A DNA stretch of 64,000 nt from Paenibacillus roseus (GTDB lineage Bacteria > Bacillota > Bacilli > Paenibacillales > Paenibacillaceae). The stretch covers positions 102,805-166,804 of the forward strand of contig NZ_JAELUP010000077.1 in assembly GCF_016424485.1 (NCBI RefSeq), written 5' to 3'. The position numbers were made by a program, and so were the translations under genes. A model generated the notes under the pieces. That model saw only the letters and a program-made list of their open reading frames with translations. It made no database searches and had not been told where the DNA came from. This document shows, piece by piece, positions 1-64,000 of this stretch. The first letter of the stretch is position 1. Every line of letters starts with the position of its first letter.

Positions 1-1
1 C

Positions 2-658
2 GGGGAAGCAGGCTTGACCGGAGCAACGGGAGAAGCGGGAGTGACCGGAGCGACAGGAGCAACGGGAGAAGCGGGCTTGACAGGAGCGACGGGAGCAACA
101 GGTCCTGCAGGGTCTGGCGGACTTGTGATTCCGTTCTCATCAGTCGGAGGCGCCGGTCGTGGAACGGCTCTGCCAAGCACGAATGCATCAGGAGTTTCTC
201 TGAATGTAAACCTTCTTACCTTTGGAAGAACTGGAAATGATATTTTATTAACCGGAGGAAGCACATTTACCGTACCTTTTGCTACAGATAACAACCAGTT
301 CTTCTTCACCTTCCCAGTAGCTGTGACATTGACGGGGATCGCTGCCAGCTTTAATAATAATGCAGCGTTTACTCCAATTGCAGCGAGTAATTTCAGACCC
401 TATATCGCATTAGCTACCGCAGCCCCGGGAACTTATAATTTTACAATTAGTCCGGGATCGGTAACTTACTCGTCAAGCGGTTTCCTGCCGGGGGTGAATA
501 ACCCGACATCAACAATTCTAACCGCTTTAAATAATACAATTAATGTCCCTGTCCCAGCTGGAACCTTGCTCGCCATAGTCGGGGGCTGGTCTGATCTGAA
601 CGGCTCTCAAGCCTTGCAGCAATATATTTATATGAGCGGATCACTCTATTTTAGCTAA
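2..658 (+). CDS. Collagen-like spore-surface protein, BclB-type C-terminus (5' end missing)
   Basis: The reading frame enters from the left edge, so the start is outside the window; a TTG at 14 is in frame but lies inside the repeat. The first 35 or so visible residues are Gly-x-x triplets, mostly GAT, GEA and GLT, typical of bacterial collagen-like stalks. The remaining 180 residues are rich in Asn, Thr, Ala and Phe and resemble the BclB C-terminal domain of exosporium glycoproteins (family knowledge): a globular, probably trimeric head. The likely location is the spore or exosporium surface. The Gly-x-x block is also nearly repeated at the DNA level, so its length may vary between strains. 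No U-tract terminator follows; a 13-bp inverted repeat lies 42 bp after the stop. Confidence 0.85.
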   Translation, partial: GEAGLTGATGEAGVTGATGATGEAGLTGATGATGPAGSGGLVIPFSSVGGAGRGTALPSTNASGVSLNVNLLTFGRTGNDILLTGGSTFTVPFATDNNQFFFTFPVAVTLTGIAASFNNNAAFTPIAASNFRPYIALATAAPGTYNFTISPGSVTYSSSGFLPGVNNPTSTILTALNNTINVPVPAGTLLAIVGGWSDLNGSQALQQYIYMSGSLYFS

Positions 659-699
659 AGTAGAGGTCCTGTTCCGTTTCTTTCGTTCAAATTGATATC

Positions 700-753
700 G
701 TTCAGACCTAAGCATTTTTCATGATGACTTACTTGAAGAACTTAGGTCTGAAC
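700..753. repeat. 13-bp perfect inverted repeat, 28-base loop
   Basis: GTTCAGACCTAAG at 700-712 is matched exactly by CTTAGGTCTGAAC at 741-753. It lies between the convergent collagen-like gene and rsgA. There is no T-run on either side, so a standard intrinsic terminator is not clear. It may end or protect both converging transcripts. Confidence 0.6.
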
Positions 754-806
754 ATATTCATTATCCAGGCAAGCGGATAGCAACTGACCCGGTTAGCCTT
801 GCCGTG

Positions 807-1877
807 TTATTGCTGTTTTTTGCTTTCTTTTAATGTTTTCGATATCGACTTATGCCACTGTTTCCGTTCCCGAAGGTAGGCGGATTTATCTGTGACAAAT
901 AAGTTCTCCTTCTTCAATTGCAAGTAACGGCGCCAGCGATTCTCATCGAGTTCCCCTTGCTCTATCGCTTTCCTGACTCCACAGCCCGGCTCTGTATCAT
1001 GTCCACAGTCGGAAAATTTGCACAGTTTAAATAGCGACTCTACATCGGAAAATGTCTCGCTAATCCCCGTATCCGCATCCCATAGCCCCAGCTCACGCAT
1101 TCCGGGCGTATCAATAATCATCACGCCATTGTTCAGCAATGTAAGCTGCCGATGGGTTGTCGTATGGCGTCCTTTGGAGTCGTCCTCCCGAATGCCAGCT
1201 ACTTTCATAATGTCTTCCTCAGCGAGCGCATTGACCAGACTGGACTTGCCTACACCGGATGAGCCAAGAAATACAATGGTCTTTCGCGGCTGCAAATAGC
1301 TTTGCAATTCGATAAGACCATCTCCTGTTTTGGAACTGATCGCAAATACGTCAACTCCAATTGCGATGTTCCTGACCTGCTGAACCTGCTGCGGTACCTG
1401 ATCCGACAGATCGGCTTTGGTTAAAATAATGACAGGCTGAGCACCACTTTGCCAGGCCATAGTCAAATAGCGCTCGACCCGTTTCGTATTAAAATCATTA
1501 TTGAGCGATGCCATAATAAAAACATAATCAAAATTTGCAGCAACCATCTGTTCCCGTATGGTCTTCACATAGCCTGCGCCATGGCCCGAGTAATCACTGC
1601 GGGAGAAGGCCGACTTGCGTTCACCGGTTTTGACAATCAGGCTGTCGCCCCCGGGGCTGTACTGGAGCATCACATGATCTCCAACGGTAGGGAACAATTC
1701 ATTTTCGGCCTTGCCGTAGTAAACGCCGGACTTGAGCCTGGCACCAACTTCCCCGTGTTGACAGACAACCTCATAGCGTTCCCGATGTACAGCGGTGACT
1801 CGTCCAGGTATTGGAGCGGATGAATCTGAGGATTCTTTTATAGGGGAGATGCCATAATCTTCAATGTTTGTATTCAT
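807..1877 (-). CDS. rsgA: Ribosome small-subunit-dependent GTPase A (RsgA/YjeQ family)
   Basis: A circularly permuted GTPase that binds the 30S subunit late in assembly and hydrolyses GTP there. The motif order shows the permutation: G4 TKAD at residues 153-156 comes before G1 GSSGVGKS at 205-212 and G3 DTPG at 256-259. An N-terminal OB-fold region covers about 25-85. The C-terminal zinc knuckle uses Cys286, Cys291, His293 and Cys299. At 356 aa it is longer than the roughly 290-aa RsgA usually found beside prkC in Bacilli, with about 20 extra N-terminal residues, so it may be a second paralogue (inference). Start: ATG with GGAGG about 10 bases upstream. It is monocistronic, with its promoter and two hairpins lying at 1931-2060. 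Confidence 0.9.
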   Translation of the reverse strand: MNTNIEDYGISPIKESSDSSAPIPGRVTAVHRERYEVVCQHGEVGARLKSGVYYGKAENELFPTVGDHVMLQYSPGGDSLIVKTGERKSAFSRSDYSGHGAGYVKTIREQMVAANFDYVFIMASLNNDFNTKRVERYLTMAWQSGAQPVIILTKADLSDQVPQQVQQVRNIAIGVDVFAISSKTGDGLIELQSYLQPRKTIVFLGSSGVGKSSLVNALAEEDIMKVAGIREDDSKGRHTTTHRQLTLLNNGVMIIDTPGMRELGLWDADTGISETFSDVESLFKLCKFSDCGHDTEPGCGVRKAIEQGELDENRWRRYLQLKKENLFVTDKSAYLRERKQWHKSISKTLKESKKQQ

Positions 1878-1930
1878 GTTCTTTTGCCTCCGGTTTTTTA
1901 GATTCTGTTCATATTTTCAATGGGCATGTC

Positions 1931-1980
1931 AAAAAAGCACAGCAAGCAGCCATTTACATGCATAGGCTGCTCTGCTGCAC
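1931..1980 (-). terminator. Terminator-like hairpin in the rsgA leader
   Basis: On the minus strand a GTGCAGCAGAGCAGCC arm (1980-1965) pairs, with one irregularity, with GGCTGCTTGCTGTGC (1951-1937) and is followed at once by six U (1936-1931). No minus-strand gene lies upstream, so it sits between the rsgA promoter and rsgA and could act as an attenuator. Confidence 0.6.
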
Positions 1981-1997
1981 TTTAGTTGAAAAACAAC

Positions 1998-2022
1998 AAA
2001 AAACACACCTTAACAAGTGTGC
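1998..2022 (-). terminator. Second small terminator-like hairpin upstream of rsgA
   Basis: On the minus strand CACACTT (2021-2015) can pair with AAGGTGTG (2011-2004), including one G-U pair, and is followed by a run of six U. It begins only about 10 bases after the predicted transcription start. Confidence 0.5.
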
Positions 2023-2031
2023 CTGCAGTTA

Positions 2032-2060
2032 ACAGTATTCACGAAAGGTTACTTTGACAA
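2032..2060 (-). promoter_or_regulatory. Sigma-A-type promoter for rsgA
   Basis: On the minus strand, -35 TTGTCA (2060-2055), a 17-bp spacer and -10 TACTGT (2037-2032). The leader to rsgA would be about 150 bases and contains the two hairpins at 1931-2022. Confidence 0.55.
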
Positions 2061-2553
2061 GAGGGCATGGATGCAAGCATAAATAAACGTAACCGACTCC
2101 AGCCAGAAGCTGAAGCAGTAGCGTGCCGGTCATCTATACGCGCATGAGCTGCCCGTATTCAGTTTTAAGCGTTCATCACCGTTACAAGGGCTACATGAAT
2201 TATCATTTGAGAAACACTCCTTTCAATTGCTGGGATAATAAAAAAGTGGAAATGGATAAACAGGAAAAATCCGGTTTCATGTACTATATCATTGTTTTAC
2301 AATGTTGTGAAGACGAGCTGTAAGAATATGAAAAATTTAGTTATATTTCTACTGTGAAATTCAGGTTGATTATGATATATCCGTATAGTAAGCTGGTCCA
2401 AGTTTTCCAGTTGAGCTGAACAGCATGTTGTTCAAGTTGGGGCAATCACAGTTTTGCATGATCTCATGTTTAGGACTATACTAATGAAGAGCAGCTTTTG
2501 AAAAGTTAGGATAAGCTTTGATTCATATAAATTGAGGTACAGGGGGCATCACA

Positions 2554-2898
2554 ATGCAGCATATTCATCCGGAAGATATTCAGTCCCGGATCGACCGGCT
2601 CAAGGACCAGGATTTATACATTCATCTTGAAATGACAACCGGAGCTTACGCTGCCCACCTGGACAGCTCGAAGCACCCGGCTGCAACTTTCATCACCAAT
2701 GCGGTGATTCGTTATTCCCACGGTTCCATTTCCGGGAACGGTCCTTACCGGATCGGGCTGAAAGCAGAGGCAGGATGGATTTATTCCGAAGGACTGACAC
2801 ATTATGAGGAAAGTGAAAGTGAAAGACTGATCCTGGCGGGGCATGATAGCCAGGGCAAGCTGATTGTGGCCTTGCAACTGAGCAAGGAACCATTCTAA
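2554..2898 (+). CDS. yojF: YojF-family protein (DUF1806)
   Basis: 114 aa, a usual length for the YojF/DUF1806 family. The protein is soluble, without signal peptide or membrane segment. Its best functional clue is position: in Bacillus subtilis yojF stands directly before yojG (bshB2), the same order as here, so it is likely an accessory protein of bacillithiol metabolism. Its own biochemistry is not established. Start: ATG preceded by AGGGGGCATCACA. The next gene starts 113 bases after the stop on the same strand with no terminator between, so the two are probably cotranscribed. Confidence 0.85.
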   Translation: MQHIHPEDIQSRIDRLKDQDLYIHLEMTTGAYAAHLDSSKHPAATFITNAVIRYSHGSISGNGPYRIGLKAEAGWIYSEGLTHYEESESERLILAGHDSQGKLIVALQLSKEPF

Positions 2899-3011
2899 AC
2901 GATTTGAAACCATACAAGCCGAATTCACTGTACGGCGGTCCGTATTCGAAAGTCATTCGTTTAACTTATATATAGCGACAACATGCTGCTGAACAGGAGA
3001 TGAAGAACAAT

Positions 3012-3668
3012 ATGGAACGGCATATTCTTGTTGTACTGCCACATCCGGATGATGAATCCTTCGGGATAGCGGGAACTTTGGCCATGCATCTGAATAGCGG
3101 AACTCCGGTAACCTATGCGTGTCTGACACTGGGAGAGATGGGGCGGAATATGGGGATTCCGCCATTCGCAACCCGCGTGACATTGCCGCAAATCCGGAAG
3201 CAGGAGCTGGAGGCGTCCTGCCGCGCGATTGGAATCAAGGATTTGAGAATGCTTGGCTTTCACGATAAAATGATTGAATTTGAGGACCAGGGGCTGCTGG
3301 ATGCCAACATCGGAGCTTTGATTGAGGAGCTAAATCCGTCACTGGTCATTACCTTCTATCCCGGCTATTCGGTGCATCCTGATCATGATGCCTGCGGAGC
3401 TGCGGTTGTCCGTACGATTGCCAGATTGCCGGAAGCGAAGCGGTCGAAAGTCCACTGTTTGGCATTTTCAAGAGATCATGAGCGTGCGGTCGGCCGCCCT
3501 GATATAGAGAATGATGTTCGGGATTTTCTCCAGCATAAAATGGCGTCTATTCAGGCGCACCGCTCCCAATTCCAGGCTGCGGAGCTTCTGGGGAGAAAGC
3601 AGTATACTGACAAGGAGCTTCAGGAACGCTTCGGTACAGAGCGTTTCTGGACGTATCGCTTTCAGTAA
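3012..3668 (+). CDS. bshB2: Bacillithiol biosynthesis deacetylase BshB2
   Basis: LmbE/PIG-L-fold zinc deacetylase that removes the acetyl group from GlcNAc-malate during bacillithiol synthesis (family knowledge); it may also act on bacillithiol conjugates. The zinc site is visible: PHPDDES near the N-terminus supplies the His-Pro-Asp-Asp motif, and SVHPDHDACG near residue 115 supplies the distal His and Asp. Cytoplasmic. I start at the ATG at 3012 because AGGAG at 2995-2999 stands about 12 bases upstream; the in-frame ATG at 3000 touches that site and would be too close. The protein is 218 aa. It follows yojF and is closed by the terminator at 3759. Confidence 0.9.
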   Translation: MERHILVVLPHPDDESFGIAGTLAMHLNSGTPVTYACLTLGEMGRNMGIPPFATRVTLPQIRKQELEASCRAIGIKDLRMLGFHDKMIEFEDQGLLDANIGALIEELNPSLVITFYPGYSVHPDHDACGAAVVRTIARLPEAKRSKVHCLAFSRDHERAVGRPDIENDVRDFLQHKMASIQAHRSQFQAAELLGRKQYTDKELQERFGTERFWTYRFQ

Positions 3669-3758
3669 AATGAATATGATCCAAGGGTTATGGCTGAACT
3701 GAATCGTGCTGGTAGTCGCGATACTGTTCGTGTACATTGCCCTTTCCTTATGCACAAG

Positions 3759-3790
3759 AAGCCGGACTGAGTCGTGTCCGGCTTTTTGAT
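3759..3790 (+). terminator. Intrinsic terminator after bshB2
   Basis: AAGCCGGAC (3759-3767) pairs perfectly with GTCCGGCTT (3776-3784), with an 8-base loop, followed by a T-rich run. Ends the yojF-bshB2 transcript. Confidence 0.85.
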
Positions 3791-3881
3791 TTTTATCATT
3801 TATGGCTCAGAGAAGCCTATTCGTTTTGTACAAATCGACAACATTTTAAGAGAAATGCATGTTTTTAATCGGAATTTTCTA

Positions 3882-3931
3882 TTGTTCATGCCGGTTATCT
3901 CTCCTATAATTGCAAATGAGAATAATTATCA
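3882..3931 (+). promoter_or_regulatory. Promoter with Fur box
   Basis: -35 TTGTTC (3882-3887), 17-bp spacer, -10 TATAAT (3905-3910). A Fur box TGAGAATAATTATCA at 3917-3931 differs at one defined position from the consensus TGATAATNATTATCA. It covers the start-site region, so iron-loaded Fur should block transcription. Confidence 0.8.
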
Positions 3932-3948
3932 CAATGGAGGTTTCACTT

Positions 3949-4980
3949 ATGTTGGCTCAAAGGAACAAATATGTATGGTTGGGGGCCGTGCTGCTGATCA
4001 TCTTGACGATGATTACTGCGTGCGGCAGCAAAACTGGAGACGGACAAGGCACGAACGGGATGCAGAGCGGTCAAAGTTCGCGTACGAATAATAAGGATAC
4101 ACAAGGAGAAAGTAATACATCTTCTCCATCGGAAGCAGCGGAAACTCGTATCGTCAGCACGCCGAAAGGAGATGTTGAAATCCCTGCACACCCGCAAAGA
4201 ATCGTCGCATTATACTATCATCATATCTTGCTTGCCTTTGATATGAAGCCAGTCGGTGCGAATTTGACCTGGTGGGGCGGCAGTCCATTCCTGAAGGAGC
4301 TGGAATCGAATGGCATCACAGATGTTGGCGGCCCGCCATCTTTGGAGGCGGTGACCAAGCTGAATCCGGATCTGATTATTATGAACACTGAGGATAATTA
4401 TGATCAGCTCTCCAAAATTGCTCCTACCGTAATCATCCCTTATGATGCTAAACGCAATGCATTTGATGATGCGAAACTGGTTGCAGATCTGGTTGGCAAA
4501 GAAGGCGGTGCAGAGCAACTGGTGTCCCTCTTTGAAGAAAAGGCCGCAGCAGCCCGGGCGAAAATTGCAGGCCATATTGATGAGAATGCCAGAGCTGCGA
4601 TTATCCGTATTGAAGGAAAAGGAAGCCAATTCGCCGTCTTCGGAGCAAATTACGGACGCGGCGGTTGGCCGATCTATGAGGGACTGAAGCTTAAAATGCC
4701 GGAACGTATTCAGAAAGAGCTTAAAGCTCAAAATGTTGAAATAATTCAGCAATTGGCGATGGAGCTGCTGCCGGAGTATGTAGCGGACGCAGATTATATC
4801 TTCGTCTCTAATGAAGGAGAAGGCGTGGATCTGCTTCAGAACAACAAATTGTGGAATAGCATATCTGCAGTCAAGAATAATAAGGTGATTGAACTGGGGA
4901 AAGAGTATTTTTATTTTGATCCGATTTCGATGAATGCGCAGCTTGATTTGCTGGCAGACCTATTGTTAAGCAAAAAGTAG
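3949..4980 (+). CDS. Iron-siderophore ABC transporter substrate-binding lipoprotein
   Basis: FhuD/FecB-type binding protein (periplasmic-binding family 2) that presents a ferric siderophore to a membrane transporter. The N-terminus has a Lys/Arg segment, a hydrophobic stretch and the lipobox ITAC; after cleavage the Cys would be lipidated and the protein held on the outer face of the membrane. A Ser/Asn/Gly-rich linker precedes the lobes, which start near VSTPKGDVEIPAHPQRIV. Length is 344 aa from the ATG at 3949, chosen because AATGGAGG lies 8 bases upstream; upstream in-frame TTG and ATG codons fall in the Fur box. No permease or ATPase genes are adjacent, so the partner transporter is encoded elsewhere. 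It shares many stretches (KPVGANLTWWGGS, GGWPIY-like) with the C-terminal half of the next gene. Confidence 0.9.
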   Translation: MLAQRNKYVWLGAVLLIILTMITACGSKTGDGQGTNGMQSGQSSRTNNKDTQGESNTSSPSEAAETRIVSTPKGDVEIPAHPQRIVALYYHHILLAFDMKPVGANLTWWGGSPFLKELESNGITDVGGPPSLEAVTKLNPDLIIMNTEDNYDQLSKIAPTVIIPYDAKRNAFDDAKLVADLVGKEGGAEQLVSLFEEKAAAARAKIAGHIDENARAAIIRIEGKGSQFAVFGANYGRGGWPIYEGLKLKMPERIQKELKAQNVEIIQQLAMELLPEYVADADYIFVSNEGEGVDLLQNNKLWNSISAVKNNKVIELGKEYFYFDPISMNAQLDLLADLLLSKK

Positions 4981-4994
4981 TTCATAGCCCATAA

Positions 4995-5067
4995 GGCTCC
5001 GTCAGGAGCCGGGATGATGAGATGCACCGCCGTAGTTAGAGACAATCTGACCCGGCTGGTGCATTTT
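4995..5067 (+). terminator. Two hairpins after the siderophore-binding gene
   Basis: GGCTCC (4995-5000) pairs with GGAGCC (5005-5010) without a T-run. A second, longer hairpin pairs TGCACC (5023-5028) with GGTGCA (5058-5063) and is followed by TTTT. The second is the likelier terminator. Confidence 0.5.
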
Positions 5068-5125
5068 CGTTATGAAGAAGCATTGCTGAGACGCCGACCT
5101 CAAGCTGCCATGCCATAATCTCTCA

Positions 5126-5182
5126 TTGAAACTCTCCCCTTCTTTAGTTAAAATGAAAATAAATATTTGATAATCATTCTCA
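5126..5182 (+). promoter_or_regulatory. Promoter with Fur box for the AraC-SBP regulator
   Basis: -35 TTGAAA (5126-5131), 17-bp spacer, -10 TAAAAT (5149-5154). The Fur box TGATAATCATTCTCA at 5168-5182 has a perfect left half and one mismatch in the right half. It overlies the early transcribed region. Confidence 0.8.
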
Positions 5183-5213
5183 TTTGATTGCAGGAAGGGA
5201 GTGCATTTGTGAA

Positions 5214-6839
5214 ATGATCCGTACGGGCCTACCGTTTCAAACTCATCTGTTCACCTTGTTGAGAATTGAAGTGGAGCGTTACCCGGCTGCTCCCAAGCCA
5301 AAGAAGATGTATCTAACGGATTATATGCTGCTTAGCATCTTGCAAGGGAATGGCATCGTGTACATAGATGGTAAAAGGTTCCGACTCTCAAAAGGCTGCT
5401 GCTTCCTCATTCATCCGGGAAGTATGGTAGAAGTGGCGAATACAGTTCTCCAGGAACTGGAGCTTTACAAGCTGATATTCCGGGCGGAGCAGACGGAGGC
5501 CGCGGCGAATGCATCCCGCGACAGTCAGGGGACAGAAGGGTTTCTGTTATCCGGCAAACTAAATGTTCAGCCGCTCCCCGAGTGGTCTGCGCTGCTGAAG
5601 GACATGTATACACACCGGGAAAATACAGATAATCTTGCAGCCTTTAAGCAGCATATCCGGCTGCAGGAACTGCTGCATTATTTGTGTGCAAGAAATTTGC
5701 ATGTATCCGGGCGTGATCCCCGCCGTGCTGTTATCCGGACAATTGATGAGTTGCACGGGGATATTACCCGCAATATGAGCATCAAGCTGTTGGCCGAACA
5801 AGCTAATATGGGGAGCAGACAATATACATATTTATTCAAGGAGTTAACGGGAGTAACTCCAAGTGATTATGTTACCGAACTGCGAATCAATCAGGCGAAA
5901 ACACAATTGTTAAGCTCCAATGATCAGGTGAGCACGATTGCCCGCAATGCCGGTTTTCAGGATGTTTATTATTTTAGCCGAAGGTTCAAGCAGATGGTTG
6001 GTCTGTCTCCCAAACACTTCATCAGCGAGCGCAGGCGGGAGCTGCGGGTTGTAGCCTTGTATTATGGCGGCATATTGACGGCGATGGGCGTCAAGCCGGT
6101 GGGCGCGAATTTAACATGGTGGGGTGGCAGCGAATTTCTCAAGGACATGGAGACAGAGATTGTAAATGTGGGCGAAGATCCGTCTATGGAGCTGCTGGCG
6201 AGCCTGGAGCCGGACCTGATTCTGATGAATACGTATAACGCCCGCGGATATGAGCAATATGCGAAGATTGCACCATCGGTGCTTATCCCGTATGATGGGC
6301 GACGAGGCATTTATGAAGAAACCCGACTGGTGGGCGGACTTATTAACCACAGCAAGGACGCAGAGGATTTCATACAACGTTACGAGAAAAAAGCTGCGGC
6401 AGCGCGTGCGCGGATACAGGCGGCCGGGATTAACGTAGAGACCAAGACGGCCTCCATCCTCCGTATTGAGGCTGGCGGCAGCCAGTTCTCCATATTTGGC
6501 GAAAACTATGGACGCTGCGGCTGGCCCATATACCGGGGCTTGCGGTTCAAGCCTTCGCCAAGCGTTCAGCATATGATGGCAAGCGGTATCCAGATCGAGC
6601 AGCGGATACCGACTCCGTTGCTCCCGGACTATGTCTCGGACTCCGATTACTTGTTTGTAATTAATGAGGGGGAAGGGGTGGAGCAGTTTGCGGGGGTAGA
6701 CCTGTGGGAATTGCTGTCGCCCGTTCAGCATAACCGGATGTTTGAGCTGCCCATGAATAAATTTTTATATTTTGATCCTATCTCCCTGGAGGCGCAGCTA
6801 GAGTTGCTGACAGAGATGGTATTGGAGCGTGGCTTGTAA
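5214..6839 (+). CDS. AraC-family regulator fused to a siderophore-binding domain (Btr-like)
   Basis: Cytoplasmic one-component iron-uptake regulator. From the ATG at 5214 it is 541 aa: an N-terminal cupin-like region (about 10-160), an AraC double helix-turn-helix (about 174-274) ending in GLSPKHF, then a full periplasmic-binding-type domain (about 278-541) with no signal peptide. This is the layout of B. subtilis Btr, which binds ferric bacillibactin inside the cell and activates its uptake genes (family knowledge). The binding domain is close kin to the preceding lipoprotein, suggesting both see the same ligand (inference). An in-frame TTG at 5184 is possible but lies next to the Fur box; GGAG at 5198-5201 is 12 bases before 5214. 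Fur should repress it when iron is ample. Confidence 0.85.
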   Translation: MIRTGLPFQTHLFTLLRIEVERYPAAPKPKKMYLTDYMLLSILQGNGIVYIDGKRFRLSKGCCFLIHPGSMVEVANTVLQELELYKLIFRAEQTEAAANASRDSQGTEGFLLSGKLNVQPLPEWSALLKDMYTHRENTDNLAAFKQHIRLQELLHYLCARNLHVSGRDPRRAVIRTIDELHGDITRNMSIKLLAEQANMGSRQYTYLFKELTGVTPSDYVTELRINQAKTQLLSSNDQVSTIARNAGFQDVYYFSRRFKQMVGLSPKHFISERRRELRVVALYYGGILTAMGVKPVGANLTWWGGSEFLKDMETEIVNVGEDPSMELLASLEPDLILMNTYNARGYEQYAKIAPSVLIPYDGRRGIYEETRLVGGLINHSKDAEDFIQRYEKKAAAARARIQAAGINVETKTASILRIEAGGSQFSIFGENYGRCGWPIYRGLRFKPSPSVQHMMASGIQIEQRIPTPLLPDYVSDSDYLFVINEGEGVEQFAGVDLWELLSPVQHNRMFELPMNKFLYFDPISLEAQLELLTEMVLERGL

Positions 6840-6857
6840 GTTATACAAAATGTGCGT

Positions 6858-6910
6858 AAAAAAAGAACCGATGCGGTTGCAGGCGTGTGAGCCTGTGTGC
6901 CGCATCGGTT
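6858..6910 (-). terminator. Intrinsic terminator of the GH30 gene
   Basis: On the minus strand AACCGATGCGG (6910-6900) pairs perfectly with CCGCATCGGTT (6876-6866), with a C and then seven U after it. It also lies just after the convergent regulator gene. Confidence 0.85.
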
Positions 6911-6924
6911 ATTCTCGAATCATG

Positions 6925-8277
6925 CTAGTTGTTCAATGGAAAGAGCAAAGTCTGAATCGCATGTGCAGGGATATTGGATTCCGCAATGTCGCCGCCGTTG
7001 GAAATGATATATGGCAGTTCCTCATCCGTACGGTTCAGTACGACTGCAACTGCGCTGCCGTCCGGATTTTTGAAAGCGACCGTCTCCAGCTTATCTGTAT
7101 ATTTGGAGCTGGCAATGCGTACCGCGCCTGGACGAATAAATTTGCTGAAGTGTCCAATATAATAGTAGGAGCTTTGGAAGGTCAAGGAATCGTTCTTCGT
7201 ATCCGCGATGATTGGCGCATCGCAGTAGTTGCCGACATGGTTCGGTCCGCCTTGCTCGTCAAGCAAGATATTCCAGTCCGTCCAGCCGGACATCCAATTG
7301 TTCAAGTTCCCGATAATGTCATGCGCGTAACGCTCGCCGCTCTTCCAGGAACCGATCTGTACACCGCCCTCATGACAGCCTTCCGTAAAGACAAGCTGCT
7401 TGTCCGGGAAGCGGTCATGAACCGCAGACAGCGCTTCGAAGTGATCTCCCGAATACCAGTGGAAGCCGATACCCCAAATGTACTTGGAAGCTCGCTCATC
7501 CAGGAAAGCAACCTTCGCACGGTCGTACACGCGCTCCTTGTTATGGTCCCAAATCATCAGACGGATTCGGGAGAGACCAGCCGTTTCGAGTGTCGGCCCG
7601 AGATAATCGCGTACGAAATCACGTTCTTCTTCAGCCGTATACATACAGGAATCCCAAATCTGCCTTGCTTTGGCTTCATTCTGTACGGTCAGTCCCCAGA
7701 CTGGCAGGCCTTCCGCTTCATAAGCTTCGATGAATTTGACATAGTAGCGCGCCCATGCTTCGCGGTATTCCGGCTTGAGCTTGCCGCCGTTGTTCATCTC
7801 TCCGTTCGTCTTCATCCACGCCGGCGGGCTCCAAGGGGAGGCATACAGCAGAAAGTCGTCCCCTGATTTGGCGGCGGCCTGCTTGATGTAAGGGATGATG
7901 GCCTGCTTATCGCGGCTGATATCGAAGTTCGACAAGGTCGGGTCCTCTTCTTCTACATAGGCATAGTTGTCGGTTGAAAAATCACAACTATTAATATGCG
8001 TTCGAACAAGATTATAGCCGATGCCTTCCTCGGCATCGAAGTAGGCTTTTATAATTTCATCGCGATTTTTCTCGCCCAGCTTGAAGGCTGTTACAGCAGA
8101 AGCTTCGGTAATTGCGCCGCCAAATCCGAGGATTGTCTGGTAGGTCAAGTCATCATAAATCTGGATCAGCTGATTTTCTATGCCGCGCTCATCGGTCTTA
8201 AAGGTTAATGAATCCTTCTCTGCCAGTCTGTCTTGCGATTGTTCGGTCTGAATTAATCGAATTATCCGTTTGCTCAT
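6925..8277 (-). CDS. Glycoside hydrolase family 30 enzyme
   Basis: 450 aa, full length for a bacterial GH30 enzyme of the glucosylceramidase/beta-1,6-glucanase type: a retaining beta-glycosidase with a (beta/alpha)8 barrel and a beta side domain. The N-terminal motif GFGGAITEAS is characteristic. The acid/base Glu201 lies in TVQNEA and the nucleophile Glu299 in FTEG. There is no signal peptide, so it acts inside the cell or leaves by another route; the substrate is probably an imported beta-glucoside (inference). Start: ATG with AAGGAGG 10 bases upstream. The gene is divergent from an AraC-type activator at 8445, a common arrangement for sugar-responsive control. Confidence 0.88.
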   Translation of the reverse strand: MSKRIIRLIQTEQSQDRLAEKDSLTFKTDERGIENQLIQIYDDLTYQTILGFGGAITEASAVTAFKLGEKNRDEIIKAYFDAEEGIGYNLVRTHINSCDFSTDNYAYVEEEDPTLSNFDISRDKQAIIPYIKQAAAKSGDDFLLYASPWSPPAWMKTNGEMNNGGKLKPEYREAWARYYVKFIEAYEAEGLPVWGLTVQNEAKARQIWDSCMYTAEEERDFVRDYLGPTLETAGLSRIRLMIWDHNKERVYDRAKVAFLDERASKYIWGIGFHWYSGDHFEALSAVHDRFPDKQLVFTEGCHEGGVQIGSWKSGERYAHDIIGNLNNWMSGWTDWNILLDEQGGPNHVGNYCDAPIIADTKNDSLTFQSSYYYIGHFSKFIRPGAVRIASSKYTDKLETVAFKNPDGSAVAVVLNRTDEELPYIISNGGDIAESNIPAHAIQTLLFPLNN

Positions 8278-8390
8278 TTTGAAGATACCTCCTTATTTCA
8301 AGTCATTATAGTCCGCGACTCAAGCTTACCCTCAACCGTTCATGTCATTATTATAGGAGGAATACGCGATTCATTGTAGAAACATTATGA

Positions 8391-8420
8391 TTGTAAACCT
8401 ATACGATCTGATTGTATAAA
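8391..8420 (+). promoter_or_regulatory. Promoter of the AraC-type regulator
   Basis: -35 TTGTAA (8391-8396), 18-bp spacer, -10 TATAAA (8415-8420). The divergent GH30 promoter probably uses TATAAT on the minus strand at 8310-8305 with a weak -35 (TTGAGG at 8335-8330, 19-bp spacing). Confidence 0.5.
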
Positions 8421-8444
8421 ATCATGAATGTGAGAGGGCTTGGC

Positions 8445-9263
8445 ATGAGAACCGAGGAAATATTTATCCGGCTGTGCGGATATTCGAGGCATCAAGAGCC
8501 ATTTCAGCAGGACGAAAACAGTCTGGATACCTATATTATCCGATTGCAAACCGAAGGGGTCAGCCGGGCGCTGATTAATGGCCAATTTACTGAGGTCAGC
8601 CCGGGTGATCTGCTGCTGTTTAAGCCGGGCGATGCATACAAACTAAGAATAGGGAAGACCGGCGAGCCGATGCAGCCAAACGGCGATTATTTCGTCATGT
8701 GCTCCGGTCCTGGAATAGATAAATGGTGGACGCTCAACCAGCGGGAGACCCGCAGAACCATCGTCGTGGATGAACGGCTCAAGGGAATCTGGCATCAATT
8801 AATTGGTGAAAAGCGGCGGCTGAGCGGAGGTGATCCGGAGCTTATTTCCTTGCTCGCCCGTTCACTGCTCATTTTGCTGGATCGGGCAATTGAAGAAGCG
8901 CCTTTGGCCCAGTCCTTTCCCGCCTTTCATGCGCTGAAGATGCGCAACTACATTGAAGAGAATGCTGCGCAACCAATCCGGTTGTCGGACATTGCCGGCC
9001 ATGCCGGCTTAAGCGTGTCCCGTGCTGTCCATCTGTTCAAGGAGCATTTTGGCATGTCTGCAATGCAGTATGTACAACAGTTGCGGCTTGCTCATGCGCT
9101 TGAACTGCTCGATCATAGTGTGATGTCATTGGAGCAGATTGCTGCGGAGACCGGACTTAGCAGCTACACCTATTTTCACAGGGTGTTCCGTGAGAAGTAC
9201 GGATTATCTCCTGGGGTCTACAGAAAGAAGCGCATCGGCAAGAACGACGGTATAGATGGTTAA
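8445..9263 (+). CDS. AraC-family transcriptional regulator
   Basis: 272 aa from the ATG at 8445, chosen for GAGAGGG 6 bases before it; an in-frame TTG at 8412 lies inside the promoter -10 region. An N-terminal cupin-type ligand domain (sequence INGQFTEVSPGDLLLFKPGD is typical) is followed by the AraC DNA-binding domain in the last 100 residues, with two helix-turn-helix units and the closing YGLSPGVYRKK. It is divergent from the GH30 glycosidase and most likely controls it in response to a sugar. No membrane segments. A monocistronic unit. Confidence 0.85.
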   Translation: MRTEEIFIRLCGYSRHQEPFQQDENSLDTYIIRLQTEGVSRALINGQFTEVSPGDLLLFKPGDAYKLRIGKTGEPMQPNGDYFVMCSGPGIDKWWTLNQRETRRTIVVDERLKGIWHQLIGEKRRLSGGDPELISLLARSLLILLDRAIEEAPLAQSFPAFHALKMRNYIEENAAQPIRLSDIAGHAGLSVSRAVHLFKEHFGMSAMQYVQQLRLAHALELLDHSVMSLEQIAAETGLSSYTYFHRVFREKYGLSPGVYRKKRIGKNDGIDG

Positions 9264-9400
9264 CAGGATGAATGATGAAGCTGATTAACAAAATTGTAAT
9301 AATTTTTACAAAAATCCCTTCCTCATTTAATGGCGGCGCAATAGTTGGGCGGTACGATAGATAAAAGCTCAGCACACACTAAAGGCCGGAGGGAGCAGGC

Positions 9401-10252
9401 ATGAAACTGGTTATTATGGGAGATTTGCACTATCATGATGTCGACCCGGGGATTCCGGGTTTGCTTGTTGCGCGCAATCTGTTCTATGGCAATTTGCTGG
9501 GGCGTTTTTTGCAGACAGAAGGGGACCTTCATATTTCGCTTGGGGATTTGACCAACACCGGCTCGGCCACCGAGCTTAGGGAAGTTAGCGAGATGCTGCG
9601 GCGCAGAAACCGCACCTTCATTCATGTGCTTGGCAATCATGATCTCTATACCCGAACGAAGCGGGAAGTGCTGGAGATTACCGGCCAGCAACAATATCAT
9701 ATGCTGGATGCCGGGTCATCTATCCTGGTATTTCTGGATACAGCAAGAGAAATGGAATTATCCAACGGGGGCGGCTGGCTGGATGAAGAGCAGCTTGAGT
9801 GGCTGGAGGCGATCGTCCTTGCTTCGGGCACCAAGCCAGTCATAATTTTCGCCCATCATCCCGTTCATAATACGACCATAGGGTCGGATCGTGTGAAAGG
9901 CTCGCTTCATCCTGAGGTGCCGATATGGAATATCCTGAAGCAAAAGCAGGGGACGGGCATCTACTTTAACGGTCATGCCCATGCGGATTCCATTGTCACA
10001 CAGCAAAACTGGACGTTTATTCAAGTATCCGCTTGTCTGGATCAACCGGCTTATCGGGTAGTCGAGTTGGAGAAGAACCGCTTCCAGATGACAACCATCG
10101 ATGTGACCGATGCGGGTGTCGTTACGCACATTCCAATGCTCAAGCGGCATATTCTTTATTACAACTCAAACCCGGATGCCAGAGGAAAGGATGCCGACCG
10201 GCAGATTGATATTTCCCTGCGACCCAATCGGCGGCTTCAAAAGATTGACTGA
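9401..10252 (+). CDS. Calcineurin-like metallophosphoesterase
   Basis: 283 aa with the ordered metal-binding motifs of the family: GDLHYH at the N-terminus, GDLTN, GNHD, AHHP and GHAH. These coordinate two metal ions for hydrolysis of phosphoesters; the layout is like CpdA-type cyclic-nucleotide phosphodiesterases, but the substrate cannot be read from sequence. There is no signal peptide, so it is cytoplasmic. Start: ATG with CGGAGGGAG about 7 bases upstream. It stands alone between the AraC gene and a small convergent gene. A perfect 18-bp hairpin at 10535 would stop read-through. Confidence 0.85.
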   Translation: MKLVIMGDLHYHDVDPGIPGLLVARNLFYGNLLGRFLQTEGDLHISLGDLTNTGSATELREVSEMLRRRNRTFIHVLGNHDLYTRTKREVLEITGQQQYHMLDAGSSILVFLDTAREMELSNGGGWLDEEQLEWLEAIVLASGTKPVIIFAHHPVHNTTIGSDRVKGSLHPEVPIWNILKQKQGTGIYFNGHAHADSIVTQQNWTFIQVSACLDQPAYRVVELEKNRFQMTTIDVTDAGVVTHIPMLKRHILYYNSNPDARGKDADRQIDISLRPNRRLQKID

Positions 10253-10310
10253 AGAGCGATATGTAGTTGAAGAGGCATGGAAGTATTCAAGGCTCTTCAA
10301 GCACTGAATG

Positions 10311-10514
10311 TTAGGTTGAACCATTATTTTTTTCTTTTTTAATCAAATGATATAAAGAGTTTACTCGATATGAAATGAAAATTAGTAGTGAAATGATTAC
10401 ACCCCAATTAATTTGAGTTATTAAGTTATTAGTATAATATGTGGTTATAGTAATGAATAATATCGGTGCTAATAGTACGATGATAATAATAAAAAATAAA
10501 TCGTTACTTTTCAT
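10311..10514 (-). CDS. Small two-segment membrane protein, unknown
   Basis: 67 aa that I do not recognise. Two hydrophobic segments are clear (about 7-25 and 35-52), with a basic C-terminus (KKEKNN), giving a small hairpin membrane protein. The start is well supported: AAGGAGG six bases before the ATG. The gene is AT-richer than its neighbours. A perfect 18-bp inverted repeat stands immediately upstream of the ribosome site, between it and a likely minus-strand promoter (TTGAAA with TAATAA 18 bp on, near 10615-10580). Confidence 0.7.
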   Translation of the reverse strand: MKSNDLFFIIIIVLLAPILFITITTYYTNNLITQINWGVIISLLIFISYRVNSLYHLIKKEKNNGST

Positions 10515-10534
10515 TTTGGGCCTCCTTTTTGTCT

Positions 10535-10575
10535 GTTAAAAACCTCTTCTTGAGATGCAAGAAGAGGTTTTTAAC
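10535..10575. terminator. Perfect 18-bp hairpin, bidirectional terminator
   Basis: GTTAAAAACCTCTTCTTG (10535-10552) is matched exactly by its complement at 10558-10575, with a 5-base loop. Each side has a T5 run in the stem, so it can terminate in both directions. For the small membrane gene it would lie inside the leader. Confidence 0.75.
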
Positions 10576-10648
10576 ATCATTATTAGTAATAATATCTCAC
10601 ACTTTTCAAGTTTGACAGTGTATATTCATTTAACAGGCACCTTTTTTA

Positions 10649-10700
10649 TTGACTCGACACCAAATGGTGACCTATAATTAAATGGACACCATATAGTGTC
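10649..10700 (+). promoter_or_regulatory. Promoter with two ArsR-type operators
   Basis: -35 TTGACT (10649-10654), 18-bp spacer, -10 TATAAT (10673-10678). Two near-identical dyads, GACACCAAATGGTGAC at 10656-10671 and GACACCATATAGTGTC at 10685-10700, flank the -10 box 29 bp apart. They fit autoregulation by the ArsR protein encoded next. Confidence 0.8.
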
Positions 10701-10742
10701 TGATTAACTAATATTATTTAGAAGGGAATTTGGTGGGTTGCT

Positions 10743-11072
10743 ATGAGCCAAGCTGCTCAAATACGGGATGTGTTTGATGCGATTGCAGACCCTACAAGGC
10801 GCCGACTGATCCATTTGTTGTCTGATGTAGATGAGTTACCGCTTCATGAGATCACCATGCATTTTCCAATGGGGCGTACGGCGGTGTCCAAGCATCTGAC
10901 AATTCTTAAGAAGGCGAGTCTGGTGCATGATCGTAGAGTGGGTAGAGAAACCCGATACAAGTTAAACGCATCTCCTCTCAAGGCAGTTGAAGATTGGGTT
11001 GCTTTCTATAGTAAGTATTGGAATAACAATATGATGCGTTTAGGCCGTCTATTAGAGGAGGATGCTGAATGA
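10743..11072 (+). CDS. ArsR/SdpR-type winged-helix repressor
   Basis: 109 aa winged-helix protein. The core DPTRRRLIHLL, the recognition helix region GRTAVSKHLTILKKASLV and the wing RRVGRETRYKL are typical of ArsR-superfamily regulators of the SdpR/YczG kind. No Cys cluster for metal binding is seen, so it probably senses something other than metal. It overlaps the downstream SRPBCC gene by 4 bases (ATGA), a classic pairing in which the repressor controls an AHSA1-domain protein. Start: ATG at 10743; the upstream GAAGGGAATTTGG provides a ribosome site. The two dyads at its promoter suggest self-control. Confidence 0.88.
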   Translation: MSQAAQIRDVFDAIADPTRRRLIHLLSDVDELPLHEITMHFPMGRTAVSKHLTILKKASLVHDRRVGRETRYKLNASPLKAVEDWVAFYSKYWNNNMMRLGRLLEEDAE

Positions 11073-11467
11073 GTTCATCACTAAATATGGATTTTCAATT
11101 TAAGACATCGGTTGAGAAGCTGTGGTCAGCTTTGACTGATTCTAGCAAGTTAGCGAATTGGATTGCGGATAACGATTTTAAGCCTGTCGTCGGACATTGC
11201 TTCCAGTTTCGTCACCAACCGAACGAGTATTGGGATGGAATTGTAGACAGCGAAGTTCTTATCGTGGACGAACCGGATTTGTTGTCTTTTTCTTGGGTGG
11301 TCGGGGAAGAGAGGCATACGGTTACCTTAACGATACAGGATTTAGGGGATGGGCAGGTGAACCTGCATCTTGAGCAAACCGGGATTTCAAATGTACAAGC
11401 ACTTACAGGTGCTAAGTATGGTTGGATGGCATGGATCGACAAGCTTGTAAAGGTGTTGGAACAATAA
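11069..11467 (+). CDS. SRPBCC/AHSA1-domain protein
   Basis: 132 aa START-like (SRPBCC) fold of the activator-of-Hsp90-ATPase-homologue-1 family: LWSALTDSSKLANWIADNDF near the N-terminus and GWMAWIDKLVKVLE at the C-terminus. Such proteins have a deep hydrophobic pocket; their ligands in ArsR-linked operons are unknown. Cytoplasmic. Translationally coupled to the ArsR gene by a 4-base overlap with GAGGAGG just inside the upstream gene. Confidence 0.85.
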   Translation: MSSSLNMDFQFKTSVEKLWSALTDSSKLANWIADNDFKPVVGHCFQFRHQPNEYWDGIVDSEVLIVDEPDLLSFSWVVGEERHTVTLTIQDLGDGQVNLHLEQTGISNVQALTGAKYGWMAWIDKLVKVLEQ

Positions 11468-11531
11468 ATACCTGACGAAGCCAGCAATAGTAGACGAATA
11501 GATTTGATGTGAAAGGAGTGGGCAATATGGT

Positions 11532-12098
11532 TTGTTCAGCATTACACATAAGTCCATAAAAAATGATACACGCCCATTCAGTTTGTCATCTGCTCTAACT
11601 GAGAATGTGGTCAGAATTACAACACGTATCGGTAAACAACAGAGTGAGTATAAGAAATCGTTGCTGGAACTAACACAAGGTATGAATATCATGATGCGCG
11701 GACCTGTAGGGTCTTTTTATCTTAAAGATGAGAGCCCGACACTCCTGATAGCAGGCGGGATTGGTATTACACCGTTTCGGTCGATCTTAAAACAAATAGA
11801 AGAAGCGCGGAATGAAGTCGAGAAACAAATTTATCTTCTCTATATGGGTGAGAATAAGAAATTTTTATTTAAGGATCAACTTGATGAAATTTCCAAGAGG
11901 ACCTCAACAAGTGTAACCTATCTGGATTCAAGGGAAGAATTGCACCAGGAGATAAATAAGTTCAGCAGTTTATATATGAACAATGGCAAATACTATATTG
12001 CGGGACCGAAGTCCATGGTAGAGTCGGTTTCCAACTACTTACAAGGCAATCAAGTTGCCAAACAGAATATCAAAAAGGATGCTTTCTTCGGGTATTGA
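11532..12098 (+). pseudogene. 5'-truncated FAD/NAD-binding oxidoreductase (FNR family)
   Basis: 188 codons of a ferredoxin-NADP reductase-type protein. Seen: the flavin motif RPFSLSS, a second stretch RGPVGSFYL, the nucleotide-binding GGIGITPF and the C-terminal YYIAGP. A full enzyme would have roughly 40 more residues of the FAD domain in front. The homologous frame continues upstream as SGQYG just before the TTG at 11532 but hits TGA at 11505, so the gene has lost its start. An AAGGAG site at 11514-11519 serves an out-of-frame ATG at 11527 that gives only 10 codons. It could be a decayed gene fused behind the ArsR operon, or a short translated remnant. Confidence 0.65.
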
Positions 12099-12120
12099 TT
12101 AGTTTACGAGGAGGGACAGT

Positions 12121-12486
12121 ATGGAAGTGTTTGCGGAATTCCTAGATCGTATTGATCCGCAGCATCGAGCACGTATGGAAGATATTTTATCTCGGGTAAT
12201 GGAGACCTTTCCCAATTTAATGCCAACGATGAAGTGGAACCAACCGATGTTTACCGATCACGGAACATACATTATCGGCTTTAGCATATCCAAAAAACAT
12301 ATCGCTGTTTCCCCTGAGTTAGCGGGGATGGTTCGTTTTGCTGAGGAAATCTCGAAGGTTGGCTATGATCATACGAAAGAGTTAGTTCGTATCCCGTGGG
12401 ATCGTCCGGTTGATTATTCATTACTCGAAAAGATGATCGAGTTTAATATTATGGATAAGGCAGGTTGTACAACTTTTTGGCGGTAA
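12121..12486 (+). CDS. DUF1801 protein, YdhG/Fra-like iron chaperone family
   Basis: 121 aa, the usual size of the DUF1801 (YdhG-like) family, to which the frataxin-like B. subtilis Fra belongs. Recognisable stretches are MPTMKWNQPMF near residue 40 and ISKKHIAVSPE near 60. Cytoplasmic, no membrane segment. In Fra the family is linked to iron delivery for Fe-S or haem synthesis; whether that holds here is inference. Start: ATG with GAGGAGGGACAGT upstream. It follows the truncated reductase at 22 bases on the same strand and may belong to the ArsR operon. Confidence 0.8.
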   Translation: MEVFAEFLDRIDPQHRARMEDILSRVMETFPNLMPTMKWNQPMFTDHGTYIIGFSISKKHIAVSPELAGMVRFAEEISKVGYDHTKELVRIPWDRPVDYSLLEKMIEFNIMDKAGCTTFWR

Positions 12487-12493
12487 TAAAAAA

Positions 12494-12634
12494 TTGGAGC
12501 TTTGGGTAACGAGGTTTAAGTCTTTGGAAAACAGCGAAGACAAGGTATGTTGCAAGGGAATGGAGAACGTAAATGCACTGCGGCTCTATAACTCCTGCGG
12601 TTTCGAGGAGACCTCGAAGATCATCCAATTTTAA
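12494..12634 (+). pseudogene. C-terminal remnant of a GNAT acetyltransferase
   Basis: The frame ending at TAA 12632 reads MENVNALRLYNSCGFEETSK near its end, the familiar C-terminal acetyl-CoA-binding region of GNAT N-acetyltransferases (N-x-x-A-x-x-LY-x-x-x-GF). It is only about 46 codons long, so everything upstream has been lost. It sits directly after the DUF1801 gene and before a terminator that probably belonged to it. Confidence 0.7.
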
Positions 12635-12668
12635 AAACGGGCTAACCGCAACGGATCGCCCGTTTTTT
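12635..12668 (+). terminator. Intrinsic terminator
   Basis: AAACGGGC (12635-12642) pairs with GCCCGTTT (12658-12665), followed by a T-run. Ends the ArsR-SRPBCC-reductase-DUF1801 stretch. Confidence 0.85.
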
Positions 12669-12732
12669 TGAAATTGCCATTATAGCCAGCAGGCTGAATG
12701 ATACCATAACATAACATATCCCCCCGATCGAT

Positions 12733-13062
12733 TTAAAGGCCGGTCAACTCTACCATGTAATCAATCGAATAACCCGGATTTTCGTAATGCTTTGATACCA
12801 GATTGCCGGCCTGTCGTGCAACTTATCCTACACCATCACTTTCTAACAAGGAATAAAAATGATCGCGGTCTTCGTTATCGAATTTGCCAAGCGTCCGTAC
12901 CCTAACAAATTCATGTCCGCCATACATGTCTATTTCCTCGCCATACTGATTGAAGAGCGCGATCATATGGTCATTCTGATCCAGTTCCATGTAACCGTAA
13001 CATTGTGCCTGAGGCGCTTCACCGTAAAGGAGCATAAATCTGATTTTGTCCACTCTGTTCAT
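12733..13062 (-). pseudogene. Unknown small protein, apparently cut by an in-frame stop
   Basis: The intact part (13062-12823) encodes 79 aa starting MNRVDKIRFMLLYGEAP, with a good ribosome site (AAGGAG seven bases before the ATG). I do not recognise the family. Directly after its TAA the same frame continues as VARQAGNLVSKHYENPG to a second stop at 12733. That tail resembles the tail of another remnant at 13266-13350, so the TAA probably replaced a Tyr codon in a protein of about 109 aa. The 79-aa product may still be made. It is acidic and soluble. Confidence 0.55.
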
Positions 13063-13214
13063 ACAGCTTCTCCTTCTGTCTTTTTTTAATCTCCTATCTT
13101 CCCTTCGACCTAAAGAAAATTTTACGTGAAACCGAATGAATTGGAAAAAGCGATATCGTGCTTCAAACTCGAATATTCATTCCTATTTCGAAAGCATAAG
13201 GGGGGGAACTCATC

Positions 13215-13367
13215 ATGCCGTATATTTGCGCATTATCTCTTGACGAAATGAGATTTGGCGATTATGATAACGTGCCGGTCAACTCTGCAATGTCAATCCA
13301 TAAACCAGCCGACTTTTCGAGTGCCTCGACACCGAGTTGCCAGCCTATCGTTCAGTTCATAAAATAA
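13215..13367 (+). other. Short ORF overlapping an antisense gene remnant
   Basis: A 50-codon plus-strand frame starts MPYICALSLDEMRFGDYDNV after a G-rich site (GGGGGGGAACTCATC). Its second half overlaps a minus-strand frame (about 13350-13266) reading LGVEALEKSAGLWIDIAELT, which matches the tail of the gene at 12733 in position and in DNA. The stretch therefore looks like the junction of two broken genes. Confidence 0.4.
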
Positions 13368-13457
13368 AAATCGTAAATGGACATTTTTTGGGAAGGGGCT
13401 GTCACGTAATTGTGACAGAGCTTGCCTGTTACATTGGGACAGATTGGAGAAGTGAAC

Positions 13458-14060
13458 ATGGGAAATACAGATAAATTTGAAATGATCGCGAACGTATACG
13501 ACACTCCTGAAAGAATCCAGACCGCCAAGGTTTCATCGGATGCCATTCGTGAATATGTAGTTGACGCTACAAGCAAGAAGGCTATCGATTTTGGTTGCGG
13601 AACCGGTCTTGTCGGCATGAACTTGGCAAACGAGTTTCACTCTATTCTGTTTCTCGATACATCACCAAACATGATTAATCAGATCGAGCAAAAAATTGCC
13701 GATTTCAATATTCGAAATGCAGATACATTATGCTTTGATTTTGAAAAAGAAGGCTTTTCGGAGTTAAGCGCCGACTATATTTTTATGGCTCAAGTTCTGC
13801 TTCATATTGATGATTATGAGTTCGTTTTAGCAAGATTATTCAATGTTCTCAATGATGGAGGGCATTTGCTCATCGTAGATTTTAATCAAAATGAAAATAT
13901 CGTGTCAGATATCGTTCATAACGGATTCGATCAAGCAGAGCTAGCCGACATAATGATGAAAATAGGGTATAAGACTATTCAGTCCAAAACTTTTTATACC
14001 GGGAGTAAAATATTTATGGGGCAAGATGCTTCGATGTTTGTTCTTGATGCTCAAAAATGA
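13458..14060 (+). CDS. Class I SAM-dependent methyltransferase
   Basis: 200 aa Rossmann-fold methyltransferase. The SAM-binding motif I is IDFGCGTGLVGMNLA (about residues 42-56), followed by an acidic residue after strand 2 (LFLDTSPNM) and a later LLIVDFN strand. The substrate cannot be predicted; it resembles small-molecule methyltransferases of the UbiE/Methyltransf_11 or _25 type. I start at ATG 13458 because TGGAG lies eight bases upstream; an earlier in-frame start at 13422 has no ribosome site. Cytoplasmic, apparently monocistronic, convergent with the next gene. Confidence 0.82.
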   Translation: MGNTDKFEMIANVYDTPERIQTAKVSSDAIREYVVDATSKKAIDFGCGTGLVGMNLANEFHSILFLDTSPNMINQIEQKIADFNIRNADTLCFDFEKEGFSELSADYIFMAQVLLHIDDYEFVLARLFNVLNDGGHLLIVDFNQNENIVSDIVHNGFDQAELADIMMKIGYKTIQSKTFYTGSKIFMGQDASMFVLDAQK

Positions 14061-14067
14061 TTTTATA

Positions 14068-14577
14068 TTACTTTTTCCCGTCGTTGTCAAAGTCGGCTTT
14101 GATTTTTCTCGCTTCCTCCAGATTCGCGGCAGGGGCTGTAATGAAGTCAGGATCGGACGAGCCCGGATCATTAACTTGCAGCTTCATCTGGTCAAAAGCC
14201 CCTCTGATCCAGAGTGCGCCCAATAATTTCAGGTCAGGCTTGCCATTAATGGCAGAGGTATAGGTAAGTCCGCCAAAGCCGTTGCGGATCTCCTTGTGAA
14301 AGACCACATCAATCAGCTCATAGCTCTTCGTATATTCATACTCATCCCCTTCCACGCTTAGCTTGCCTCTGAAAGAGGATTCGCCAAATAAAGGCCGGGA
14401 CAAGGTGCCTTCCACCTGAACAGAAGTTTCCTGTGCGGATGACAGATCACCCTCGCTGAATTGCACTGCAGAATACGTCACATCAATGGTTTTGGGAAAA
14501 TTATAGGCAGACAGGAAGATGCTCAGGACTACAATGGCGAATACGATGGAAAAGAGAGGTTTTTTGGATCGGCGCAA
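14068..14577 (-). CDS. Membrane-anchored protein of unknown function
   Basis: 169 aa. A single N-terminal hydrophobic segment (about 8-26) follows a basic start (MRRSKKP), so it is a membrane-anchored or secreted protein with an outer domain of about 140 residues. I do not recognise that domain. The start is a TTG at 14577, with AAAGGGG about 9 bases upstream and no better codon. It is convergent with the methyltransferase, 7 bases apart, with no terminator between. Confidence 0.65.
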   Translation of the reverse strand: MRRSKKPLFSIVFAIVVLSIFLSAYNFPKTIDVTYSAVQFSEGDLSSAQETSVQVEGTLSRPLFGESSFRGKLSVEGDEYEYTKSYELIDVVFHKEIRNGFGGLTYTSAINGKPDLKLLGALWIRGAFDQMKLQVNDPGSSDPDFITAPAANLEEARKIKADFDNDGKK

Positions 14578-14762
14578 GGTTGTGGTCCCCTTTCTGTTTC
14601 AAAAAAATAGCGCCCCGGATGGAAAATAGGGGAGCCTGCAATTGACGACGAAAAATAGAAAAATAGAGTTCTTTGATTATATAATATCTGGAATTTTGAA
14701 TCAATGGCGCTCGCCGTTCGGAGATAATGTAGTGCCAGTAGGAGATGAAGCCGGAGACATCC

Positions 14763-14810
14763 AAAAAAATCCGACCGGTTAGCCGCATGATGCGGCTCCC
14801 GGCCGGATTT
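14763..14810 (-). terminator. Intrinsic terminator of ohr
   Basis: On the minus strand AAATCCGGCCGG pairs with CCGGTCGGATTT (one mismatch) around an inner AGCCGCAT/ATGCGGCT stem, followed by a run of T. Confidence 0.85.
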
Positions 14811-14853
14811 GATCGTCAAGCGGAATAAGCGCAGTCTTATAATGATCCTGTAG

Positions 14854-15267
14854 TTATTCTGCGGACAGATTCACTTCAATATTGCCACGGGTCGCCTTGG
14901 AGTAAGGGCATAACTGATGAGCCGCTTCGGCAAGCTTGGCAGCCTCTTCTTTATCCACTCCAGGGATATTGACCTTCAGATCAGCGGACAGCTTGTAGCC
15001 GTCTCCGTCTTTATGCAGCGATACGCTCGCTGTTACAGTTGTACCGTCTACCTTTATTTTTTGCTGGCGTGCGATAAGACGCAGCGCGCTTTCGAAGCAG
15101 GCGGCATAGCCCGCAGCAAACAACTGCTCGGGATTTGTTCCGGGCGCGCCGTCCCCGCCCAGTTCCTTGGGGACCGTCAGCACTTGATTGAAGTTCCCGT
15201 CCGCTGACGTCACTCTTCCGCTTCTTCCGCCTTCTGCTGTTGCTGTTGTCGTATATAATGCTCCCAT
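14854..15267 (-). CDS. ohr: Organic hydroperoxide resistance protein (Ohr/OsmC family)
   Basis: 137 aa thiol peroxidase that reduces organic hydroperoxides. The two catalytic cysteines are in YAACFESAL and HQLCPYSKATRGN, the Ohr-type spacing, and the conserved Arg/Glu partners are present. Cytoplasmic homodimer by family. I start at MGALYTTTA (15267), with GAGG eight bases upstream; the longer frame to 15312 adds a charged extension not typical of Ohr. No OhrR-type MarR regulator is adjacent. In this phylum such enzymes commonly recycle with lipoyl or bacillithiol-type reductants, and bshB2 is present in the same window. Confidence 0.88.
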   Translation of the reverse strand: MGALYTTTATAEGGRSGRVTSADGNFNQVLTVPKELGGDGAPGTNPEQLFAAGYAACFESALRLIARQQKIKVDGTTVTASVSLHKDGDGYKLSADLKVNIPGVDKEEAAKLAEAAHQLCPYSKATRGNIEVNLSAE

Positions 15268-15602
15268 TATGAACGCCTCGCTTTCTTTGGATGTAGATGG
15301 ATGCTTTTTCATGATGATGCTGGCCCAGAGCTAGATTTGCTCTCGCTTCGGCCAACAGTTTCTGTTTACCCTAATTTCCCGCTTATTAAACCTGTTCATG
15401 GCTCTCAGTCCCCGGCAAGGCGAGCGTATGTTTCATTCCCAGTGTGCGGCGGTAGTGTTAAGATAAAGGCAACCGTGCAGATTAGACGTACTGGCGCGTA
15501 GTGTGACCAAGACCAAATTGAGGTCAGAGTTGAATGGCGTGGAGCAGTGAGAAGTAGGCCTGCAAGGTGGAGCGTACGAGGCATTTACATAGGGAGAAGG
15601 AC
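15268..15602. other. Intergenic region between divergent ohr and ypsA
   Basis: Holds the promoters of both flanking genes. I see no further gene; short frames here are overlaps of the ohr frame. I could not assign hexamers with confidence. Confidence 0.4.
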
Positions 15603-16169
15603 ATGAAAAACCTGTTGATCACGGGCTATCGGGCACATGAGCTCGGCATATTTAGTCAGAAGCACAAAGGCATTGCTTATATTCAAAAAGCGATACTATC
15701 GCGTCTGCTTCCTTTGGTTGAGGAAGGACTCGAGTGGGTCATCACGCCGGGGCAATACGGAGTCGATCTATGGGCGTGTGAGGCTGTTCTTGCGCTCAAG
15801 GAGCAGTATCCCCGTTTGCAGTTGGCGATCATCACGGCGTTTGCCAATCAGGAGGAAAATTGGAAGGAAGAGAGAAAGGAATATTACGAGGAATTGATTC
15901 TGCGAGCGGATTACTTCGGTTCTGTCAGCAATCAGCCTTATACTGGAATTTGGCAGTTTCGGGCAAGGGATGAGCTGCTGTTTCGCAAGACGGACGGTAT
16001 TTTGCTGGTCTATGACGAGGATGCAGGAGAGGGCAGCTCGAAGTTCATCAAGGAGCAGGCGCTCCGCAAAAGCGCCGCGGACGGTTACATTTATCTGAGC
16101 ATCAGCGCTGAGGATATTCAGAGTATCGCCAATGAAGAGGCGTACGAGGCAGCCGATGATTATGCATGA
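15603..16169 (+). CDS. ypsA: YpsA-family SLOG protein (DUF1273)
   Basis: 188 aa from ATG 15603, chosen for AGGGAGAAGGAC just upstream. The family (DUF1273, YpsA) has a Rossmann-like SLOG fold thought to bind a nucleotide or nucleotide-derived ligand. Seen: ITGYRAHELG at the N-terminus, ITPGQYGVDLWACE near residue 58 and DGILLVYDEDAGEGS near 135. B. subtilis YpsA is linked to oxidative stress and cell division (family knowledge); a precise reaction is unknown. Monocistronic between ohr and the acetyltransferase. Confidence 0.88.
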   Translation: MKNLLITGYRAHELGIFSQKHKGIAYIQKAILSRLLPLVEEGLEWVITPGQYGVDLWACEAVLALKEQYPRLQLAIITAFANQEENWKEERKEYYEELILRADYFGSVSNQPYTGIWQFRARDELLFRKTDGILLVYDEDAGEGSSKFIKEQALRKSAADGYIYLSISAEDIQSIANEEAYEAADDYA

Positions 16170-16269
16170 ATAGAAACTGATTATGTTTAATATTTTCCTT
16201 TTATGGAAGCAGTGGTTTTGATACGATAGATATAAGTGTTCAAGTTCAGGATTGGGGGCGTTAGGAAAG

Positions 16270-17448
16270 ATGGAGATCAGGCAGCTTCGCGCAGACGAAT
16301 ATGATAACAGGATGGAGCTTTCACAGTTTGCTTTCCAATTTCAGATCAGTCCGTCAGATTTGGAATCCAGGAGGTTAACCTACAAGCATGAGCAGGACTG
16401 GGGCGTATTTGACGAGCAGGGCAGCTTGCAGTCCGCACTCAGACTGATTCCGCTGGAGGCGTGGATTCAGGGCAAGAAGTTCGCCATGGGCGGCATTGCA
16501 TCTGTTGCGACATGGCCTGAAGCAAGACGGCAAGGATGCGTAAGCAAGCTGCTCGTTCATGCCTTGGAGACGATGAAGCGCAGCGGGCAATCACTGAGTA
16601 TGCTTCATCCGTTCGCGTTCGCTTTTTACCGGAAATTCGGCTATGAGCTGACGATAGAGCGAAAGAAGTATACCATGGAGACCGATCAACTGCCGCGGCG
16701 GCTGGAGACCTCGGGGCAGGTCAAGCGTATGCCGGAGCCTGATATTGAAATCTTGAATACGGTCTACGACCGGTTCGCCTCCCGTTACAGTGGAAACGTC
16801 GTTCGTACGGAAGAATGGTGGAAGGAACGGATACTGGACCGCAGCGGTCGTCTGGCTGTCTATTACAATGAGCAGAACGAAGCGGAAGGCTATATATTCT
16901 ACCACATTGAGAAGCAGATCATGACAGTGCATGAATATGTAAGCACGAGTGAGAATTCACGGGTGGCCCTGTGGACGTACATAGCAAATCATGACTCGAT
17001 GATTACTGAAGTGTCCCTTATCGTGCCGACAGATGACCAATTGCCATTCCTGCTGTCCAATCCGAGAATCAAGCAAGAGGTCATTCCGTATTTCATGTCG
17101 CGTATCGTGGACGCGCAAGCCTTCGTGAGTCAGTATCCATGGGCTGCGGCAACAGATGGGGCGTCGGTATTGCTGACTTTGTCCGATGCGTATGCGCCAT
17201 GGAATAACGGGACTTACCGTTTGAGCTGGAATGAGGCGGGTACAGGAGAACTGGAGCGCAGTGAAGAAGCTGTGCAGACAGGAGAGGCAATAGAATGCGA
17301 TATTCAGTCGTTAACAGCTATTCTGGCAGGGGGGCGGAAGCCGTCGTTCCTCCGGGAGACAGGCCGTATCAGCGGTCCGGAGGACAGTATCCGATTGCTG
17401 GAAAGCCGTATCCCGGAGCGGCTGCCGTATTTAATGGACTTTTTCTGA
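16270..17448 (+). CDS. Eis-like GNAT acetyltransferase
   Basis: 392 aa, the three-domain length of the Eis family: two GNAT folds and a C-terminal SCP2-like domain. The acetyl-CoA loop is VATWPEARRQGCVSKLL (about 75-91), followed by LHPFAFAFYRKFGYEL. Eis-like enzymes acetylate amines, including aminoglycosides and lysines; the substrate here is not readable. Cytoplasmic hexamer by family. I start at ATG 16270 (MEIRQLRADEY), with AGGAAAG just upstream; an in-frame TTG at 16252 would add six residues. Confidence 0.85.
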   Translation: MEIRQLRADEYDNRMELSQFAFQFQISPSDLESRRLTYKHEQDWGVFDEQGSLQSALRLIPLEAWIQGKKFAMGGIASVATWPEARRQGCVSKLLVHALETMKRSGQSLSMLHPFAFAFYRKFGYELTIERKKYTMETDQLPRRLETSGQVKRMPEPDIEILNTVYDRFASRYSGNVVRTEEWWKERILDRSGRLAVYYNEQNEAEGYIFYHIEKQIMTVHEYVSTSENSRVALWTYIANHDSMITEVSLIVPTDDQLPFLLSNPRIKQEVIPYFMSRIVDAQAFVSQYPWAAATDGASVLLTLSDAYAPWNNGTYRLSWNEAGTGELERSEEAVQTGEAIECDIQSLTAILAGGRKPSFLRETGRISGPEDSIRLLESRIPERLPYLMDFF

Positions 17449-17466
17449 TTTCCGATTGAAAAAATA

Positions 17467-17511
17467 AAAACGGCTGCCCTGCTCGCAAGCCATATGCTTA
17501 CGCTTGCTGTT
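17467..17511. terminator. Terminator between convergent genes, overlapping a coding end
   Basis: GCCCTGC...GCAAGC (from about 17475) pairs with GCTTGC...GCAGGGC (to about 17519). On the minus strand it is followed by GCCGTTTTTATTTTTT. The stem starts inside the last codons of the 17498 gene, so that end is constrained both as protein and as RNA. Confidence 0.7.
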
Positions 17512-17995
17512 GCAGGGCAAAACCTTCCTCAGTCAGATATTCTTCCGCTTCCTCGCGGGTTTCGAACGCCATGTCGAGCACATCCCCGGCATATACATAC
17601 CATAGGTCCTCTCTTGGCTTTAACAGGAGAGTGTGGCCTTCTTCGTTGGTCCAGATTTCTGTGATCGGCCCGGCGGCAATGGCACTGGCTGCAATTGTTT
17701 TAGGCTCTGTTTTAGGCTTGCCGGACAACGACCAGATTGATTTCTCGATCACTGAACGTAGTTCGTCTGCCGTAAAATCCCGGATGTTCACGAAGCCTTT
17801 GTCATCGATTGGATAACCGAGGATCAGCTCGGCATATACATAGCCGTTCCCGTTGGGGTGCAAGTGATAGACGACATTTTTCTTATCGTGAATACTGTCT
17901 TCATAATGAAAGTTGACCCGTTTGAGTGAAACATCTTTGCGCGTCAATTCGGAGAAAGATTCAATAATCTCAAGTTTCTGTTCAAAGGTAAGCAA
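17498..17995 (-). CDS. Conserved hypothetical protein
   Basis: 165 aa that I do not recognise. Soluble, acidic, without signal peptide or membrane segment. The first 90 residues look like one globular unit (QKLEIIESFSELTRKDVSLK onward); a short Ala-rich linker then leads to a second unit with TEIWTNEEGHTLLLKPRED and an acidic end. Start: TTG at 17995 with GGAGG seven bases upstream, a better match than any internal ATG. It may be cotranscribed with nothing; the next minus-strand gene upstream begins at 18075 and ends 80 bases away. Confidence 0.7.
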   Translation of the reverse strand: MLTFEQKLEIIESFSELTRKDVSLKRVNFHYEDSIHDKKNVVYHLHPNGNGYVYAELILGYPIDDKGFVNIRDFTADELRSVIEKSIWSLSGKPKTEPKTIAASAIAAGPITEIWTNEEGHTLLLKPREDLWYVYAGDVLDMAFETREEAEEYLTEEGFALQQQA

Positions 17996-18074
17996 GGCAT
18001 AGCCTCCAGCATCTGTAATATGGTGCCGTGATTATACCATATTCCACGGGAAGAACCAACGGCGGCATCCTGAT

Positions 18075-18782
18075 TTAATGGTTGATTGGCTGCTCTATAA
18101 CTTGGCGAATCCGCTCTTCAACAAGCTCCAGATTCCATTCCTGCCTTGTGAAGCGGATTGGCGTCAATTCGGGTCGCAGCGTCAGGTCATGCTTGCCGAC
18201 AACGATGGGAATCAGGCTATTGTTCAGCAAAGGGATGTCGGCTACAGCGTCTCCCATGCTCAGCAGGTGAACGGAATCAAGGGATTGAAAGCTTGCATGG
18301 CGCAAGATGCGTTCTTTGTTCAAGCCGTAATTTTGAGCGACTTGTCCGGTGATCCTGCCGTGCGCGGTCTTAAGTTGAAAGGCGAAGATGTCTCGCAACC
18401 CCAACTGATCGCGATAGGTTTCGAGTAGGTCAAGCGGCGCTCCGCTCACAAGATATGTGCGAATGCCATATTTGTTCAGCAATTGAAACAGCCGATAGGC
18501 ATCCGGAAAAAGGCCGGCCTCATTCAAAGGGCGGTAGGACCGAACCGCATCCACGTAGTCGGCGAACGAACAGCCCGCCAAAGCCTTGGCAAAGGATGCG
18601 CAGGTGCGCTCGGTATAATCTGCATAGGGAAGGGTTCCTGCCAAATATTGATGCTCCAGTTCTTTGAAGACAAGCAGCAACTGCCCGCTGACGAGTTGTT
18701 GCTCAACCAGATGGTCAGCCAGTCCATAAATGGTGTATCCGCGATGCAGGGTATTATCCCAATCAATCAGTGCATAGTGCAT
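18075..18782 (-). CDS. HAD-superfamily phosphatase
   Basis: 235 aa. The nucleophile motif is ALIDWDNTL (Asp at residues 7 and 9), motif II is YLVSGAP (Ser), and motif IV is MGDAVADIPLL. The SerB-like order and C1 cap suggest a small phosphomonoesterase. The substrate is unknown. I start at ATG 18782, with a run of six G seven bases upstream, rather than the longer frame to 18893, which lacks a ribosome site. It is divergent from the binding-protein operon at 19038 and could supply a dephosphorylation step to it, but that is only positional. Confidence 0.8.
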   Translation of the reverse strand: MHYALIDWDNTLHRGYTIYGLADHLVEQQLVSGQLLLVFKELEHQYLAGTLPYADYTERTCASFAKALAGCSFADYVDAVRSYRPLNEAGLFPDAYRLFQLLNKYGIRTYLVSGAPLDLLETYRDQLGLRDIFAFQLKTAHGRITGQVAQNYGLNKERILRHASFQSLDSVHLLSMGDAVADIPLLNNSLIPIVVGKHDLTLRPELTPIRFTRQEWNLELVEERIRQVIEQPINH

Positions 18783-19037
18783 AGCTGTTCCCCCCTGGAT
18801 TCCGTACAATACAAGCGATATAATGTTCGCTTCATCATCTCTTCCCCTATCATCGCATAAAAATGAATGTATCGCTTGACTCTCCAGTTGCATGGAGGGT
18901 TATTATTTTTTTATATCATTGTAAGTTCATAGGAATAGATCATAATAAATAATGGGCTGTAAAGACGGTATGGATCGATCCGGTCAGCAACATGCTAAAT
19001 TGCAGCTACACAGCAGTAAGAAGGGAGCAAATGTTGT

Positions 19038-20048
19038 ATGAAAAGAAGCTTATTTGCATTGCTCAGTGTCATTATCGTTTCCGCTGTTATTTTGAGCGGC
19101 TGCGGCGGAAGCGGAGCGAAGGATGGCGCAGCAGGCGGGGAGAAGCTTGAGTCGACCAGCGTTATTTTGGACTGGACCCCGAACACCAATCATACCGGTC
19201 TGTACGTTGCGTTAGAGAAGGGCTACTACAAGGAAGAGGGCCTGGATGTGCAGATTATACAGCCATCGGAAGGGACGACCGCGACATTGATTGCTGCTGG
19301 CAAGGGCGATTTTGGCGTCAGCTATCAGGAGGATGTCACCTATGCGCTTACGAGTAAAGCCAAGTTGCCGATCAAGGCCATTGCCACGATCATTCAGCAC
19401 AATACATCCGGGTTCGCCGCTCCCAAGAGCAAAAATATTCAAAGCGTGAAGGATTTTGAGGGCAAATTCTATGGCGGCTGGGGCTCACCTTCCGAGGAAG
19501 CCATTCTGCAAGCGGTGATGGAAAAGGCCGGTGCGGACTACAGCAAGCTGAATCACGTGGATATCGGCAGTGACGATTATTTTGCCGCTACGCGTAAAAG
19601 TGTTGACTTTGCCTGGATATTCGAGGGCTGGACTGGAATTGAGGCCAAGCTCAGGGGCGTCGAGCTCACCTATATCCCGGCCAGGGAGTTGGACCCTGCG
19701 CTGGACTATTACACGCCAATTCTGATCGCTGGGACGAAGACCCTAGCTGATCAGCCGGATAAGGCGCGCAAATTTTTAAGGGCTACGCAAAAGGGCTACC
19801 AATACGCCATTGACCACCCGGAGGAAAGCGCAGAACTTCTCCTGAAACATGCGCCGGAAATTGACAAGCAATTGGCTGTGGAAAGCCAGAAGTTTTTGGC
19901 TGGTCAGTACATTGCCGATGCGCCTGCCTGGGGTCATATGAAGACGGAAATATGGAGCGGTTATGCGCAGTTTTTGAGAAGCAAAGGGGTTATTGAATCG
20001 GATTTGAAGCCGGAGGACGCATTTACAAACGAATTTCTTCCGAAATGA
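19038..20048 (+). CDS. NMT1/ThiY-like ABC substrate-binding lipoprotein
   Basis: 336 aa extracellular lipoprotein of the NMT1/THI5-like binding family (ThiY, RibY, SsuA relatives). A basic start and hydrophobic stretch lead to the lipobox LSGC at residue 22. The mature part opens with the family core [21 protein letters not shown] and has [13 protein letters not shown]. Closest by pattern to ThiY-type pyrimidine-precursor binders, but I see no thi-box upstream, so thiamine control is not supported. Start: ATG with AAGGGAG 10 bases upstream. First gene of a tight run with a second binding protein, kinase, permease and ATPase. Confidence 0.88.
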
Positions 20049-20085
20049 TACCTATAACAGACCTTACAGAAAAGGATGTTGACGT

Positions 20086-21009
20086 ATGAAAAATGTGAAA
20101 GTCATGCTTGAATACTTCTATCCATGGACCAATGCCGCCGGTTTCTATTATGCTCGCGAACAAGGCTGGTACCGGGAAGCGGGCCTTGATGTGGAGTTTA
20201 CCGTGTATGATCCCGGCCGCGGAGATACGCTGGCTTATCTGGCCAAAGGCGAGGCGGATTTCGGTATTTTCCCGAGCAACCGCCTGCTGGTGCAGCGCGA
20301 AAAGCTGCCCGTCGTCATTGGCGTGGCAGCCATTAACCATCGGGGGATGGAGACGGTCCAGACCGTACGCAGCACAGGCATCAGACGGCCTGCCGATCTC
20401 GCCGGCAAGCGGGTAGCCATGAATCCGACGCCGCGTGGCCTTGCCATGATCCGCCAACTGGTGAGCGCAGATGGCGGGAATCCCGACGATATCATTATCG
20501 TGGATGCGGGTTCCCGGGAATTGACTCCGGATGCGATTGCTGCCGGCGAGGCAGATGCTACCTTCGGCAGCTACTGGGCATGGGAGATTCTGATGGACAC
20601 AGCCGTGCCGGATGAGGAGCGTATTGTCTGGCCGGTCGATGAAATTGGCGCGCCGCCGTACCATAGCTATTTGCTGGGAACACAGGAAGAGGCGGCGCGA
20701 CGTGATCCCGAGACTGTCCGAGCATTTCTTGCCGCAACAGCCAAAGGTTTTCAAGCCTTGGCCGCGGAACCGCTTAAGGCAGCCCCGATCTATGAGCGCA
20801 TTATCCCCTTCTTCCCGGCTCGTCTGGTAGAGCGGTCGCTGCCGCTCATTGCCGCCACTTGGCTCCATGAAGGCCAATGGGGTGTGCAAAGAGAAGAATT
20901 GATGGCCCCTTACGCGCATTGGCTGGCCGATCACGGCATTTTGCAAAACCGTGACGGCTGGAACAGCGCGTATACGAATGACTATTTGCCGCAGAGGGAA
21001 CAAGCATGA
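20086..21009 (+). CDS. NMT1/THI5-like protein without signal peptide
   Basis: 307 aa of the same family as the preceding gene: EYFYPWTNAAGFYYAREQGW at the start, GEADFGIFPSN, and the shared ending YTNDYLP (cf. FTNEFLP). It begins MKNVKVMLEYF directly, with no signal peptide or lipobox, so it should stay in the cytoplasm. Either it is a cytosolic ligand sensor or carrier, or an enzyme of the THI5 type; it lacks the Cys-rich motif of yeast THI5, so enzymatic pyrimidine synthesis is not supported. Ribosome site AAAAGGA upstream; it overlaps the kinase gene by four bases, which implies coupled translation. Confidence 0.82.
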   Translation: MKNVKVMLEYFYPWTNAAGFYYAREQGWYREAGLDVEFTVYDPGRGDTLAYLAKGEADFGIFPSNRLLVQREKLPVVIGVAAINHRGMETVQTVRSTGIRRPADLAGKRVAMNPTPRGLAMIRQLVSADGGNPDDIIIVDAGSRELTPDAIAAGEADATFGSYWAWEILMDTAVPDEERIVWPVDEIGAPPYHSYLLGTQEEAARRDPETVRAFLAATAKGFQALAAEPLKAAPIYERIIPFFPARLVERSLPLIAATWLHEGQWGVQREELMAPYAHWLADHGILQNRDGWNSAYTNDYLPQREQA

Positions 21010-22178
21010 GCGGCAGCATTGGCGAGGTACAGGCGCATGGCATGGGCACAACGCTTGTTCGGCCAGACTGGGCGCCGATTCAGTTGGAGGAAGCCAATCG
21101 CCTGCTTGTCATGTATCCGCAGCTGGGTGAAGCACTGGAACTGGTCTGGCACAGTCCACGGCCATTCTCCAGCGCCACGATTGCCGAAACGACCGCAGGG
21201 CGGTTGTTCATCAAGCGGCATCACCAATCTGTGCGGGATGCGGAAGGGCTGATGGAGGAGCATCATTTAATTGCTCATCTGCATAGCCAAGGCATTCCTG
21301 TCAGTAATATTATTGTCGGCGCTGGCGGGCATACGGCCTTTGAACTGGATGAATGGACATATGAGATTCACCGGCTGGCCCAGGGTTTCGATCTATACAG
21401 GGATGCGGTTTCCTGGAGTCCCTTTCTGTCTGTTGCCCATGCTCATGCTGCCGGGGAATCGCTGGCGCGCATGCATCTGGCTGCCGAAAGCTACACGGCT
21501 CCGCCAAGGCCGCCGCGAATGCTGGTGTCAAGCTTCTCTATCTTTGGATCAGCCGACCCTTATGCAGCGATGTCTTCCTACATCGCGGAGCGGAAGGCAC
21601 TTTCTGACTATATGAATACCCGGTCCTGGAAGGAAGACCTGGAGTCGGTGCTTATGCCGCTCCATAAGCGGTTGGCGCCATGGCTCAAGGAACTGAAGCC
21701 CTTATGGACACATAACGACTGGCACGCTTCCAACTTGCTATGGAGCAATCCGGCCGATCTGGGCAATGACCTTGCTTGGGTGGAGACAATTATGGATTTT
21801 GGTCTGTCGGATCGAACAAATGCCGTCTATGATTTGGCTACTGCCCTTGAGCGCAATACGATTGAATGGCTGGCGATGGATGATAGCCGCAGGCAGGACA
21901 TTACGCATCCTGAGCAAGCCGCAGCGCTGCTTGAGGGCTATGAATCGGTTCGCCCCTTGAGCAGCGGCGAGTCGGCCGCGCTGGTTGCCATGCTTCCGCT
22001 TGTGCATGTGGAATTTGCGCTGTCGGAAATCGACTATTTTATCGGCATCGTAGGCTCTCTTGCTAATGCTGATCTGGCTTATGATACGTTCCTGATTGGA
22101 CATGCGAAGTGGTTTAGTGAGGAAGCAGGCAAGAATTTTCTTGATTTCTTGGAAAGAAGATTGCTCCACGTTGGATAG
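21006..22178 (+). CDS. APH-family phosphotransferase
   Basis: 390 aa kinase of the aminoglycoside phosphotransferase/choline kinase fold. The catalytic loop is THNDWHASNLLW (Asp and Asn) and the metal-binding Asp is in IMDFGLSD. A Lys in GRLFIKRHHQS likely contacts ATP. Small-molecule kinases of this fold act on sugars, homoserine, choline and thiamine precursors. Coupled by a four-base ATGA overlap to the cytosolic binding-type protein, it most likely phosphorylates the compound imported by this system (inference). There is no membrane segment. A 136-base gap with a possible second promoter follows. Confidence 0.82.
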   Translation: MSGSIGEVQAHGMGTTLVRPDWAPIQLEEANRLLVMYPQLGEALELVWHSPRPFSSATIAETTAGRLFIKRHHQSVRDAEGLMEEHHLIAHLHSQGIPVSNIIVGAGGHTAFELDEWTYEIHRLAQGFDLYRDAVSWSPFLSVAHAHAAGESLARMHLAAESYTAPPRPPRMLVSSFSIFGSADPYAAMSSYIAERKALSDYMNTRSWKEDLESVLMPLHKRLAPWLKELKPLWTHNDWHASNLLWSNPADLGNDLAWVETIMDFGLSDRTNAVYDLATALERNTIEWLAMDDSRRQDITHPEQAAALLEGYESVRPLSSGESAALVAMLPLVHVEFALSEIDYFIGIVGSLANADLAYDTFLIGHAKWFSEEAGKNFLDFLERRLLHVG

Positions 22179-22197
22179 CGGTTTGCACATCCGACCG

Positions 22198-22226
22198 TTG
22201 ACAGCACATCGGGTTATTGTTAATTT
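22198..22226 (+). promoter_or_regulatory. Possible internal promoter before the permease gene
   Basis: -35 TTGACA (22198-22203), 17-bp spacer, -10 TAATTT (22221-22226). It would allow the permease, ATPase, MerR and sulfurtransferase genes to be expressed separately from the first three genes. Confidence 0.45.
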
Positions 22227-22314
22227 ATAAATAATTCAATATGAATAGAGTGTTTTTTGGTTATTACTTTAAGAAGTCTGAACAGAATGCTGGGCGATTA
22301 AGGACGTGACTCTT

Positions 22315-23067
22315 ATGAACAAAAGCAAGAGGATGGACCAGAGGCTGTATCCGATTGCGACCCTGCTGTTGGCTATTGTGCTTTGGCAGATGGTGGTAAC
22401 CTTGGGTGGAATACCTCTCTATATTCTGCCTTCTCCGCTGGACACGGTGAATGCGCTCATCAGCGATTTCGGGACGATTGCAGGACATGTCGGGATGACC
22501 CTTTATGAATCCATTATCGGTTTTACACTGTCGATATTGCTTGCGTTCGTGCTGGGCGTTATGATGGACAGCTTCCCGATCGTGAAGAAATCGTTATACC
22601 CGATCCTGATTGTTTCGCAGACCATACCGACTATCGCCCTGACGCCGCTGTTCATTGTATGGTTTGACTTTGGCCTTCTGCCTAAGGTGCTCATTATCAT
22701 CATGGTATGTTTTTTCCCGATATGCATCAGTCTGGTTGACGGTTTTGAAAAGGTGGACAAGGATTACTTGAATCTGTTCCGTACCTATAAAGCATCGAAG
22801 CTGCAAACCTTTATCCATTTGAAGCTCCCTTACGCGCTCGTCAATTTCTTCTCCGGTCTCAAGATCGCTGCTACTTATATGATCATGGCTGCGATTATCG
22901 GGGAGTGGCAGGGAGGCACCAAGGGCATTGGCGTCTATATGGTGCGAGCCAAAAATGCCTATGCGCTGGATAAAGTATTCGGGGCAATTCTGGTTATTGT
23001 TATTATAAGTGTGGCCTTTATATATGTGATCAACATGATCGCCAAAAAAACAACCCACTGGAAGTAG
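22315..23067 (+). CDS. ABC transporter permease (ThiX/SsuC type)
   Basis: 250 aa integral membrane protein with about six hydrophobic segments. The ATPase-contacting EAA-type loop is recognisable (LNLFRTYKASKLQTFIHLKLP). The family, binding-protein-dependent transport inner membrane component, serves nitrate, sulfonate and pyrimidine importers. The cognate binding protein is most likely the lipoprotein at 19038 and the ATPase at 23079. I start at ATG 22315, with AAGGA 10 bases upstream; an in-frame GTG lies nine bases earlier. Confidence 0.87.
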   Translation: MNKSKRMDQRLYPIATLLLAIVLWQMVVTLGGIPLYILPSPLDTVNALISDFGTIAGHVGMTLYESIIGFTLSILLAFVLGVMMDSFPIVKKSLYPILIVSQTIPTIALTPLFIVWFDFGLLPKVLIIIMVCFFPICISLVDGFEKVDKDYLNLFRTYKASKLQTFIHLKLPYALVNFFSGLKIAATYMIMAAIIGEWQGGTKGIGVYMVRAKNAYALDKVFGAILVIVIISVAFIYVINMIAKKTTHWK

Positions 23068-23078
23068 CGGAGGTTACC

Positions 23079-23840
23079 ATGCAGGATAGAACGCTGGCCG
23101 GGAAGGCCAATTCGGCTGCACGCGAATGTGACGCCTTGATACGTTTGGATCGGATCAGCAAATCGTACGGTGCTTCCGAAATCTTGAAGGACATTGCTTT
23201 GCATGTGGGCAAAGGCGAGTTCGTGTCTATCCTGGGCCCGAGCGGCTCCGGGAAGAGCACGCTTTTTAATATTATTAGCGGTTTGGTTCCGGCGGATGAG
23301 GGGACTGTTCATGTCAACGGACAAATCGGGTACATGCAGCAGAAGGACCTGCTGTTGCCATGGAAGACGGTACTCGACAATATTGTGCTTGCGCTGGACC
23401 TGAAGGGGCAGGACAAGAAGGCTTCGCGAGCGAAGGCGGAAGCCCTGATTGATCGAATCGGGCTTAGAGGCTATGAACGAAAATATCCGAGCGAGCTGTC
23501 GGGGGGAATGAAGCAGCGTGCAAGCTTCCTGCGGACGTTCCTGGCATCAGGTGAAATCATGCTGCTGGACGAACCGTTCGGAGCGCTTGATTCCATCACC
23601 AAGTCGAATATGCAGACCTGGCTGCTGGAGATGCAGAAGGCGCTCGGTATTACGATCCTTTTTATTACCCACGATATTGAAGAGGCGATTCTGCTGTCTG
23701 ACCGTATCTACGTGCTGTCCTCCAGACCGGGTGTGCTCAAGGAAGAGCTTGAGGTGGGCTTCAATCGGGAGAATAAGCGGGAGCGACTTGTTAATCCCGA
23801 GCTGCTGATCATGAAGGAAGCGATCAAGGGACTGTTATAG
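23079..23840 (+). CDS. ABC transporter ATP-binding protein (ThiZ/SsuB type)
   Basis: 253 aa with all ABC motifs: Walker A GPSGSGKST, Q-loop region GYMQQKDLLLPW, signature LSGGMKQRAS, Walker B IMLLDEP, D-loop GALD and H-loop ITHD. This is the nitrate/sulfonate/taurine/pyrimidine importer class. An extension of about 20 residues precedes the usual start. GGAGG stands seven bases before the ATG, 11 bases after the permease stop, so permease and ATPase are one transcript. Confidence 0.9.
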   Translation: MQDRTLAGKANSAARECDALIRLDRISKSYGASEILKDIALHVGKGEFVSILGPSGSGKSTLFNIISGLVPADEGTVHVNGQIGYMQQKDLLLPWKTVLDNIVLALDLKGQDKKASRAKAEALIDRIGLRGYERKYPSELSGGMKQRASFLRTFLASGEIMLLDEPFGALDSITKSNMQTWLLEMQKALGITILFITHDIEEAILLSDRIYVLSSRPGVLKEELEVGFNRENKRERLVNPELLIMKEAIKGLL

Positions 23841-23876
23841 GACGGAGTTTTGTTGAGAGATAAAGGAGGCTGGAGC

Positions 23877-24725
23877 GTGGAATGGCATACGATTGGCGAG
23901 GTTTCGAAGCTGTGCAATATCCCCATTCGGACGCTGCGATACTATGATGATATCGGCCTGCTCAAGCCGGGGAAAATCTCGCCTGAAACAAACTATCGCT
24001 ACTATTCAATAGAAGGGATACGCAGAATCCCGCTTATTAAATATTACAAACAGCTTGGCTTCAAGCTGGAAGATATTAAAGAAATGCTGGAGCGGCCGAC
24101 CTTTGGGGTATTGGAAGACTATATGGCCAAGGAACTGCTCATTGTCGAGAAGCAAATGGTCGTGCTGCAGAAGAAGCATTTTGCCATTAAGGAATGGCAG
24201 CGGCTGCTGGAGCAGGGGGAGACTTTGCTTACCAAGTCGGTAAATGAGAATAAGGTCACGCTGACCCGATTTCCCAAGTACCGCAGCTTGAAGTTCCGCT
24301 ACGAAATTGAGCATAGTCAATCTGCGGACATCGAGGTGCTTTACAGCAATCTTCTGGTTGAACTGTGCAGCCGCAATAATATTTTTGCATACGGGCCGTT
24401 CATGCTTTGTTTTGAGGATTTTCAACAGCGCAAGAACCATACCTTTACGGGCGTGGACTGCTATACCGCCGTTATTGAGGATGAGACGAACGAGGCTTTG
24501 ACGACGGAGGTGGGCGGATTCGATGCCGTCAGCCTTGTGCATAAGGGTGACTACCTGACCCTAGCGGACAGCTACGACAGAATTCAGGAATGGGCCGAGC
24601 AGCAGGGGATAGAGCTGCAGGGCGCTTCGTACGAGCGCTACATTATTGACCCGTGGAGTACAGCAGACAGCAACAACTACATTACGGAGCTTATTCTGCC
24701 GATTGGAGGGAGCGCCAATGACTAA
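23877..24725 (+). CDS. MerR-family regulator with effector-binding domain
   Basis: 282 aa. The N-terminal winged-helix is typical of MerR (IGEVSKLCNIPIRTLRYYDD, then KPGKISPETNYRYYS), followed by a coiled-coil dimerisation helix and a C-terminal GyrI-like effector domain, the BmrR/Mta-type layout. Such domains bind hydrophobic or cationic small molecules. Start: GTG at 23877 with AAAGGAGG seven bases upstream, preferred to an in-frame TTG at 23850. It overlaps the sulfurtransferase gene by eight bases. It probably regulates this transport operon, though no operator is evident. Confidence 0.85.
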   Translation: MEWHTIGEVSKLCNIPIRTLRYYDDIGLLKPGKISPETNYRYYSIEGIRRIPLIKYYKQLGFKLEDIKEMLERPTFGVLEDYMAKELLIVEKQMVVLQKKHFAIKEWQRLLEQGETLLTKSVNENKVTLTRFPKYRSLKFRYEIEHSQSADIEVLYSNLLVELCSRNNIFAYGPFMLCFEDFQQRKNHTFTGVDCYTAVIEDETNEALTTEVGGFDAVSLVHKGDYLTLADSYDRIQEWAEQQGIELQGASYERYIIDPWSTADSNNYITELILPIGGSAND

Positions 24726-25551
24726 TTTGATCCATTCATCCGAGGCGGTTCATCGCCTCCATGATCCGCATACGGTGTTTGCAGATGTCCGATTCGTGCT
24801 GGGAGAGCCGTCTGCCGGCTATGCGGCCTATGAGCGAGGCCATATTCCCGGCGCAGTTTTCTTCGATCTGAATGAGGACCTGTCCGGCCCCAAGCAGGAG
24901 CACGGCGGCGGTCATCCGCTGCCTCATCCCGATCTTTTTGCGGAGAAGCTGGGCCGTGCCGGCATTGACAGTCATACTCAGGTCATTGTGTACGATGATC
25001 AGGGCGGCAGCATTGCATCCCGTCTCTGGTGGATGCTGAAATATGCGGGACATGAACGGGTCAGGCTGCTCAATGATGGATATTCAGGCTGGCTCGCGAA
25101 TGGATACCCTGTAACGTCAGTGTCTTCCCGGCCTGAGGCCAAGCAGTTTGTTCCCCGTTGGAATGAGCGGCTGCAGGCGACGATTAGCGACGTTAAGGCT
25201 GCAATGGGGAAAGCGGACAGTGTGCTTATCGACTCGCGAATACACAACCGTTATACAGGTGAGGATACCTCGAAGTATTTGAAGGCCGGGCATATTCCGG
25301 GAGCGATTAATCATTACTGGGAAGACGGCTCGCCGGACGGCCTGTTTCTCGGCGCGGTCGAGCAGCGGGAGCGGTTCAAAGCCATCCCGGCAGATTGCGA
25401 AATTATCGTCTACTGCGGCGCGGGCGTTACCGCATGTCCGAATGTGCTTGCGCTAACGGAAGCAGGTTATAGTCATGTGAAGCTGTATGTGGGAAGCTGG
25501 AGTGATTGGATTAGCTACGAGGAGAATCCGGTGGCGACGGGGGAAGAGTGA
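24718..25551 (+). CDS. Thiosulfate/3-mercaptopyruvate sulfurtransferase
   Basis: 277 aa, two tandem rhodanese domains. The first is the inactive half (GHIPGAVFFD, YDDQGG in place of a Cys); the second carries the active-site Cys233 in CGAGVTAC, closer to the mercaptopyruvate enzymes (CG-x-GVTA) than to classical rhodanese. It transfers sulfane sulfur to a thiol or cyanide acceptor. Cytoplasmic. Start: ATG with GGAGGG seven bases upstream, overlapping the MerR gene. Its 3' end is duplicated twice downstream (25953 and 27276), which suggests that this gene end is a target for integrating elements. Confidence 0.87.
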   Translation: MTNLIHSSEAVHRLHDPHTVFADVRFVLGEPSAGYAAYERGHIPGAVFFDLNEDLSGPKQEHGGGHPLPHPDLFAEKLGRAGIDSHTQVIVYDDQGGSIASRLWWMLKYAGHERVRLLNDGYSGWLANGYPVTSVSSRPEAKQFVPRWNERLQATISDVKAAMGKADSVLIDSRIHNRYTGEDTSKYLKAGHIPGAINHYWEDGSPDGLFLGAVEQRERFKAIPADCEIIVYCGAGVTACPNVLALTEAGYSHVKLYVGSWSDWISYEENPVATGEE

Positions 25552-25598
25552 GAAGCGATAGGCCACGCCGGACGCGGGTTTGGGGGTTGTGACAGGTT
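25494..25598 (+). repeat. Sulfurtransferase 3'-end repeat, copy 1 (in gene)
   Basis: 105-base unit: the last 19 codons of the sulfurtransferase gene, the stop codon and 47 bases after it. It matches 25953-26057 at the same length with 10 differences by eye. Confidence 0.85.
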
Positions 25599-25952
25599 TC
25601 TGTTATCTTCCATTTTAATCGGTTTTGGAGTTTACACAATCTATTTTACAGACTCAGTGTTGCAGCCCATTCACCCCTCCGGGTGCTACCTTGCTTCACT
25701 TGGCCTTTTGTTGGCGTTTCGTTCGGCTTAACCCAGCCATAGGTGGATGACTTGCCCCGGCTCAAACTGTACTGTTCCGCCAGCCCCGTCCTCCACGGGT
25801 TTCTTGCTCCAAAAGTCCTCCCAAACGTAGCCAAGGGAGGTCGTTGCACATGGACGTTGGCATGTCCTCCGAGGCATTCCCGCCGCGCTGATCGGAACCC
25901 CTACTTTTTGGCGTTGGAACCCACTGAGCATAGGGGCTCGTGGAGGGATAAG

Positions 25953-26057
25953 AAGCTGGAGTGATTGGATTAGTTACGAGGGGAATCCGGTTGCGACGGG
26001 GGAAGAGTAAGAACCGAGAGGCCGTGTCGGACGCGGGTTTAGGGGTTGTGACAGGTT
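25953..26057 (+). repeat. Sulfurtransferase 3'-end repeat, copy 2
   Basis: A 105-base copy of 25494-25598, about 90% identical by eye and without gaps. It still encodes SWSDWISYEGNPVATGEE and a stop (TAA in place of TGA), so it looks like an end brought in from a related strain, not a fresh tandem copy. Confidence 0.85.
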
Positions 26058-26095
26058 GCCGTTGGGCAGGCTGTTGCGGCCCTCTTTGGCTTTTC

Positions 26096-26126
26096 TGTCA
26101 ACAGCTTGCAAAGAAGAAGTCGGCGA
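26096..26126 (+). repeat. 31-bp imperfect repeat, left copy
   Basis: Begins TGTCAACAGCTTGCAAA and ends TCGGCGA. It matches 33135-33165 with three differences by eye. The two copies enclose the accessory region. Confidence 0.6.
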
Positions 26127-26465
26127 GAGCAGTTGCAAGAAACTCGGAGTCAGCACAATGAGGCGGCCGGGTCAGGTTGTTGTTGAAGGGTATCGTGCGC
26201 CTTGCTTCCCTCCATCCACAAATAGGCGTGGCGCAACCTTTCGTGCGGAGCAAGTGGACGATCACCTTTGGGAACAATTCGCTTGGCTTTCCTTTGCGTT
26301 CCCAGTATCCACGGGTTTAGTGGCATTGGCATAGGGGAGTGGACGTGGTAGAACCAGAACCGTTCCATCGCGCAAACCATCACGACCGGGAGCCGTACCG
26401 GGCAAAATCCCTCCCGGAACCCGACCACCGCCGGAAGCAAACGCAGGAACAGCAAGAGCAAGCAT

Positions 26466-26699
26466 AGATTCAGCCACAAGCATGGGTACTCGCTTGGCTT
26501 CTCTTGCTTGCTCTTGGATTATTATTCAGCCACTCCCCCTGCAAGGCATCGCTTTTGTTGCTGTTGGGGTACGTTGGGAAAGCCTGAAAGTGACTATCCC
26601 TGTTTTGGCATGTTTTTTGGCTTGTGTTGTCCTCTTGGGTATTTAAATTTGACCGCACCCTGCCGTACCCCTGACACTGAAACAGATTCAGCCACAAGC
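26466..26699 (+). repeat. 16-bp perfect direct repeat pair
   Basis: AGATTCAGCCACAAGC occurs at 26466-26481 and 26684-26699. A partial third match (ATTCAGCCAC) lies near 26523. Possibly the ends of a lost element. Confidence 0.6.
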
Positions 26700-26964
26700 T
26701 ACTGTGCCTTCGTCACGTTTGCTGCGGCTTCGGCTGCTGTTGTGAGCAATTCGTCTAACTTCTCCGCCGCCTCTTGTTGAAGCGTCGGGAACAAGTGTGT
26801 TAAGCTTCCGGCAAATCCGGCAACCGCCAACTTGCGTTCTTCCGCTCATCCTGCCCGTCTTGCTCGTCCTTTTCTGGCTCGGTCAGGAGATGCTGGAATC
26901 GCTCGTACGGGAACATCATCCCACGAATACCCGCTTGTTCTTTTGTCTGTGAGCCTGCCGAGGG

Positions 26965-27141
26965 ATACTTGCGAAGGCTCAATTCGGTCAGTTCCTCCAG
27001 CTTGAGCGTCGAATACTTTTCGATCAACCAGCGTTGCAGATAGCGGTAGTGACTTTCGTGGTCGTTCAGCGTTCGGGGTTTCAAGCCTTCCGTTTTCTTG
27101 GCCCGGAGAAACAGGCTAGGCATTTGCGAGTTGACGCTCAT
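26965..27141 (-). pseudogene. Tyrosine recombinase (phage integrase) N-terminal fragment
   Basis: The minus-strand frame reads MPSLFLRAKKTEGLKPRTLN, then HYRYLQRWLIEKYS and LKLEELTELSLRKY, the pattern of the core-binding (SAM-like) domain of XerC/Tn554-type tyrosine recombinases. After LRKY the similarity is lost, and no catalytic Arg-His-Arg-Tyr domain follows, so it is a remnant. It lies between copies 2 and 3 of the sulfurtransferase gene-end repeat, as expected for a decayed integrative element. Confidence 0.65.
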
Positions 27142-27275
27142 CGATTTGCATGAGCCTGTAGCTATCGTGGGGAAACAGAAGCAATCAACAACAACCTGAC
27201 ATATTCCGGGCGCAATCAACCGCTTCTGGAAGTACAGACTGAACGATAAGGGTAACTTCAAGGAAGGGAAATTGG

Positions 27276-27334
27276 AGAGAGTGGATTAGCTATGAAGAGA
27301 ATCCGACAGCTACCGACGACGAAGAGAAGGCTTA
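27276..27334 (+). repeat. Sulfurtransferase 3'-end repeat, copy 3 (diverged)
   Basis: Encodes EWISYEENPTATDDEEKA and a TAA stop, in register with the ends of copies 1 and 2. The DNA core TGGATTAGCTAYGARGAGAA is shared with copy 1. With copy 2 it brackets the tyrosine-recombinase fragment, as left and right attachment sites would. Confidence 0.7.
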
Positions 27335-27984
27335 AGTCGTTATACAAGTTGTAAATCGAAGTATATTGCTCATGTGGCGATGTACTTTTTTGCGTTATGC
27401 TGGAAAATGTCGAAGTCAACAGGAAGTCAACGCTCACTCCCTGTAAACCATTTTCCTTGATTCCCCTAGTCCTGCTTCTGGGCAGTCCAGATTTTCGCAG
27501 CATTTCCAGCCATCTTGATTCAATATAGTAAGGTGTCAAAGAGGTCGTCTCGTATTGTCTTTCATAAGCTAAGTTTACTAGGTTTTTGGCTATTTCGATA
27601 GGTTGCATACAAGCCCTAGGCAAACACCATATTACCAAAGATTTAGGTGCTTTTTATGTTTTAAGAGGTGGTGTCTTCGTAATTCAGAGTTGACGTGGAT
27701 TCATGTATAGGGATACGAACTCCCCCTTTCATTTAAATCCATAGAAATAATCAAAAAAAATTAGACATTTTTCAATATAATTCGACAATAAAAATCAATT
27801 TTCACGGTTTACAATATTGGGTATTTTTAGTTATAGTTAGTATAGGTTTGGAAATAACATTCATTTATTATCAAACTAATTGCCAATTGGAAACAAATAA
27901 ATTTTTAATTTTATGTAAAAAAGAAGGGTTACAATGTTTGAATTGATGGCCAGCATTCAATATAAATTAACTAGGAGTGATAAA

Positions 27985-28614
27985 GTGAAAGTGAAAGTTA
28001 AATTATTTTATAATGCATTTTCCTTGACATTACTTGTGGTGGCGTTGATGTTAACTTTAGTTGGTTCGGCTAATGCTGAAAGTCTAAATAATACTGAAGT
28101 TTCGGTTGATGTTGAAAAATCCGATGATATCGAAGTTTCGGTTGATGCTGAAAATTCGGATGATACCGACGTTTCAGTAAATGCTGCAAAGTTCTACGGA
28201 TGGGATGTAACTGTCAATGGCACCCACTACGGTATCATTATGGATTCGGGGGTTTTGGTTACCCACTCCAACTATAATAATAGTGTGTACAATATGGATA
28301 GATCAGTTTCAAGGGAGTGGTACTATCAATCTGCCGGTAGCGTAGGGGGAAAAATTACTAGTAGTAGTAACGGTTTAGGTGCAGAGATAAGTGCTTCTTC
28401 AAGCTGGAGCTCATCATCTAAAGTGACTATAATAGATAGATTTACTCCAGCGATTCCAGGAAGACATAAATTTATTGCGGCTTATCAAATATTTTCTAAA
28501 TACATTCATGGTACCGCAACTTTTTACGTAGGATGGGTTGCTACTGACTCTGGTGGATTTGACCTATTTGAACCATCTTACGAGGCTTACTACACTGATA
28601 TAGTTCCCCTATAA
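27985..28614 (+). CDS. Secreted protein with short tandem repeat, unknown
   Basis: 209 aa from the GTG at 27985, which has TAGGAG seven bases upstream and gives a textbook signal peptide: MKVKVKLF, a long hydrophobic core, then cleavage after SANA. An ATG at 27934 in frame would add 17 residues. The mature protein opens with two and a half copies of a 13-residue acidic unit (EVSVDVEKSDDI, EVSVDAENSDDT, DVSVNAAKF), repeated also in DNA. The rest is Ser/Tyr/Gly-rich, predicted beta, with YQSAGSVGGKITSSSNGLGA and only one Cys-free domain. I do not recognise the family. Strongly AT-rich, unlike the flanks. The following genes (anchored protein, ABC ATPase, permease) suggest an exported toxin or bacteriocin with its own transporter (inference). 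Confidence 0.75.
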   Translation: MKVKVKLFYNAFSLTLLVVALMLTLVGSANAESLNNTEVSVDVEKSDDIEVSVDAENSDDTDVSVNAAKFYGWDVTVNGTHYGIIMDSGVLVTHSNYNNSVYNMDRSVSREWYYQSAGSVGGKITSSSNGLGAEISASSSWSSSSKVTIIDRFTPAIPGRHKFIAAYQIFSKYIHGTATFYVGWVATDSGGFDLFEPSYEAYYTDIVPL

Positions 28615-28765
28615 TAATACAATAACGAGCAATTAAGATAATCATTGACTTGTGATTATTGTAAGAAAAAGTTAGAGCCATCTATAATATTTCTATTCGA
28701 TATTATAGATGGCTCTATGTCACTGATTATATTCAGAAAGATTAGCCGAAAGAAGTGAGATTTTT

Positions 28766-29719
28766 ATGAAGATAAGATACGTTTTTCTGACTATATTTTT
28801 ATTTTCCTTGGCACTCCTATTATTGTCTATTTATAAATCTCAAAATAATAAAATTAATTTTCAACCAACGATTTTTCCATTTGATCATCTTATCACCTAT
28901 TATCCTAATAGTGAGGATCCGTTAGTTGAATTTACTCTTTTTGAAAACGCACCAAATTCCAAATTCAGTGAAAAAAACAACTATGAAGAAGTTAATTTGT
29001 TTTCTCCATCCTCCAATAGGAGGATATATGCGGAGCTAGTCAGTATAGGTGAAGCGACCTTTAAAATCGTTGGTAAACAAAAGGTGTATACAAGAAAATT
29101 AATATTTAGCATTCCACCAAGCAATGAAATAATGTCAGACGCAAAGTTAGAAATAAAAATATTCAATAATGATAAACCTTATTTGTTTGATGTGGGAAGT
29201 TTCTCATTTGTCGGTTACAGTGAAAAAGAAAATGTTATTGAATACTTGTCAGTTACTTCAATAACTCCTATTCTTAAGCAATTAGAACTAATTAGCACTG
29301 TAGGGATTATATTGGGTATAGACGTAAAAGAAACATTGACATTAAAGACCTTCAACCTAAATTTGGATAACTATGGTGTCAATCAAAAAAGTGTTTTTGT
29401 CACAAAAGAAAGCATTTCAAAAATCAGAGATTTGAATAGTTCCCAAACTTTAGATCAGTTGGCCAAAGGAGTATATGATTTTCCTAAAGAAACAAATCTG
29501 AGTAGTTCACTTGGGGATGTCGAATTAACCCCCGGTAAATATAATCTGATAATTCCTTTTTCTGTATCACATCAATATAATTCACTCTATTCTTTAGGAG
29601 GGGTTATTGATTATTCAGTGAATAATGAATTGTTTAGCAACGAGATTCCAGCAAATCGTTATTTGAAGATATTAAATTTTGAAGAGGAAGTTCTTAGGGG
29701 GGTTCTTTTTGAAAACTGA
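28766..29719 (+). CDS. N-terminally anchored extracellular protein, unknown
   Basis: 317 aa. A short basic start and one hydrophobic segment (about 7-22) anchor it; the remaining 290 residues are outside and predicted mainly beta. No Cys lipobox is seen. I recognise no domain. AAGAAGTGAG lies upstream of the ATG. Its 3' end overlaps the ATPase start at 29709 by 11 bases, so it is translated together with the transporter and may be its extracytoplasmic partner or an immunity factor (inference). AT-rich like its neighbours. Confidence 0.72.
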   Translation: MKIRYVFLTIFLFSLALLLLSIYKSQNNKINFQPTIFPFDHLITYYPNSEDPLVEFTLFENAPNSKFSEKNNYEEVNLFSPSSNRRIYAELVSIGEATFKIVGKQKVYTRKLIFSIPPSNEIMSDAKLEIKIFNNDKPYLFDVGSFSFVGYSEKENVIEYLSVTSITPILKQLELISTVGIILGIDVKETLTLKTFNLNLDNYGVNQKSVFVTKESISKIRDLNSSQTLDQLAKGVYDFPKETNLSSSLGDVELTPGKYNLIIPFSVSHQYNSLYSLGGVIDYSVNNELFSNEIPANRYLKILNFEEEVLRGVLFEN

Positions 29720-30657
29720 AGTTAGCGCTATTGAATTTTTTAATGTTTCCAAAAGATATAATAAAAGGAAATTTGGTGTGAAAGATATTAATCTTCATAT
29801 AAGGAGCAATAAGATTACGGTATTTGTAGGACAAAATGGTGCTGGTAAAACAGCCAATGAAACTAATGCTTGGTTTAATATCACCTACTGAAGGGAATAT
29901 CTACATTCAAAATAAATCAATTAAAGATAATAGAGGTAACATGGGAATAGGATATCTACCAGAAAATATCGTATTTCCTGAATTGCTAACTGTTACTGAA
30001 ACATTAAAAAACTTTGCGTTGACAAGAAGGGTTCCACATTCAAAATTTATTGAAAGGATTAATACATACTTTCAAATGTTTGGAATCTCAGATTCTTCCA
30101 AAGCACTGACTAAAAATTTATCAAAAGGAATGCGCCAAAAGGTTGGTTTGATTCAATCACTTATACATGATCCCGATATTTTGATATATGATGAACCGAC
30201 TACTGGTCTCGATCCTATATCCAGAAACAATTTCTTCAACCTCATAAAAGAACTGAAAGAAAGAGGTAAGACTTTTATTATATCATCCCATAATACAGAA
30301 GAAATAGAAAGTATTTGTGATGATGTGGTGTTTTTTGATCATTCCAAAACTATAGGACAAATTAGTGATGTAAGTAAAGTAACTGGAACTGATTTTGTTG
30401 TGAGGTACGATTCAAATAATAGTTCACTATCAATTGAACAGTTATCAACATATAAACCATGTATTCATTATATGGATAGTAAAAAAATAATAATTAAAAA
30501 CAGCCAGAATAAAAGTATGCAAGAGATAATCGAGTCACTTACTTCTCTAGGTGTAATGGTCGAATCTATAGAAAAACAAAAAAGTAAAATAGATGATAAA
30601 TATATTGAGTTTTTAAATAATACAAAAGTTGGAGGTTTAAACGAATCTGATAATTAG
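29709..30657 (+). pseudogene. ABC transporter ATPase with a frameshift in Walker A
   Basis: ATPase of an ABC-2 type exporter (CcmA-like). The first frame from TTG 29709 (AGGGGGG six bases upstream) reads to GQNGAGKTA and stops at 29889. The rest continues in the +1 frame: MKLMLGLISPTEG, signature LSKGMRQK, Walker B ILIYDEP, D-loop TGLD and H-loop SSHN. At about 29855-29862 the bases ACAGCCAATGAAA contain one more than needed for GKT-x-MKL, so a one-base insertion separates Walker A from the rest. An internal ATG at 29836 gives a 273-aa product without Walker A, which could not hydrolyse ATP. It is a natural mutation, a sequencing error, or, less likely, a programmed shift. Confidence 0.8.
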
Positions 30658-30756
30658 ACCTCAATAATCTCTCGGAATTAGAGCAGCCTTGAAGGGTTGA
30701 AGTGAGGTCTCTGAAACGCTGTTGCTGGAAAACATGAAAGATGAAAACCAATTTCA

Positions 30757-30782
30757 AAAATGGACGGACTCCGCCATTTTTT
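30757..30782 (+). terminator. Intrinsic terminator after the ATPase gene
   Basis: AAAATGG (30757-30763) pairs with CCATTTT (30774-30780), around a CGGA/TCCG inner stem, followed by T. If active it would separate the ATPase gene from the permease gene 1 kb on. Confidence 0.6.
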
Positions 30783-31853
30783 GAAGAATTACTTATTTAG
30801 AATGAGGCGGATCTCAGGGCTGACGTACCAGGTGTCCATGTGCTAGCAGAACAATACACACATCCTCGTCGAACGATGCCAGCCACCTTCTAGTTTGTAG
30901 TCGATCTTTTTAATAAAGAACCTAGACTGCCCTTAGTATTTGTGTAGAAGGTGCGACCGTATTTCGCTGTAGAGCAGCGACTAGGCAGGAATCTCCACTT
31001 ACGGCAATTCAACTTGGACTCCGTCCCGTTGGGCGAAATCTAAATGAAGGACTGAACGCCTTGGTGATCAAGAGGCAAATAAATACCCTCCCATCATGCG
31101 CGGCAGCAAGCAGCATTTTATTGATCGTATCCAAGGTATAATGTTGCTTAAATTTAACTGTGCTCTTGAACAAAGTGTCCGCGTCGTGCCGGGAAGCAGA
31201 CCTCAGCCTTTGGTACAAGGGCAAAACGTGTTTGCTATCCGTTGCTGAGATATACAGATAGTAGCTGTTGAAGTATTTCTCATGGCACTGTCCAAGTCGG
31301 AATTGCATTCTGGCTGGGAGTAAGACGATGATGGTTGCAATCAGCTATAACGTGGGCACGGCAATCGCAAGCGGGTTTGCTTCGAGGAAATGTGGATGTG
31401 ACAACGGGGTACCATCGCCAGTTACGCTAAGGGCTCCCATGTTCCCGATCCAACCCCGACTTTACGGATACAGCCGTAATCTGTGTTCGAAAGAAATGGA
31501 ACAAGCAATCAGCAGGTAAGGCCGTTTGCTTATCGGCATAGAGCATCATCAAATGGGCCAAACGCTTTTTCTAACTTTTACGTTGAGTGGTGAATCATAG
31601 ATTCTTGACCATTGCCGGGCAAAGCCGATGGAAGCTGTTGTAGAGCATGCCTACACTGGGAAGATCATCCTGAAGGTGCTTCTTATTTGAGTTTCCAAGA
31701 ATTCCTTGAACATTTTCAAAATGCAATATGGGGGAAAATGAAAAAACTCCTACGTAGGTAGAAGAGTACAATGAGAGGGTTCAAGGAAAGTCCTGTCCCA
31801 TCTGCCTCGGCGAATGCCGAGAGGTTATCTAAATATTTAGGAGGCATTGATTG
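30783..31853. other. Gap between ATPase and permease genes: IS remnant and unassigned DNA
   Basis: About 1 kb of less AT-rich DNA inside the AT-rich island. It holds the decayed transposase at 31009-31450; bases 31500-31790 may be more of its 5' part on the minus strand. No intact gene. Confidence 0.6.
31009..31450 (-). pseudogene. Decayed DDE transposase (IS1182/IS4-like)
   Basis: One minus-strand frame (31308-31009) reads KYFNSYYLYISATDSKHVLP, LYQRLRSASRHDADTLF and INKMLLAAAHDG, which is the region around the second and third catalytic acidic residues of IS1182/IS4-type transposases (pattern knowledge). Further upstream other frames give SVTGDGTPL and VVTSTFPRSKPACDCRA, the usual preceding segment (GDGTPVVTS, then Cys-rich). 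The pieces lie in different frames, so it is inactive. It lies between two genes of one ABC transporter. Confidence 0.65.
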
Positions 31854-32660
31854 ATGATTAGAATTTGTAACATCACTAGGTCTTTTATTATTACCTACTT
31901 ATCTCTCAAAACAGCCCTAGTATTGATTAGTGTATTAGTGTCAACATGTTTCATTTCATTAGCAGCATCTGGTTTCTTTGATTATTCTGTCTCAGAAAGA
32001 GATGTCAATGCAGTCTCAATGACAAATAGATATTACAACTCTTTCTTTGCTATGGTTTCATCAATATTTACATTTGTAATTGTTTTTTCTATAGCTTTAA
32101 ACTTTAATAAAAGCTCTAACAATAGTTCAGATTATATGTATCTAACCGGGGGGGTAAGTCGTAAATCTTTTTTAACTGCGAAGCTATTAGGCGTTGTAGT
32201 GATAAATGCTCTACTATTCTTATTATTAGCAGTTCTAGTTTCCTCCATTTCTGTGTTTTTTAATATAAGTTTTTTTGAATGGAATATATTTTTAACGGTA
32301 ATAACTCATGGATTGAATAGCACACTTTTATGTTTATTGGCGGTATTTTTGGTGATGTTATCAAGAAGTTCATTGGTTGGATGCCTCCCAATAATAGCTT
32401 ATTATTTATATAATATTTTTTACTCATCAGCAAGATACTCTAATGATTATATAAATATAGTAGATTCTGGTGTGTATAAGATATCCAATGCCTTACTTCC
32501 CGTTTTTACATATAAGCCATTTGATATAACTAATGCAAATGAATATACATATCTATTTAATTTAAATTTAGAACCACATTTCGGAATAGCATATTTTGTT
32601 GGATATCTTATTATATTGTCAATTATTTCTGTTTATATATATTCTTCGAAAGATTTATAA
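31854..32660 (+). CDS. ABC-2 type transporter permease
   Basis: 268 aa with six hydrophobic segments, spaced as in ABC-2 exporters: an N-terminal cytoplasmic piece, TM1 (about 18-40), a large loop with Ser/Asn (FNKSSNNSSDYMYLTGGVSRKS), then paired segments. It probably belonged with the ATPase at 29709. ATG 31854 has AGGAGG nine bases upstream. AT-rich as the rest of the island. As its ATPase is frameshifted it may now be non-functional unless served by another. Confidence 0.78.
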   Translation: MIRICNITRSFIITYLSLKTALVLISVLVSTCFISLAASGFFDYSVSERDVNAVSMTNRYYNSFFAMVSSIFTFVIVFSIALNFNKSSNNSSDYMYLTGGVSRKSFLTAKLLGVVVINALLFLLLAVLVSSISVFFNISFFEWNIFLTVITHGLNSTLLCLLAVFLVMLSRSSLVGCLPIIAYYLYNIFYSSARYSNDYINIVDSGVYKISNALLPVFTYKPFDITNANEYTYLFNLNLEPHFGIAYFVGYLIILSIISVYIYSSKDL

Positions 32661-33213
32661 CTATCCATAGATGAAAAAGTTGTTTTTTAGCAGTTGTCAA
32701 CGTGAGGTAGCCCGTTATATCCTAACCTCGCTAATGACCACGGACAATCTGTAATTGACGTAGCGGCTTAACGCGTCTAAAAACTTGTCGAGCTCGTCGT
32801 TTGACGGGAATCGGCATTCCAGAAGATAGTCTCATAACGAAATGGTACGTGTCGAGTTTATTGAGTCAAGATGGAAGCAAAGATCAGAACGGTACCCTTA
32901 ACATCAACCGAATTCATCCAGCGAAACCTGGAGCCGCGGTTGTAGTCAAAAGCGACTTTGTAAGGGATTGTCAAATACGACTTTCATTAACGAAACCGAT
33001 GTGATAACCGATAAGCTGTAGGCATATTCCCGGTTTGATTTCGAAAGCCGGAAAATTGTATTCGTTACGGGAGGTTTATTGATCCTTGGAGTAGTAGAAC
33101 ATATTTTCTAATCTTGATATGATATATACTAAGGTGTCAATAGCTTGCAAACAAGAACTCGGCGAATCAAGTGTGTGCAAGGTGTACCAATTGATTATAA
33201 ATAGGAGAATGTC
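32661..33213. other. Gap with a short unassigned frame and the right 31-bp repeat
   Basis: Base composition returns to that of the chromosome. A 67-codon frame at 32801-33004 (GIGIPEDSLITKWYVSSLLS) looks like a protein fragment but has no ribosome site. The right copy of the 31-bp repeat is at 33135-33165. No intact gene. Confidence 0.5.
33135..33165 (+). repeat. 31-bp imperfect repeat, right copy
   Basis: Begins TGTCAATAGCTTGCAAA and ends TCGGCGA; three differences from 26096-26126. It stands 48 bases before the next gene and roughly marks the right edge of the accessory region. Confidence 0.6.
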
Positions 33214-33786
33214 ATGTCCTGGAGTAAATTAAAGCAGCAACTGGAGAGCTTTCTTAGCCCTGCATTACAAGGGAAAGTCGAGTACCGGGCAACCGGCTAT
33301 CGATACTTACCTGATAAAGCAGGCATTTGTTATATTACGGTGAATAAAAAAAACGTCCTTAATTTGAATGACGCAACGATACCGATTAAATGGTATCAGT
33401 CGGAGCAGGAAATAAAAAATGCGCTTATTCATATCGACATTCTACTCAGTCATGAAGAGATCGAGGCAGTCCGATTAAGCATGAACGGGAAGGTTCCTGA
33501 GGATCGGCTGGCTATCATTGCAAGAGATAGAAAAATAACAGAAGCCGCAAAGGAAATCCAGGCCGCACATGCGGCGTTAATCAAATCCAATTTCACAGCT
33601 GTAGCTAATCGGTTTTTGTCTACCCCCATTGAAGAGAGTATAGATAGCAAGGATATTTTATTAACGATATTGGCCCTGGTAGACAGACGAGTCGGGAAAA
33701 AGCGGCTTTTAAATATGTCCCAAAAAATAAAGCTAAAGCATCCGGCTGTTCAATATTTTTATGAGCTGCGTCTTCACTCGTTCTAA
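33214..33786 (+). CDS. SF0329-family-like protein
   Basis: 190 aa. The start WSKLKQQLESFLSPALQGKV, then the Tyr/Arg-rich YRATGYRYLPDKAG and YITVNKK, is reminiscent of the SF0329 family of small bacillar proteins; function unknown. Soluble, basic, no signal peptide. Start: ATG with TAGGAG seven bases upstream. It is monocistronic, with a terminator at 33850. It lies just outside the right 31-bp repeat and has ordinary base composition. Confidence 0.6.
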   Translation: MSWSKLKQQLESFLSPALQGKVEYRATGYRYLPDKAGICYITVNKKNVLNLNDATIPIKWYQSEQEIKNALIHIDILLSHEEIEAVRLSMNGKVPEDRLAIIARDRKITEAAKEIQAAHAALIKSNFTAVANRFLSTPIEESIDSKDILLTILALVDRRVGKKRLLNMSQKIKLKHPAVQYFYELRLHSF

Positions 33787-33849
33787 ACCACAATGACACG
33801 CCAAATATCGTCGGTTCCTATTTGTACGTTATCCGCCTACCTAAACAGC

Positions 33850-33878
33850 AAAAAACCGCCCAATGGACGGTTTTTTTG
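33850..33878. terminator. Bidirectional intrinsic terminator
   Basis: AAAAAACCG (33850-33858) pairs with CGGTTTTTT (33868-33876), with a T-run on both strands. Serves the two convergent genes. Confidence 0.85.
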
Positions 33879-33884
33879 TCATCA

Positions 33885-34844
33885 TTATTTGATGTTCTGG
33901 TCCTGCATAAATTGCTTGTACCCCTCGGCAATTTCCTTGGACAAGGTATGGTGCAAGTAATGATCGCCATCCAATAACACCAGCTTGCCGCGATCAGATT
34001 GCTTGATCTGCTCTTCATGCAAGGCAATCCAGTCCAACTGCTCTGTATTGTTTTTTTGTACAAAGATAAGCAGTGGCAATTGTTTTGGAAAAACCTGCTG
34101 CTTGGCAGCTTCAAAGTTATCATTAAAATGTTTCATTTCATTAAGGGTTGTATCGTTGTTTAAGTTTTTGTTGCTAATGTAACCCATCTGCTCTTTTGTC
34201 TTCTCGTCAAAAGGAAGACCTACGTAAATATCTCCTTGAAGCTTGTTAACCAACCTGAATATGCCCATTTTCTTAAGAGTACCAATTGATTCGATGGGTA
34301 TTTCATCATCCGAACCAACTTGATTAGGTACGCTAGTATCTATGCCTACAAAGGCTTTAATCTCATCCGGATACTGATTCACATACTGCAAGCTATAAAT
34401 ACCTGCAATCGAATGGCCCATTAGGGTATAACGGTTAATATGAAGTTGCTGAAGGGCCTCGTGAATTTCACTTGCAATATTTTCTGTGGTACGCTCCTTA
34501 TCCGTCTCATCACTTAACCCGTAACCAAACGGCTCAACCACAACAACTTTGTTTGTTGGGGAAAGCTGCTCGATAAGCGGCTTAAAATCAAGTGCTGGAG
34601 CGGCTGTCCCAAATCCTGGAATCAATACAATGGTATCGTCGCCGTTACCTTCGATCAATACATTCATCTGTTTGCCGTCTACTGGCACTAATTGACCATA
34701 AGACTCGATTTTCTTCGCTTCAGACTTGCTGCTCACTACATCAACGGTGTACACGATGACAAAAAACAGCACGATTAAAGCCAAAAGGCTAGCAGCTGCT
34801 ATCAATAAACGCTTTAACGATTTCTTTAGTATGGCTTTACTCAT
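33885..34844 (-). CDS. Membrane-anchored alpha/beta hydrolase
   Basis: 319 aa. A basic N-terminus and one hydrophobic segment (about 12-35) anchor it with the enzyme outside. The alpha/beta-hydrolase fold shows the oxyanion region VLIPGFGTAAP, the nucleophile elbow GHSIAG and a late GDHYLHH giving the catalytic His. Substrate unknown; lipase/esterase-like. Start: ATG with GAGGGG eight bases upstream. The MarR regulator gene lies 28 bases upstream on the same strand, so they form an operon. Confidence 0.82.
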   Translation of the reverse strand: MSKAILKKSLKRLLIAAASLLALIVLFFVIVYTVDVVSSKSEAKKIESYGQLVPVDGKQMNVLIEGNGDDTIVLIPGFGTAAPALDFKPLIEQLSPTNKVVVVEPFGYGLSDETDKERTTENIASEIHEALQQLHINRYTLMGHSIAGIYSLQYVNQYPDEIKAFVGIDTSVPNQVGSDDEIPIESIGTLKKMGIFRLVNKLQGDIYVGLPFDEKTKEQMGYISNKNLNNDTTLNEMKHFNDNFEAAKQQVFPKQLPLLIFVQKNNTEQLDWIALHEEQIKQSDRGKLVLLDGDHYLHHTLSKEIAEGYKQFMQDQNIK

Positions 34845-34872
34845 ACGGATAACCCCTCTTCGCTATTCTCAA

Positions 34873-35316
34873 TTATCGAAAAACTTTCGCCTGCAGCAAA
34901 TCAATGGCCTGCGCAAGCTCCTCTAGCTCTCGTGCCTCCATCGATTGAATCAACTGCAAAAAACGCTCCTCAACTAATTGAAAAGAAACGTCCATAACAC
35001 GCTTCCCCTCTGGCGATAACCGAATATATTGCTTGCGCCGATCAGCCGAAGTCTCCACTTTTTCACATAGCCCCTTTTCGCTTAGCTTGCGAAGCTCCCG
35101 GCTAGTATTGGGCATGGACATATGCTGACATTCACTAATTTCGCTAATTGTAACGGGCTGGTGGAGCATAATATGCTCCAGTATGCTGTATTGGACAGGT
35201 GTAATTTCGTCGGATTTGACACCTTTTGTTAATGTTGCGCTTGTTTGATGAACGGCGGATGTAAAGCCAATCATCTTTTGAAATAATCGTTTTTTATATT
35301 CCAGTTGCTCTTCCAA
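34873..35316 (-). CDS. MarR-family regulator
   Basis: 147 aa winged-helix regulator: TPVQYSILEHIMLHQPVTIS, then a recognition helix in MPNTSRELRKLSEKGLCEK and the wing SADRRKQYIRLSPEG. I start at the TTG at 35316, as GAGGTGAGTAGA stands directly upstream; the frame extends to 35379 but that part overlaps the operator. It is cotranscribed with the hydrolase and divergent from a flavodoxin-fold oxidoreductase, and probably represses both by the dyad at 35348. Confidence 0.82.
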   Translation of the reverse strand: MEEQLEYKKRLFQKMIGFTSAVHQTSATLTKGVKSDEITPVQYSILEHIMLHQPVTISEISECQHMSMPNTSRELRKLSEKGLCEKVETSADRRKQYIRLSPEGKRVMDVSFQLVEERFLQLIQSMEARELEELAQAIDLLQAKVFR

Positions 35317-35347
35317 TCTACTCACCTCTTTCCTACACGATAGCAAA

Positions 35348-35383
35348 TTAGTTATCATAAAACAATTATCATTTGACAACTAA
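35348..35383. promoter_or_regulatory. Dyad operator, probable MarR site
   Basis: TTAGTTATCA (35348-35357) and TGACAACTAA (35374-35383) are inverted copies with one mismatch, 16 bp apart. Placed between the divergent MarR and oxidoreductase genes. Confidence 0.6.
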
Positions 35384-35436
35384 ATAACGTGCCTGTTAAG
35401 CTTTATTTAATTCTTCAACGCAAAAGAGGCGATTTT

Positions 35437-36024
35437 ATGAAAATGCTTGTTATTTATACACATCCGAATCACGAGAGCCTAAGCTTTGCTTTTCTTGAGC
35501 AAGTGCTCAAGGCCAGCAGTGCCAATTCTGCTATTGATGAAGTGCAGGTGCTTGATTTGTATGAAGAACAATTTAATCCGATATTATTTTTTGATAAGGA
35601 TAATCGCAGAAGAGATATGCATCGTGTACCTGAATTGGAAAAATATAGACAACAGCTATTGTGGGCAGATCAAATTGTGCTCATCTACCCGATCTGGTGG
35701 GGACGTCCGCCAGCGATGCTTCTCGGCTATATCGATCGCATGTTTGCGTCCGGGTTTGCCTATAAGGATGATGGCAAATTATTGCCTGAGGGACTTTTAA
35801 AGGGCAAATCTGTCGTATGTATTTCTAGTATGAAGGGACCGGCCTTTTATCCGTTAGTATGGTTAAACAATGCGCATAAGATTTTAATGAAACGAGCCTT
35901 GTTCCAATATGTTGGCATCAAAAAAGTGAAGTTCTTTGAATTTGGCAATATGGAAAATAAAAATGGCAAACAAGCGAATAAGCTAAACAAGGTATATCGC
36001 TACTTTCATCTTTTAAACAAATGA
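35437..36024 (+). CDS. NAD(P)H-dependent oxidoreductase, flavodoxin-like fold
   Basis: 195 aa of the NQO1/KefF/YwrO class: FMN- or FAD-dependent two-electron reduction of quinones or other electrophiles. Seen: MLVIYTHPNHESLS (phosphate-binding start), PIWWGRPPAMLLGYIDRMF and FAYKDDGKL. Cytoplasmic, dimeric by family. Start: ATG 35437 with GAGGCG just upstream; an earlier in-frame codon at 35389 lacks a site. Divergent from a MarR gene, the usual pairing for electrophile-induced reductases. Confidence 0.85.
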   Translation: MKMLVIYTHPNHESLSFAFLEQVLKASSANSAIDEVQVLDLYEEQFNPILFFDKDNRRRDMHRVPELEKYRQQLLWADQIVLIYPIWWGRPPAMLLGYIDRMFASGFAYKDDGKLLPEGLLKGKSVVCISSMKGPAFYPLVWLNNAHKILMKRALFQYVGIKKVKFFEFGNMENKNGKQANKLNKVYRYFHLLNK

Positions 36025-36241
36025 GCTAAAAAATCACATCTTCTAGACTCTGCCGCATTGCTGTTTCTAGTTTCTTATATAGAAGGACCGCCATTGTTCA
36101 ATGTTGAAATTCGTATGACGGCTCATCGAATATGCTGAAGCTGCGGACAACTGAAACGATTTGACATTATTCCACCTGCACAGTACCATACGTTTAGATT
36201 GAAGCAGTCACGACAGGAGTAATTCAGAAGGGGTGAGTGTA

Positions 36242-36505
36242 TTGGGGAAGAAAAAGAAAGCGGCGCCCGCTCCATCATCCGCTTCGACAGAGGTCAAGCC
36301 GGCTACATTAAAGGATTTGCTTAATTCTGAGGTGCTGGACAAATTAAAGGCACAGGCGAGCGAAATGAAGGCGGCTGAAGTCAAGAAAAGAGAAGACGAT
36401 CGCAAACAGGCTGAAGAAGCCAGAAAAGCAGAGCAAAAGCGGCTTGAAGGCAATTTTGAATATTTGTTGAATAATAGCAGCATGGACTGGAAGAAGTTTA
36501 AGTGA
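36242..36505 (+). CDS. yqkE: YqkE-family protein (DUF3886)
   Basis: 87 aa, highly charged. A Lys/Ala/Pro-rich start, then a long alpha-helical, coiled-coil stretch full of Lys, Glu and Ala (LNSEVLDKLKAQASEMKAAE and on), ending NNSSMDWKKFK. This composition and ending fit the YqkE/DUF3886 family; function unknown. Start: TTG 36242 with AAGGGG eight bases upstream; the in-frame GTG at 36233 touches that site and would be too close. Confidence 0.75.
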   Translation: MGKKKKAAPAPSSASTEVKPATLKDLLNSEVLDKLKAQASEMKAAEVKKREDDRKQAEEARKAEQKRLEGNFEYLLNNSSMDWKKFK

Positions 36506-36549
36506 ATCGGGCTTCTGAATAGAAGCCTTGTAGAAAGAATAGGATGCTA

Positions 36550-36598
36550 TGAAGACGGTGGTCGTGACAAGGTTTGTAACCGCAGTCTTCTTTTTTTA
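36550..36598 (+). terminator. Intrinsic terminator
   Basis: GAAGAC and GTGGT pair with ACCGC and GTCTTC across a 14-base loop, followed by a T-run. Ends the yqkE transcript just before the copper-type promoter. Confidence 0.75.
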
Positions 36599-36599
36599 C

Positions 36600-36628
36600 T
36601 TGACAATAATACTATAGGGGGGTATTCT
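36600..36628 (+). promoter_or_regulatory. copZ promoter with CsoR-like operator
   Basis: -35 TTGACA (36600-36605), 17-bp spacer, -10 TATTCT (36623-36628). The spacer carries ATACTATAGGGGGGTAT, a G-tract pseudo-dyad like those bound by the copper repressor CsoR, so copper should induce it. Operator identity is by resemblance. Confidence 0.65.
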
Positions 36629-36664
36629 ATGTATAAATAAATTAGAAAACAGGAGGGTTCTTAT

Positions 36665-36865
36665 ATGACAAATTTAGCGTTGAACGTAGCCGGTATGTCC
36701 TGTGGCCACTGTGTGAATTCCATTGAAAGTGCTCTAAAAGAAGTTGGCGTGGAAGGGAAAGTGAACCTTGCTGACGGCATAGTTGCTGTTGCTTTTGACG
36801 AAAATAAAGTGACGATCGCGACAATCAAGGAAACCATTGAAAATCAAGGGTATGATGTGAAATAA
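36665..36865 (+). CDS. copZ: Copper chaperone CopZ (HMA domain)
   Basis: 66 aa heavy-metal-associated fold. The Cu(I)-binding motif is GMSCGHC (residues 10-16). The end QGYDVK is typical. It binds Cu(I) in the cytoplasm and hands it to a P-type exporter, which is not in this window. Start: ATG with AGGAGG about 8 bases upstream. First gene of a metal-linked cluster. Confidence 0.9.
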   Translation: MTNLALNVAGMSCGHCVNSIESALKEVGVEGKVNLADGIVAVAFDENKVTIATIKETIENQGYDVK

Positions 36866-36947
36866 AGTTTGACAGATCGGAAAGCAAGGCAAGGCGATAG
36901 TTTCATTCGTCGTATAATCTCTTTTTAAAGGAGCGGCAGGGAATGTC

Positions 36948-37640
36948 ATGAAAACCATCTTAATTGTGGATGATGAAGTGAATATTCGCGAGGTTATCCG
37001 ATCTTACTTGCAAAAAGAAGGGTTCCGGACGATAGATGTGGAGACCGGCCGTGAAGCGCTCCAGTATGTGCAAACCCAGCCGGTGGATTTTGTAATTCTC
37101 GATTTAATGTTGCCGGATATGGAAGGCGAGGAAGTATGTCAGGCTATTCGGCAAATTCATTCTGTGCCCATCCTCATGCTCACTGCCAAAATCTCCCAAA
37201 GCAATCGTATAAGAGGATTAGCGGTAGGAGCGGATGATTACTTGTTAAAGCCATTTGATCCGAGAGAGCTTGTAGCCAGGGTGCGGACGATATTGCGGCG
37301 TTCCACTGATGATGTGCTGCTTGCCGACCGTTTGACGTTTAATCAAGGCGAACTGACGATTGATTCGTTGAAGCAGCAAGTTTTTCGTGATGGCGAGCCC
37401 GTGAATCTGACGCCGAACGAGTACAGGATTTTACTTTTGCTGGCCAAATATCCTCAGCGAAGCTTTTCAAGGGATGAGCTCATTGAACGCGTTTTGGGTC
37501 ACGATTTCGAAGGTGATGTGCGTACCATAGATCAGCATGTGAAAAATCTCCGATACAAGATTGAAAGCGATCCGAAGAAGCCATCCTATCTCGTAACGGT
37601 ATACGGTTTCGGATATCGATTCGCAGGTGGAGCGATATGA
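36948..37640 (+). CDS. OmpR-family response regulator
   Basis: 230 aa. The receiver domain (1-118) has Asp8, Asp9 and phospho-acceptor Asp52 (VILDLMLP), Thr/Lys at LTAK; a winged-helix DNA-binding domain (about 130-228) follows. Overlaps the histidine kinase gene by four bases (ATGA). With copZ before and metal-type lipoproteins after, the pair may sense copper or envelope stress (inference). Confidence 0.9.
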   Translation: MKTILIVDDEVNIREVIRSYLQKEGFRTIDVETGREALQYVQTQPVDFVILDLMLPDMEGEEVCQAIRQIHSVPILMLTAKISQSNRIRGLAVGADDYLLKPFDPRELVARVRTILRRSTDDVLLADRLTFNQGELTIDSLKQQVFRDGEPVNLTPNEYRILLLLAKYPQRSFSRDELIERVLGHDFEGDVRTIDQHVKNLRYKIESDPKKPSYLVTVYGFGYRFAGGAI

Positions 37641-38731
37641 ATCGGCGACTCTACATGAGACTCGCCCTCATTATTATTGGCATTGCGGCCGGCATTGTTA
37701 TTATTTCTAGTGTGATTCTTATTCTTAAAACACACTACCATTTTATAATGTACCAGTCTCAAGTATCTAAGATGGATTACTGGCTTGAGATGAACGGTCA
37801 TTTGGAACTCGCTTTGCTGCAGACGATTCTGTGGACAAGTCTGGTATCGATTGTACTCGCGATCATACTTGGTTTTTATGTAGCGAAGCGAATTTCTACT
37901 CCTCTGGTGCATATGAAGCATGTGGCGGAGAAGATGACCGTTGGCGAGTGGCATGCGCGGGTTTCTCTTTCAGGCAAGGATGAATTGGCCGAGTTGGGCG
38001 CTTCTCTCAATACACTGGCGGTGCAATTGCAGAATCAGGAGCAACTTCGCGTGACGATGACAGAGAATATCGCCCATGAGTTGCGAACGCCGTTGGCGAC
38101 ACTGAAAAGCCATATGAGGGCGCTGGAAGACGGTATTTGGGAGCCGACCCCGGCGCGCATTCACACCTGTTATGAAGAGATTGAGCGCTTGACTAAGCTG
38201 GTCGCGGAGTTGGAGGATTTAACCCAATTAGAATCGCCCGGCTTTAAATTAGTGCAAAAGGAAGAATCGCTCGCGGAGGTTATTGAACGGGCTGTCCATC
38301 TGGTCGATGCGTCTTATCAGGAGAAACAAGTTTTTCTGAATTATACGGTTGATCCGACTATTCGAGTGTTTATCGACCATGGCCGAATGATTCAGGTTAT
38401 GGTCAATTTGCTGAGCAATGCACTCAAATTTACTCCAGCGCATGGTGAAGTGAACATTACAGCATCCGAAGAGCAGGCTGGGATTCGAATCGTTGTGGAG
38501 GATTCGGGGAGTGGGATTCCTTCTGAGGACTTGCCCAACGTGTTTGAGCGGTTTTATCGCGCAGATAAATCACGAAGCCGGAGAACCGGAGGAAGCGGAC
38601 TCGGGTTAACGATAGTGAAGCAGCTCATCTCAGCTCATGGCGGACAGATTCAAGTGAAAAGCGAGCAAGGCACAACCTTTACTATTCGGATTCCTAAAAT
38701 TTCCCATCAGGTCTACACAAGTTCTTCATAA
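37637..38731 (+). CDS. Sensor histidine kinase
   Basis: 364 aa membrane sensor. TM1 (about 9-30) and TM2 (about 58-82) frame a very short outer loop of about 27 residues, then a HAMP domain (about 83-135), the DHp box ENIAHELRTPL with His147, and the ATPase boxes NLLSNALKF (N), EDSGSGIP (G1), FERFYRADKSR (F) and GGSGLGLTIV (G2). The short loop suggests sensing within the membrane. Translationally coupled to the regulator gene. Confidence 0.9.
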   Translation: MNRRLYMRLALIIIGIAAGIVIISSVILILKTHYHFIMYQSQVSKMDYWLEMNGHLELALLQTILWTSLVSIVLAIILGFYVAKRISTPLVHMKHVAEKMTVGEWHARVSLSGKDELAELGASLNTLAVQLQNQEQLRVTMTENIAHELRTPLATLKSHMRALEDGIWEPTPARIHTCYEEIERLTKLVAELEDLTQLESPGFKLVQKEESLAEVIERAVHLVDASYQEKQVFLNYTVDPTIRVFIDHGRMIQVMVNLLSNALKFTPAHGEVNITASEEQAGIRIVVEDSGSGIPSEDLPNVFERFYRADKSRSRRTGGSGLGLTIVKQLISAHGGQIQVKSEQGTTFTIRIPKISHQVYTSSS

Positions 38732-38830
38732 GTATGCGGTACATTTATTGTGCGGACCTCTTGGCATGACGGATCAGTATTATGGAGACACTTTGGGAGT
38801 CAAGAGATAATACGGTAAGGAGTGAAGGCA

Positions 38831-39397
38831 ATGAAGAAAACACTGGTGTTACTAAGTCTTGCTGCTTTGCTTGTGATTAGCGCTTGCGGAAGCAGCAAAA
38901 GCGCTGAGCCTAATGAAACGAACAAGGGAGCGCAAAGTGGAGGGCAGAACAGTCATGCAGGGATGGATCATTCCAGTTCAAGCGGGGCTCCTGAAGGAAT
39001 GCGTGAAGCTTCCAGCCCGACTTTTCCTGTTGGAAGCAAAGCAGTAATTGCAGATTCGCATATGAGTGGCATGGAGGATGCAGAGACAACGATTGCTGGT
39101 GCTTATGACACGACGGTTTATACGGTTTCTTACACCCCTGTCACCGGCGGCGAGCGGGTAACGGATCATAAGTGGGTCGTTCATGAAGAGATCAAGGGTG
39201 CAGGGAATGAACCGTTCAAACCAGGGGATGAAGTGGTGTTGGATGCTGATCATATGCCTGGGATGGAAGGCGCTACAGCGAAGATTGATTCTGCGAAGCA
39301 AACGACAGTTTATATGGTTGACTTCACCTCCACCACAACTGGAGAAGAAGTGAAAAACCATAAATGGGTAACGGAAGAAGAGTTGGCGTTGCCATAG
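38831..39397 (+). CDS. YdhK-like lipoprotein with two DUF1541 repeats
   Basis: 188 aa. Signal peptide with lipobox VISAC, then a Ser/Gly/His/Met-rich linker (SHAGMDHSSSSG) able to bind metal. Two repeats of a domain of about 55 residues follow, each with a HMSGMEDAE or HMPGMEGA motif and a TDHKWVVHEE or KNHKWVTEEE motif, as in YdhK/DUF1541. The His/Met content fits copper binding at the cell surface (inference). ATG 38831 has AAGGAG eight bases upstream. Confidence 0.82.
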   Translation: MKKTLVLLSLAALLVISACGSSKSAEPNETNKGAQSGGQNSHAGMDHSSSSGAPEGMREASSPTFPVGSKAVIADSHMSGMEDAETTIAGAYDTTVYTVSYTPVTGGERVTDHKWVVHEEIKGAGNEPFKPGDEVVLDADHMPGMEGATAKIDSAKQTTVYMVDFTSTTTGEEVKNHKWVTEEELALP

Positions 39398-39403
39398 AAG
39401 ATG

Positions 39404-39447
39404 AAAACCATAGAGACACTTGCTACATGGAGTGTTTTATGGTTTTA
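39404..39447 (+). terminator. Intrinsic terminator
   Basis: AAAACCATA (39404-39412) pairs with TATGGTTTT (39438-39446), with an inner ACACT/AGTGT stem, then T-rich sequence. Confidence 0.75.
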
Positions 39448-39498
39448 TCTTTATGTTAGGGCAAAAGTTGAAACTAAGAAGGGATTTGAAGAAGACCT

Positions 39499-40428
39499 AT
39501 GTTTGAATTGAAATTTGGCTCTATTAAACGGAAATGGCCGTTGCTCATTATACTGATCACTGTTTTTTTGGCCGGATGTTCTGCACAAGGGAAGAAGAGC
39601 GAGCCTGTTATCCTTACCCACATTCACGGACTAGGCTATACATCTGATGGTCAACGACTTTATATTCCTGCTCATGACGGGTTGAAAAAGTTCTCTGAGG
39701 GAAGCTGGGGCGAGGCTCCTGGGGGCAAGCATGATTACATGGGTTTCGCAATGACTGATGGCGGGTTTTACAGTAGCGGGCATCCGGCTATGGGTTCAAG
39801 CTTGAAAAATCCGCTTGGTATCGTGAAGAGCACAGATGAAGGGAAAAGCTTGGAGCACCTTGATTTATATGGAGGGATTGATTTCCACTTGTTAAGTGCT
39901 TCGTATGCGAGCCATACGATCTATGTCTTCAATCCGGAACCGAATGAAAGGTTGGACACGGTCGGCTTGTACTATACGCAGGATGAAGCAAAGAGTTGGC
40001 ACAAAAGTGAAATGAAGGGACTGACGGAGGAGCCGCGCGCTTTGGCTGTCCATCCAACCGATGATGCGATTGTTGCAGTAGGGACGGAAAAAGGGTTATA
40101 TCTGTCTACAGATTATGGTAACCAATTCAAAAAAATAGACGACTTTCAGGTGACGGCCGTAGCATATAGTCCAGAAGGCCAGTTATATGCAGGAGGCTAT
40201 CAGGAAAAGGGCGTTATGTTCAAGCTGAATTCTGAATCTGCTCTTGAACAAATAAATGTTCCAGATTTAATCGATGACGCGCCATCTTACATTGCGATCA
40301 ATCCCGTTGTTAAACAGGAATTCGTATTTTCAACATTCAATAAAGACATCTATTTATCTGCTGACCAGGGGGAAACTTGGACGAAAATCGTCAATCAAGG
40401 CGAGGCGTTAGCTAACTTGAATGAATAA
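39499..40428 (+). CDS. F510_1955-type beta-propeller lipoprotein
   Basis: 309 aa. Signal peptide with lipobox FLAGC at about residue 27, then a sialidase-like beta-propeller with recurring Asp-box-like turns (STDEGKSLEH, TQDEAKSWHK, STDYGNQFKK, SADQGETWTK). The opening HIHGLGYTSDGQRLYIPAHD matches proteins labelled F510_1955 family glycosylhydrolase; no catalytic residues are evident and the role is unknown. Often found in metal-resistance neighbourhoods, which fits here. Separated from the YdhK-like gene by a terminator, so it may have its own promoter. Confidence 0.78.
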   Translation: MFELKFGSIKRKWPLLIILITVFLAGCSAQGKKSEPVILTHIHGLGYTSDGQRLYIPAHDGLKKFSEGSWGEAPGGKHDYMGFAMTDGGFYSSGHPAMGSSLKNPLGIVKSTDEGKSLEHLDLYGGIDFHLLSASYASHTIYVFNPEPNERLDTVGLYYTQDEAKSWHKSEMKGLTEEPRALAVHPTDDAIVAVGTEKGLYLSTDYGNQFKKIDDFQVTAVAYSPEGQLYAGGYQEKGVMFKLNSESALEQINVPDLIDDAPSYIAINPVVKQEFVFSTFNKDIYLSADQGETWTKIVNQGEALANLNE

Positions 40429-40546
40429 CAGTTGGGCCGCGGCTCCCGTTAAAGGCTCTTCCGATCGTGGTAATTGATTGGATGCAGCAACTACATACAC
40501 ATTAAGACGCTTTGGACAAAATATTTACATTTTTTTCGGCTTAACC

Positions 40547-40614
40547 TTGACATTAAAAATTGGGATATGTTATAAAAAAATTAGCCGTTAGCACTCGGGT
40601 TTCCTGAGTGCTAA
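40547..40614 (+). promoter_or_regulatory. htpG promoter with perfect CIRCE element
   Basis: -35 TTGACA (40547-40552), 18-bp spacer, -10 TATAAA (40571-40576). CIRCE follows at 40588-40614: TTAGCACTC, nine bases, GAGTGCTAA, a perfect inverted repeat. HrcA should repress until heat shock. Confidence 0.9.
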
Positions 40615-40677
40615 TATCACTATTAATCCAGTCTAATTTTTGATGCCCATTTTAAATTCGAAGGGAGCCCCCCATTC

Positions 40678-42555
40678 ATGGCAAAAAAGCAGTTCAAGGC
40701 TGAATCCAAGCGCCTTTTGGAGATGATGATTAATTCCATTTACACGCAGCGGGAGATTTTTTTAAGAGAGCTGATCTCCAACTCCAGCGATGCCATCGAT
40801 AAGATTTATTATAAAGCACTGAGCGATGACAAGCTCGTCTTCAACAAAGAAGATTACTATATTAAAGTAACCGCTGACAAAGACAGCCGTACGCTGACGC
40901 TGTCCGATACGGGAATCGGGATGACCAAGGAAGAGCTGGAGAACAACCTCGGGGTAATCGCCAAGAGCGGCTCGCTCGCCTTCAAGAAGGAGAACGAGGC
41001 GAAGGACGGGCATAACATTATCGGTCAGTTCGGGGTAGGCTTCTACTCGGCATTTATGGTTGCGGATCAAGTCACGGTAACCAGCAAGGCGCTTGGCAGC
41101 GACGAAGCCTTCAAGTGGGAGTCCGCCGGTGCGGACGGGTATGCGATTACTGAGGCGGAGAAAGACTCCATAGGTACGGAGATCGTCCTGAAGATCAAGG
41201 AAAACACCGAGGATGACAACTACGATGAATTTCTGGAGCAGTATCGCCTGAGAGCCATCATCAAGAAATATTCGGATTTCATCCGTTATCCGATCAAAAT
41301 GGATTTCAAAGGCCAGCGTCCGAAGGAAGACAGCGACAACGAGTTCGAGGAGTATGAAGAAGAACAGACGGTCAACAGCATGGTGCCGATCTGGCGCAAG
41401 AACAAGAGTGAGCTGACCGACGAAGATTACCACAGTTTTTATATGGAAAAACGCTACGGCTTCGACAAGCCGCTCAAGCATGTCCATATTAGCGCAGACG
41501 GAGCGGTCGTCTACAATGCGATCCTGTTTATTCCGGAAAATACGCCGTTTGACTACTATACGAAGGAATATGAGAAGGGGCTGGAGCTGTACTCCAATGG
41601 CGTACTGATCATGAACAAATGCGCCGACTTGCTCCCGGATTATTTCAGTTTCGTGAAAGGGATGGTCGATTCCGAGGATCTGTCTCTGAACATCTCCCGC
41701 GAGTTGCTGCAGCATGACCGCCAGCTCAAGCTCATTGCCAAGAACATCAAGAGCAAAATCAAAAGTCAGCTTCAAAGCCTGCTGAAGGATGAGAGAGAAA
41801 GTTACGAGAAATTCTACAATTCCTTTGGCCGTCAGCTCAAGTATGGCGTTTACAGCGACTACGGCGCGAACAAGGATGTGCTGCAAGACCTGCTGCTGTT
41901 CTATTCCTCCAAGGAGAAGAAGCTGGTCAGCCTGGATGAGTATGTATCCAGAATGCCTGAGGACCAGAAGTATATTTACTATGCTTCCGGTGAATCCATC
42001 GAGCGAATTGAGAAGCTGCCGCAGACGGAGCTTGTACTGGACAAAGGCTATGAAATTCTCTACTTCACCGACGACATTGACGAGTTTGCGATCAAGATGA
42101 TCCAGTCCTATAAGGAGAAGGAATTCAAATCCGTATCCAGCGGCGACCTGGGCATCGAAACGGACGAGAATGAGAAGGATGAGAAGGAGCAGGATGCCAA
42201 TAAAGAGCTGTTCGAGGCGATGAAGGAACTGCTTGCTGGCAAAGTAAAGGATGTCAAAGCATCCAAGCGCCTGAAAACCCATCCGGTCTGCCTCTCCACC
42301 GAGGGTGAAGTGACCATTGAGATGGAGAAGGTGCTAAGCGCGATGCCGAACAGTCAGGAAGTAAAGGCGGACAAAGTGCTGGAGATCAACATCAACCATG
42401 ATGTGTACCAGTCCCTGAAAAACGCCCATGCCAATGATCAGGAGAAGCTGGCCTTATATACCAACCTGCTGTACAGCCAGGCGTTGCTCATCGAAGGTCT
42501 GCCGCTGCAAGACCCGGTAGCTTTTACCAATGATGTGTGCAAAATTATGGCTTAA
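40678..42555 (+). CDS. htpG: Molecular chaperone HtpG (bacterial Hsp90)
   Basis: 625 aa, full length. The N-terminal GHKL ATPase domain shows [18 protein letters not shown] and [13 protein letters not shown]; the middle domain has [14 protein letters not shown] with the catalytic Arg; the C-terminal dimerisation domain lacks the eukaryotic tail. It refolds and stabilises client proteins in the cytoplasm, driven by ATP. Start: ATG 40678 with AGGGAG upstream. Under HrcA/CIRCE control here, unlike B. subtilis, where htpG is a class III gene (established knowledge). Ends with a clean terminator. Confidence 0.97.
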
Positions 42556-42574
42556 TTAAACGTGACTGCAAGTG

Positions 42575-42614
42575 AAACCACCGTAGGGCTTTAACCTATT
42601 TAGCGGTGGTTTTT
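42575..42614 (+). terminator. Intrinsic terminator of htpG
   Basis: AAACCACCG (42575-42583) pairs with CGGTGGTTT (42604-42612), followed by TT. Confidence 0.85.
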
Positions 42615-42674
42615 CGCTTGTTGTGAAGCTGACGGCCAGAGTAGGGAGCTTATGCAGAAGGAGGCGGGAAAATA

Positions 42675-43487
42675 GTGAACATTGGCGTCATATCCGATTT
42701 GCACATCGATATAAACGAGCTTGCAGGCGAGGCACCTATAGAAGAAGTACTGCTGGGAGTCGCAAACGAGAGCAAGCTGGACACTTTAATTATTGCCGGA
42801 GATATCTCCAACGATGTCAACCGGAGCCTTGCAGTTCTGGAGTGGCTGAAGGCACGCGCAGGAATACCGGTATTGTTTGTTCCAGGCAACCATGATTACT
42901 GGAGCAAGGTTAACGGGATTAAAGATACATGGCAGGTGTACAAGCAGTTTCAGACGTATGAAGGGAATCTGTGCGAGCGCCCTTTTGAACTGGATAACGG
43001 ATGGGTGGTCATTGGGAGCTCAGGTTGGTACGACTATACAATGGGTGACAGCAAGTATAGCACCGAGCAATTTGATCAAATGCAAGCGATGGGCAGGATG
43101 TGGCATGACGGCCACTGGGTGGATTGGGGAATGAATAATCCCGATGTTCACCGGTACTTTTATAATCGTATGAAAAGCGAACTGGAGTCCTATCGCGGGA
43201 GGCCGGTTATTATGGTCACGCATATGCTGACGCATCCGAATTTTAAAGTGCCGACCCCTCATCCGGTATGGGAATATTTCAATGCTTTCCTGGGAAGTAC
43301 AGAATATGCCGAGCTGTACAAGCAATACGAGGTGCGTTACGGCATCATGGGCCACGTACACTACCGCAAGAGGCAGGATTATGACGGTACAGAGCTAATA
43401 TGTGCTTGTCTCGGTTACCGCAGAGAGTGGCGACAGCCGTCAGCAGTTCAGGAGATTCGGAATTGCATGCAGATTATTTCGATCTGA
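42675..43487 (+). CDS. Metallophosphoesterase
   Basis: 270 aa calcineurin-like enzyme: SDLHID, AGDISND, PGNHDYW, VTHMLTH and MGHVHYRK are the ordered metal ligands. Cytoplasmic; substrate unknown. It resembles the YkuE/YjeI-type bacterial phosphohydrolases in length. Start: GTG 42675 with AAGGAGG 10 bases upstream. The first good plus-strand terminator is at 43910, beyond the convergent gene, so its transcript may run antisense to that gene. Confidence 0.85.
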   Translation: MNIGVISDLHIDINELAGEAPIEEVLLGVANESKLDTLIIAGDISNDVNRSLAVLEWLKARAGIPVLFVPGNHDYWSKVNGIKDTWQVYKQFQTYEGNLCERPFELDNGWVVIGSSGWYDYTMGDSKYSTEQFDQMQAMGRMWHDGHWVDWGMNNPDVHRYFYNRMKSELESYRGRPVIMVTHMLTHPNFKVPTPHPVWEYFNAFLGSTEYAELYKQYEVRYGIMGHVHYRKRQDYDGTELICACLGYRREWRQPSAVQEIRNCMQIISI

Positions 43488-43514
43488 TGATGAGGGCGAG
43501 GAAGTATAGAGTGA

Positions 43515-43808
43515 TCAGTTTTTAAAAGCCAGCCCAATTTCTGAAAGAGCAGTTCTAAGTTTTGGCAACGAGGCAGGACCCATGCCGTGGAATTGCAGGA
43601 TTTCTTTCTCGCTATATGCAGAGAGCTGATCCAATGATGTGATTCCGTTATGTTCCAGTGCCCGTCTTGCCGGGGCGGAGAGCAGAGACAGAAACCCGCT
43701 TTCAGTTTTATTTTCCCTCTCACAGACCGGGCAGGTCGGGCAATCACTGCTTTTATAAAAGTGATGTCCGTTGCTGCATGTTTTGAGTTGTTTTTTGGAA
43801 GCGGCCAT
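43515..43808 (-). CDS. Small zinc-ribbon protein with RNAP alpha-CTD-like domain
   Basis: 97 aa. N-terminal zinc-ribbon-like set CSNGHHF and CPTCPVCE (four Cys, two His). The C-terminal 60 residues have the helix-hairpin-helix fold of the RNA polymerase alpha C-terminal domain (PARRALEHNGITSLDQLSAY, then FHGMGPASLPKLRTALSEIG). This module normally binds DNA or regulators; a free-standing copy could act as a transcription adaptor, but its role is unknown. Start: ATG with AAGGGAG seven bases upstream. Confidence 0.8.
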   Translation of the reverse strand: MAASKKQLKTCSNGHHFYKSSDCPTCPVCERENKTESGFLSLLSAPARRALEHNGITSLDQLSAYSEKEILQFHGMGPASLPKLRTALSEIGLAFKN

Positions 43809-43909
43809 TGTATTACTCCCCTTTTTAAAGTTTTTAGTTGCTCACATGATAATTTTGATCGTTTATATTTTATCATATTGAAGTTTGAAAGTTAAAAGTG
43901 AAACTCCCC

Positions 43910-43955
43910 AGAACCACAGCCAAATGAAAAATCCGGCAAAGTGGTTCTTTTTTTA
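43910..43955 (+). terminator. Intrinsic terminator on the plus strand
   Basis: AGAACCAC (43910-43917) pairs with GTGGTTCT (43941-43948), followed by a run of T. It lies behind the convergent small gene, so it would stop a transcript from 42675 reading through it. Confidence 0.75.
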
Positions 43956-43997
43956 TGTCTCATTGTATGACATTATAGCTATGGGGGCGATGTTCGG

Positions 43998-45446
43998 ATG
44001 TTTAATGACTTTAAGCCGGTAGACGATCGACCGGTCTATATACAAGTGAAGGATTACGTGAAACGTTTAATTATAAAAGGGGCTCTGCAGCCTCATCAGA
44101 AGCTGCCCTCCACCCGTGAACTGAGTGCGCTGATGAAGGTAAGCCGCAATACGGTTATCTCCGCCTACGCCGAGCTGGAGGATGACGGCTTCACCTATGT
44201 AGTTCAGGGCAAGGGCAGCTATGTTGCAGCCTCCACTGGCGGAACGGCAGCCCAGTCGCTGCGGATTGATTGGCAGGACCGTATTAGCGATCACGCTCGC
44301 ATGGCTGAGAAGCTGGACCTGATGAAACATGGTATTAGCGCGCATCGGGGGGCTATTTCGTTTACAAGTATTGCACCGGATGAAAAACTGTTTGACCTCA
44401 GCAATGTGAAGCGCGCATTTATGGACCGGATGAATGTGGAAGGAGATGTGCTGCTCAATTACGGTTATGCCAAAGGCTATAAGCCGCTGATTGATTATTT
44501 GCTCAGCTATATGGAGCATAAGGGCGTAGACTTGAAGGGCAAGGACATTCTGATCACCAACGGCTTTACAGAAGGGATCGACATTGTGCTGTCAGCGCTC
44601 GGAAGGCGCAGCGGTAGAGTGCTCTGCGAGAACCCGACCCATAATACAGCAATCAAGAATTTGAAGCTGCATGGCTTCGCTATTACCGGTGTTCCTATGG
44701 AACATGATGGCATTCATATCGAAGAATTGGAACGGGCGCTATCTACGAAAGCCTATGATTGCGCTTATCTGGTGCCTTCCTATCATAATCCGACGGGGAT
44801 TGTCATGTCGCCGGAGAAGCGTCAGGAAGTGATGCGGTTGATGAGCGAGTATCGGATTCCGGTCATTGAGGACGGATTCAATGAGGAACTTCGATATAGC
44901 GGAGCGCATGTTGCACCGTTAATGGCCGCGGCGGGCAGCGGCAACAACGTCATTTATTTGGGGAGTTTCTCCAAAGTATTGTTCCCGGGCTTGCGGGTTG
45001 GCTGGGTAATTGGGGATGCGCAATTGATCGGTTATCTGGAAAGCATCAAAAGAGCGCGAACGATTCACACTTCTACCCTGGATCAGTCGATATTGTTCCA
45101 ATATTTGCATAACGGCAACCTGGAGAAATATTTGAAAAGAGCGCGCGCCGAATACAAGCGGAAATATGAACTGACGATGCAATGCTCCAAAAAATATATT
45201 CCGTATGCGGAAGTTTCCGGCCATGGCGGGCTGCATTTGTTCGTGACGTTTGCGGAAGGTTTCAGTACCCGGAAGCTGCTGGATTTGTGCTCGGAGCAGG
45301 GCGTCATTTTCACGCCGGGGGATATCTTTTTCACGGATGGCCGGGGTAAAAATACGATGCGGCTCGGGTTCTCCCGCGTGGCGGACGAAGATATTGTTAA
45401 AGGAATCAAGCTGATTGGCGAGATAGCTAAAACATTACTGGGATAA
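43998..45446 (+). CDS. MocR/GabR-type regulator (GntR HTH plus aminotransferase domain)
   Basis: 482 aa. A GntR winged-helix (about 8-75: PVYIQVKDYVKRLI, LPSTRELSALMKVSRNTVIS) is joined to a fold-type I aminotransferase domain with PLP Lys in GSFSKVLFPGLRVGW. Such regulators sense an amino acid through PLP chemistry. The next genes encode a D-Ala-D-Ala ligase and an aminotransferase; in Brevibacillus the MocR protein DdlR activates the ddl gene (established knowledge), so a like role is probable. Start: ATG 43998; GGGGGCG lies 10-14 bases upstream. Confidence 0.87.
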   Translation: MFNDFKPVDDRPVYIQVKDYVKRLIIKGALQPHQKLPSTRELSALMKVSRNTVISAYAELEDDGFTYVVQGKGSYVAASTGGTAAQSLRIDWQDRISDHARMAEKLDLMKHGISAHRGAISFTSIAPDEKLFDLSNVKRAFMDRMNVEGDVLLNYGYAKGYKPLIDYLLSYMEHKGVDLKGKDILITNGFTEGIDIVLSALGRRSGRVLCENPTHNTAIKNLKLHGFAITGVPMEHDGIHIEELERALSTKAYDCAYLVPSYHNPTGIVMSPEKRQEVMRLMSEYRIPVIEDGFNEELRYSGAHVAPLMAAAGSGNNVIYLGSFSKVLFPGLRVGWVIGDAQLIGYLESIKRARTIHTSTLDQSILFQYLHNGNLEKYLKRARAEYKRKYELTMQCSKKYIPYAEVSGHGGLHLFVTFAEGFSTRKLLDLCSEQGVIFTPGDIFFTDGRGKNTMRLGFSRVADEDIVKGIKLIGEIAKTLLG

Positions 45447-45458
45447 GAGGTGCGCAAC

Positions 45459-46394
45459 ATGAAAATCGGAGTTGTTATGGGCGGGGTATCATCAGAACGT
45501 GAGGTATCGCTTCATTCAGGCAAAGGCATTTTGGATCAGCTTGACCGGAGTAAATATGAGATCATCCCTGTTGAAATTACAAGCCGCGAGGACCTGACTG
45601 AGAAAGCACAAGGCCTGGACCTGGCTTTGCTAGCCTTGCATGGCTCTTATGGGGAGGACGGCACGGTGCAAGGAACATTGGAAACCATGGGTATCCCGTA
45701 TACAGGCAGCGGCGTGCTGTCCAGCAGTATTTGCATGAACAAGGACTTGTCGAAAAAGCTGCTTCGCTATGACGGCATCTCAACCGCCGATTGGCTGTGC
45801 TGGAGCAGTATGAGTGATTATTCAGCCGAAGCGGTAGAGAAGCTGGGCTATCCTGTCGTCGTTAAGCCGAATTCCGGTGGTTCGAGCATCGGGACCCATA
45901 TTGTTAAGGAACGTGGAGCATTGCGAGCAGCAGTCGAGGATGCTTTCCGCTGGGATACAGAGGTTATGATTGAGCAATTTATTCAGGGGGACGAGATCAC
46001 TTGTGCCATTATAGATGGAGAACTGCTGCCGATTATTCGCATTCAGGCGAGCGGGTCAGAGTGGTTCGATTTTTCAGCCAAATATGAGGAAGGCGGGGCG
46101 GTAGAAGAAGTCGTCCACTTGCCAGATGATGTTCATACCCGGGTCCGTGCCGCCGCGCTTGGCAGCTATCGCACATTGAAATGCAGTGTTTATGCTCGTG
46201 TGGATATCATCCTGCGAGAAGGTATTCCCTATGTACTGGAGGTTAATACGCTGCCGGGGATGACGAGAACGAGCCTGTTGCCCAAAAGCGCTGAGGCTGC
46301 CGGTATGAGTTACAGCAGCTTGCTTGATCGAATTATACAATTGTCTTTAGCCAAATCATCTAAAGAGCATCAGGGAGTGCTGAGCCATGGGTAG
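45459..46394 (+). CDS. ddl: D-alanine-D-alanine ligase
   Basis: 311 aa ATP-grasp ligase making D-Ala-D-Ala for peptidoglycan. Seen: GGVSSEREVSLHSG (first substrate and phosphate), PNSGGSSIG (grasp loop) and EVNTLPGMTRTSLLP (metal and second substrate). Cytoplasmic. The length and Tyr/Phe patterns fit a D-Ala-D-Ala rather than D-Ala-D-Lac enzyme, but that is not firm. AGAGG stands 8 bases before ATG 45459, 12 bases after the MocR gene; its end overlaps the aminotransferase gene by 8 bases. Confidence 0.87.
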   Translation: MKIGVVMGGVSSEREVSLHSGKGILDQLDRSKYEIIPVEITSREDLTEKAQGLDLALLALHGSYGEDGTVQGTLETMGIPYTGSGVLSSSICMNKDLSKKLLRYDGISTADWLCWSSMSDYSAEAVEKLGYPVVVKPNSGGSSIGTHIVKERGALRAAVEDAFRWDTEVMIEQFIQGDEITCAIIDGELLPIIRIQASGSEWFDFSAKYEEGGAVEEVVHLPDDVHTRVRAAALGSYRTLKCSVYARVDIILREGIPYVLEVNTLPGMTRTSLLPKSAEAAGMSYSSLLDRIIQLSLAKSSKEHQGVLSHG

Positions 46395-47565
46395 CGAATG
46401 GATTTCACCGCTTGTAAGGGATATACCGCCGTCGGGAATACGCGCTTTTTTCGATATGAAGGGCGAGGACAGCATTTCGCTTGGTGTGGGCGAGCCGGAT
46501 TTTGTGACACCAGAGCATATTCGCGAAGCTTGCGTCCGTGCCTTGAATGAGGGCTTTACGAAATATACCTCGAATGCCGGGATTATTGAGCTGCGCGAGG
46601 AAATTGCCCGCTATATGGAGCAAAACTGGGGACTGCACTACGAGCCGGGCAGCGAGGTGCTGGTTACGGTGGGAACGAGTGAGGCTGTTGATTTGGCGCT
46701 GCGGACCTTTATTTGCCAGGGAGACGAGGTGCTGATCCCGGTTCCGAGCTATATTGCATATTCTCCTATTGTTGCAATTAATGGAGGGAGCACCGTCCCG
46801 ATTCCGACATCGGCGGCTGACCAATTCAAGCTCACGGCGGAAGCCTTGAAGGCAGCGCTGACTCCCCGCTCAAGGGTTTTAATGCTTAATTACCCCAACA
46901 ACCCGACAGGCGCTGTCATGACCGCTGAGGACTGGCTCCCGGTAGTCGAGGTTATCAAAGAGCATAATCTGATTGTGCTGTCTGATGAGGTGTACTGTGA
47001 GCTTACGTATGGACGCAAGCATGTCAGCATTGCATCGTTGCCGGGCATGATGGAACGGACGATTGTCATCAACGGCTTTTCCAAAGCATTCGCCATGACA
47101 GGCTGGCGGATCGGCTATGCTTGCGGGCAGGGAGAGCTCATCGGAGCGATGCTGAAAATTCATCAATATACGGCCATGTGCGCGCCGGCAATCGGGCAAA
47201 TCGCAGCGCTGGAGTCGTTGCGCAATGGCATAGAGGCAAAGGATCGGATGATCGCTGCATACGAGCAGCGCAGAAACAGCTTTGTTCAAGGATTGCAGGA
47301 TATCGGTCTGCCTTGTCATCTGCCGGAGGGCGCGTTTTACGTTTTTCCTTCTATAGCGGGTACCGGGCTGACATCTGAACAATTTGCGATTCAGCTCATG
47401 CAGGAAACAGGCGTTGGCGTCGTACCCGGCACTGTATTCGGTGAAGGCGGGGCGGGCTTTATCCGCTGCTCTTACTCGGTGGCGCCAGAGCAACTGAACA
47501 GGGCGCTGGAGCGGATAGACCAGTTTGTCAGGAAGTGGAGTTTAACCACGGCGGATGCCGGATAA
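46387..47565 (+). CDS. PLP-dependent aminotransferase (class I/II)
   Basis: 392 aa. The PLP Lys is in GFSKAFAMTGWRIG; other marks are GEPDF, YPNNPTGA and SDEVYCEL. It is close in pattern to PatA/aspartate-type aminotransferases. In an operon with a MocR regulator and ddl, it might supply or adjust an amino acid for cell wall synthesis (inference). Start: ATG inside the ddl end, with a GGAG site upstream. Confidence 0.87.
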   Translation: MGSEWISPLVRDIPPSGIRAFFDMKGEDSISLGVGEPDFVTPEHIREACVRALNEGFTKYTSNAGIIELREEIARYMEQNWGLHYEPGSEVLVTVGTSEAVDLALRTFICQGDEVLIPVPSYIAYSPIVAINGGSTVPIPTSAADQFKLTAEALKAALTPRSRVLMLNYPNNPTGAVMTAEDWLPVVEVIKEHNLIVLSDEVYCELTYGRKHVSIASLPGMMERTIVINGFSKAFAMTGWRIGYACGQGELIGAMLKIHQYTAMCAPAIGQIAALESLRNGIEAKDRMIAAYEQRRNSFVQGLQDIGLPCHLPEGAFYVFPSIAGTGLTSEQFAIQLMQETGVGVVPGTVFGEGGAGFIRCSYSVAPEQLNRALERIDQFVRKWSLTTADAG

Positions 47566-47579
47566 TCGATCATAGCAAT

Positions 47580-47606
47580 GCCCCCAGGCGTACTAAACCT
47601 GGGGGC
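47580..47606. terminator. GC-rich hairpin after the aminotransferase gene
   Basis: GCCCCCAGG (47580-47588) pairs perfectly with CCTGGGGGC (47598-47606), with a 9-base loop. There is no T-run on either strand, so termination may be factor-dependent. Confidence 0.55.
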
Positions 47607-47644
47607 TGCTGCTGCCTGATATACAGTATTTCCGCGACCCAAGC

Positions 47645-48049
47645 TCATCGTCCAGCCTTCCCCATCTCTCTCACAACCTTTACCGATTCAATTCTCCAAT
47701 CTAGTTGATCCCGAACCATAGAAAAGGCAAGCATTCCATAGTACACATCCGCAACCTGCTTTTTTCCTGCGTACGTTATGATTTCAAAGTTGGCCAGCAC
47801 TTCCCTTGAGTTGAAGGCGCTATCTTTAATTTTCAGTTTCACAGAAGGAGAGGGCAGGCTATGAACCTGATGGAAGCTGAGAAATCTGGAAATCTCATTG
47901 GGATACAACGTTCTATTGTCCGAATACGAGTTGAAGTCTGTTAAATATCGGTTGACCATCTGGCTAGGCAAATAATAGAAATAGACGCCTGCAAAAATCC
48001 CGAATCCCACCAGCAATGCAGTGCCTGTCAACAACAGCTTATTACGCAT
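47645..48049 (-). CDS. Membrane-anchored protein of unknown function
   Basis: 134 aa. One N-terminal hydrophobic segment (about 5-27) with a Gly-rich core and then an outer domain of about 105 residues (YLTDFNSYSDNRTLYPNEIS and on). I do not recognise it; NTF2-like accessory folds have a similar size. The ATG has GGAGGGATGGGGT upstream. Convergent with the aminotransferase operon. Confidence 0.65.
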   Translation of the reverse strand: MRNKLLLTGTALLVGFGIFAGVYFYYLPSQMVNRYLTDFNSYSDNRTLYPNEISRFLSFHQVHSLPSPSVKLKIKDSAFNSREVLANFEIITYAGKKQVADVYYGMLAFSMVRDQLDWRIESVKVVREMGKAGR

Positions 48050-48506
48050 ACCCCATCCCTCCCGACATCTACGGCAATCTGTCTTTCTCCTGCTCCGCTT
48101 CCCTTGTTTAAACCGATTATAACAAACAAAATCCTTCGTCTACCACCCAGCTTCCTGTCACTGCTTTCTATTCCGATAAATTCGGAATGACTCTAAAGAA
48201 TTATACTACCCCACACTCTGAACCGTTCTGAACCGTTCTGAACAATATCTGCTCAGAATTTGCTCAGAGCTAGTTGCTATACTTGAATCGGTGTCGAAAA
48301 TCTAGTGCAAAAGGTGGATAATTGTCGATTTTCGCTGAATGCTGGAAGGTATTCAAATATAAAAATTTATAGATTGCCATTATAAATCGTTTATATTTCA
48401 AGCGAAATGAAGCTTTTTGCTTATCAAAGTACGACAAAGCCGTTTGCACATGGGTTAAAAGTCCTATTCATACATTTATTCAGCATTTTTAAGGGAGGTT
48501 GTAGTA
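48050..48506. other. Long upstream region of the giant-protein genes
   Basis: No gene seen. It holds phased short repeats at 48216-48270 and a weak -10 (TATACT at 48278). The region after 48300 is AT-rich leader of about 200 bases. Confidence 0.5.
48216..48270 (+). repeat. Phased GAAC/GCTC repeats upstream of the surface-protein genes
   Basis: CTGAACCGTT occurs twice in tandem and a third partial copy (CTGAACA) follows; then GCTCAGAATTT and GCTCAGAGC continue at a 10-11 bp step. Spacing of one helical turn suggests binding sites of a regulator on one DNA face. Confidence 0.5.
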
Positions 48507-51500
48507 TTGCTTAGAAAGCACAAGACACACAGGCTGCTGGGTATACTGCTGATCCTGTCCACGCTGCTGTTGCCGCTGCAGGGTATGTTCATCAGCGTGG
48601 CGCAGGCGGCCGGGGAGGACCGCGAAGTATTTTTCGGGAACGGTGTTCGCGTTGGAAACCAGACGTATTCAGCGACGAACGCCGTTGTGAACTTCAATTC
48701 TCAGAAAGACGGCTTTACCTATTCCAAATCCGGAGATGTAACGATAGATTTCGGCGCCGGTGACACATTCTCAACCAACGGATCAGTAGCTGTATTCGAG
48801 CTTGATGTTTCCAAGAACAGCTATCTGAAAGAGCTTGCCGCCAGCGGTCATGCCGAGGTTCAGGTCGGCTGGAGTGCTCTGGATTGGATAGAGGAATGTA
48901 CAAGGAGCGTGTTTGGCATTTGCCTGGACAAGGACTACCAGGGCACAGAGGCCTGGATTGACATCGGCGGTGTGAACCAGATTCATGAAAGAGCCTACCA
49001 TGGCGGTGTAGGGCCGAGAAGCATAACCCGGGTTCTGGGAACGGAGACAAAGATTAGAGTCACTATCGAAGGAATTCGCGACAGCACGGACGAGAGGTCA
49101 GGAGTCCGGGGGCTTTACTTCAGATTCAAGGATGTGACAGCGCCGGTCATGACGGGCTACACCTTTACCGGCGACGGGGCGGAGCGCACGAATCCCAATA
49201 CCGGTGAAGAGGAGCTGTATGTCAAGGCCAACGAGAATATTACGCTGGCTTATGAGTTCAGCGAGCCTGTTAGACCTACCGCGTTAAACTCCGGTTACTA
49301 TGAGCATTTTCTCAGGCACCCGCTGTTTGTGAATCCGACAGGAACGGGGCTTCCGGCAGCCGGGCAGCAGCAATACTTGCAGAACCGGACTTATACTTCC
49401 GCAGCGAGTCTGAAAGAGTTGAACAGCAGGATTGTATATCAATACATAGGCGCCAAGTATCATCATAGCGGCAATATTCCGCTTGACCCCAAAATTACCG
49501 GAACCTCGGATGGCTCGCCAATCGACCAGACGATGGAGCAGAAGCTGAAGGATGCTGTTCTGACTGATGCAGCCGGGAATGCGGTAAGGCCGAACTTTCC
49601 AGGCAAGGCAAGCACGGCCAGCCTCGATTACCTCAAGTCCAAGACCGTGAACCCGTTTGATTACAAAAACGGCGGCTTTAAAGTCATTGTCGATGCTGTA
49701 GCGCCGAAGTACACGAAGGCAGGCAACGGCATTCAGCCGGAAATTCTGACAGGCATGACGCTGAATAACAATGACGTGATCGACTTCAGCCTGCAGTTGT
49801 CGGAAGAAGCGGTCGTGAGGAAGGGCTATGTAGCGACCAATACCTACCTGCTCCTTAACAACGGGATAAAAGCTCACTACGTCTCCGGTGAGAACAGCGA
49901 TAAATGGCTGTTCAGAGCCTACGTGACGGACAAACTGATAGATGAGACGCCGCTGTTGAAGGTGATTGCGCTTAGCAATAGTCAGAAGGGGGATGACTCC
50001 GACAAGGGTGTTCTCCAGGACTATGCCGGCAACATACTCATGCAGCCTGCCAATTACCAGGGGCTGCACCGGGATGAGAACGGCGAGGACGAATCACTAG
50101 TGAATTCGACGATCGACTGGGCCAAGCTGTCTATCGATAACACCAAGCCGGTCATCGGATTCCGTTATGAAGCGGATGGAGCTACTGACCTGATTTATCG
50201 TAAAAACGGCAAGGTAACGATTGACGCCAATGATCCACCCGTCAAAATTCCACATCTGGAGCCGGATGCGAGCCAGCGCGGAACCGAGCGGCCGAGCCGC
50301 GGGATTTACCGCCCGTCCAACATGACAGGACCGGCTTCGCCGTCTGTCGGCTTGGTCTACTACTGGTGGAGCCAAAGCCCGGATAATCCTTTTGCAGATA
50401 AAGGGGCTGACCAGTTCGCGGCGATCAAGCGCTACGCATTGTCCGCCAAGCAGCCGTCAGAAGAGCTGTACCCGGGGGAATACGCGAATGTGCAGCTTCA
50501 GGTCACGAACAACAAGACGAACCTGATTGCACCGCCTTCTGAAGCCTTCACTGCCGAAGGCAGCGGAGAGTGGTACTTGCACGCATGGACTGCTGATATG
50601 ACTTGGGATTCAGCCAGGGAACTAATGCAATATGCAAAGATGAAAAGCTATATCAGCGATAACCCTGGCCAGTACGAGGCTTGGAAAGCCGAGCTGGCGA
50701 ATGCGCCCGAGGCGGAGCAGATTTTTTACGCCAATAACAAGGCTATGCAGGCTGTCGGACAATACGGAGACACAGCCGTCTGGCCGCTCTCGAACTTCAA
50801 GCAGGAAGATTCCAACTGGACCTATGCAGTGACCACACTGAAGATGGACAATAAAGCGCCTGATGTTGTCTTTAGCCAGGTGACGGGCGACCAGAGTGTC
50901 AATGTACAGGTGGAAGCTGTTATTGATGACAAGCACAGCGGTGTTGACCAGGTATTCTATCAGTGGGTGAAGGATGGCAGCCAGCCAAGCGATATTGAGT
51001 GGCGTCCTGCAGTGATTTCCGGCACTCAGGCCAGATTTGCGACACAGAACAACGTATTTGAAGACGGACAATATTGGCTGTACATCAAGGCCTCGGATCA
51101 TGCGGGCAATGAAGGCATTACGATGTTGGAAGCTCCGGTAACGGTCAATTCGGAACAGACTGTCCATGCCGAATTTGTAACCGAGGCCAATCCGAATTAT
51201 GCGCAGAGCCATGCTGTACGGTTCTATATTAGCGGCATTGTCCCGGAGAAAGTTGCTTATGCATACAGCATAAGCGCGGCCAGGCCATCCGTGGGAGCTT
51301 ATACGGATTTGACTATTTCTCCTGATGACCCGGATAACTATCTCATTCCCGCCGATCCAGACCGTAACGGCATCCAATATTTGCACCTGATGGCCAAGGA
51401 AGGTGAACGGTATTATTACTATTCCAAAGCCTACTATTTCGATAATGAACCGCCTGCCATTTCCTTCAGCAAAAGTGGTGTCGCCTACCCGCTGGATTCG

Positions 51501-53729
51501 CAGGAAGTGCAAGTAACGGTTACTGAGCCATACAGCAAGCAGGGACTTTCCGTTCGCTACCAGTGGGTCAGGGATGGAGAGGCTGCACCGGACGAGAGCT
51601 CTCCGCTATGGGAAGTGCTCCCCGAAGGGGGAGTGGCTGCTATAGACGCCTCCCGCCTTCAACCGGGCGAAATCGCAGACTTCCGCTTGCATGTGCTGGC
51701 GGTAGACGGCGCAGGCAACCGGGCGCTTGCAGGGACAACCGGTACGTTCAAGGTATCCCGGGCAGGAGGCAGCGATACAGAGCCGGCGGCTTCCCAGTCT
51801 GACCTGATCTATGTACATGGGGACGAGCAGGACGGCTATACGGCAATTCTCAAGCTGAGTCTGGATACGGTGGATAAGCGCGGCTATGAATTTTCACTGT
51901 CGCCGGATTACGGGGTCAGTTGGGGGAAATGGCGTCCATATACCAATTTTGCCTCCCTTAAGGTTCCCGCAGGAACGGTTGCCGACCAGCAGATTATGGT
52001 CAAATACCGGACTCCCGGGGGCAAGATGAGTGAGCCGCAGCCGCTGAGAGCCGGTACACTGTCACCAGTAGAGCCGGTGTACGCCATTGCGACGCTTCAT
52101 ACGACAAGACCGGTGAACCCGAATCGCGGGGTGGATATCGAGGTTGCGGCGCCGCTGGGCATTAAGATTGTAACGTCTGCCGTTAATCCGGCGCCTCTGA
52201 TTCGCAAGGGCAATACGTTTACGGTGAAAGAGAATGGCTATTACGCCTTTGACCTGACGGATACCGCGAACCCTGATCGGAAAGAGACGCTTTACGCTGT
52301 CGTAAACAGTATTGACGGCGACACGCCCGTTGGAAGCATCGAGTATTTGATCACTGGACCGACGAATAGCAATGTCACGGTCAAACTTGGAACCTCCAAG
52401 CCGGTGCAGATTACAAACAACCAGGGGCGCAACGTATACATCTTTAACGAAAACGGCTCCTTTACTTTCGAATTTAAGGATGAGGCAGGAAATACAGGGA
52501 CAGCTACAGCAACCGTGTCCAATATTGACAAACAAGGGCCGCGGGTAAAACTCGTTCGCTCCTATAATTATGGTCCGGACGGCAGCCGGACCTTCGGTAC
52601 GATTCGGGATCATAACGGCAACGTCATACTGTCCTCTGGCGTCACGCTCGAAGTGCAGAAGGAAGACGCGCTGGCCAAAGACTTTATTGTGTTGAACAGC
52701 AAGCCTGCTGTCTCTATAGAGCGCAACGGGACACTGGAGTTTATCGTAGCGGATTTGTTTGGCAATACGACCGTGCTCAAAGAAGAGGTGAGCAGCATTG
52801 TAGCGGAAGCGCCTGCTCCCGATAACATTGCGTACACCTTTGTCGATGAGCAAGGCAATCCGGTACCACCCGCTAAAATCGCAACGATTGACGGCAGGAA
52901 GTATGCCAAAGGCAGCGTCAAGGTGACGCTTACCGGGAAGACCGCCGAGCCTAACCGCGTATTTGCAGGAATGGCCCCGATTGTAGAAGGCGGTGCTTAC
53001 AGCAATGAGATTACGAAGGCTGACGGAAGCTTCTCTTATGCGAGAACTTTTTCCGCTGAAGGCCAGACCATCATTGCAATCTCCGATTTGCTCGGCAATG
53101 TGAACCGCATTCCGGTAACCGTACAGGGACTTGACAATAAAGCGCCCGAACTGGTGCTGAAGCAGGCGCAGGCCGGAGTAGTGCAGAACAAGAAAAATTT
53201 TGATTTCCGTACGGACCTGGGCGGGTACACGGTGACGGACAATGTTTCCAAGCCGGAGAATATTAAAGTATCCATCAGCGCTCTGGACCTTAGCAAGACC
53301 GGACGCCAGCAGGTCACCTATACGGCGACTGACGAGGTGGGGAATACTTCCACAATTGTTCAGGATGTGTACGTAATTGGCGAAGACGGCATGTTGATCT
53401 TCGGCAATGGGGCGCTCATTTCCGCTGGTCTGGGCGAATCTGTATTGTTCGATACCAACGCGGTAACGTTCAATATCTCCCGCCACAACCTGATGAATAT
53501 CGGCGGCAAACGGGAAGTCAATGAACGCGGAACCTACGAACTGATGTACCAGTCCGGCTTGTACCGTGAAGGCCAGATGAAATATATTGCCAAGAAGCTT
53601 ACTTATGAAGAATTGGTGAACGGCAAATTTACCGTCACTTTCCCTCAGGCAGGCTGGTACACCATTATTGTCCGAAATCAGGAACGCGAGCGCGAATACG
53701 CAACCTTCTTTATTTCCAGGACGAAGTAG
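48507..53729 (+). CDS. Giant secreted protein with Ig-like modules (1740 aa)
   Basis: Signal peptide of about 34 residues (RKHKTHRLLGILLIL, cleavage near AQAAG). After an N-terminal domain of about 200 residues come repeated Ig-like or bacterial cadherin-like modules; each ends or begins with a D-N/T-x-A/P-P-V/E theme (DNTKPVIGF, DNKAPDVVF, DNEPPAISF, DKQGPRVKL, DNKAPELVL). Four Cys lie only near the N-terminus (EECTRSVFGICLD). No SLH, sortase or lipobox anchor is seen, so it may be free or bound to the next protein. Start: TTG 48507 with GGGAGG eight bases upstream. Likely a surface or matrix protein; function unknown. Confidence 0.8.
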   Translation: MLRKHKTHRLLGILLILSTLLLPLQGMFISVAQAAGEDREVFFGNGVRVGNQTYSATNAVVNFNSQKDGFTYSKSGDVTIDFGAGDTFSTNGSVAVFELDVSKNSYLKELAASGHAEVQVGWSALDWIEECTRSVFGICLDKDYQGTEAWIDIGGVNQIHERAYHGGVGPRSITRVLGTETKIRVTIEGIRDSTDERSGVRGLYFRFKDVTAPVMTGYTFTGDGAERTNPNTGEEELYVKANENITLAYEFSEPVRPTALNSGYYEHFLRHPLFVNPTGTGLPAAGQQQYLQNRTYTSAASLKELNSRIVYQYIGAKYHHSGNIPLDPKITGTSDGSPIDQTMEQKLKDAVLTDAAGNAVRPNFPGKASTASLDYLKSKTVNPFDYKNGGFKVIVDAVAPKYTKAGNGIQPEILTGMTLNNNDVIDFSLQLSEEAVVRKGYVATNTYLLLNNGIKAHYVSGENSDKWLFRAYVTDKLIDETPLLKVIALSNSQKGDDSDKGVLQDYAGNILMQPANYQGLHRDENGEDESLVNSTIDWAKLSIDNTKPVIGFRYEADGATDLIYRKNGKVTIDANDPPVKIPHLEPDASQRGTERPSRGIYRPSNMTGPASPSVGLVYYWWSQSPDNPFADKGADQFAAIKRYALSAKQPSEELYPGEYANVQLQVTNNKTNLIAPPSEAFTAEGSGEWYLHAWTADMTWDSARELMQYAKMKSYISDNPGQYEAWKAELANAPEAEQIFYANNKAMQAVGQYGDTAVWPLSNFKQEDSNWTYAVTTLKMDNKAPDVVFSQVTGDQSVNVQVEAVIDDKHSGVDQVFYQWVKDGSQPSDIEWRPAVISGTQARFATQNNVFEDGQYWLYIKASDHAGNEGITMLEAPVTVNSEQTVHAEFVTEANPNYAQSHAVRFYISGIVPEKVAYAYSISAARPSVGAYTDLTISPDDPDNYLIPADPDRNGIQYLHLMAKEGERYYYYSKAYYFDNEPPAISFSKSGVAYPLDSQEVQVTVTEPYSKQGLSVRYQWVRDGEAAPDESSPLWEVLPEGGVAAIDASRLQPGEIADFRLHVLAVDGAGNRALAGTTGTFKVSRAGGSDTEPAASQSDLIYVHGDEQDGYTAILKLSLDTVDKRGYEFSLSPDYGVSWGKWRPYTNFASLKVPAGTVADQQIMVKYRTPGGKMSEPQPLRAGTLSPVEPVYAIATLHTTRPVNPNRGVDIEVAAPLGIKIVTSAVNPAPLIRKGNTFTVKENGYYAFDLTDTANPDRKETLYAVVNSIDGDTPVGSIEYLITGPTNSNVTVKLGTSKPVQITNNQGRNVYIFNENGSFTFEFKDEAGNTGTATATVSNIDKQGPRVKLVRSYNYGPDGSRTFGTIRDHNGNVILSSGVTLEVQKEDALAKDFIVLNSKPAVSIERNGTLEFIVADLFGNTTVLKEEVSSIVAEAPAPDNIAYTFVDEQGNPVPPAKIATIDGRKYAKGSVKVTLTGKTAEPNRVFAGMAPIVEGGAYSNEITKADGSFSYARTFSAEGQTIIAISDLLGNVNRIPVTVQGLDNKAPELVLKQAQAGVVQNKKNFDFRTDLGGYTVTDNVSKPENIKVSISALDLSKTGRQQVTYTATDEVGNTSTIVQDVYVIGEDGMLIFGNGALISAGLGESVLFDTNAVTFNISRHNLMNIGGKREVNERGTYELMYQSGLYREGQMKYIAKKLTYEELVNGKFTVTFPQAGWYTIIVRNQEREREYATFFISRTK

Positions 53730-53767
53730 CCACATGAACTTGTGGACAAGCATACAGAACCAGACAA

Positions 53768-53796
53768 GTCCGCCATCTCCCTGTGAGATGGCGGAC
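53768..53796. repeat. Perfect 12-bp hairpin between giant-protein genes
   Basis: GTCCGCCATCTC (53768-53779) pairs with GAGATGGCGGAC (53785-53796), 5-base loop, no T-run. It may be a barrier to RNA decay or a factor-dependent terminator. Confidence 0.65.
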
Positions 53797-53871
53797 GGTT
53801 GCTATGCTGTAAATTGCGGCAAATTGTAGCAAATAGCTGTAATTTGCCACCAACAGACAGGAGGTACAATT

Positions 53872-56800
53872 GTGCTGCTGATGAGAAAAACGCTAGTCTT
53901 TATGCTTGCTCTTATCCTGTTGCTTCCTTCCAATATAAGCGGCATTCAGGCGATTGCGGCGGCAGCTACGGCACCGAAGGTGACCGTACTGCAAAATGAT
54001 TTTATCAAGGTAACGGTGGACAACAGCACGGGACGCTTCGGTATCCGTACCGTGGAAGGCCAGCCGGTCCGCAAGAAGGACCAGAACGTCGATATGCTGT
54101 TCCGCGGCGACGATCCGGAGACCTCCTTTACGACCTTTAAAATCGACGGAACCGATTATATTTTCGGCAATCCGTATAAATTCGCTTCCGGGCTGTTCTC
54201 GGAAATTACCGCGCCAAAAATCGTGAGCAATCCAAACGGCACGAAGCAGATCGAAACGGTGTGGAAAATAAAAGGCGTGGAGATCAAGCAGATTTTAATG
54301 CTGTATTCAGACAGCGCCGACAAGAAAAATTCCGGTAACGTCAATGTCCGTTATGAAGTCGTGAACAGAAGCGGGGCAAGGGTACAGCTTGGCAGCCGGA
54401 TTCTGCTTGATACAATGGTCGCGGGCAATGACGGGCCAGAGTTCCAGATCGGGACCATCTCCACGCAACCGCTTATGGTGGAGCGCAAGCTGGTTCATGA
54501 TCCGAAGAAGCTGGGCATTCCCGATGAGGATGCGGCGTTCTACAAGCTGCCTCCTTATTGGGTAATGCGGGACAATCTGGATTTGGCTGATCCGCTCGCT
54601 ACGAACGTAATTGCCTACGGCTTCAATAATTTTGCCGAGGGGAATATCAATCTCGTAGACGAGATGATCGTTGGTCACTGGAATGGACTGGCGAACACGA
54701 AGTGGGATTACAAGCCGAACCCGAATCTCGATTTTACACGCGATACGAATGACTATGGCACCGCCGACTCGGCAGTCGCGTTTTATTGGCTGCCAAGGGC
54801 GCTCAATGACAAGGCGGTACAGACGTTTGAGACCGTCTACGGGCTGGGCGAGATTATTGAGCCCAATCAAGTGTTTTCCATCCGCTATATCGATCCGGTA
54901 CAGCAGCTTGCCACCCTATCGGATAATAGTGATTATGCGAACGAAGGCGTCTTTGATATTATTGCCGAGGTCGAGAATCTTGCCTCTTTTAATATGGAGC
55001 AATCCAAAATCAACGTGGAGCTGTCTTTGCAGAACGGATTGAACTTCGTCAAGCTGGATGATCAGGGGCGGGTTGTACGGGATCAGAACGGCAAGGTGGC
55101 AACCGAGGCGTTCCGCAGCAAGTCGCTGGAGTTCATGAAGCCGGCAACCCCGGAGGAAGCAGCGCAGGGGATTATCCCGAAGTATAAGCCTGGCGATACG
55201 GTAACGGTAGCTTTCAAAGTGCAGGCCAAGGGCAGACCATGGCCGGTGACGAGGGAGTACATGCTCAAGGTCAAAAGCCCGGAAACACAAGCGAAGCTGG
55301 GCCAGCCAAACCAGAACGGCATTCAGGATGAGGACATAAAAGCGCAATACGAATCGAGCAAGGCAAACTTTATTTTGCTTCCTGCTGTCGGCAATGCGGT
55401 CCCAACTTATGTATATGCGATGTCGCCAAAGGAACTGTACAGCAAGGACATCAAGTACATTACGGTCAACCTGTCGAATATTGAAGCTTACCATACAGGC
55501 AACGAAACGACGCCTCCCAACTTCGATTTATATCTGCAGGAAAAGGCAACCGGGAAGCGGTACAAAGTATCGGTCAAGGACTCGGTTATTTTGCAGCCGA
55601 CAGATGACGGCTTCTCCGGTGATATGCGGATCGCATACCGTGGAGGGGAACTGGTTAACGCCGCGGGTGATGTCATTCAGGCCGGACTCGGGCCGGAGCT
55701 GCCGCTGGGCGAGTACCAGGTGCAGATTGACTTCAAGGGGGACACTGGCGGGGACAAAGAAATCGCTGCCATGTATGATATTACAACCAGTCAATTGTTC
55801 AGGGTCACCGACAATCCGAAATCACGGATCAGAGAAGCGGGTCTCATGGCGCTCTACAAGCAAACCGTTGATTTGAAGCATGTGGCAACAGGCGGCGCTC
55901 CTGGTCAGGAACTGCTCGATGAGTTAAACAGTTTGTTCCCTGGTGAGCCGTTTAAGCAAGGAGCGGATTTATACAGTTCAATTACAGCTTTCAAGCAGAC
56001 GAAGACCTTATTCGGAATCGCGAGCAAGGCGGCCGATCCGAAGTTCAAGCTGGACGAATTCCTGGATGAGGATTCACTGGAGGAAGTGCCGGCCTATAGC
56101 TACAAGCTGTTCTCTTCCGAGGAAGAAATGGAACAGTTCTTTGATGAAGAGAGCGAGGAAGGCGCAAAACGCGAGAAGCTCGTTGTCGTCAGGGGCATGA
56201 TCCGGGAAGTGGGCGAGGGCAAGGATCTCCAGGCCGTCGTCGATACCCGCACGGAACCTGCAATTATTAACGACGCCGTCGCTTATAAAGGCAAGGACAT
56301 GGTCTTTGTCCGCGGCAAACTGGATATTTTCGGTGTGAAAAGCAAGGTGAACGGCTATGACCGGATGCCGTTTTTCGATTCCTTATTTGTAAAAGGTGAC
56401 GGCTTGCTCAGTGTGGCAAGCAGCGGTTTCGTCTTCCACCGGGGAGAGTGGACGCTTGATTTCTATAACGGCTTCAACAAGACCGTTGGCGACAGTCTGG
56501 TCGAGGACGAAGAGGAAGAAGACGAAGAGAAGGAAAAAGAGAAAGACAATGACGGCAACGAAGAGGACGACAGTCTGAACGGCAGTCTGAAATGGGCGGT
56601 CGGCGGTCTCGGAGACCGGATTAATCCGCTTCGCCAGGTGATGATTGAGAAGGTGTATTTTAACAAGCACAGCTTGTTCGCGGCTCCGAGCTTTTCGATC
56701 TCCGGCTTCGGCTTCTCCTTTAACGATTTCATACTGCGCGAGGGCGGCGTCTCCTTTGGCGGCTCGATCAAGCTGAAGGTGGTCGAGGGCGAAGTTAAAA

Positions 56801-59800
56801 ATGTCGTCTTCAATGAGAAGGGCTTCGTAGGCGTAGACGCGTCCATGAAGTTTGAGTTGGATAAGGATCTCGGGCTTCTGGGCTCGAAAAAAGACAAGAA
56901 GGACAAGAAAGGCAAGGATGATGACGGCGGAGGCGTTAGCGGCGAGCTGAACGTCGTGCATTATGTGCAGCCTGTGAAGAATATCGACAACCAGTATGGC
57001 ATCAAGTTCAAGGCGGATTTGAAAAATACCGTTGAAGTACAGGCGGAGCTTGGCTTCAAAAAGGTAGCGGACGGCCGAATATTGCCCGATGTCGTTGCCT
57101 TTGGCACGACCTTGGGGAAACCGGGCGTCATGATTGGCGGAGCTACCTACCTGACCGCCATCCGCGGAGCCATCCGTGAGCTGGCAGATACCATTGCCGG
57201 CGGCAGCGACAAAGATCCGTTCCCGCTGGTGGTGCAGGCTGGTGTCGATTTGAAATTCGGAATTTCACCGGCGAATTTCTTTGGCAAGGTCGATCTCACT
57301 GTGAAGCGAACCGGCTTCAAAGTAGAAGGGACGATGGATTTCTCATTAAAGCCTGATCCTAAAAAGGATGACCTCCTCCCAATGCTCAGCAAGGCGCTGC
57401 TGGAAGCGCAATGGATGACGCCGTGGTTTGTGCGTCTAGCGGCGGAAGTTGATATTGGCGGCTGGGATGTCATTATCGGGAAGGCTGGAATCTTCGTTGG
57501 ACAGAATTTGGAGAAGAACCGCATTGATTTCGAGGGATATATCGGAGCCAAAGTGCAAATTCCGGGCAGTGTCCCGATTGTAGGCGGCATGCCGCTATCC
57601 AGCGTATTTTTCGGTCTGAACAACGATAAAGTATGGGGCAGCGTAGGCGTGCTCTTCATTTCGCTGGGCATTACCTACTACTGGGGCGGCGGAGTCGAAT
57701 TCGGCACCTCCGGCGAGAATTTGCCGGATGGCCTGATCCACCTCGTTATCGACGACCCGGAGAAGGGGCCGCGTCTGCTTGTTATCGGACAAGGTGTCGA
57801 GACCGTTGCAACTTCATGGATTGATGCCGAGCAGGCTGCTCAAGGCGTTGTCTACCGCAATATTGCCGAGGGTGTAAGCGTAATGGAGAATGGCGCTGTA
57901 AACAGCGGTATCGGCGGCATTGTCACGAAGAATGGCGGCAGAGTTCATGAAATTCCAGTGGCTGGTGTCTCGGGCAATGCAATCATTGAGATGCAGTATG
58001 ATCAGAAGAATATGCCTAACTTTACCTTGAAGGATCGTGACGGCAAGCTGTATCCGATTGTGTTTGACAACACCAACAAGAACCCGCAAGCCAATGCATT
58101 CACGCAGGAAGTTTTGGCGGCAGATTCGCCGGATGGCGTCGACACAAGAAAGGCGTATATCATCCTTCCTGCCGACCGGGTCAAATCAGGTGGCACCTGG
58201 ACGCTCACATCCTTAACGCCGGTAGAGACGCGCTTGCTGAATGTACCGGTAGCGCCAGGGCTGAAGAATGTGTCGCTGATCAAGAACAGCAATGATCCGA
58301 ACAAGTTCAAGGCAGCTTGGCAGGTTGAGAACGCGCAGCCGGGAGATACGGTCAATCTGTACCTGGCTGAGGATGCGGTGACGCAGGAGAAGACCGTGCT
58401 GGCCAACGGCGAGGAAGTGCTGGAACCGGGCGAGCCGGGATTGCTTATCGGAAAAGATATTCCTGTTGACCATCTAGGCGGGGCAAGCGGCAGCATCACT
58501 AACGGCAGCACCGACATTGATGTTACGAGGGTATCCGTGCTCGGGGGGCAGGAAGATATTCGCGGACTGCTGCAACAGGGCAGCTACTATCTGCGGGCGG
58601 AACTGAAATCTCATGCCGCTTTCGGCACGAAGACTTCACCCGAGAAGTTCGAAATTATTGACCCGCTTGCACCACAGAAGGTGAGCGACGTCGTCATAGA
58701 GCCGGCAGGCAACGGACTGTTTGCATTGTCTTTCAAACCAGGCGCCCGCAAGCCGGGTCAGAACAGCTTTGAGCAGAGCTATATGATTGAAGCGCTGCAG
58801 AACAAGCAAGGCAAGCTGGAAAAGGTGGAGAGCTTCGGCGAACTGCTGTTCACGGCGGATGAACTGGCCCCGTACTGGAACAGCGCCAGCGGTCGCTACG
58901 AAGGCATTCTGATTGGCGGCTGGACGGCCACATCGTCTTCGGACAAGATCAATACCTCAAGTCTGGAGGGTACTGTTCTGGACCTGAAGGATGTAAAGTA
59001 TACCGGGCTTAAGACCGGACAGGAATACATTGCAGGTGTCACATCTGCCAATAAGCCGCCGAAGGAAGCGGACCAGAATGAAAATTATCATTTTGCCGAG
59101 CGGTCGATCAGCTCGAAGGAGATGCTTCCGGTTCCGAAGAAGCCTGTGCTTGGCATCCGCTCCGATTCCGGGACGGTGACCGGCTCGGGCGCGCATACGG
59201 AACTGCTGACCGGCAAGACCGAGCAAATATTGAAGCTGACTGCTGATCAGAAAGATATCGAGATCGAGGCTTTCTATGCGGAGGAATCGCTTGGGAAGAC
59301 GCTGCTTGCCAACAGCGGCAACGGCAGCCAGGGAACCTTGAAGCTTGATCAATTCAAGACAGATGGCCCTTATGCAATCGAACTGGTAGCTCGCAATAAG
59401 AAGACTCGGGACAAATCAGTGACCATGCTGTATTTGACCGTTGATACGATTGCTCCGGTGCTGTATATTGATCAGCCTCTGACCGGAGAGCGCACTGCGA
59501 ACGGAAAAATCAAAGTGTCCGGTACGACCTCGAATGATGCGAGTCTGAGAGTCAACGGCAAGCCGATTCAAGTAGGGGACGACGGCAAATTTGACGGAGA
59601 GGTAGAGCTTGCTTCGGCCGAGCCGACCGCAGTACTGGAATTTACAGCAGTTGACGGGGCAGGCAATGAGAATCAAGCTGCCGTGCAAATCTCCAACGAC
59701 CGCTATGAAATTCCGTCGGCGCTGATCATTAAGGAGTTGAAAGATTTACAGCCAGGAGAAAGCCAGTCCATTCAGGCTGTCCTGAAATTCGCCATCGGCA

Positions 59801-61542
59801 AGGATGCGGGCGGCAAGCCGAAATTCAAGGAGGTTGCCATCCCTGCGGGCGACAAGCGTCTGAGCTATACCGTTCAAAGAGGCGGCTCCGTACAAGTGAC
59901 AAGCACAGGACGGATGACGGGGCTTGTGAGTGGCGGCAGCATCATCGAGGCCACCTATAAAGTCTCTGAAGATGTAGCGCTGAATGCAATGACGCTCGCG
60001 ATTGTGAAGGGGCTGGACAGCATTACCGCTGCCTCTTCGGCTATTGCCAATGCGCCGGGCAAGACCAGGCTCACGGTAAGCGGGACGGGAGATATGGATG
60101 GACAGCAGCTTGTTTACAAAGTATTTGCCAAAGGAACGAATGTTGCGCTTCCGGCATATCTGGAGGACTTAAGCAGCTGGAGCTTGCTCCCTGACAGCGG
60201 TGAAATTAGCGCGAGTGATGGCGACAGCATAGTAGTCGCCAAACGATTGACGCAAAGCAAGCAAGCTACTGCTGTATCATCCAAGGTGACAGCGAAAGTA
60301 TGGCAAGCTCCTGGCAATAATGGCGGCGGTGGAGGAGGCGGCTTCGGCGGCGGAGGACCAGTTGTAAATACAGGTCCTGCCGAAGTGAGCGTGGACGGTC
60401 AGCAGGTGAAGGCCGAGCGTTCCGGCAATGAAGTGCGTATTCATCTGAAAGCCGACCAAGTGACGGTGAAAGAATCATCCGATTTGATCATATCGGCTAA
60501 GGATACGACGGCCGAAAGCTATGATCTGCTTGTGGATAAGAGCATTGTAGAGCAGCTCCGCAACAAGAAAAGCAAGCTTCGTGTGGAGCTGCCGGAGGCA
60601 GCATTGGCGCTTGATCCTGATAAGCTGGAGGGTCTGACAGAAGACCTTCACATTAAAGTTGGTGCAAGCAGCGCTGTTTCCATCAGCGGTCTGAAGAAAG
60701 TGGCGGACAGCTTGAAAGCTTCGCTGCTGGGCGGAGGCCAAAGTACGGCGATTACAACCAATCTTCCAGCGGCAAGCTTCCTTCCTTATGTGAATGCGCA
60801 GATTGCTGTGCCGGGCAATGCTAAGGCCGGTGACATCTCGGCCATCATTCTAAGAAGTGAGAGCGGAAGCTGGACGACCGTTCCTTGGAAGCTGGAGCAG
60901 ATCAACGGCAAGACTTATGCCAAGATTCATTTGACCGGATCGGGCAGCATCGGTTTTATTGGCGGCAGCGGAAAGCCGTTCAAGGATGTCACAGACGATT
61001 TCTGGGGCCAGCATAGTATTAAAGAAGCAGCTGCGAAGCTGTTTGTCCTGGGCAAGAGCGCAGAGCGCTTCGAGCCGAATAGCCGGATCACCCGGGCTGA
61101 ATACCCAACCATTCTGCTCAGAGTGGGCGGATGGTTGAACCGGCCTGCGGCAGGAAGCTTTACCGATGTAGCCGGGAAAGATTGGTTCAGCCGCAGCGTA
61201 TCCATCGCTGCCGATCTGGGCATCGTCACGGGCAAGGAGAACGGCGCTTATGAGCCAAACGCGATTCTTTCCCGTATCGAAGCCATGACGATGGCAGGAC
61301 GTATGCTTGGTGTGCTTGGATTGGCAGAGGAACTGACCGATCAGGAAGCGGAGCGCATTCTGGGCGAGTTCAAGGACGGATCTGCAGTTCCGGTCTGGGC
61401 GCGCAAGCCGGTTGCGCTGACGATCAAGCAGGGCCTGATTCGCGGAGAGGGAGGCAACATTAATCCGCAAGGCGTCCTCACCCGGGCACAGGCAGCAGCC
61501 ATTGCCATTCGTCTGGATCAATTTATAACGGGGCAACAATAG
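53872..61542 (+). CDS. Giant SLH-domain surface protein (2556 aa)
   Basis: Signal peptide with cleavage near IAAAATAP. Beta-rich N-terminal part (to about 860) with an acidic tract near 876-902 (EDEEEEDEEKEKEKDN) and a Lys/Asp tract near 1005-1020 (KKDKKDKKGKDDD). A Gly/Phe-rich part (about 905-1310) suggests an amphipathic beta structure (FSISGFGFSFNDF). Fibronectin/Ig-like modules follow, then a poly-Gly linker near 2150. Three SLH domains close it (about 2367-2420, 2427-2485, 2500-2550; GKPFKDV, GSFTDVAGKDW, FKDGSAVPVW), which bind pyruvylated wall polymer. Start: GTG 53872 with AGGAGG eight bases upstream. Likely a long cell-wall-bound fibre or adhesin. Confidence 0.87.
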   Translation: MLLMRKTLVFMLALILLLPSNISGIQAIAAAATAPKVTVLQNDFIKVTVDNSTGRFGIRTVEGQPVRKKDQNVDMLFRGDDPETSFTTFKIDGTDYIFGNPYKFASGLFSEITAPKIVSNPNGTKQIETVWKIKGVEIKQILMLYSDSADKKNSGNVNVRYEVVNRSGARVQLGSRILLDTMVAGNDGPEFQIGTISTQPLMVERKLVHDPKKLGIPDEDAAFYKLPPYWVMRDNLDLADPLATNVIAYGFNNFAEGNINLVDEMIVGHWNGLANTKWDYKPNPNLDFTRDTNDYGTADSAVAFYWLPRALNDKAVQTFETVYGLGEIIEPNQVFSIRYIDPVQQLATLSDNSDYANEGVFDIIAEVENLASFNMEQSKINVELSLQNGLNFVKLDDQGRVVRDQNGKVATEAFRSKSLEFMKPATPEEAAQGIIPKYKPGDTVTVAFKVQAKGRPWPVTREYMLKVKSPETQAKLGQPNQNGIQDEDIKAQYESSKANFILLPAVGNAVPTYVYAMSPKELYSKDIKYITVNLSNIEAYHTGNETTPPNFDLYLQEKATGKRYKVSVKDSVILQPTDDGFSGDMRIAYRGGELVNAAGDVIQAGLGPELPLGEYQVQIDFKGDTGGDKEIAAMYDITTSQLFRVTDNPKSRIREAGLMALYKQTVDLKHVATGGAPGQELLDELNSLFPGEPFKQGADLYSSITAFKQTKTLFGIASKAADPKFKLDEFLDEDSLEEVPAYSYKLFSSEEEMEQFFDEESEEGAKREKLVVVRGMIREVGEGKDLQAVVDTRTEPAIINDAVAYKGKDMVFVRGKLDIFGVKSKVNGYDRMPFFDSLFVKGDGLLSVASSGFVFHRGEWTLDFYNGFNKTVGDSLVEDEEEEDEEKEKEKDNDGNEEDDSLNGSLKWAVGGLGDRINPLRQVMIEKVYFNKHSLFAAPSFSISGFGFSFNDFILREGGVSFGGSIKLKVVEGEVKNVVFNEKGFVGVDASMKFELDKDLGLLGSKKDKKDKKGKDDDGGGVSGELNVVHYVQPVKNIDNQYGIKFKADLKNTVEVQAELGFKKVADGRILPDVVAFGTTLGKPGVMIGGATYLTAIRGAIRELADTIAGGSDKDPFPLVVQAGVDLKFGISPANFFGKVDLTVKRTGFKVEGTMDFSLKPDPKKDDLLPMLSKALLEAQWMTPWFVRLAAEVDIGGWDVIIGKAGIFVGQNLEKNRIDFEGYIGAKVQIPGSVPIVGGMPLSSVFFGLNNDKVWGSVGVLFISLGITYYWGGGVEFGTSGENLPDGLIHLVIDDPEKGPRLLVIGQGVETVATSWIDAEQAAQGVVYRNIAEGVSVMENGAVNSGIGGIVTKNGGRVHEIPVAGVSGNAIIEMQYDQKNMPNFTLKDRDGKLYPIVFDNTNKNPQANAFTQEVLAADSPDGVDTRKAYIILPADRVKSGGTWTLTSLTPVETRLLNVPVAPGLKNVSLIKNSNDPNKFKAAWQVENAQPGDTVNLYLAEDAVTQEKTVLANGEEVLEPGEPGLLIGKDIPVDHLGGASGSITNGSTDIDVTRVSVLGGQEDIRGLLQQGSYYLRAELKSHAAFGTKTSPEKFEIIDPLAPQKVSDVVIEPAGNGLFALSFKPGARKPGQNSFEQSYMIEALQNKQGKLEKVESFGELLFTADELAPYWNSASGRYEGILIGGWTATSSSDKINTSSLEGTVLDLKDVKYTGLKTGQEYIAGVTSANKPPKEADQNENYHFAERSISSKEMLPVPKKPVLGIRSDSGTVTGSGAHTELLTGKTEQILKLTADQKDIEIEAFYAEESLGKTLLANSGNGSQGTLKLDQFKTDGPYAIELVARNKKTRDKSVTMLYLTVDTIAPVLYIDQPLTGERTANGKIKVSGTTSNDASLRVNGKPIQVGDDGKFDGEVELASAEPTAVLEFTAVDGAGNENQAAVQISNDRYEIPSALIIKELKDLQPGESQSIQAVLKFAIGKDAGGKPKFKEVAIPAGDKRLSYTVQRGGSVQVTSTGRMTGLVSGGSIIEATYKVSEDVALNAMTLAIVKGLDSITAASSAIANAPGKTRLTVSGTGDMDGQQLVYKVFAKGTNVALPAYLEDLSSWSLLPDSGEISASDGDSIVVAKRLTQSKQATAVSSKVTAKVWQAPGNNGGGGGGGFGGGGPVVNTGPAEVSVDGQQVKAERSGNEVRIHLKADQVTVKESSDLIISAKDTTAESYDLLVDKSIVEQLRNKKSKLRVELPEAALALDPDKLEGLTEDLHIKVGASSAVSISGLKKVADSLKASLLGGGQSTAITTNLPAASFLPYVNAQIAVPGNAKAGDISAIILRSESGSWTTVPWKLEQINGKTYAKIHLTGSGSIGFIGGSGKPFKDVTDDFWGQHSIKEAAAKLFVLGKSAERFEPNSRITRAEYPTILLRVGGWLNRPAAGSFTDVAGKDWFSRSVSIAADLGIVTGKENGAYEPNAILSRIEAMTMAGRMLGVLGLAEELTDQEAERILGEFKDGSAVPVWARKPVALTIKQGLIRGEGGNINPQGVLTRAQAAAIAIRLDQFITGQQ

Positions 61543-61549
61543 GCACGGC

Positions 61550-61586
61550 GTACCCACACAAGCAGCAGTCAGGTTTGTGTGGGTAC
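61550..61586. repeat. Perfect 12-bp hairpin after the SLH gene
   Basis: GTACCCACACAA (61550-61561) pairs with TTGTGTGGGTAC (61575-61586), 13-base loop, no T-run. Same kind of element as at 53768. Confidence 0.65.
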
Positions 61587-61703
61587 ATCTGCTCCAAGGG
61601 ACTGCGCATACGCAGGAGCCGAAGATGGGGGAACGTCGGGCATAGATCAGACATTCTTGTAAATATAGTTGAGCTTCACAATTTATCTATAGGCGGTGCA
61701 TGA

Positions 61704-64000
61704 ATGATAGCGAAGCGACCATCGGTGTACAAGCTTGCCATTGCCGTAATGTGTTTGTCCATTGCGGCTCTCGCGGGTGTCTACATGGCCAAAGCCGAAC
61801 CGGAGAGTTGGGACGGCTATGCCCAAACAGACTGGTACAACGAGACTTATGTCACTTTTACGATTGATTCAAAGGAGAAGCTGGCTGGCGTAGCCAAACT
61901 GGTCAATACCGGCGTGTCGGACACGGGTGTCCAGATTAACGGCTTCAGCGGCAAAATTTTGGAGATCGACCGCAACCTGGACTTATCCGATTATTTGTGG
62001 ACGCCCATCGGCAGCGCCGAGCATCCCTTTAAAGGCACACTGATTGCCGAAGGCGGGAAGGTGTTCACCATATCCGGCATGAACGTCTCCAGCAGTGACA
62101 GCTATTGGGGCCTTGTCGGATATATGGAGGGCGGTACGGTAGGCGGATTTAAGTTTACCGCAGACGGCAGCTTGACGGTCACAAATTCCGGCCGCGATGT
62201 ATATGCCGGGGCAGCTGTCGGGAAGATGACGGACAGCAGCATTGTGTACCAGATTACAAATTATATTCCGATACACGTTCAGGAGAACAGCCACAAGGTC
62301 CGCGTCGGCGGTATTGTTGGCGCGGGGGACGGCGCTGTCTCCAGCTCAAGCAATGAGGCAGATGTTACCGCCTTCGGTTCCACGGCTGCGGCTGGAGGTA
62401 TTGCGGGCCAAGGAGGACTTTCCGGATTAAGAATCAAGAAGACAGAAAACCATGGAGCCGTCGCGACAGAAAGCGATGGAACCGGAGATGTCTACGCAGG
62501 AGGAATCGTCGGCCATGCCCAGGGCTCTCTGCGCATGAATGAGGAAAATACGCCGGTGGCCAACACAGGTGCGATCACAGCAGAGTATGGGGAGCACAGT
62601 TATGCCGGCGGGCTTGTTGGCCGGGCCGGGGCAGACATTGCCTTCTCCGAATTATCTGCGAACAGCGGATCGGTTACGGTTGACGCCCCGCAGGCGCTGG
62701 GCTCCTTTGCAGGCGGGCTGATCGGAGAGATCGGCGCGGCGCAGAATGAGCCATTATTCCAGATCCAGTTTACGAGCAGCGCTCCAGTTACGAACCATGG
62801 GGGCGCCAATGTCCATACCGGCGGCGTAGCCGGACGGATTGACAGCAGCTTGACATGGGGCCGCAATTTTACGAATCAGGTTGACATTGCAGCATCCGGG
62901 CAGTCGGAGGTTTATACAGGCGGTCTGATCGGAAGCATCACAGGTGATTTGCGATTTTTGGGCGCTGCAGTCAATTCGGCTGCTGTGACCGTAACCGGCA
63001 ATCCGAACGAAGCCTATACAGGCGGTCTGATCGGTTCAGCGAGTCAGCGTGTGCTACTCGATCATACCGTAGCTGAAGGATATGCGAACCGGGGCAAGTT
63101 GGTTGTTGAAGGCGGTAAAGCCGTGTATACCGGGGGTATTGTGTCCAATCAGGCCTATGCTACCTCTGCAGGCGGAGCGGCAGCAAATGTTGTCAGCATC
63201 GGGGATATTTCGGTAAAGGGACAAACGGAGCTGTATACCGGCGGATATATTGGCCGGGTTGATGGCAACAAGGCAGCAGATACTGCAATTGACAGCGCAA
63301 CATTCGCGCATGAAATTCAGGTGACTGCGGCTGAATCCGGCGGGGAGAACGGGATTTATACCGGTGGTATTGTCGGCGCTTACTATGCCGGTACGGCCAT
63401 TTCGAATACGTCCTTTACAGGACGTATCGATGTACAGGGCAAATCCGCCGCATATACCGGCGGCATCGCCGGGTATCTGGACGGCGGGACAATCAAGAAA
63501 GCAAAAGCAGGTTATACCGCTGCCAATTTTGCAAAAATGACTTCAGACGGCACGCTTGGCGGCATAGCCGGCTATGTGAACGGGACAATTACCGAAACTC
63601 AGGTCCGCTATCTCGCGCTTCAGGTTAAACCTCATAGCGTGGCGGGCGGAGTAGCCGGCTGGGCGCAAGGTGAAATTTCCCAAACGGTTGTCGGCGCGGC
63701 GGATACTATGGCAAGCGATAGCGTTACGTTTGCAGCCGCGCTGGATAACGCGGCAAGCGGCAGCGACAAGATTATCGCCGGGGGAATTATCGGCGCCAAT
63801 ACAGACGAGCTGGCAGTGACAGAAAGTGAAGTCACTCGTATCACTTTAATAACAGAAACAGGAAGAAGCGGCTATACTTTCGGGGCGGTGGCAGGGCAGC
63901 TTACTTCGGATGCTGTCATTGGTTCTCTGGAGAAGCCAGTTCAGGTGCATCATGTAGCAGTTGAAGCTCAGGCATCGGATAGCTTGCTGGGCGGAGTGGC
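61704..64000 (+). CDS. Exported GLUG-repeat protein (3' end beyond the window)
   Basis: Open from ATG 61704 to the right edge without a stop, at least 765 codons. The start KRPSVYKLAIAVMCLSIAAL is a signal peptide or anchor. After about 130 residues the protein becomes a long series of GLUG-like units recurring every 35-50 residues, each marked by YTGG-L/I-I/V-G (YAGGIVGHA, YAGGLVGRA, YTGGLIGSI, YTGGYIGRV, YTGGIAGYL). These are expected to form a right-handed beta-helix or stacked beta structure on the cell surface. AGGCGG is eight bases before the ATG; an out-of-frame ATG at 61700 is not used. Follows the SLH gene on the same strand. Confidence 0.85.
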   Translation, partial: MIAKRPSVYKLAIAVMCLSIAALAGVYMAKAEPESWDGYAQTDWYNETYVTFTIDSKEKLAGVAKLVNTGVSDTGVQINGFSGKILEIDRNLDLSDYLWTPIGSAEHPFKGTLIAEGGKVFTISGMNVSSSDSYWGLVGYMEGGTVGGFKFTADGSLTVTNSGRDVYAGAAVGKMTDSSIVYQITNYIPIHVQENSHKVRVGGIVGAGDGAVSSSSNEADVTAFGSTAAAGGIAGQGGLSGLRIKKTENHGAVATESDGTGDVYAGGIVGHAQGSLRMNEENTPVANTGAITAEYGEHSYAGGLVGRAGADIAFSELSANSGSVTVDAPQALGSFAGGLIGEIGAAQNEPLFQIQFTSSAPVTNHGGANVHTGGVAGRIDSSLTWGRNFTNQVDIAASGQSEVYTGGLIGSITGDLRFLGAAVNSAAVTVTGNPNEAYTGGLIGSASQRVLLDHTVAEGYANRGKLVVEGGKAVYTGGIVSNQAYATSAGGAAANVVSIGDISVKGQTELYTGGYIGRVDGNKAADTAIDSATFAHEIQVTAAESGGENGIYTGGIVGAYYAGTAISNTSFTGRIDVQGKSAAYTGGIAGYLDGGTIKKAKAGYTAANFAKMTSDGTLGGIAGYVNGTITETQVRYLALQVKPHSVAGGVAGWAQGEISQTVVGAADTMASDSVTFAAALDNAASGSDKIIAGGIIGANTDELAVTESEVTRITLITETGRSGYTFGAVAGQLTSDAVIGSLEKPVQVHHVAVEAQASDSLLGGV

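What the first reader, a model, noticed from the sequence alone, without database searches (positions are those of the whole stretch)
27640..32660. AT-rich set: secreted repeat protein, anchored outer protein and a dedicated ABC exporter
Four same-strand genes with unlike composition to the flanks: a secreted 209-aa protein, a 317-aa anchored outer-face protein overlapping an ABC ATPase, and an ABC-2 permease. The layout resembles bacteriocin loci in which a secreted effector is encoded with an anchored partner and an ABC transporter for immunity, but I recognise neither of the two exported proteins. It may be an undescribed effector-immunity system.
Basis: partly seen in the sequence, partly recalled or inferred. 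Interest (0 to 1): 0.7.

Follow-up and report, generated by a model that had tools for sequence, protein, structure and literature searches.

The report
Decayed orphan secreted-protein/ABC-transporter gene set
A small foreign-looking, AT-rich block of bacterial genes encodes a secreted protein, a membrane-anchored partner and an ABC transporter with no recognisable close relatives, but the transporter's ATPase is frameshifted and a dead transposon sits in the middle, so here it is probably a decaying remnant, not a working weapon-and-shield system.

Summary
There is a same-strand, AT-rich set (third-position GC 0.20-0.30 against 0.40-0.66 in flanking genes): a 209-aa Sec-type secreted protein with three 12-aa repeats, a 317-aa N-terminally anchored outer-face protein, a DrrA/GldA-like ABC ATPase and a six-TM-like permease. 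(1) The ATPase is split: its reading frame changes directly after Walker A. (2) ATPase and permease are separated by a 1.16-kb, heavily degraded insertion-sequence relic on the minus strand with matching inverted ends. The original operon was therefore 317-ATPase-permease, preceded by the secreted-protein gene and an 18-bp perfect hairpin. I found no relative of the secreted protein, the anchored protein or the permease in family- and class-level genome samples, plasmids, phages or viral contigs (not every protein was run against every set). Closest ATPases are about 31% identical over full length and have unrelated neighbours. So the system is an orphan, horizontally acquired and damaged in this genome. 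Its former role as a secreted effector with an ABC self-protection or export module remains the most plausible reading, but rests on architecture alone. No recurrence was found, though distant homologues could be missed.

The parts
27808..27837 (+). promoter-like site (TTTACA-18-TATAGT) upstream of the secreted-protein gene
   Evidence: Consensus match 10 of 12; such sites are not clearly more frequent in the region than in shuffles, so only suggestive.
27985..28614 (+). secreted 209-aa protein: signal peptide, three 12-aa acidic repeats, Ser/Gly-rich beta-type C-terminal part; no cysteines
   Evidence: ORF and GTG start with AGGAG Shine-Dalgarno; 36-nt repeats D2; no Pfam/NCBIfam/PHROG/PADLOC match at cut-off.
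28673..28717 (+). 18-bp perfect inverted repeat, 9-nt loop, between the secreted-protein gene and the anchored-protein gene
   Evidence: I3; the intergenic RNA folds 5.2 sd below shuffles.
28766..29719 (+). 317-aa protein with one N-terminal membrane anchor, remainder outside, predicted mainly beta; possible remote DUF6252 resemblance
   Evidence: Hydropathy; DUF6252 19.6 bits, E 0.0011, below the 27.2 cut-off; structure prediction unusable (pLDDT 34).
29709..29891 (+). ABC ATPase, first fragment with Walker A; frame ends at a stop shortly afterwards
   Evidence: TTG start after a G-rich Shine-Dalgarno; matches relatives up to GxxGAGK[ST].
29836..30657 (+). ABC ATPase, remainder in another frame (homology from 29857): Q-loop region, LSKGM signature, Walker B, H-loop
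   Evidence: Pfam ABC_tran 57 bits from profile position 28 on; DrrA/GldA-like; frame change shown against five relatives.
30665..31827 (-). degraded insertion sequence separating ATPase and permease; transposase relic with several frame changes and stops; ends ATAATCTCTCGG / ATAACCTCTCGG in inverted orientation
   Evidence: 48% identity over 64 aa to an Alicyclobacillus plasmid transposase, E 1e-7; tblastn of that 492-aa transposase places pieces of residues 110-478 in three frames; inverted ends; right end also present in a same-genus genome, 78%.
31851..32660 (+). 269-aa polytopic membrane protein, ABC-2-type permease by topology and position (TTG 31851 or ATG 31854)
   Evidence: AGGAGG Shine-Dalgarno; about six hydrophobic segments; only a sub-threshold ABC2_membrane_4 match.

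Best explanation
This is a horizontally acquired, now damaged operon of a secreted protein plus an ABC-2-type exporter with an extracellular anchored accessory subunit. As it arrived, the order was: secreted protein, hairpin (which would hold down read-through or stabilise the first message), anchored outer-face protein, ATPase, permease. Most likely mechanism (inferred, not shown): the 209-aa protein leaves by the Sec pathway and acts outside on other bacteria or the cell surface; the anchored protein meets it on the outer face and hands it to the ATPase-permease pump, which clears it from the producer's membrane, as in bacteriocin self-protection. Shown: the signal peptide, anchor, gene order, foreign composition, the frame change that separates Walker A from the rest of the ATPase, and the IS relic between ATPase and permease. 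In this genome the pump should be inactive unless the frame change is an assembly error.
For: Foreign composition. Overlapping anchored-protein and ATPase genes, and an ATPase stop only about 38 bp from the permease start if the IS relic is discounted, indicate one operon. Split ATPase. IS relic with inverted ends and a broken transposase. A strong hairpin sits after the first gene; in the as-48 cluster an inverted repeat likewise follows the structural gene, and an adaptor-ATPase-permease transporter gives immunity (PMC8306556). The IS relic has collected at least five to seven stops or frame changes in 836 bp against one in 3,340 bp of the surrounding ORFs (p between 1.6e-3 and 9e-5 if both decayed equally), suggesting that the ORFs were held by selection after the IS landed.
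Against: No homologue of the secreted, anchored or permease protein was found, so neither the effector role nor linkage by co-occurrence is supported. The secreted-protein gene has its own promoter-like site and a hairpin behind it and may be an independent neighbour. The ATPase is generic, about 31% identical over its full length to its best matches, in loci with other neighbours. The selection argument assumes that the IS was intact on arrival.
Confidence: 0.45

Rival explanations
1. Two unrelated things side by side: an independent secreted-protein gene and a remnant three-gene ABC-2 exporter (anchored accessory, ATPase, permease) for some other substrate such as a lipid, polymer or drug, which arrived on the same AT-rich DNA.
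For: Separate promoter-like site and hairpin behind the first gene; 151-bp gap; the first gene is less AT-rich (GC 0.38) than the other three (0.28-0.31).
Against: Same strand, same foreign composition class, immediate adjacency.
Confidence: 0.3
2. A complete, working exporter: the ATPase frame change is a sequencing or assembly error, or is bypassed by programmed frameshifting, and the IS relic is simply transcribed through.
For: Draft assembly of 117 contigs; all other ORFs are intact; the permease keeps its own good ribosome-binding site.
Against: The site has no homopolymer longer than four bases and no recognised slippery heptamer; spacing to the relatives does not fit a single-base slip; 1.16 kb of relic separates the ATPase from the permease.
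Confidence: 0.15
3. The exporter is the secretion route of the 209-aa protein, not its immunity system.
For: Adjacency.
Against: The 209-aa protein has an ordinary Sec signal peptide, so it does not need a dedicated ABC exporter; ABC-2-type pumps of this size usually move lipids, small drugs or membrane-inserted peptides (established knowledge).
Confidence: 0.1

Closest known systems
Enterocin AS-48 / MR10 second transporter (as-48EFGH; PMC8306556)
   Same: An extracytoplasmic adaptor, an ATPase and a permease encoded in a row in a bacteriocin cluster and giving self-protection; an inverted repeat behind the structural gene.
   Different: The AS-48 effector is a short circular peptide; the MR10 adaptor is an RND-type subunit of 406 aa, whereas the 317-aa protein shows no family match; no cyclisation or as-48B/C/D1-like gene was seen here.
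Lactococcin 972 system (structural gene plus orf2-orf3 ABC transporter; PMC4055356)
   Same: A secreted bacteriocin protein followed on the same strand by genes for a putative ABC transporter thought to give immunity.
   Different: No Lactococcin_972 Pfam/NCBIfam match in the 209-aa protein; the ATPase scores 70 bits against a cut-off of 255 for the lactococcin-972 ABC family.
Lantibiotic LanFEG immunity transporters, DrrAB/BcrAB-type ABC-2 exporters
   Same: The ATPase is of this broad type (DrrA 125 bits, gallidermin ABC 100 bits).
   Different: Scores are far below the curated cut-offs; no lanthipeptide gene; LanE/LanG models do not match the permease.

Membership tests
ABC-2-type exporter | ABC ATPase with Walker A, signature and Walker B in one chain | tested here: not met
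   All motifs are present but in two frames; frame change directly after Walker A.
ABC-2-type exporter | polytopic permease of the ABC-2 superfamily | tested here: inconclusive
   About six hydrophobic segments, but ABC2_membrane_4 only 9.8 bits against a cut-off of 27.
Lactococcin 972 bacteriocin system | structural protein matches Lactococcin_972 family | tested here: not met
   No match in Pfam or NCBIfam at E up to 10.
Lactococcin 972 bacteriocin system | ATPase of the TIGR03608 subfamily | tested here: not met
   70 bits against a cut-off of 254.85.
AS-48-type second transporter | HlyD/RND-type periplasmic adaptor subunit | tested here: not met
   The 317-aa protein has no adaptor-family match.
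AS-48-type second transporter | confers protection against a co-encoded antimicrobial | not testable with these tools
   Needs a growth-inhibition assay.
JUQZ-1/BLB8 bacteriocin family (NF053514) | score above curated cut-off of 40 bits | tested here: not met
   14.6 bits over residues 13-92 only; the model also gives many weak hits in unrelated large proteins.
DUF6252 (317-aa protein) | score above gathering cut-off of 27.2 bits | tested here: not met
   19.6 bits, E 0.0011: a lead only.
Effector-immunity system (general) | same gene order recurs in independent genomes | tested here: not met
   No recurrence in 297 family genomes (209 and 317 aa singly), 399 class genomes (fused query, few candidates scored), 395 order genomes (permease), 330 class genomes (ATPase), plasmids, phages, viral contigs, or two genome-contig scans. 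Distant relatives could be missed.

The most novel reading that the evidence does not exclude
The 209-aa protein founds a new family of Sec-secreted antibacterial proteins whose producers are protected by a new type of three-part ABC-2 pump with a beta-rich anchored receptor subunit; this genome carries a degraded copy, and intact copies exist in unsampled low-GC Bacillota.
Probability: 0.17. Interest if true: 0.55.

Novelty: new variant of a known kind. Interest (0 to 1): 0.27.

Why it matters
If the set is a degraded effector-immunity module, the two exported proteins would be founding sequences for new families and useful seeds for finding intact copies. If not, the locus is an example of how foreign operons decay at an insertion-prone chromosomal site and of why apparent systems must be checked for broken frames before being proposed.

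Tried and rejected
AlphaFold2 without an alignment on both exported proteins gave pLDDT of about 34, so no fold search was run. Permease hits in order-level genomes: the two loci whose ORFs were read had the match antisense to ribosomal-protein genes or to a solute-binding-protein gene, and the other scores are equally weak, so all were discarded. ATPase-guided search for neighbours: no 209-, 317- or 269-like protein beside the best ATPases. The JUQZ/BLB8 bacteriocin model was followed into 200 genomes and found non-specific. No Rfam family in the region. Empty-site comparison in the genus: the rhodanese and SF0329 genes that flank the region lie on different contigs or far apart in relatives, so there is no clean empty site. 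The 31-nt repeat at 26096 and 33135 as an att site: rejected, because the sequence to the right of the left copy still matches the relatives' rhodanese downstream DNA.

Full report
What is there. The secreted protein is best started at GTG 27985 (209 aa; AGGAG seven bases upstream), has a signal peptide ending ANA|ES, then three 12-aa acidic repeats (36-nt period) and a Ser/Gly-rich C-terminal part with alternating polar and apolar residues. The 317-aa protein has one strong N-terminal membrane segment preceded by basic residues, with the rest outside. Its end overlaps by 11 bases the TTG start of an ABC ATPase with a good ribosome-binding site. The last gene is a 269-aa membrane protein with about six hydrophobic segments. 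GC content (0.28-0.38) and third-position GC (0.20-0.30) differ clearly from the flanking genes (0.39-0.56 and 0.40-0.66), and ORFs of this length do not occur in shuffled sequence. A perfect 18-bp inverted repeat lies between the first and second gene; the intergenic RNA folds 5.2 standard deviations below its shuffles.

First, the ATPase is split. The frame that holds Walker A runs to a stop at 29891; the signature, Walker B and H-loop are in a different frame (29836-30657). Against five relatives the homology changes frame within the four bases after the Walker A codons, where intact proteins have two codons. The site is not a long homopolymer and no usual slippery heptamer is visible, so a real disabling mutation is more likely than a one-base sequencing slip, but reads were not available. 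Second, the 1.2 kb between ATPase and permease is an insertion-sequence relic on the minus strand. A 99-aa piece is 48% identical over 64 aa to an annotated Alicyclobacillus plasmid transposase (E 1e-7). That full transposase aligns in pieces from residue 110 to 478 across three frames, with stops and deletions, and the relic ends in near-identical inverted repeats at 30665 and 31827. Its right end is also seen in a same-genus genome (78%), but no other copy is present in this genome. Discounting the relic, the ATPase stop and the permease start are about 38 bp apart, so the ancestral operon was 317-ATPase-permease.

Relatives. No relative of the 209- or 317-aa protein was found in 297 genomes of the family. 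None of the three orphan proteins was found in a fused query over 399 genomes of the class (few candidates per genome were scored). Plasmids gave no match to any of the three, nor did viral contigs, and phages gave none to the 209- and 317-aa proteins. One genome-contig scan with the 317-aa protein and one with the ATPase core found nothing. Permease hits in 395 genomes of the order were weak; the two inspected were antisense artefacts. The best ATPases in 330 class genomes are about 31% identical over full length, and a direct comparison of their neighbourhoods with the 209-, 317- and 269-aa proteins found nothing. Limits: the contig scans use exact 8-mers and see only close relatives; the profile searches covered a sample of species. 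The proteins are therefore orphans in what could be searched, not proven unique.

Neighbourhood. The upstream side (25.5-27.6 kb) is a patchwork. The 3' end of the rhodanese gene recurs in two degraded copies (25952-26332, 89% identical over 112 bp to the intact gene end and 75% over 385 bp to relatives' rhodanese downstream DNA; and 27161-27475) with a 350-bp insertion between the first two, and a weakly supported tyrosine-recombinase relic lies at 26803-27210 on the minus strand. This suggests an insertion-prone place in which the AT-rich set is one of several arrivals. The downstream SF0329-family gene (33214-33786) is an ordinary gene shared with most of the sampled genus.

Interpretation. 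The architecture (secreted protein; hairpin; anchored outer protein; ATPase; permease) works like bacteriocin loci with a self-protection transporter. In the as-48 cluster an adaptor-ATPase-permease set gives immunity and an inverted repeat follows the structural gene (PMC8306556); in the lactococcin 972 operon a structural gene is followed by transporter genes thought to give immunity (PMC4055356). Membership fails wherever it could be tested: no bacteriocin, adaptor or permease family matches at cut-off, and the ATPase scores far below every curated subfamily. I therefore keep 'works like an effector with an ABC protection module' as an inference at about 0.45, and give about 0.85 to the narrower statement that this is a horizontally acquired, presently damaged set. 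One piece of evidence suggests past usefulness: the IS relic carries at least five to seven stops or frame changes in 836 bp while the surrounding 3,340 bp of ORFs carry one (p 1.6e-3 to 9e-5 under equal decay), which fits selection on the ORFs after the IS landed and a recent loss of the ATPase. The assumption is that the IS was intact when it inserted.

Verdict. Interest is modest: orphan exported proteins are a possible lead, but the locus is damaged and without a family.

Noticed in passing
24718-27475: The 3' end of a rhodanese gene recurs in degraded copies at 25952-26332 and 27161-27475; relatives in the genus carry conserved DNA downstream of several rhodanese paralogues, suggesting a recombination or insertion hot spot.
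   Followed up: partly
26803-27210 (minus): Weak tyrosine-recombinase (integrase) N-terminal relic next to the AT-rich set (E 0.2-0.8 to Bacillaceae plasmid integrases).
   Followed up: partly
26096-26126 and 33135-33165: 31-nt direct repeat, 90% identical, bracketing the region; the right copy also matches a same-genus rhodanese downstream sequence. Origin not resolved.
   Followed up: partly
48507-53729 and 53872-61542: Two very large ORFs (1740 and 2556 aa); the second carries S-layer homology domains and a glucodextranase B domain, the first has no Pfam match at E 1e-5: probably giant surface proteins.
   Followed up: no
L010:1501-1612: The right end of the same IS relic occurs in a same-genus genome beside another ABC ATPase/ABC-2 permease pair; probably coincidence.
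   Followed up: no
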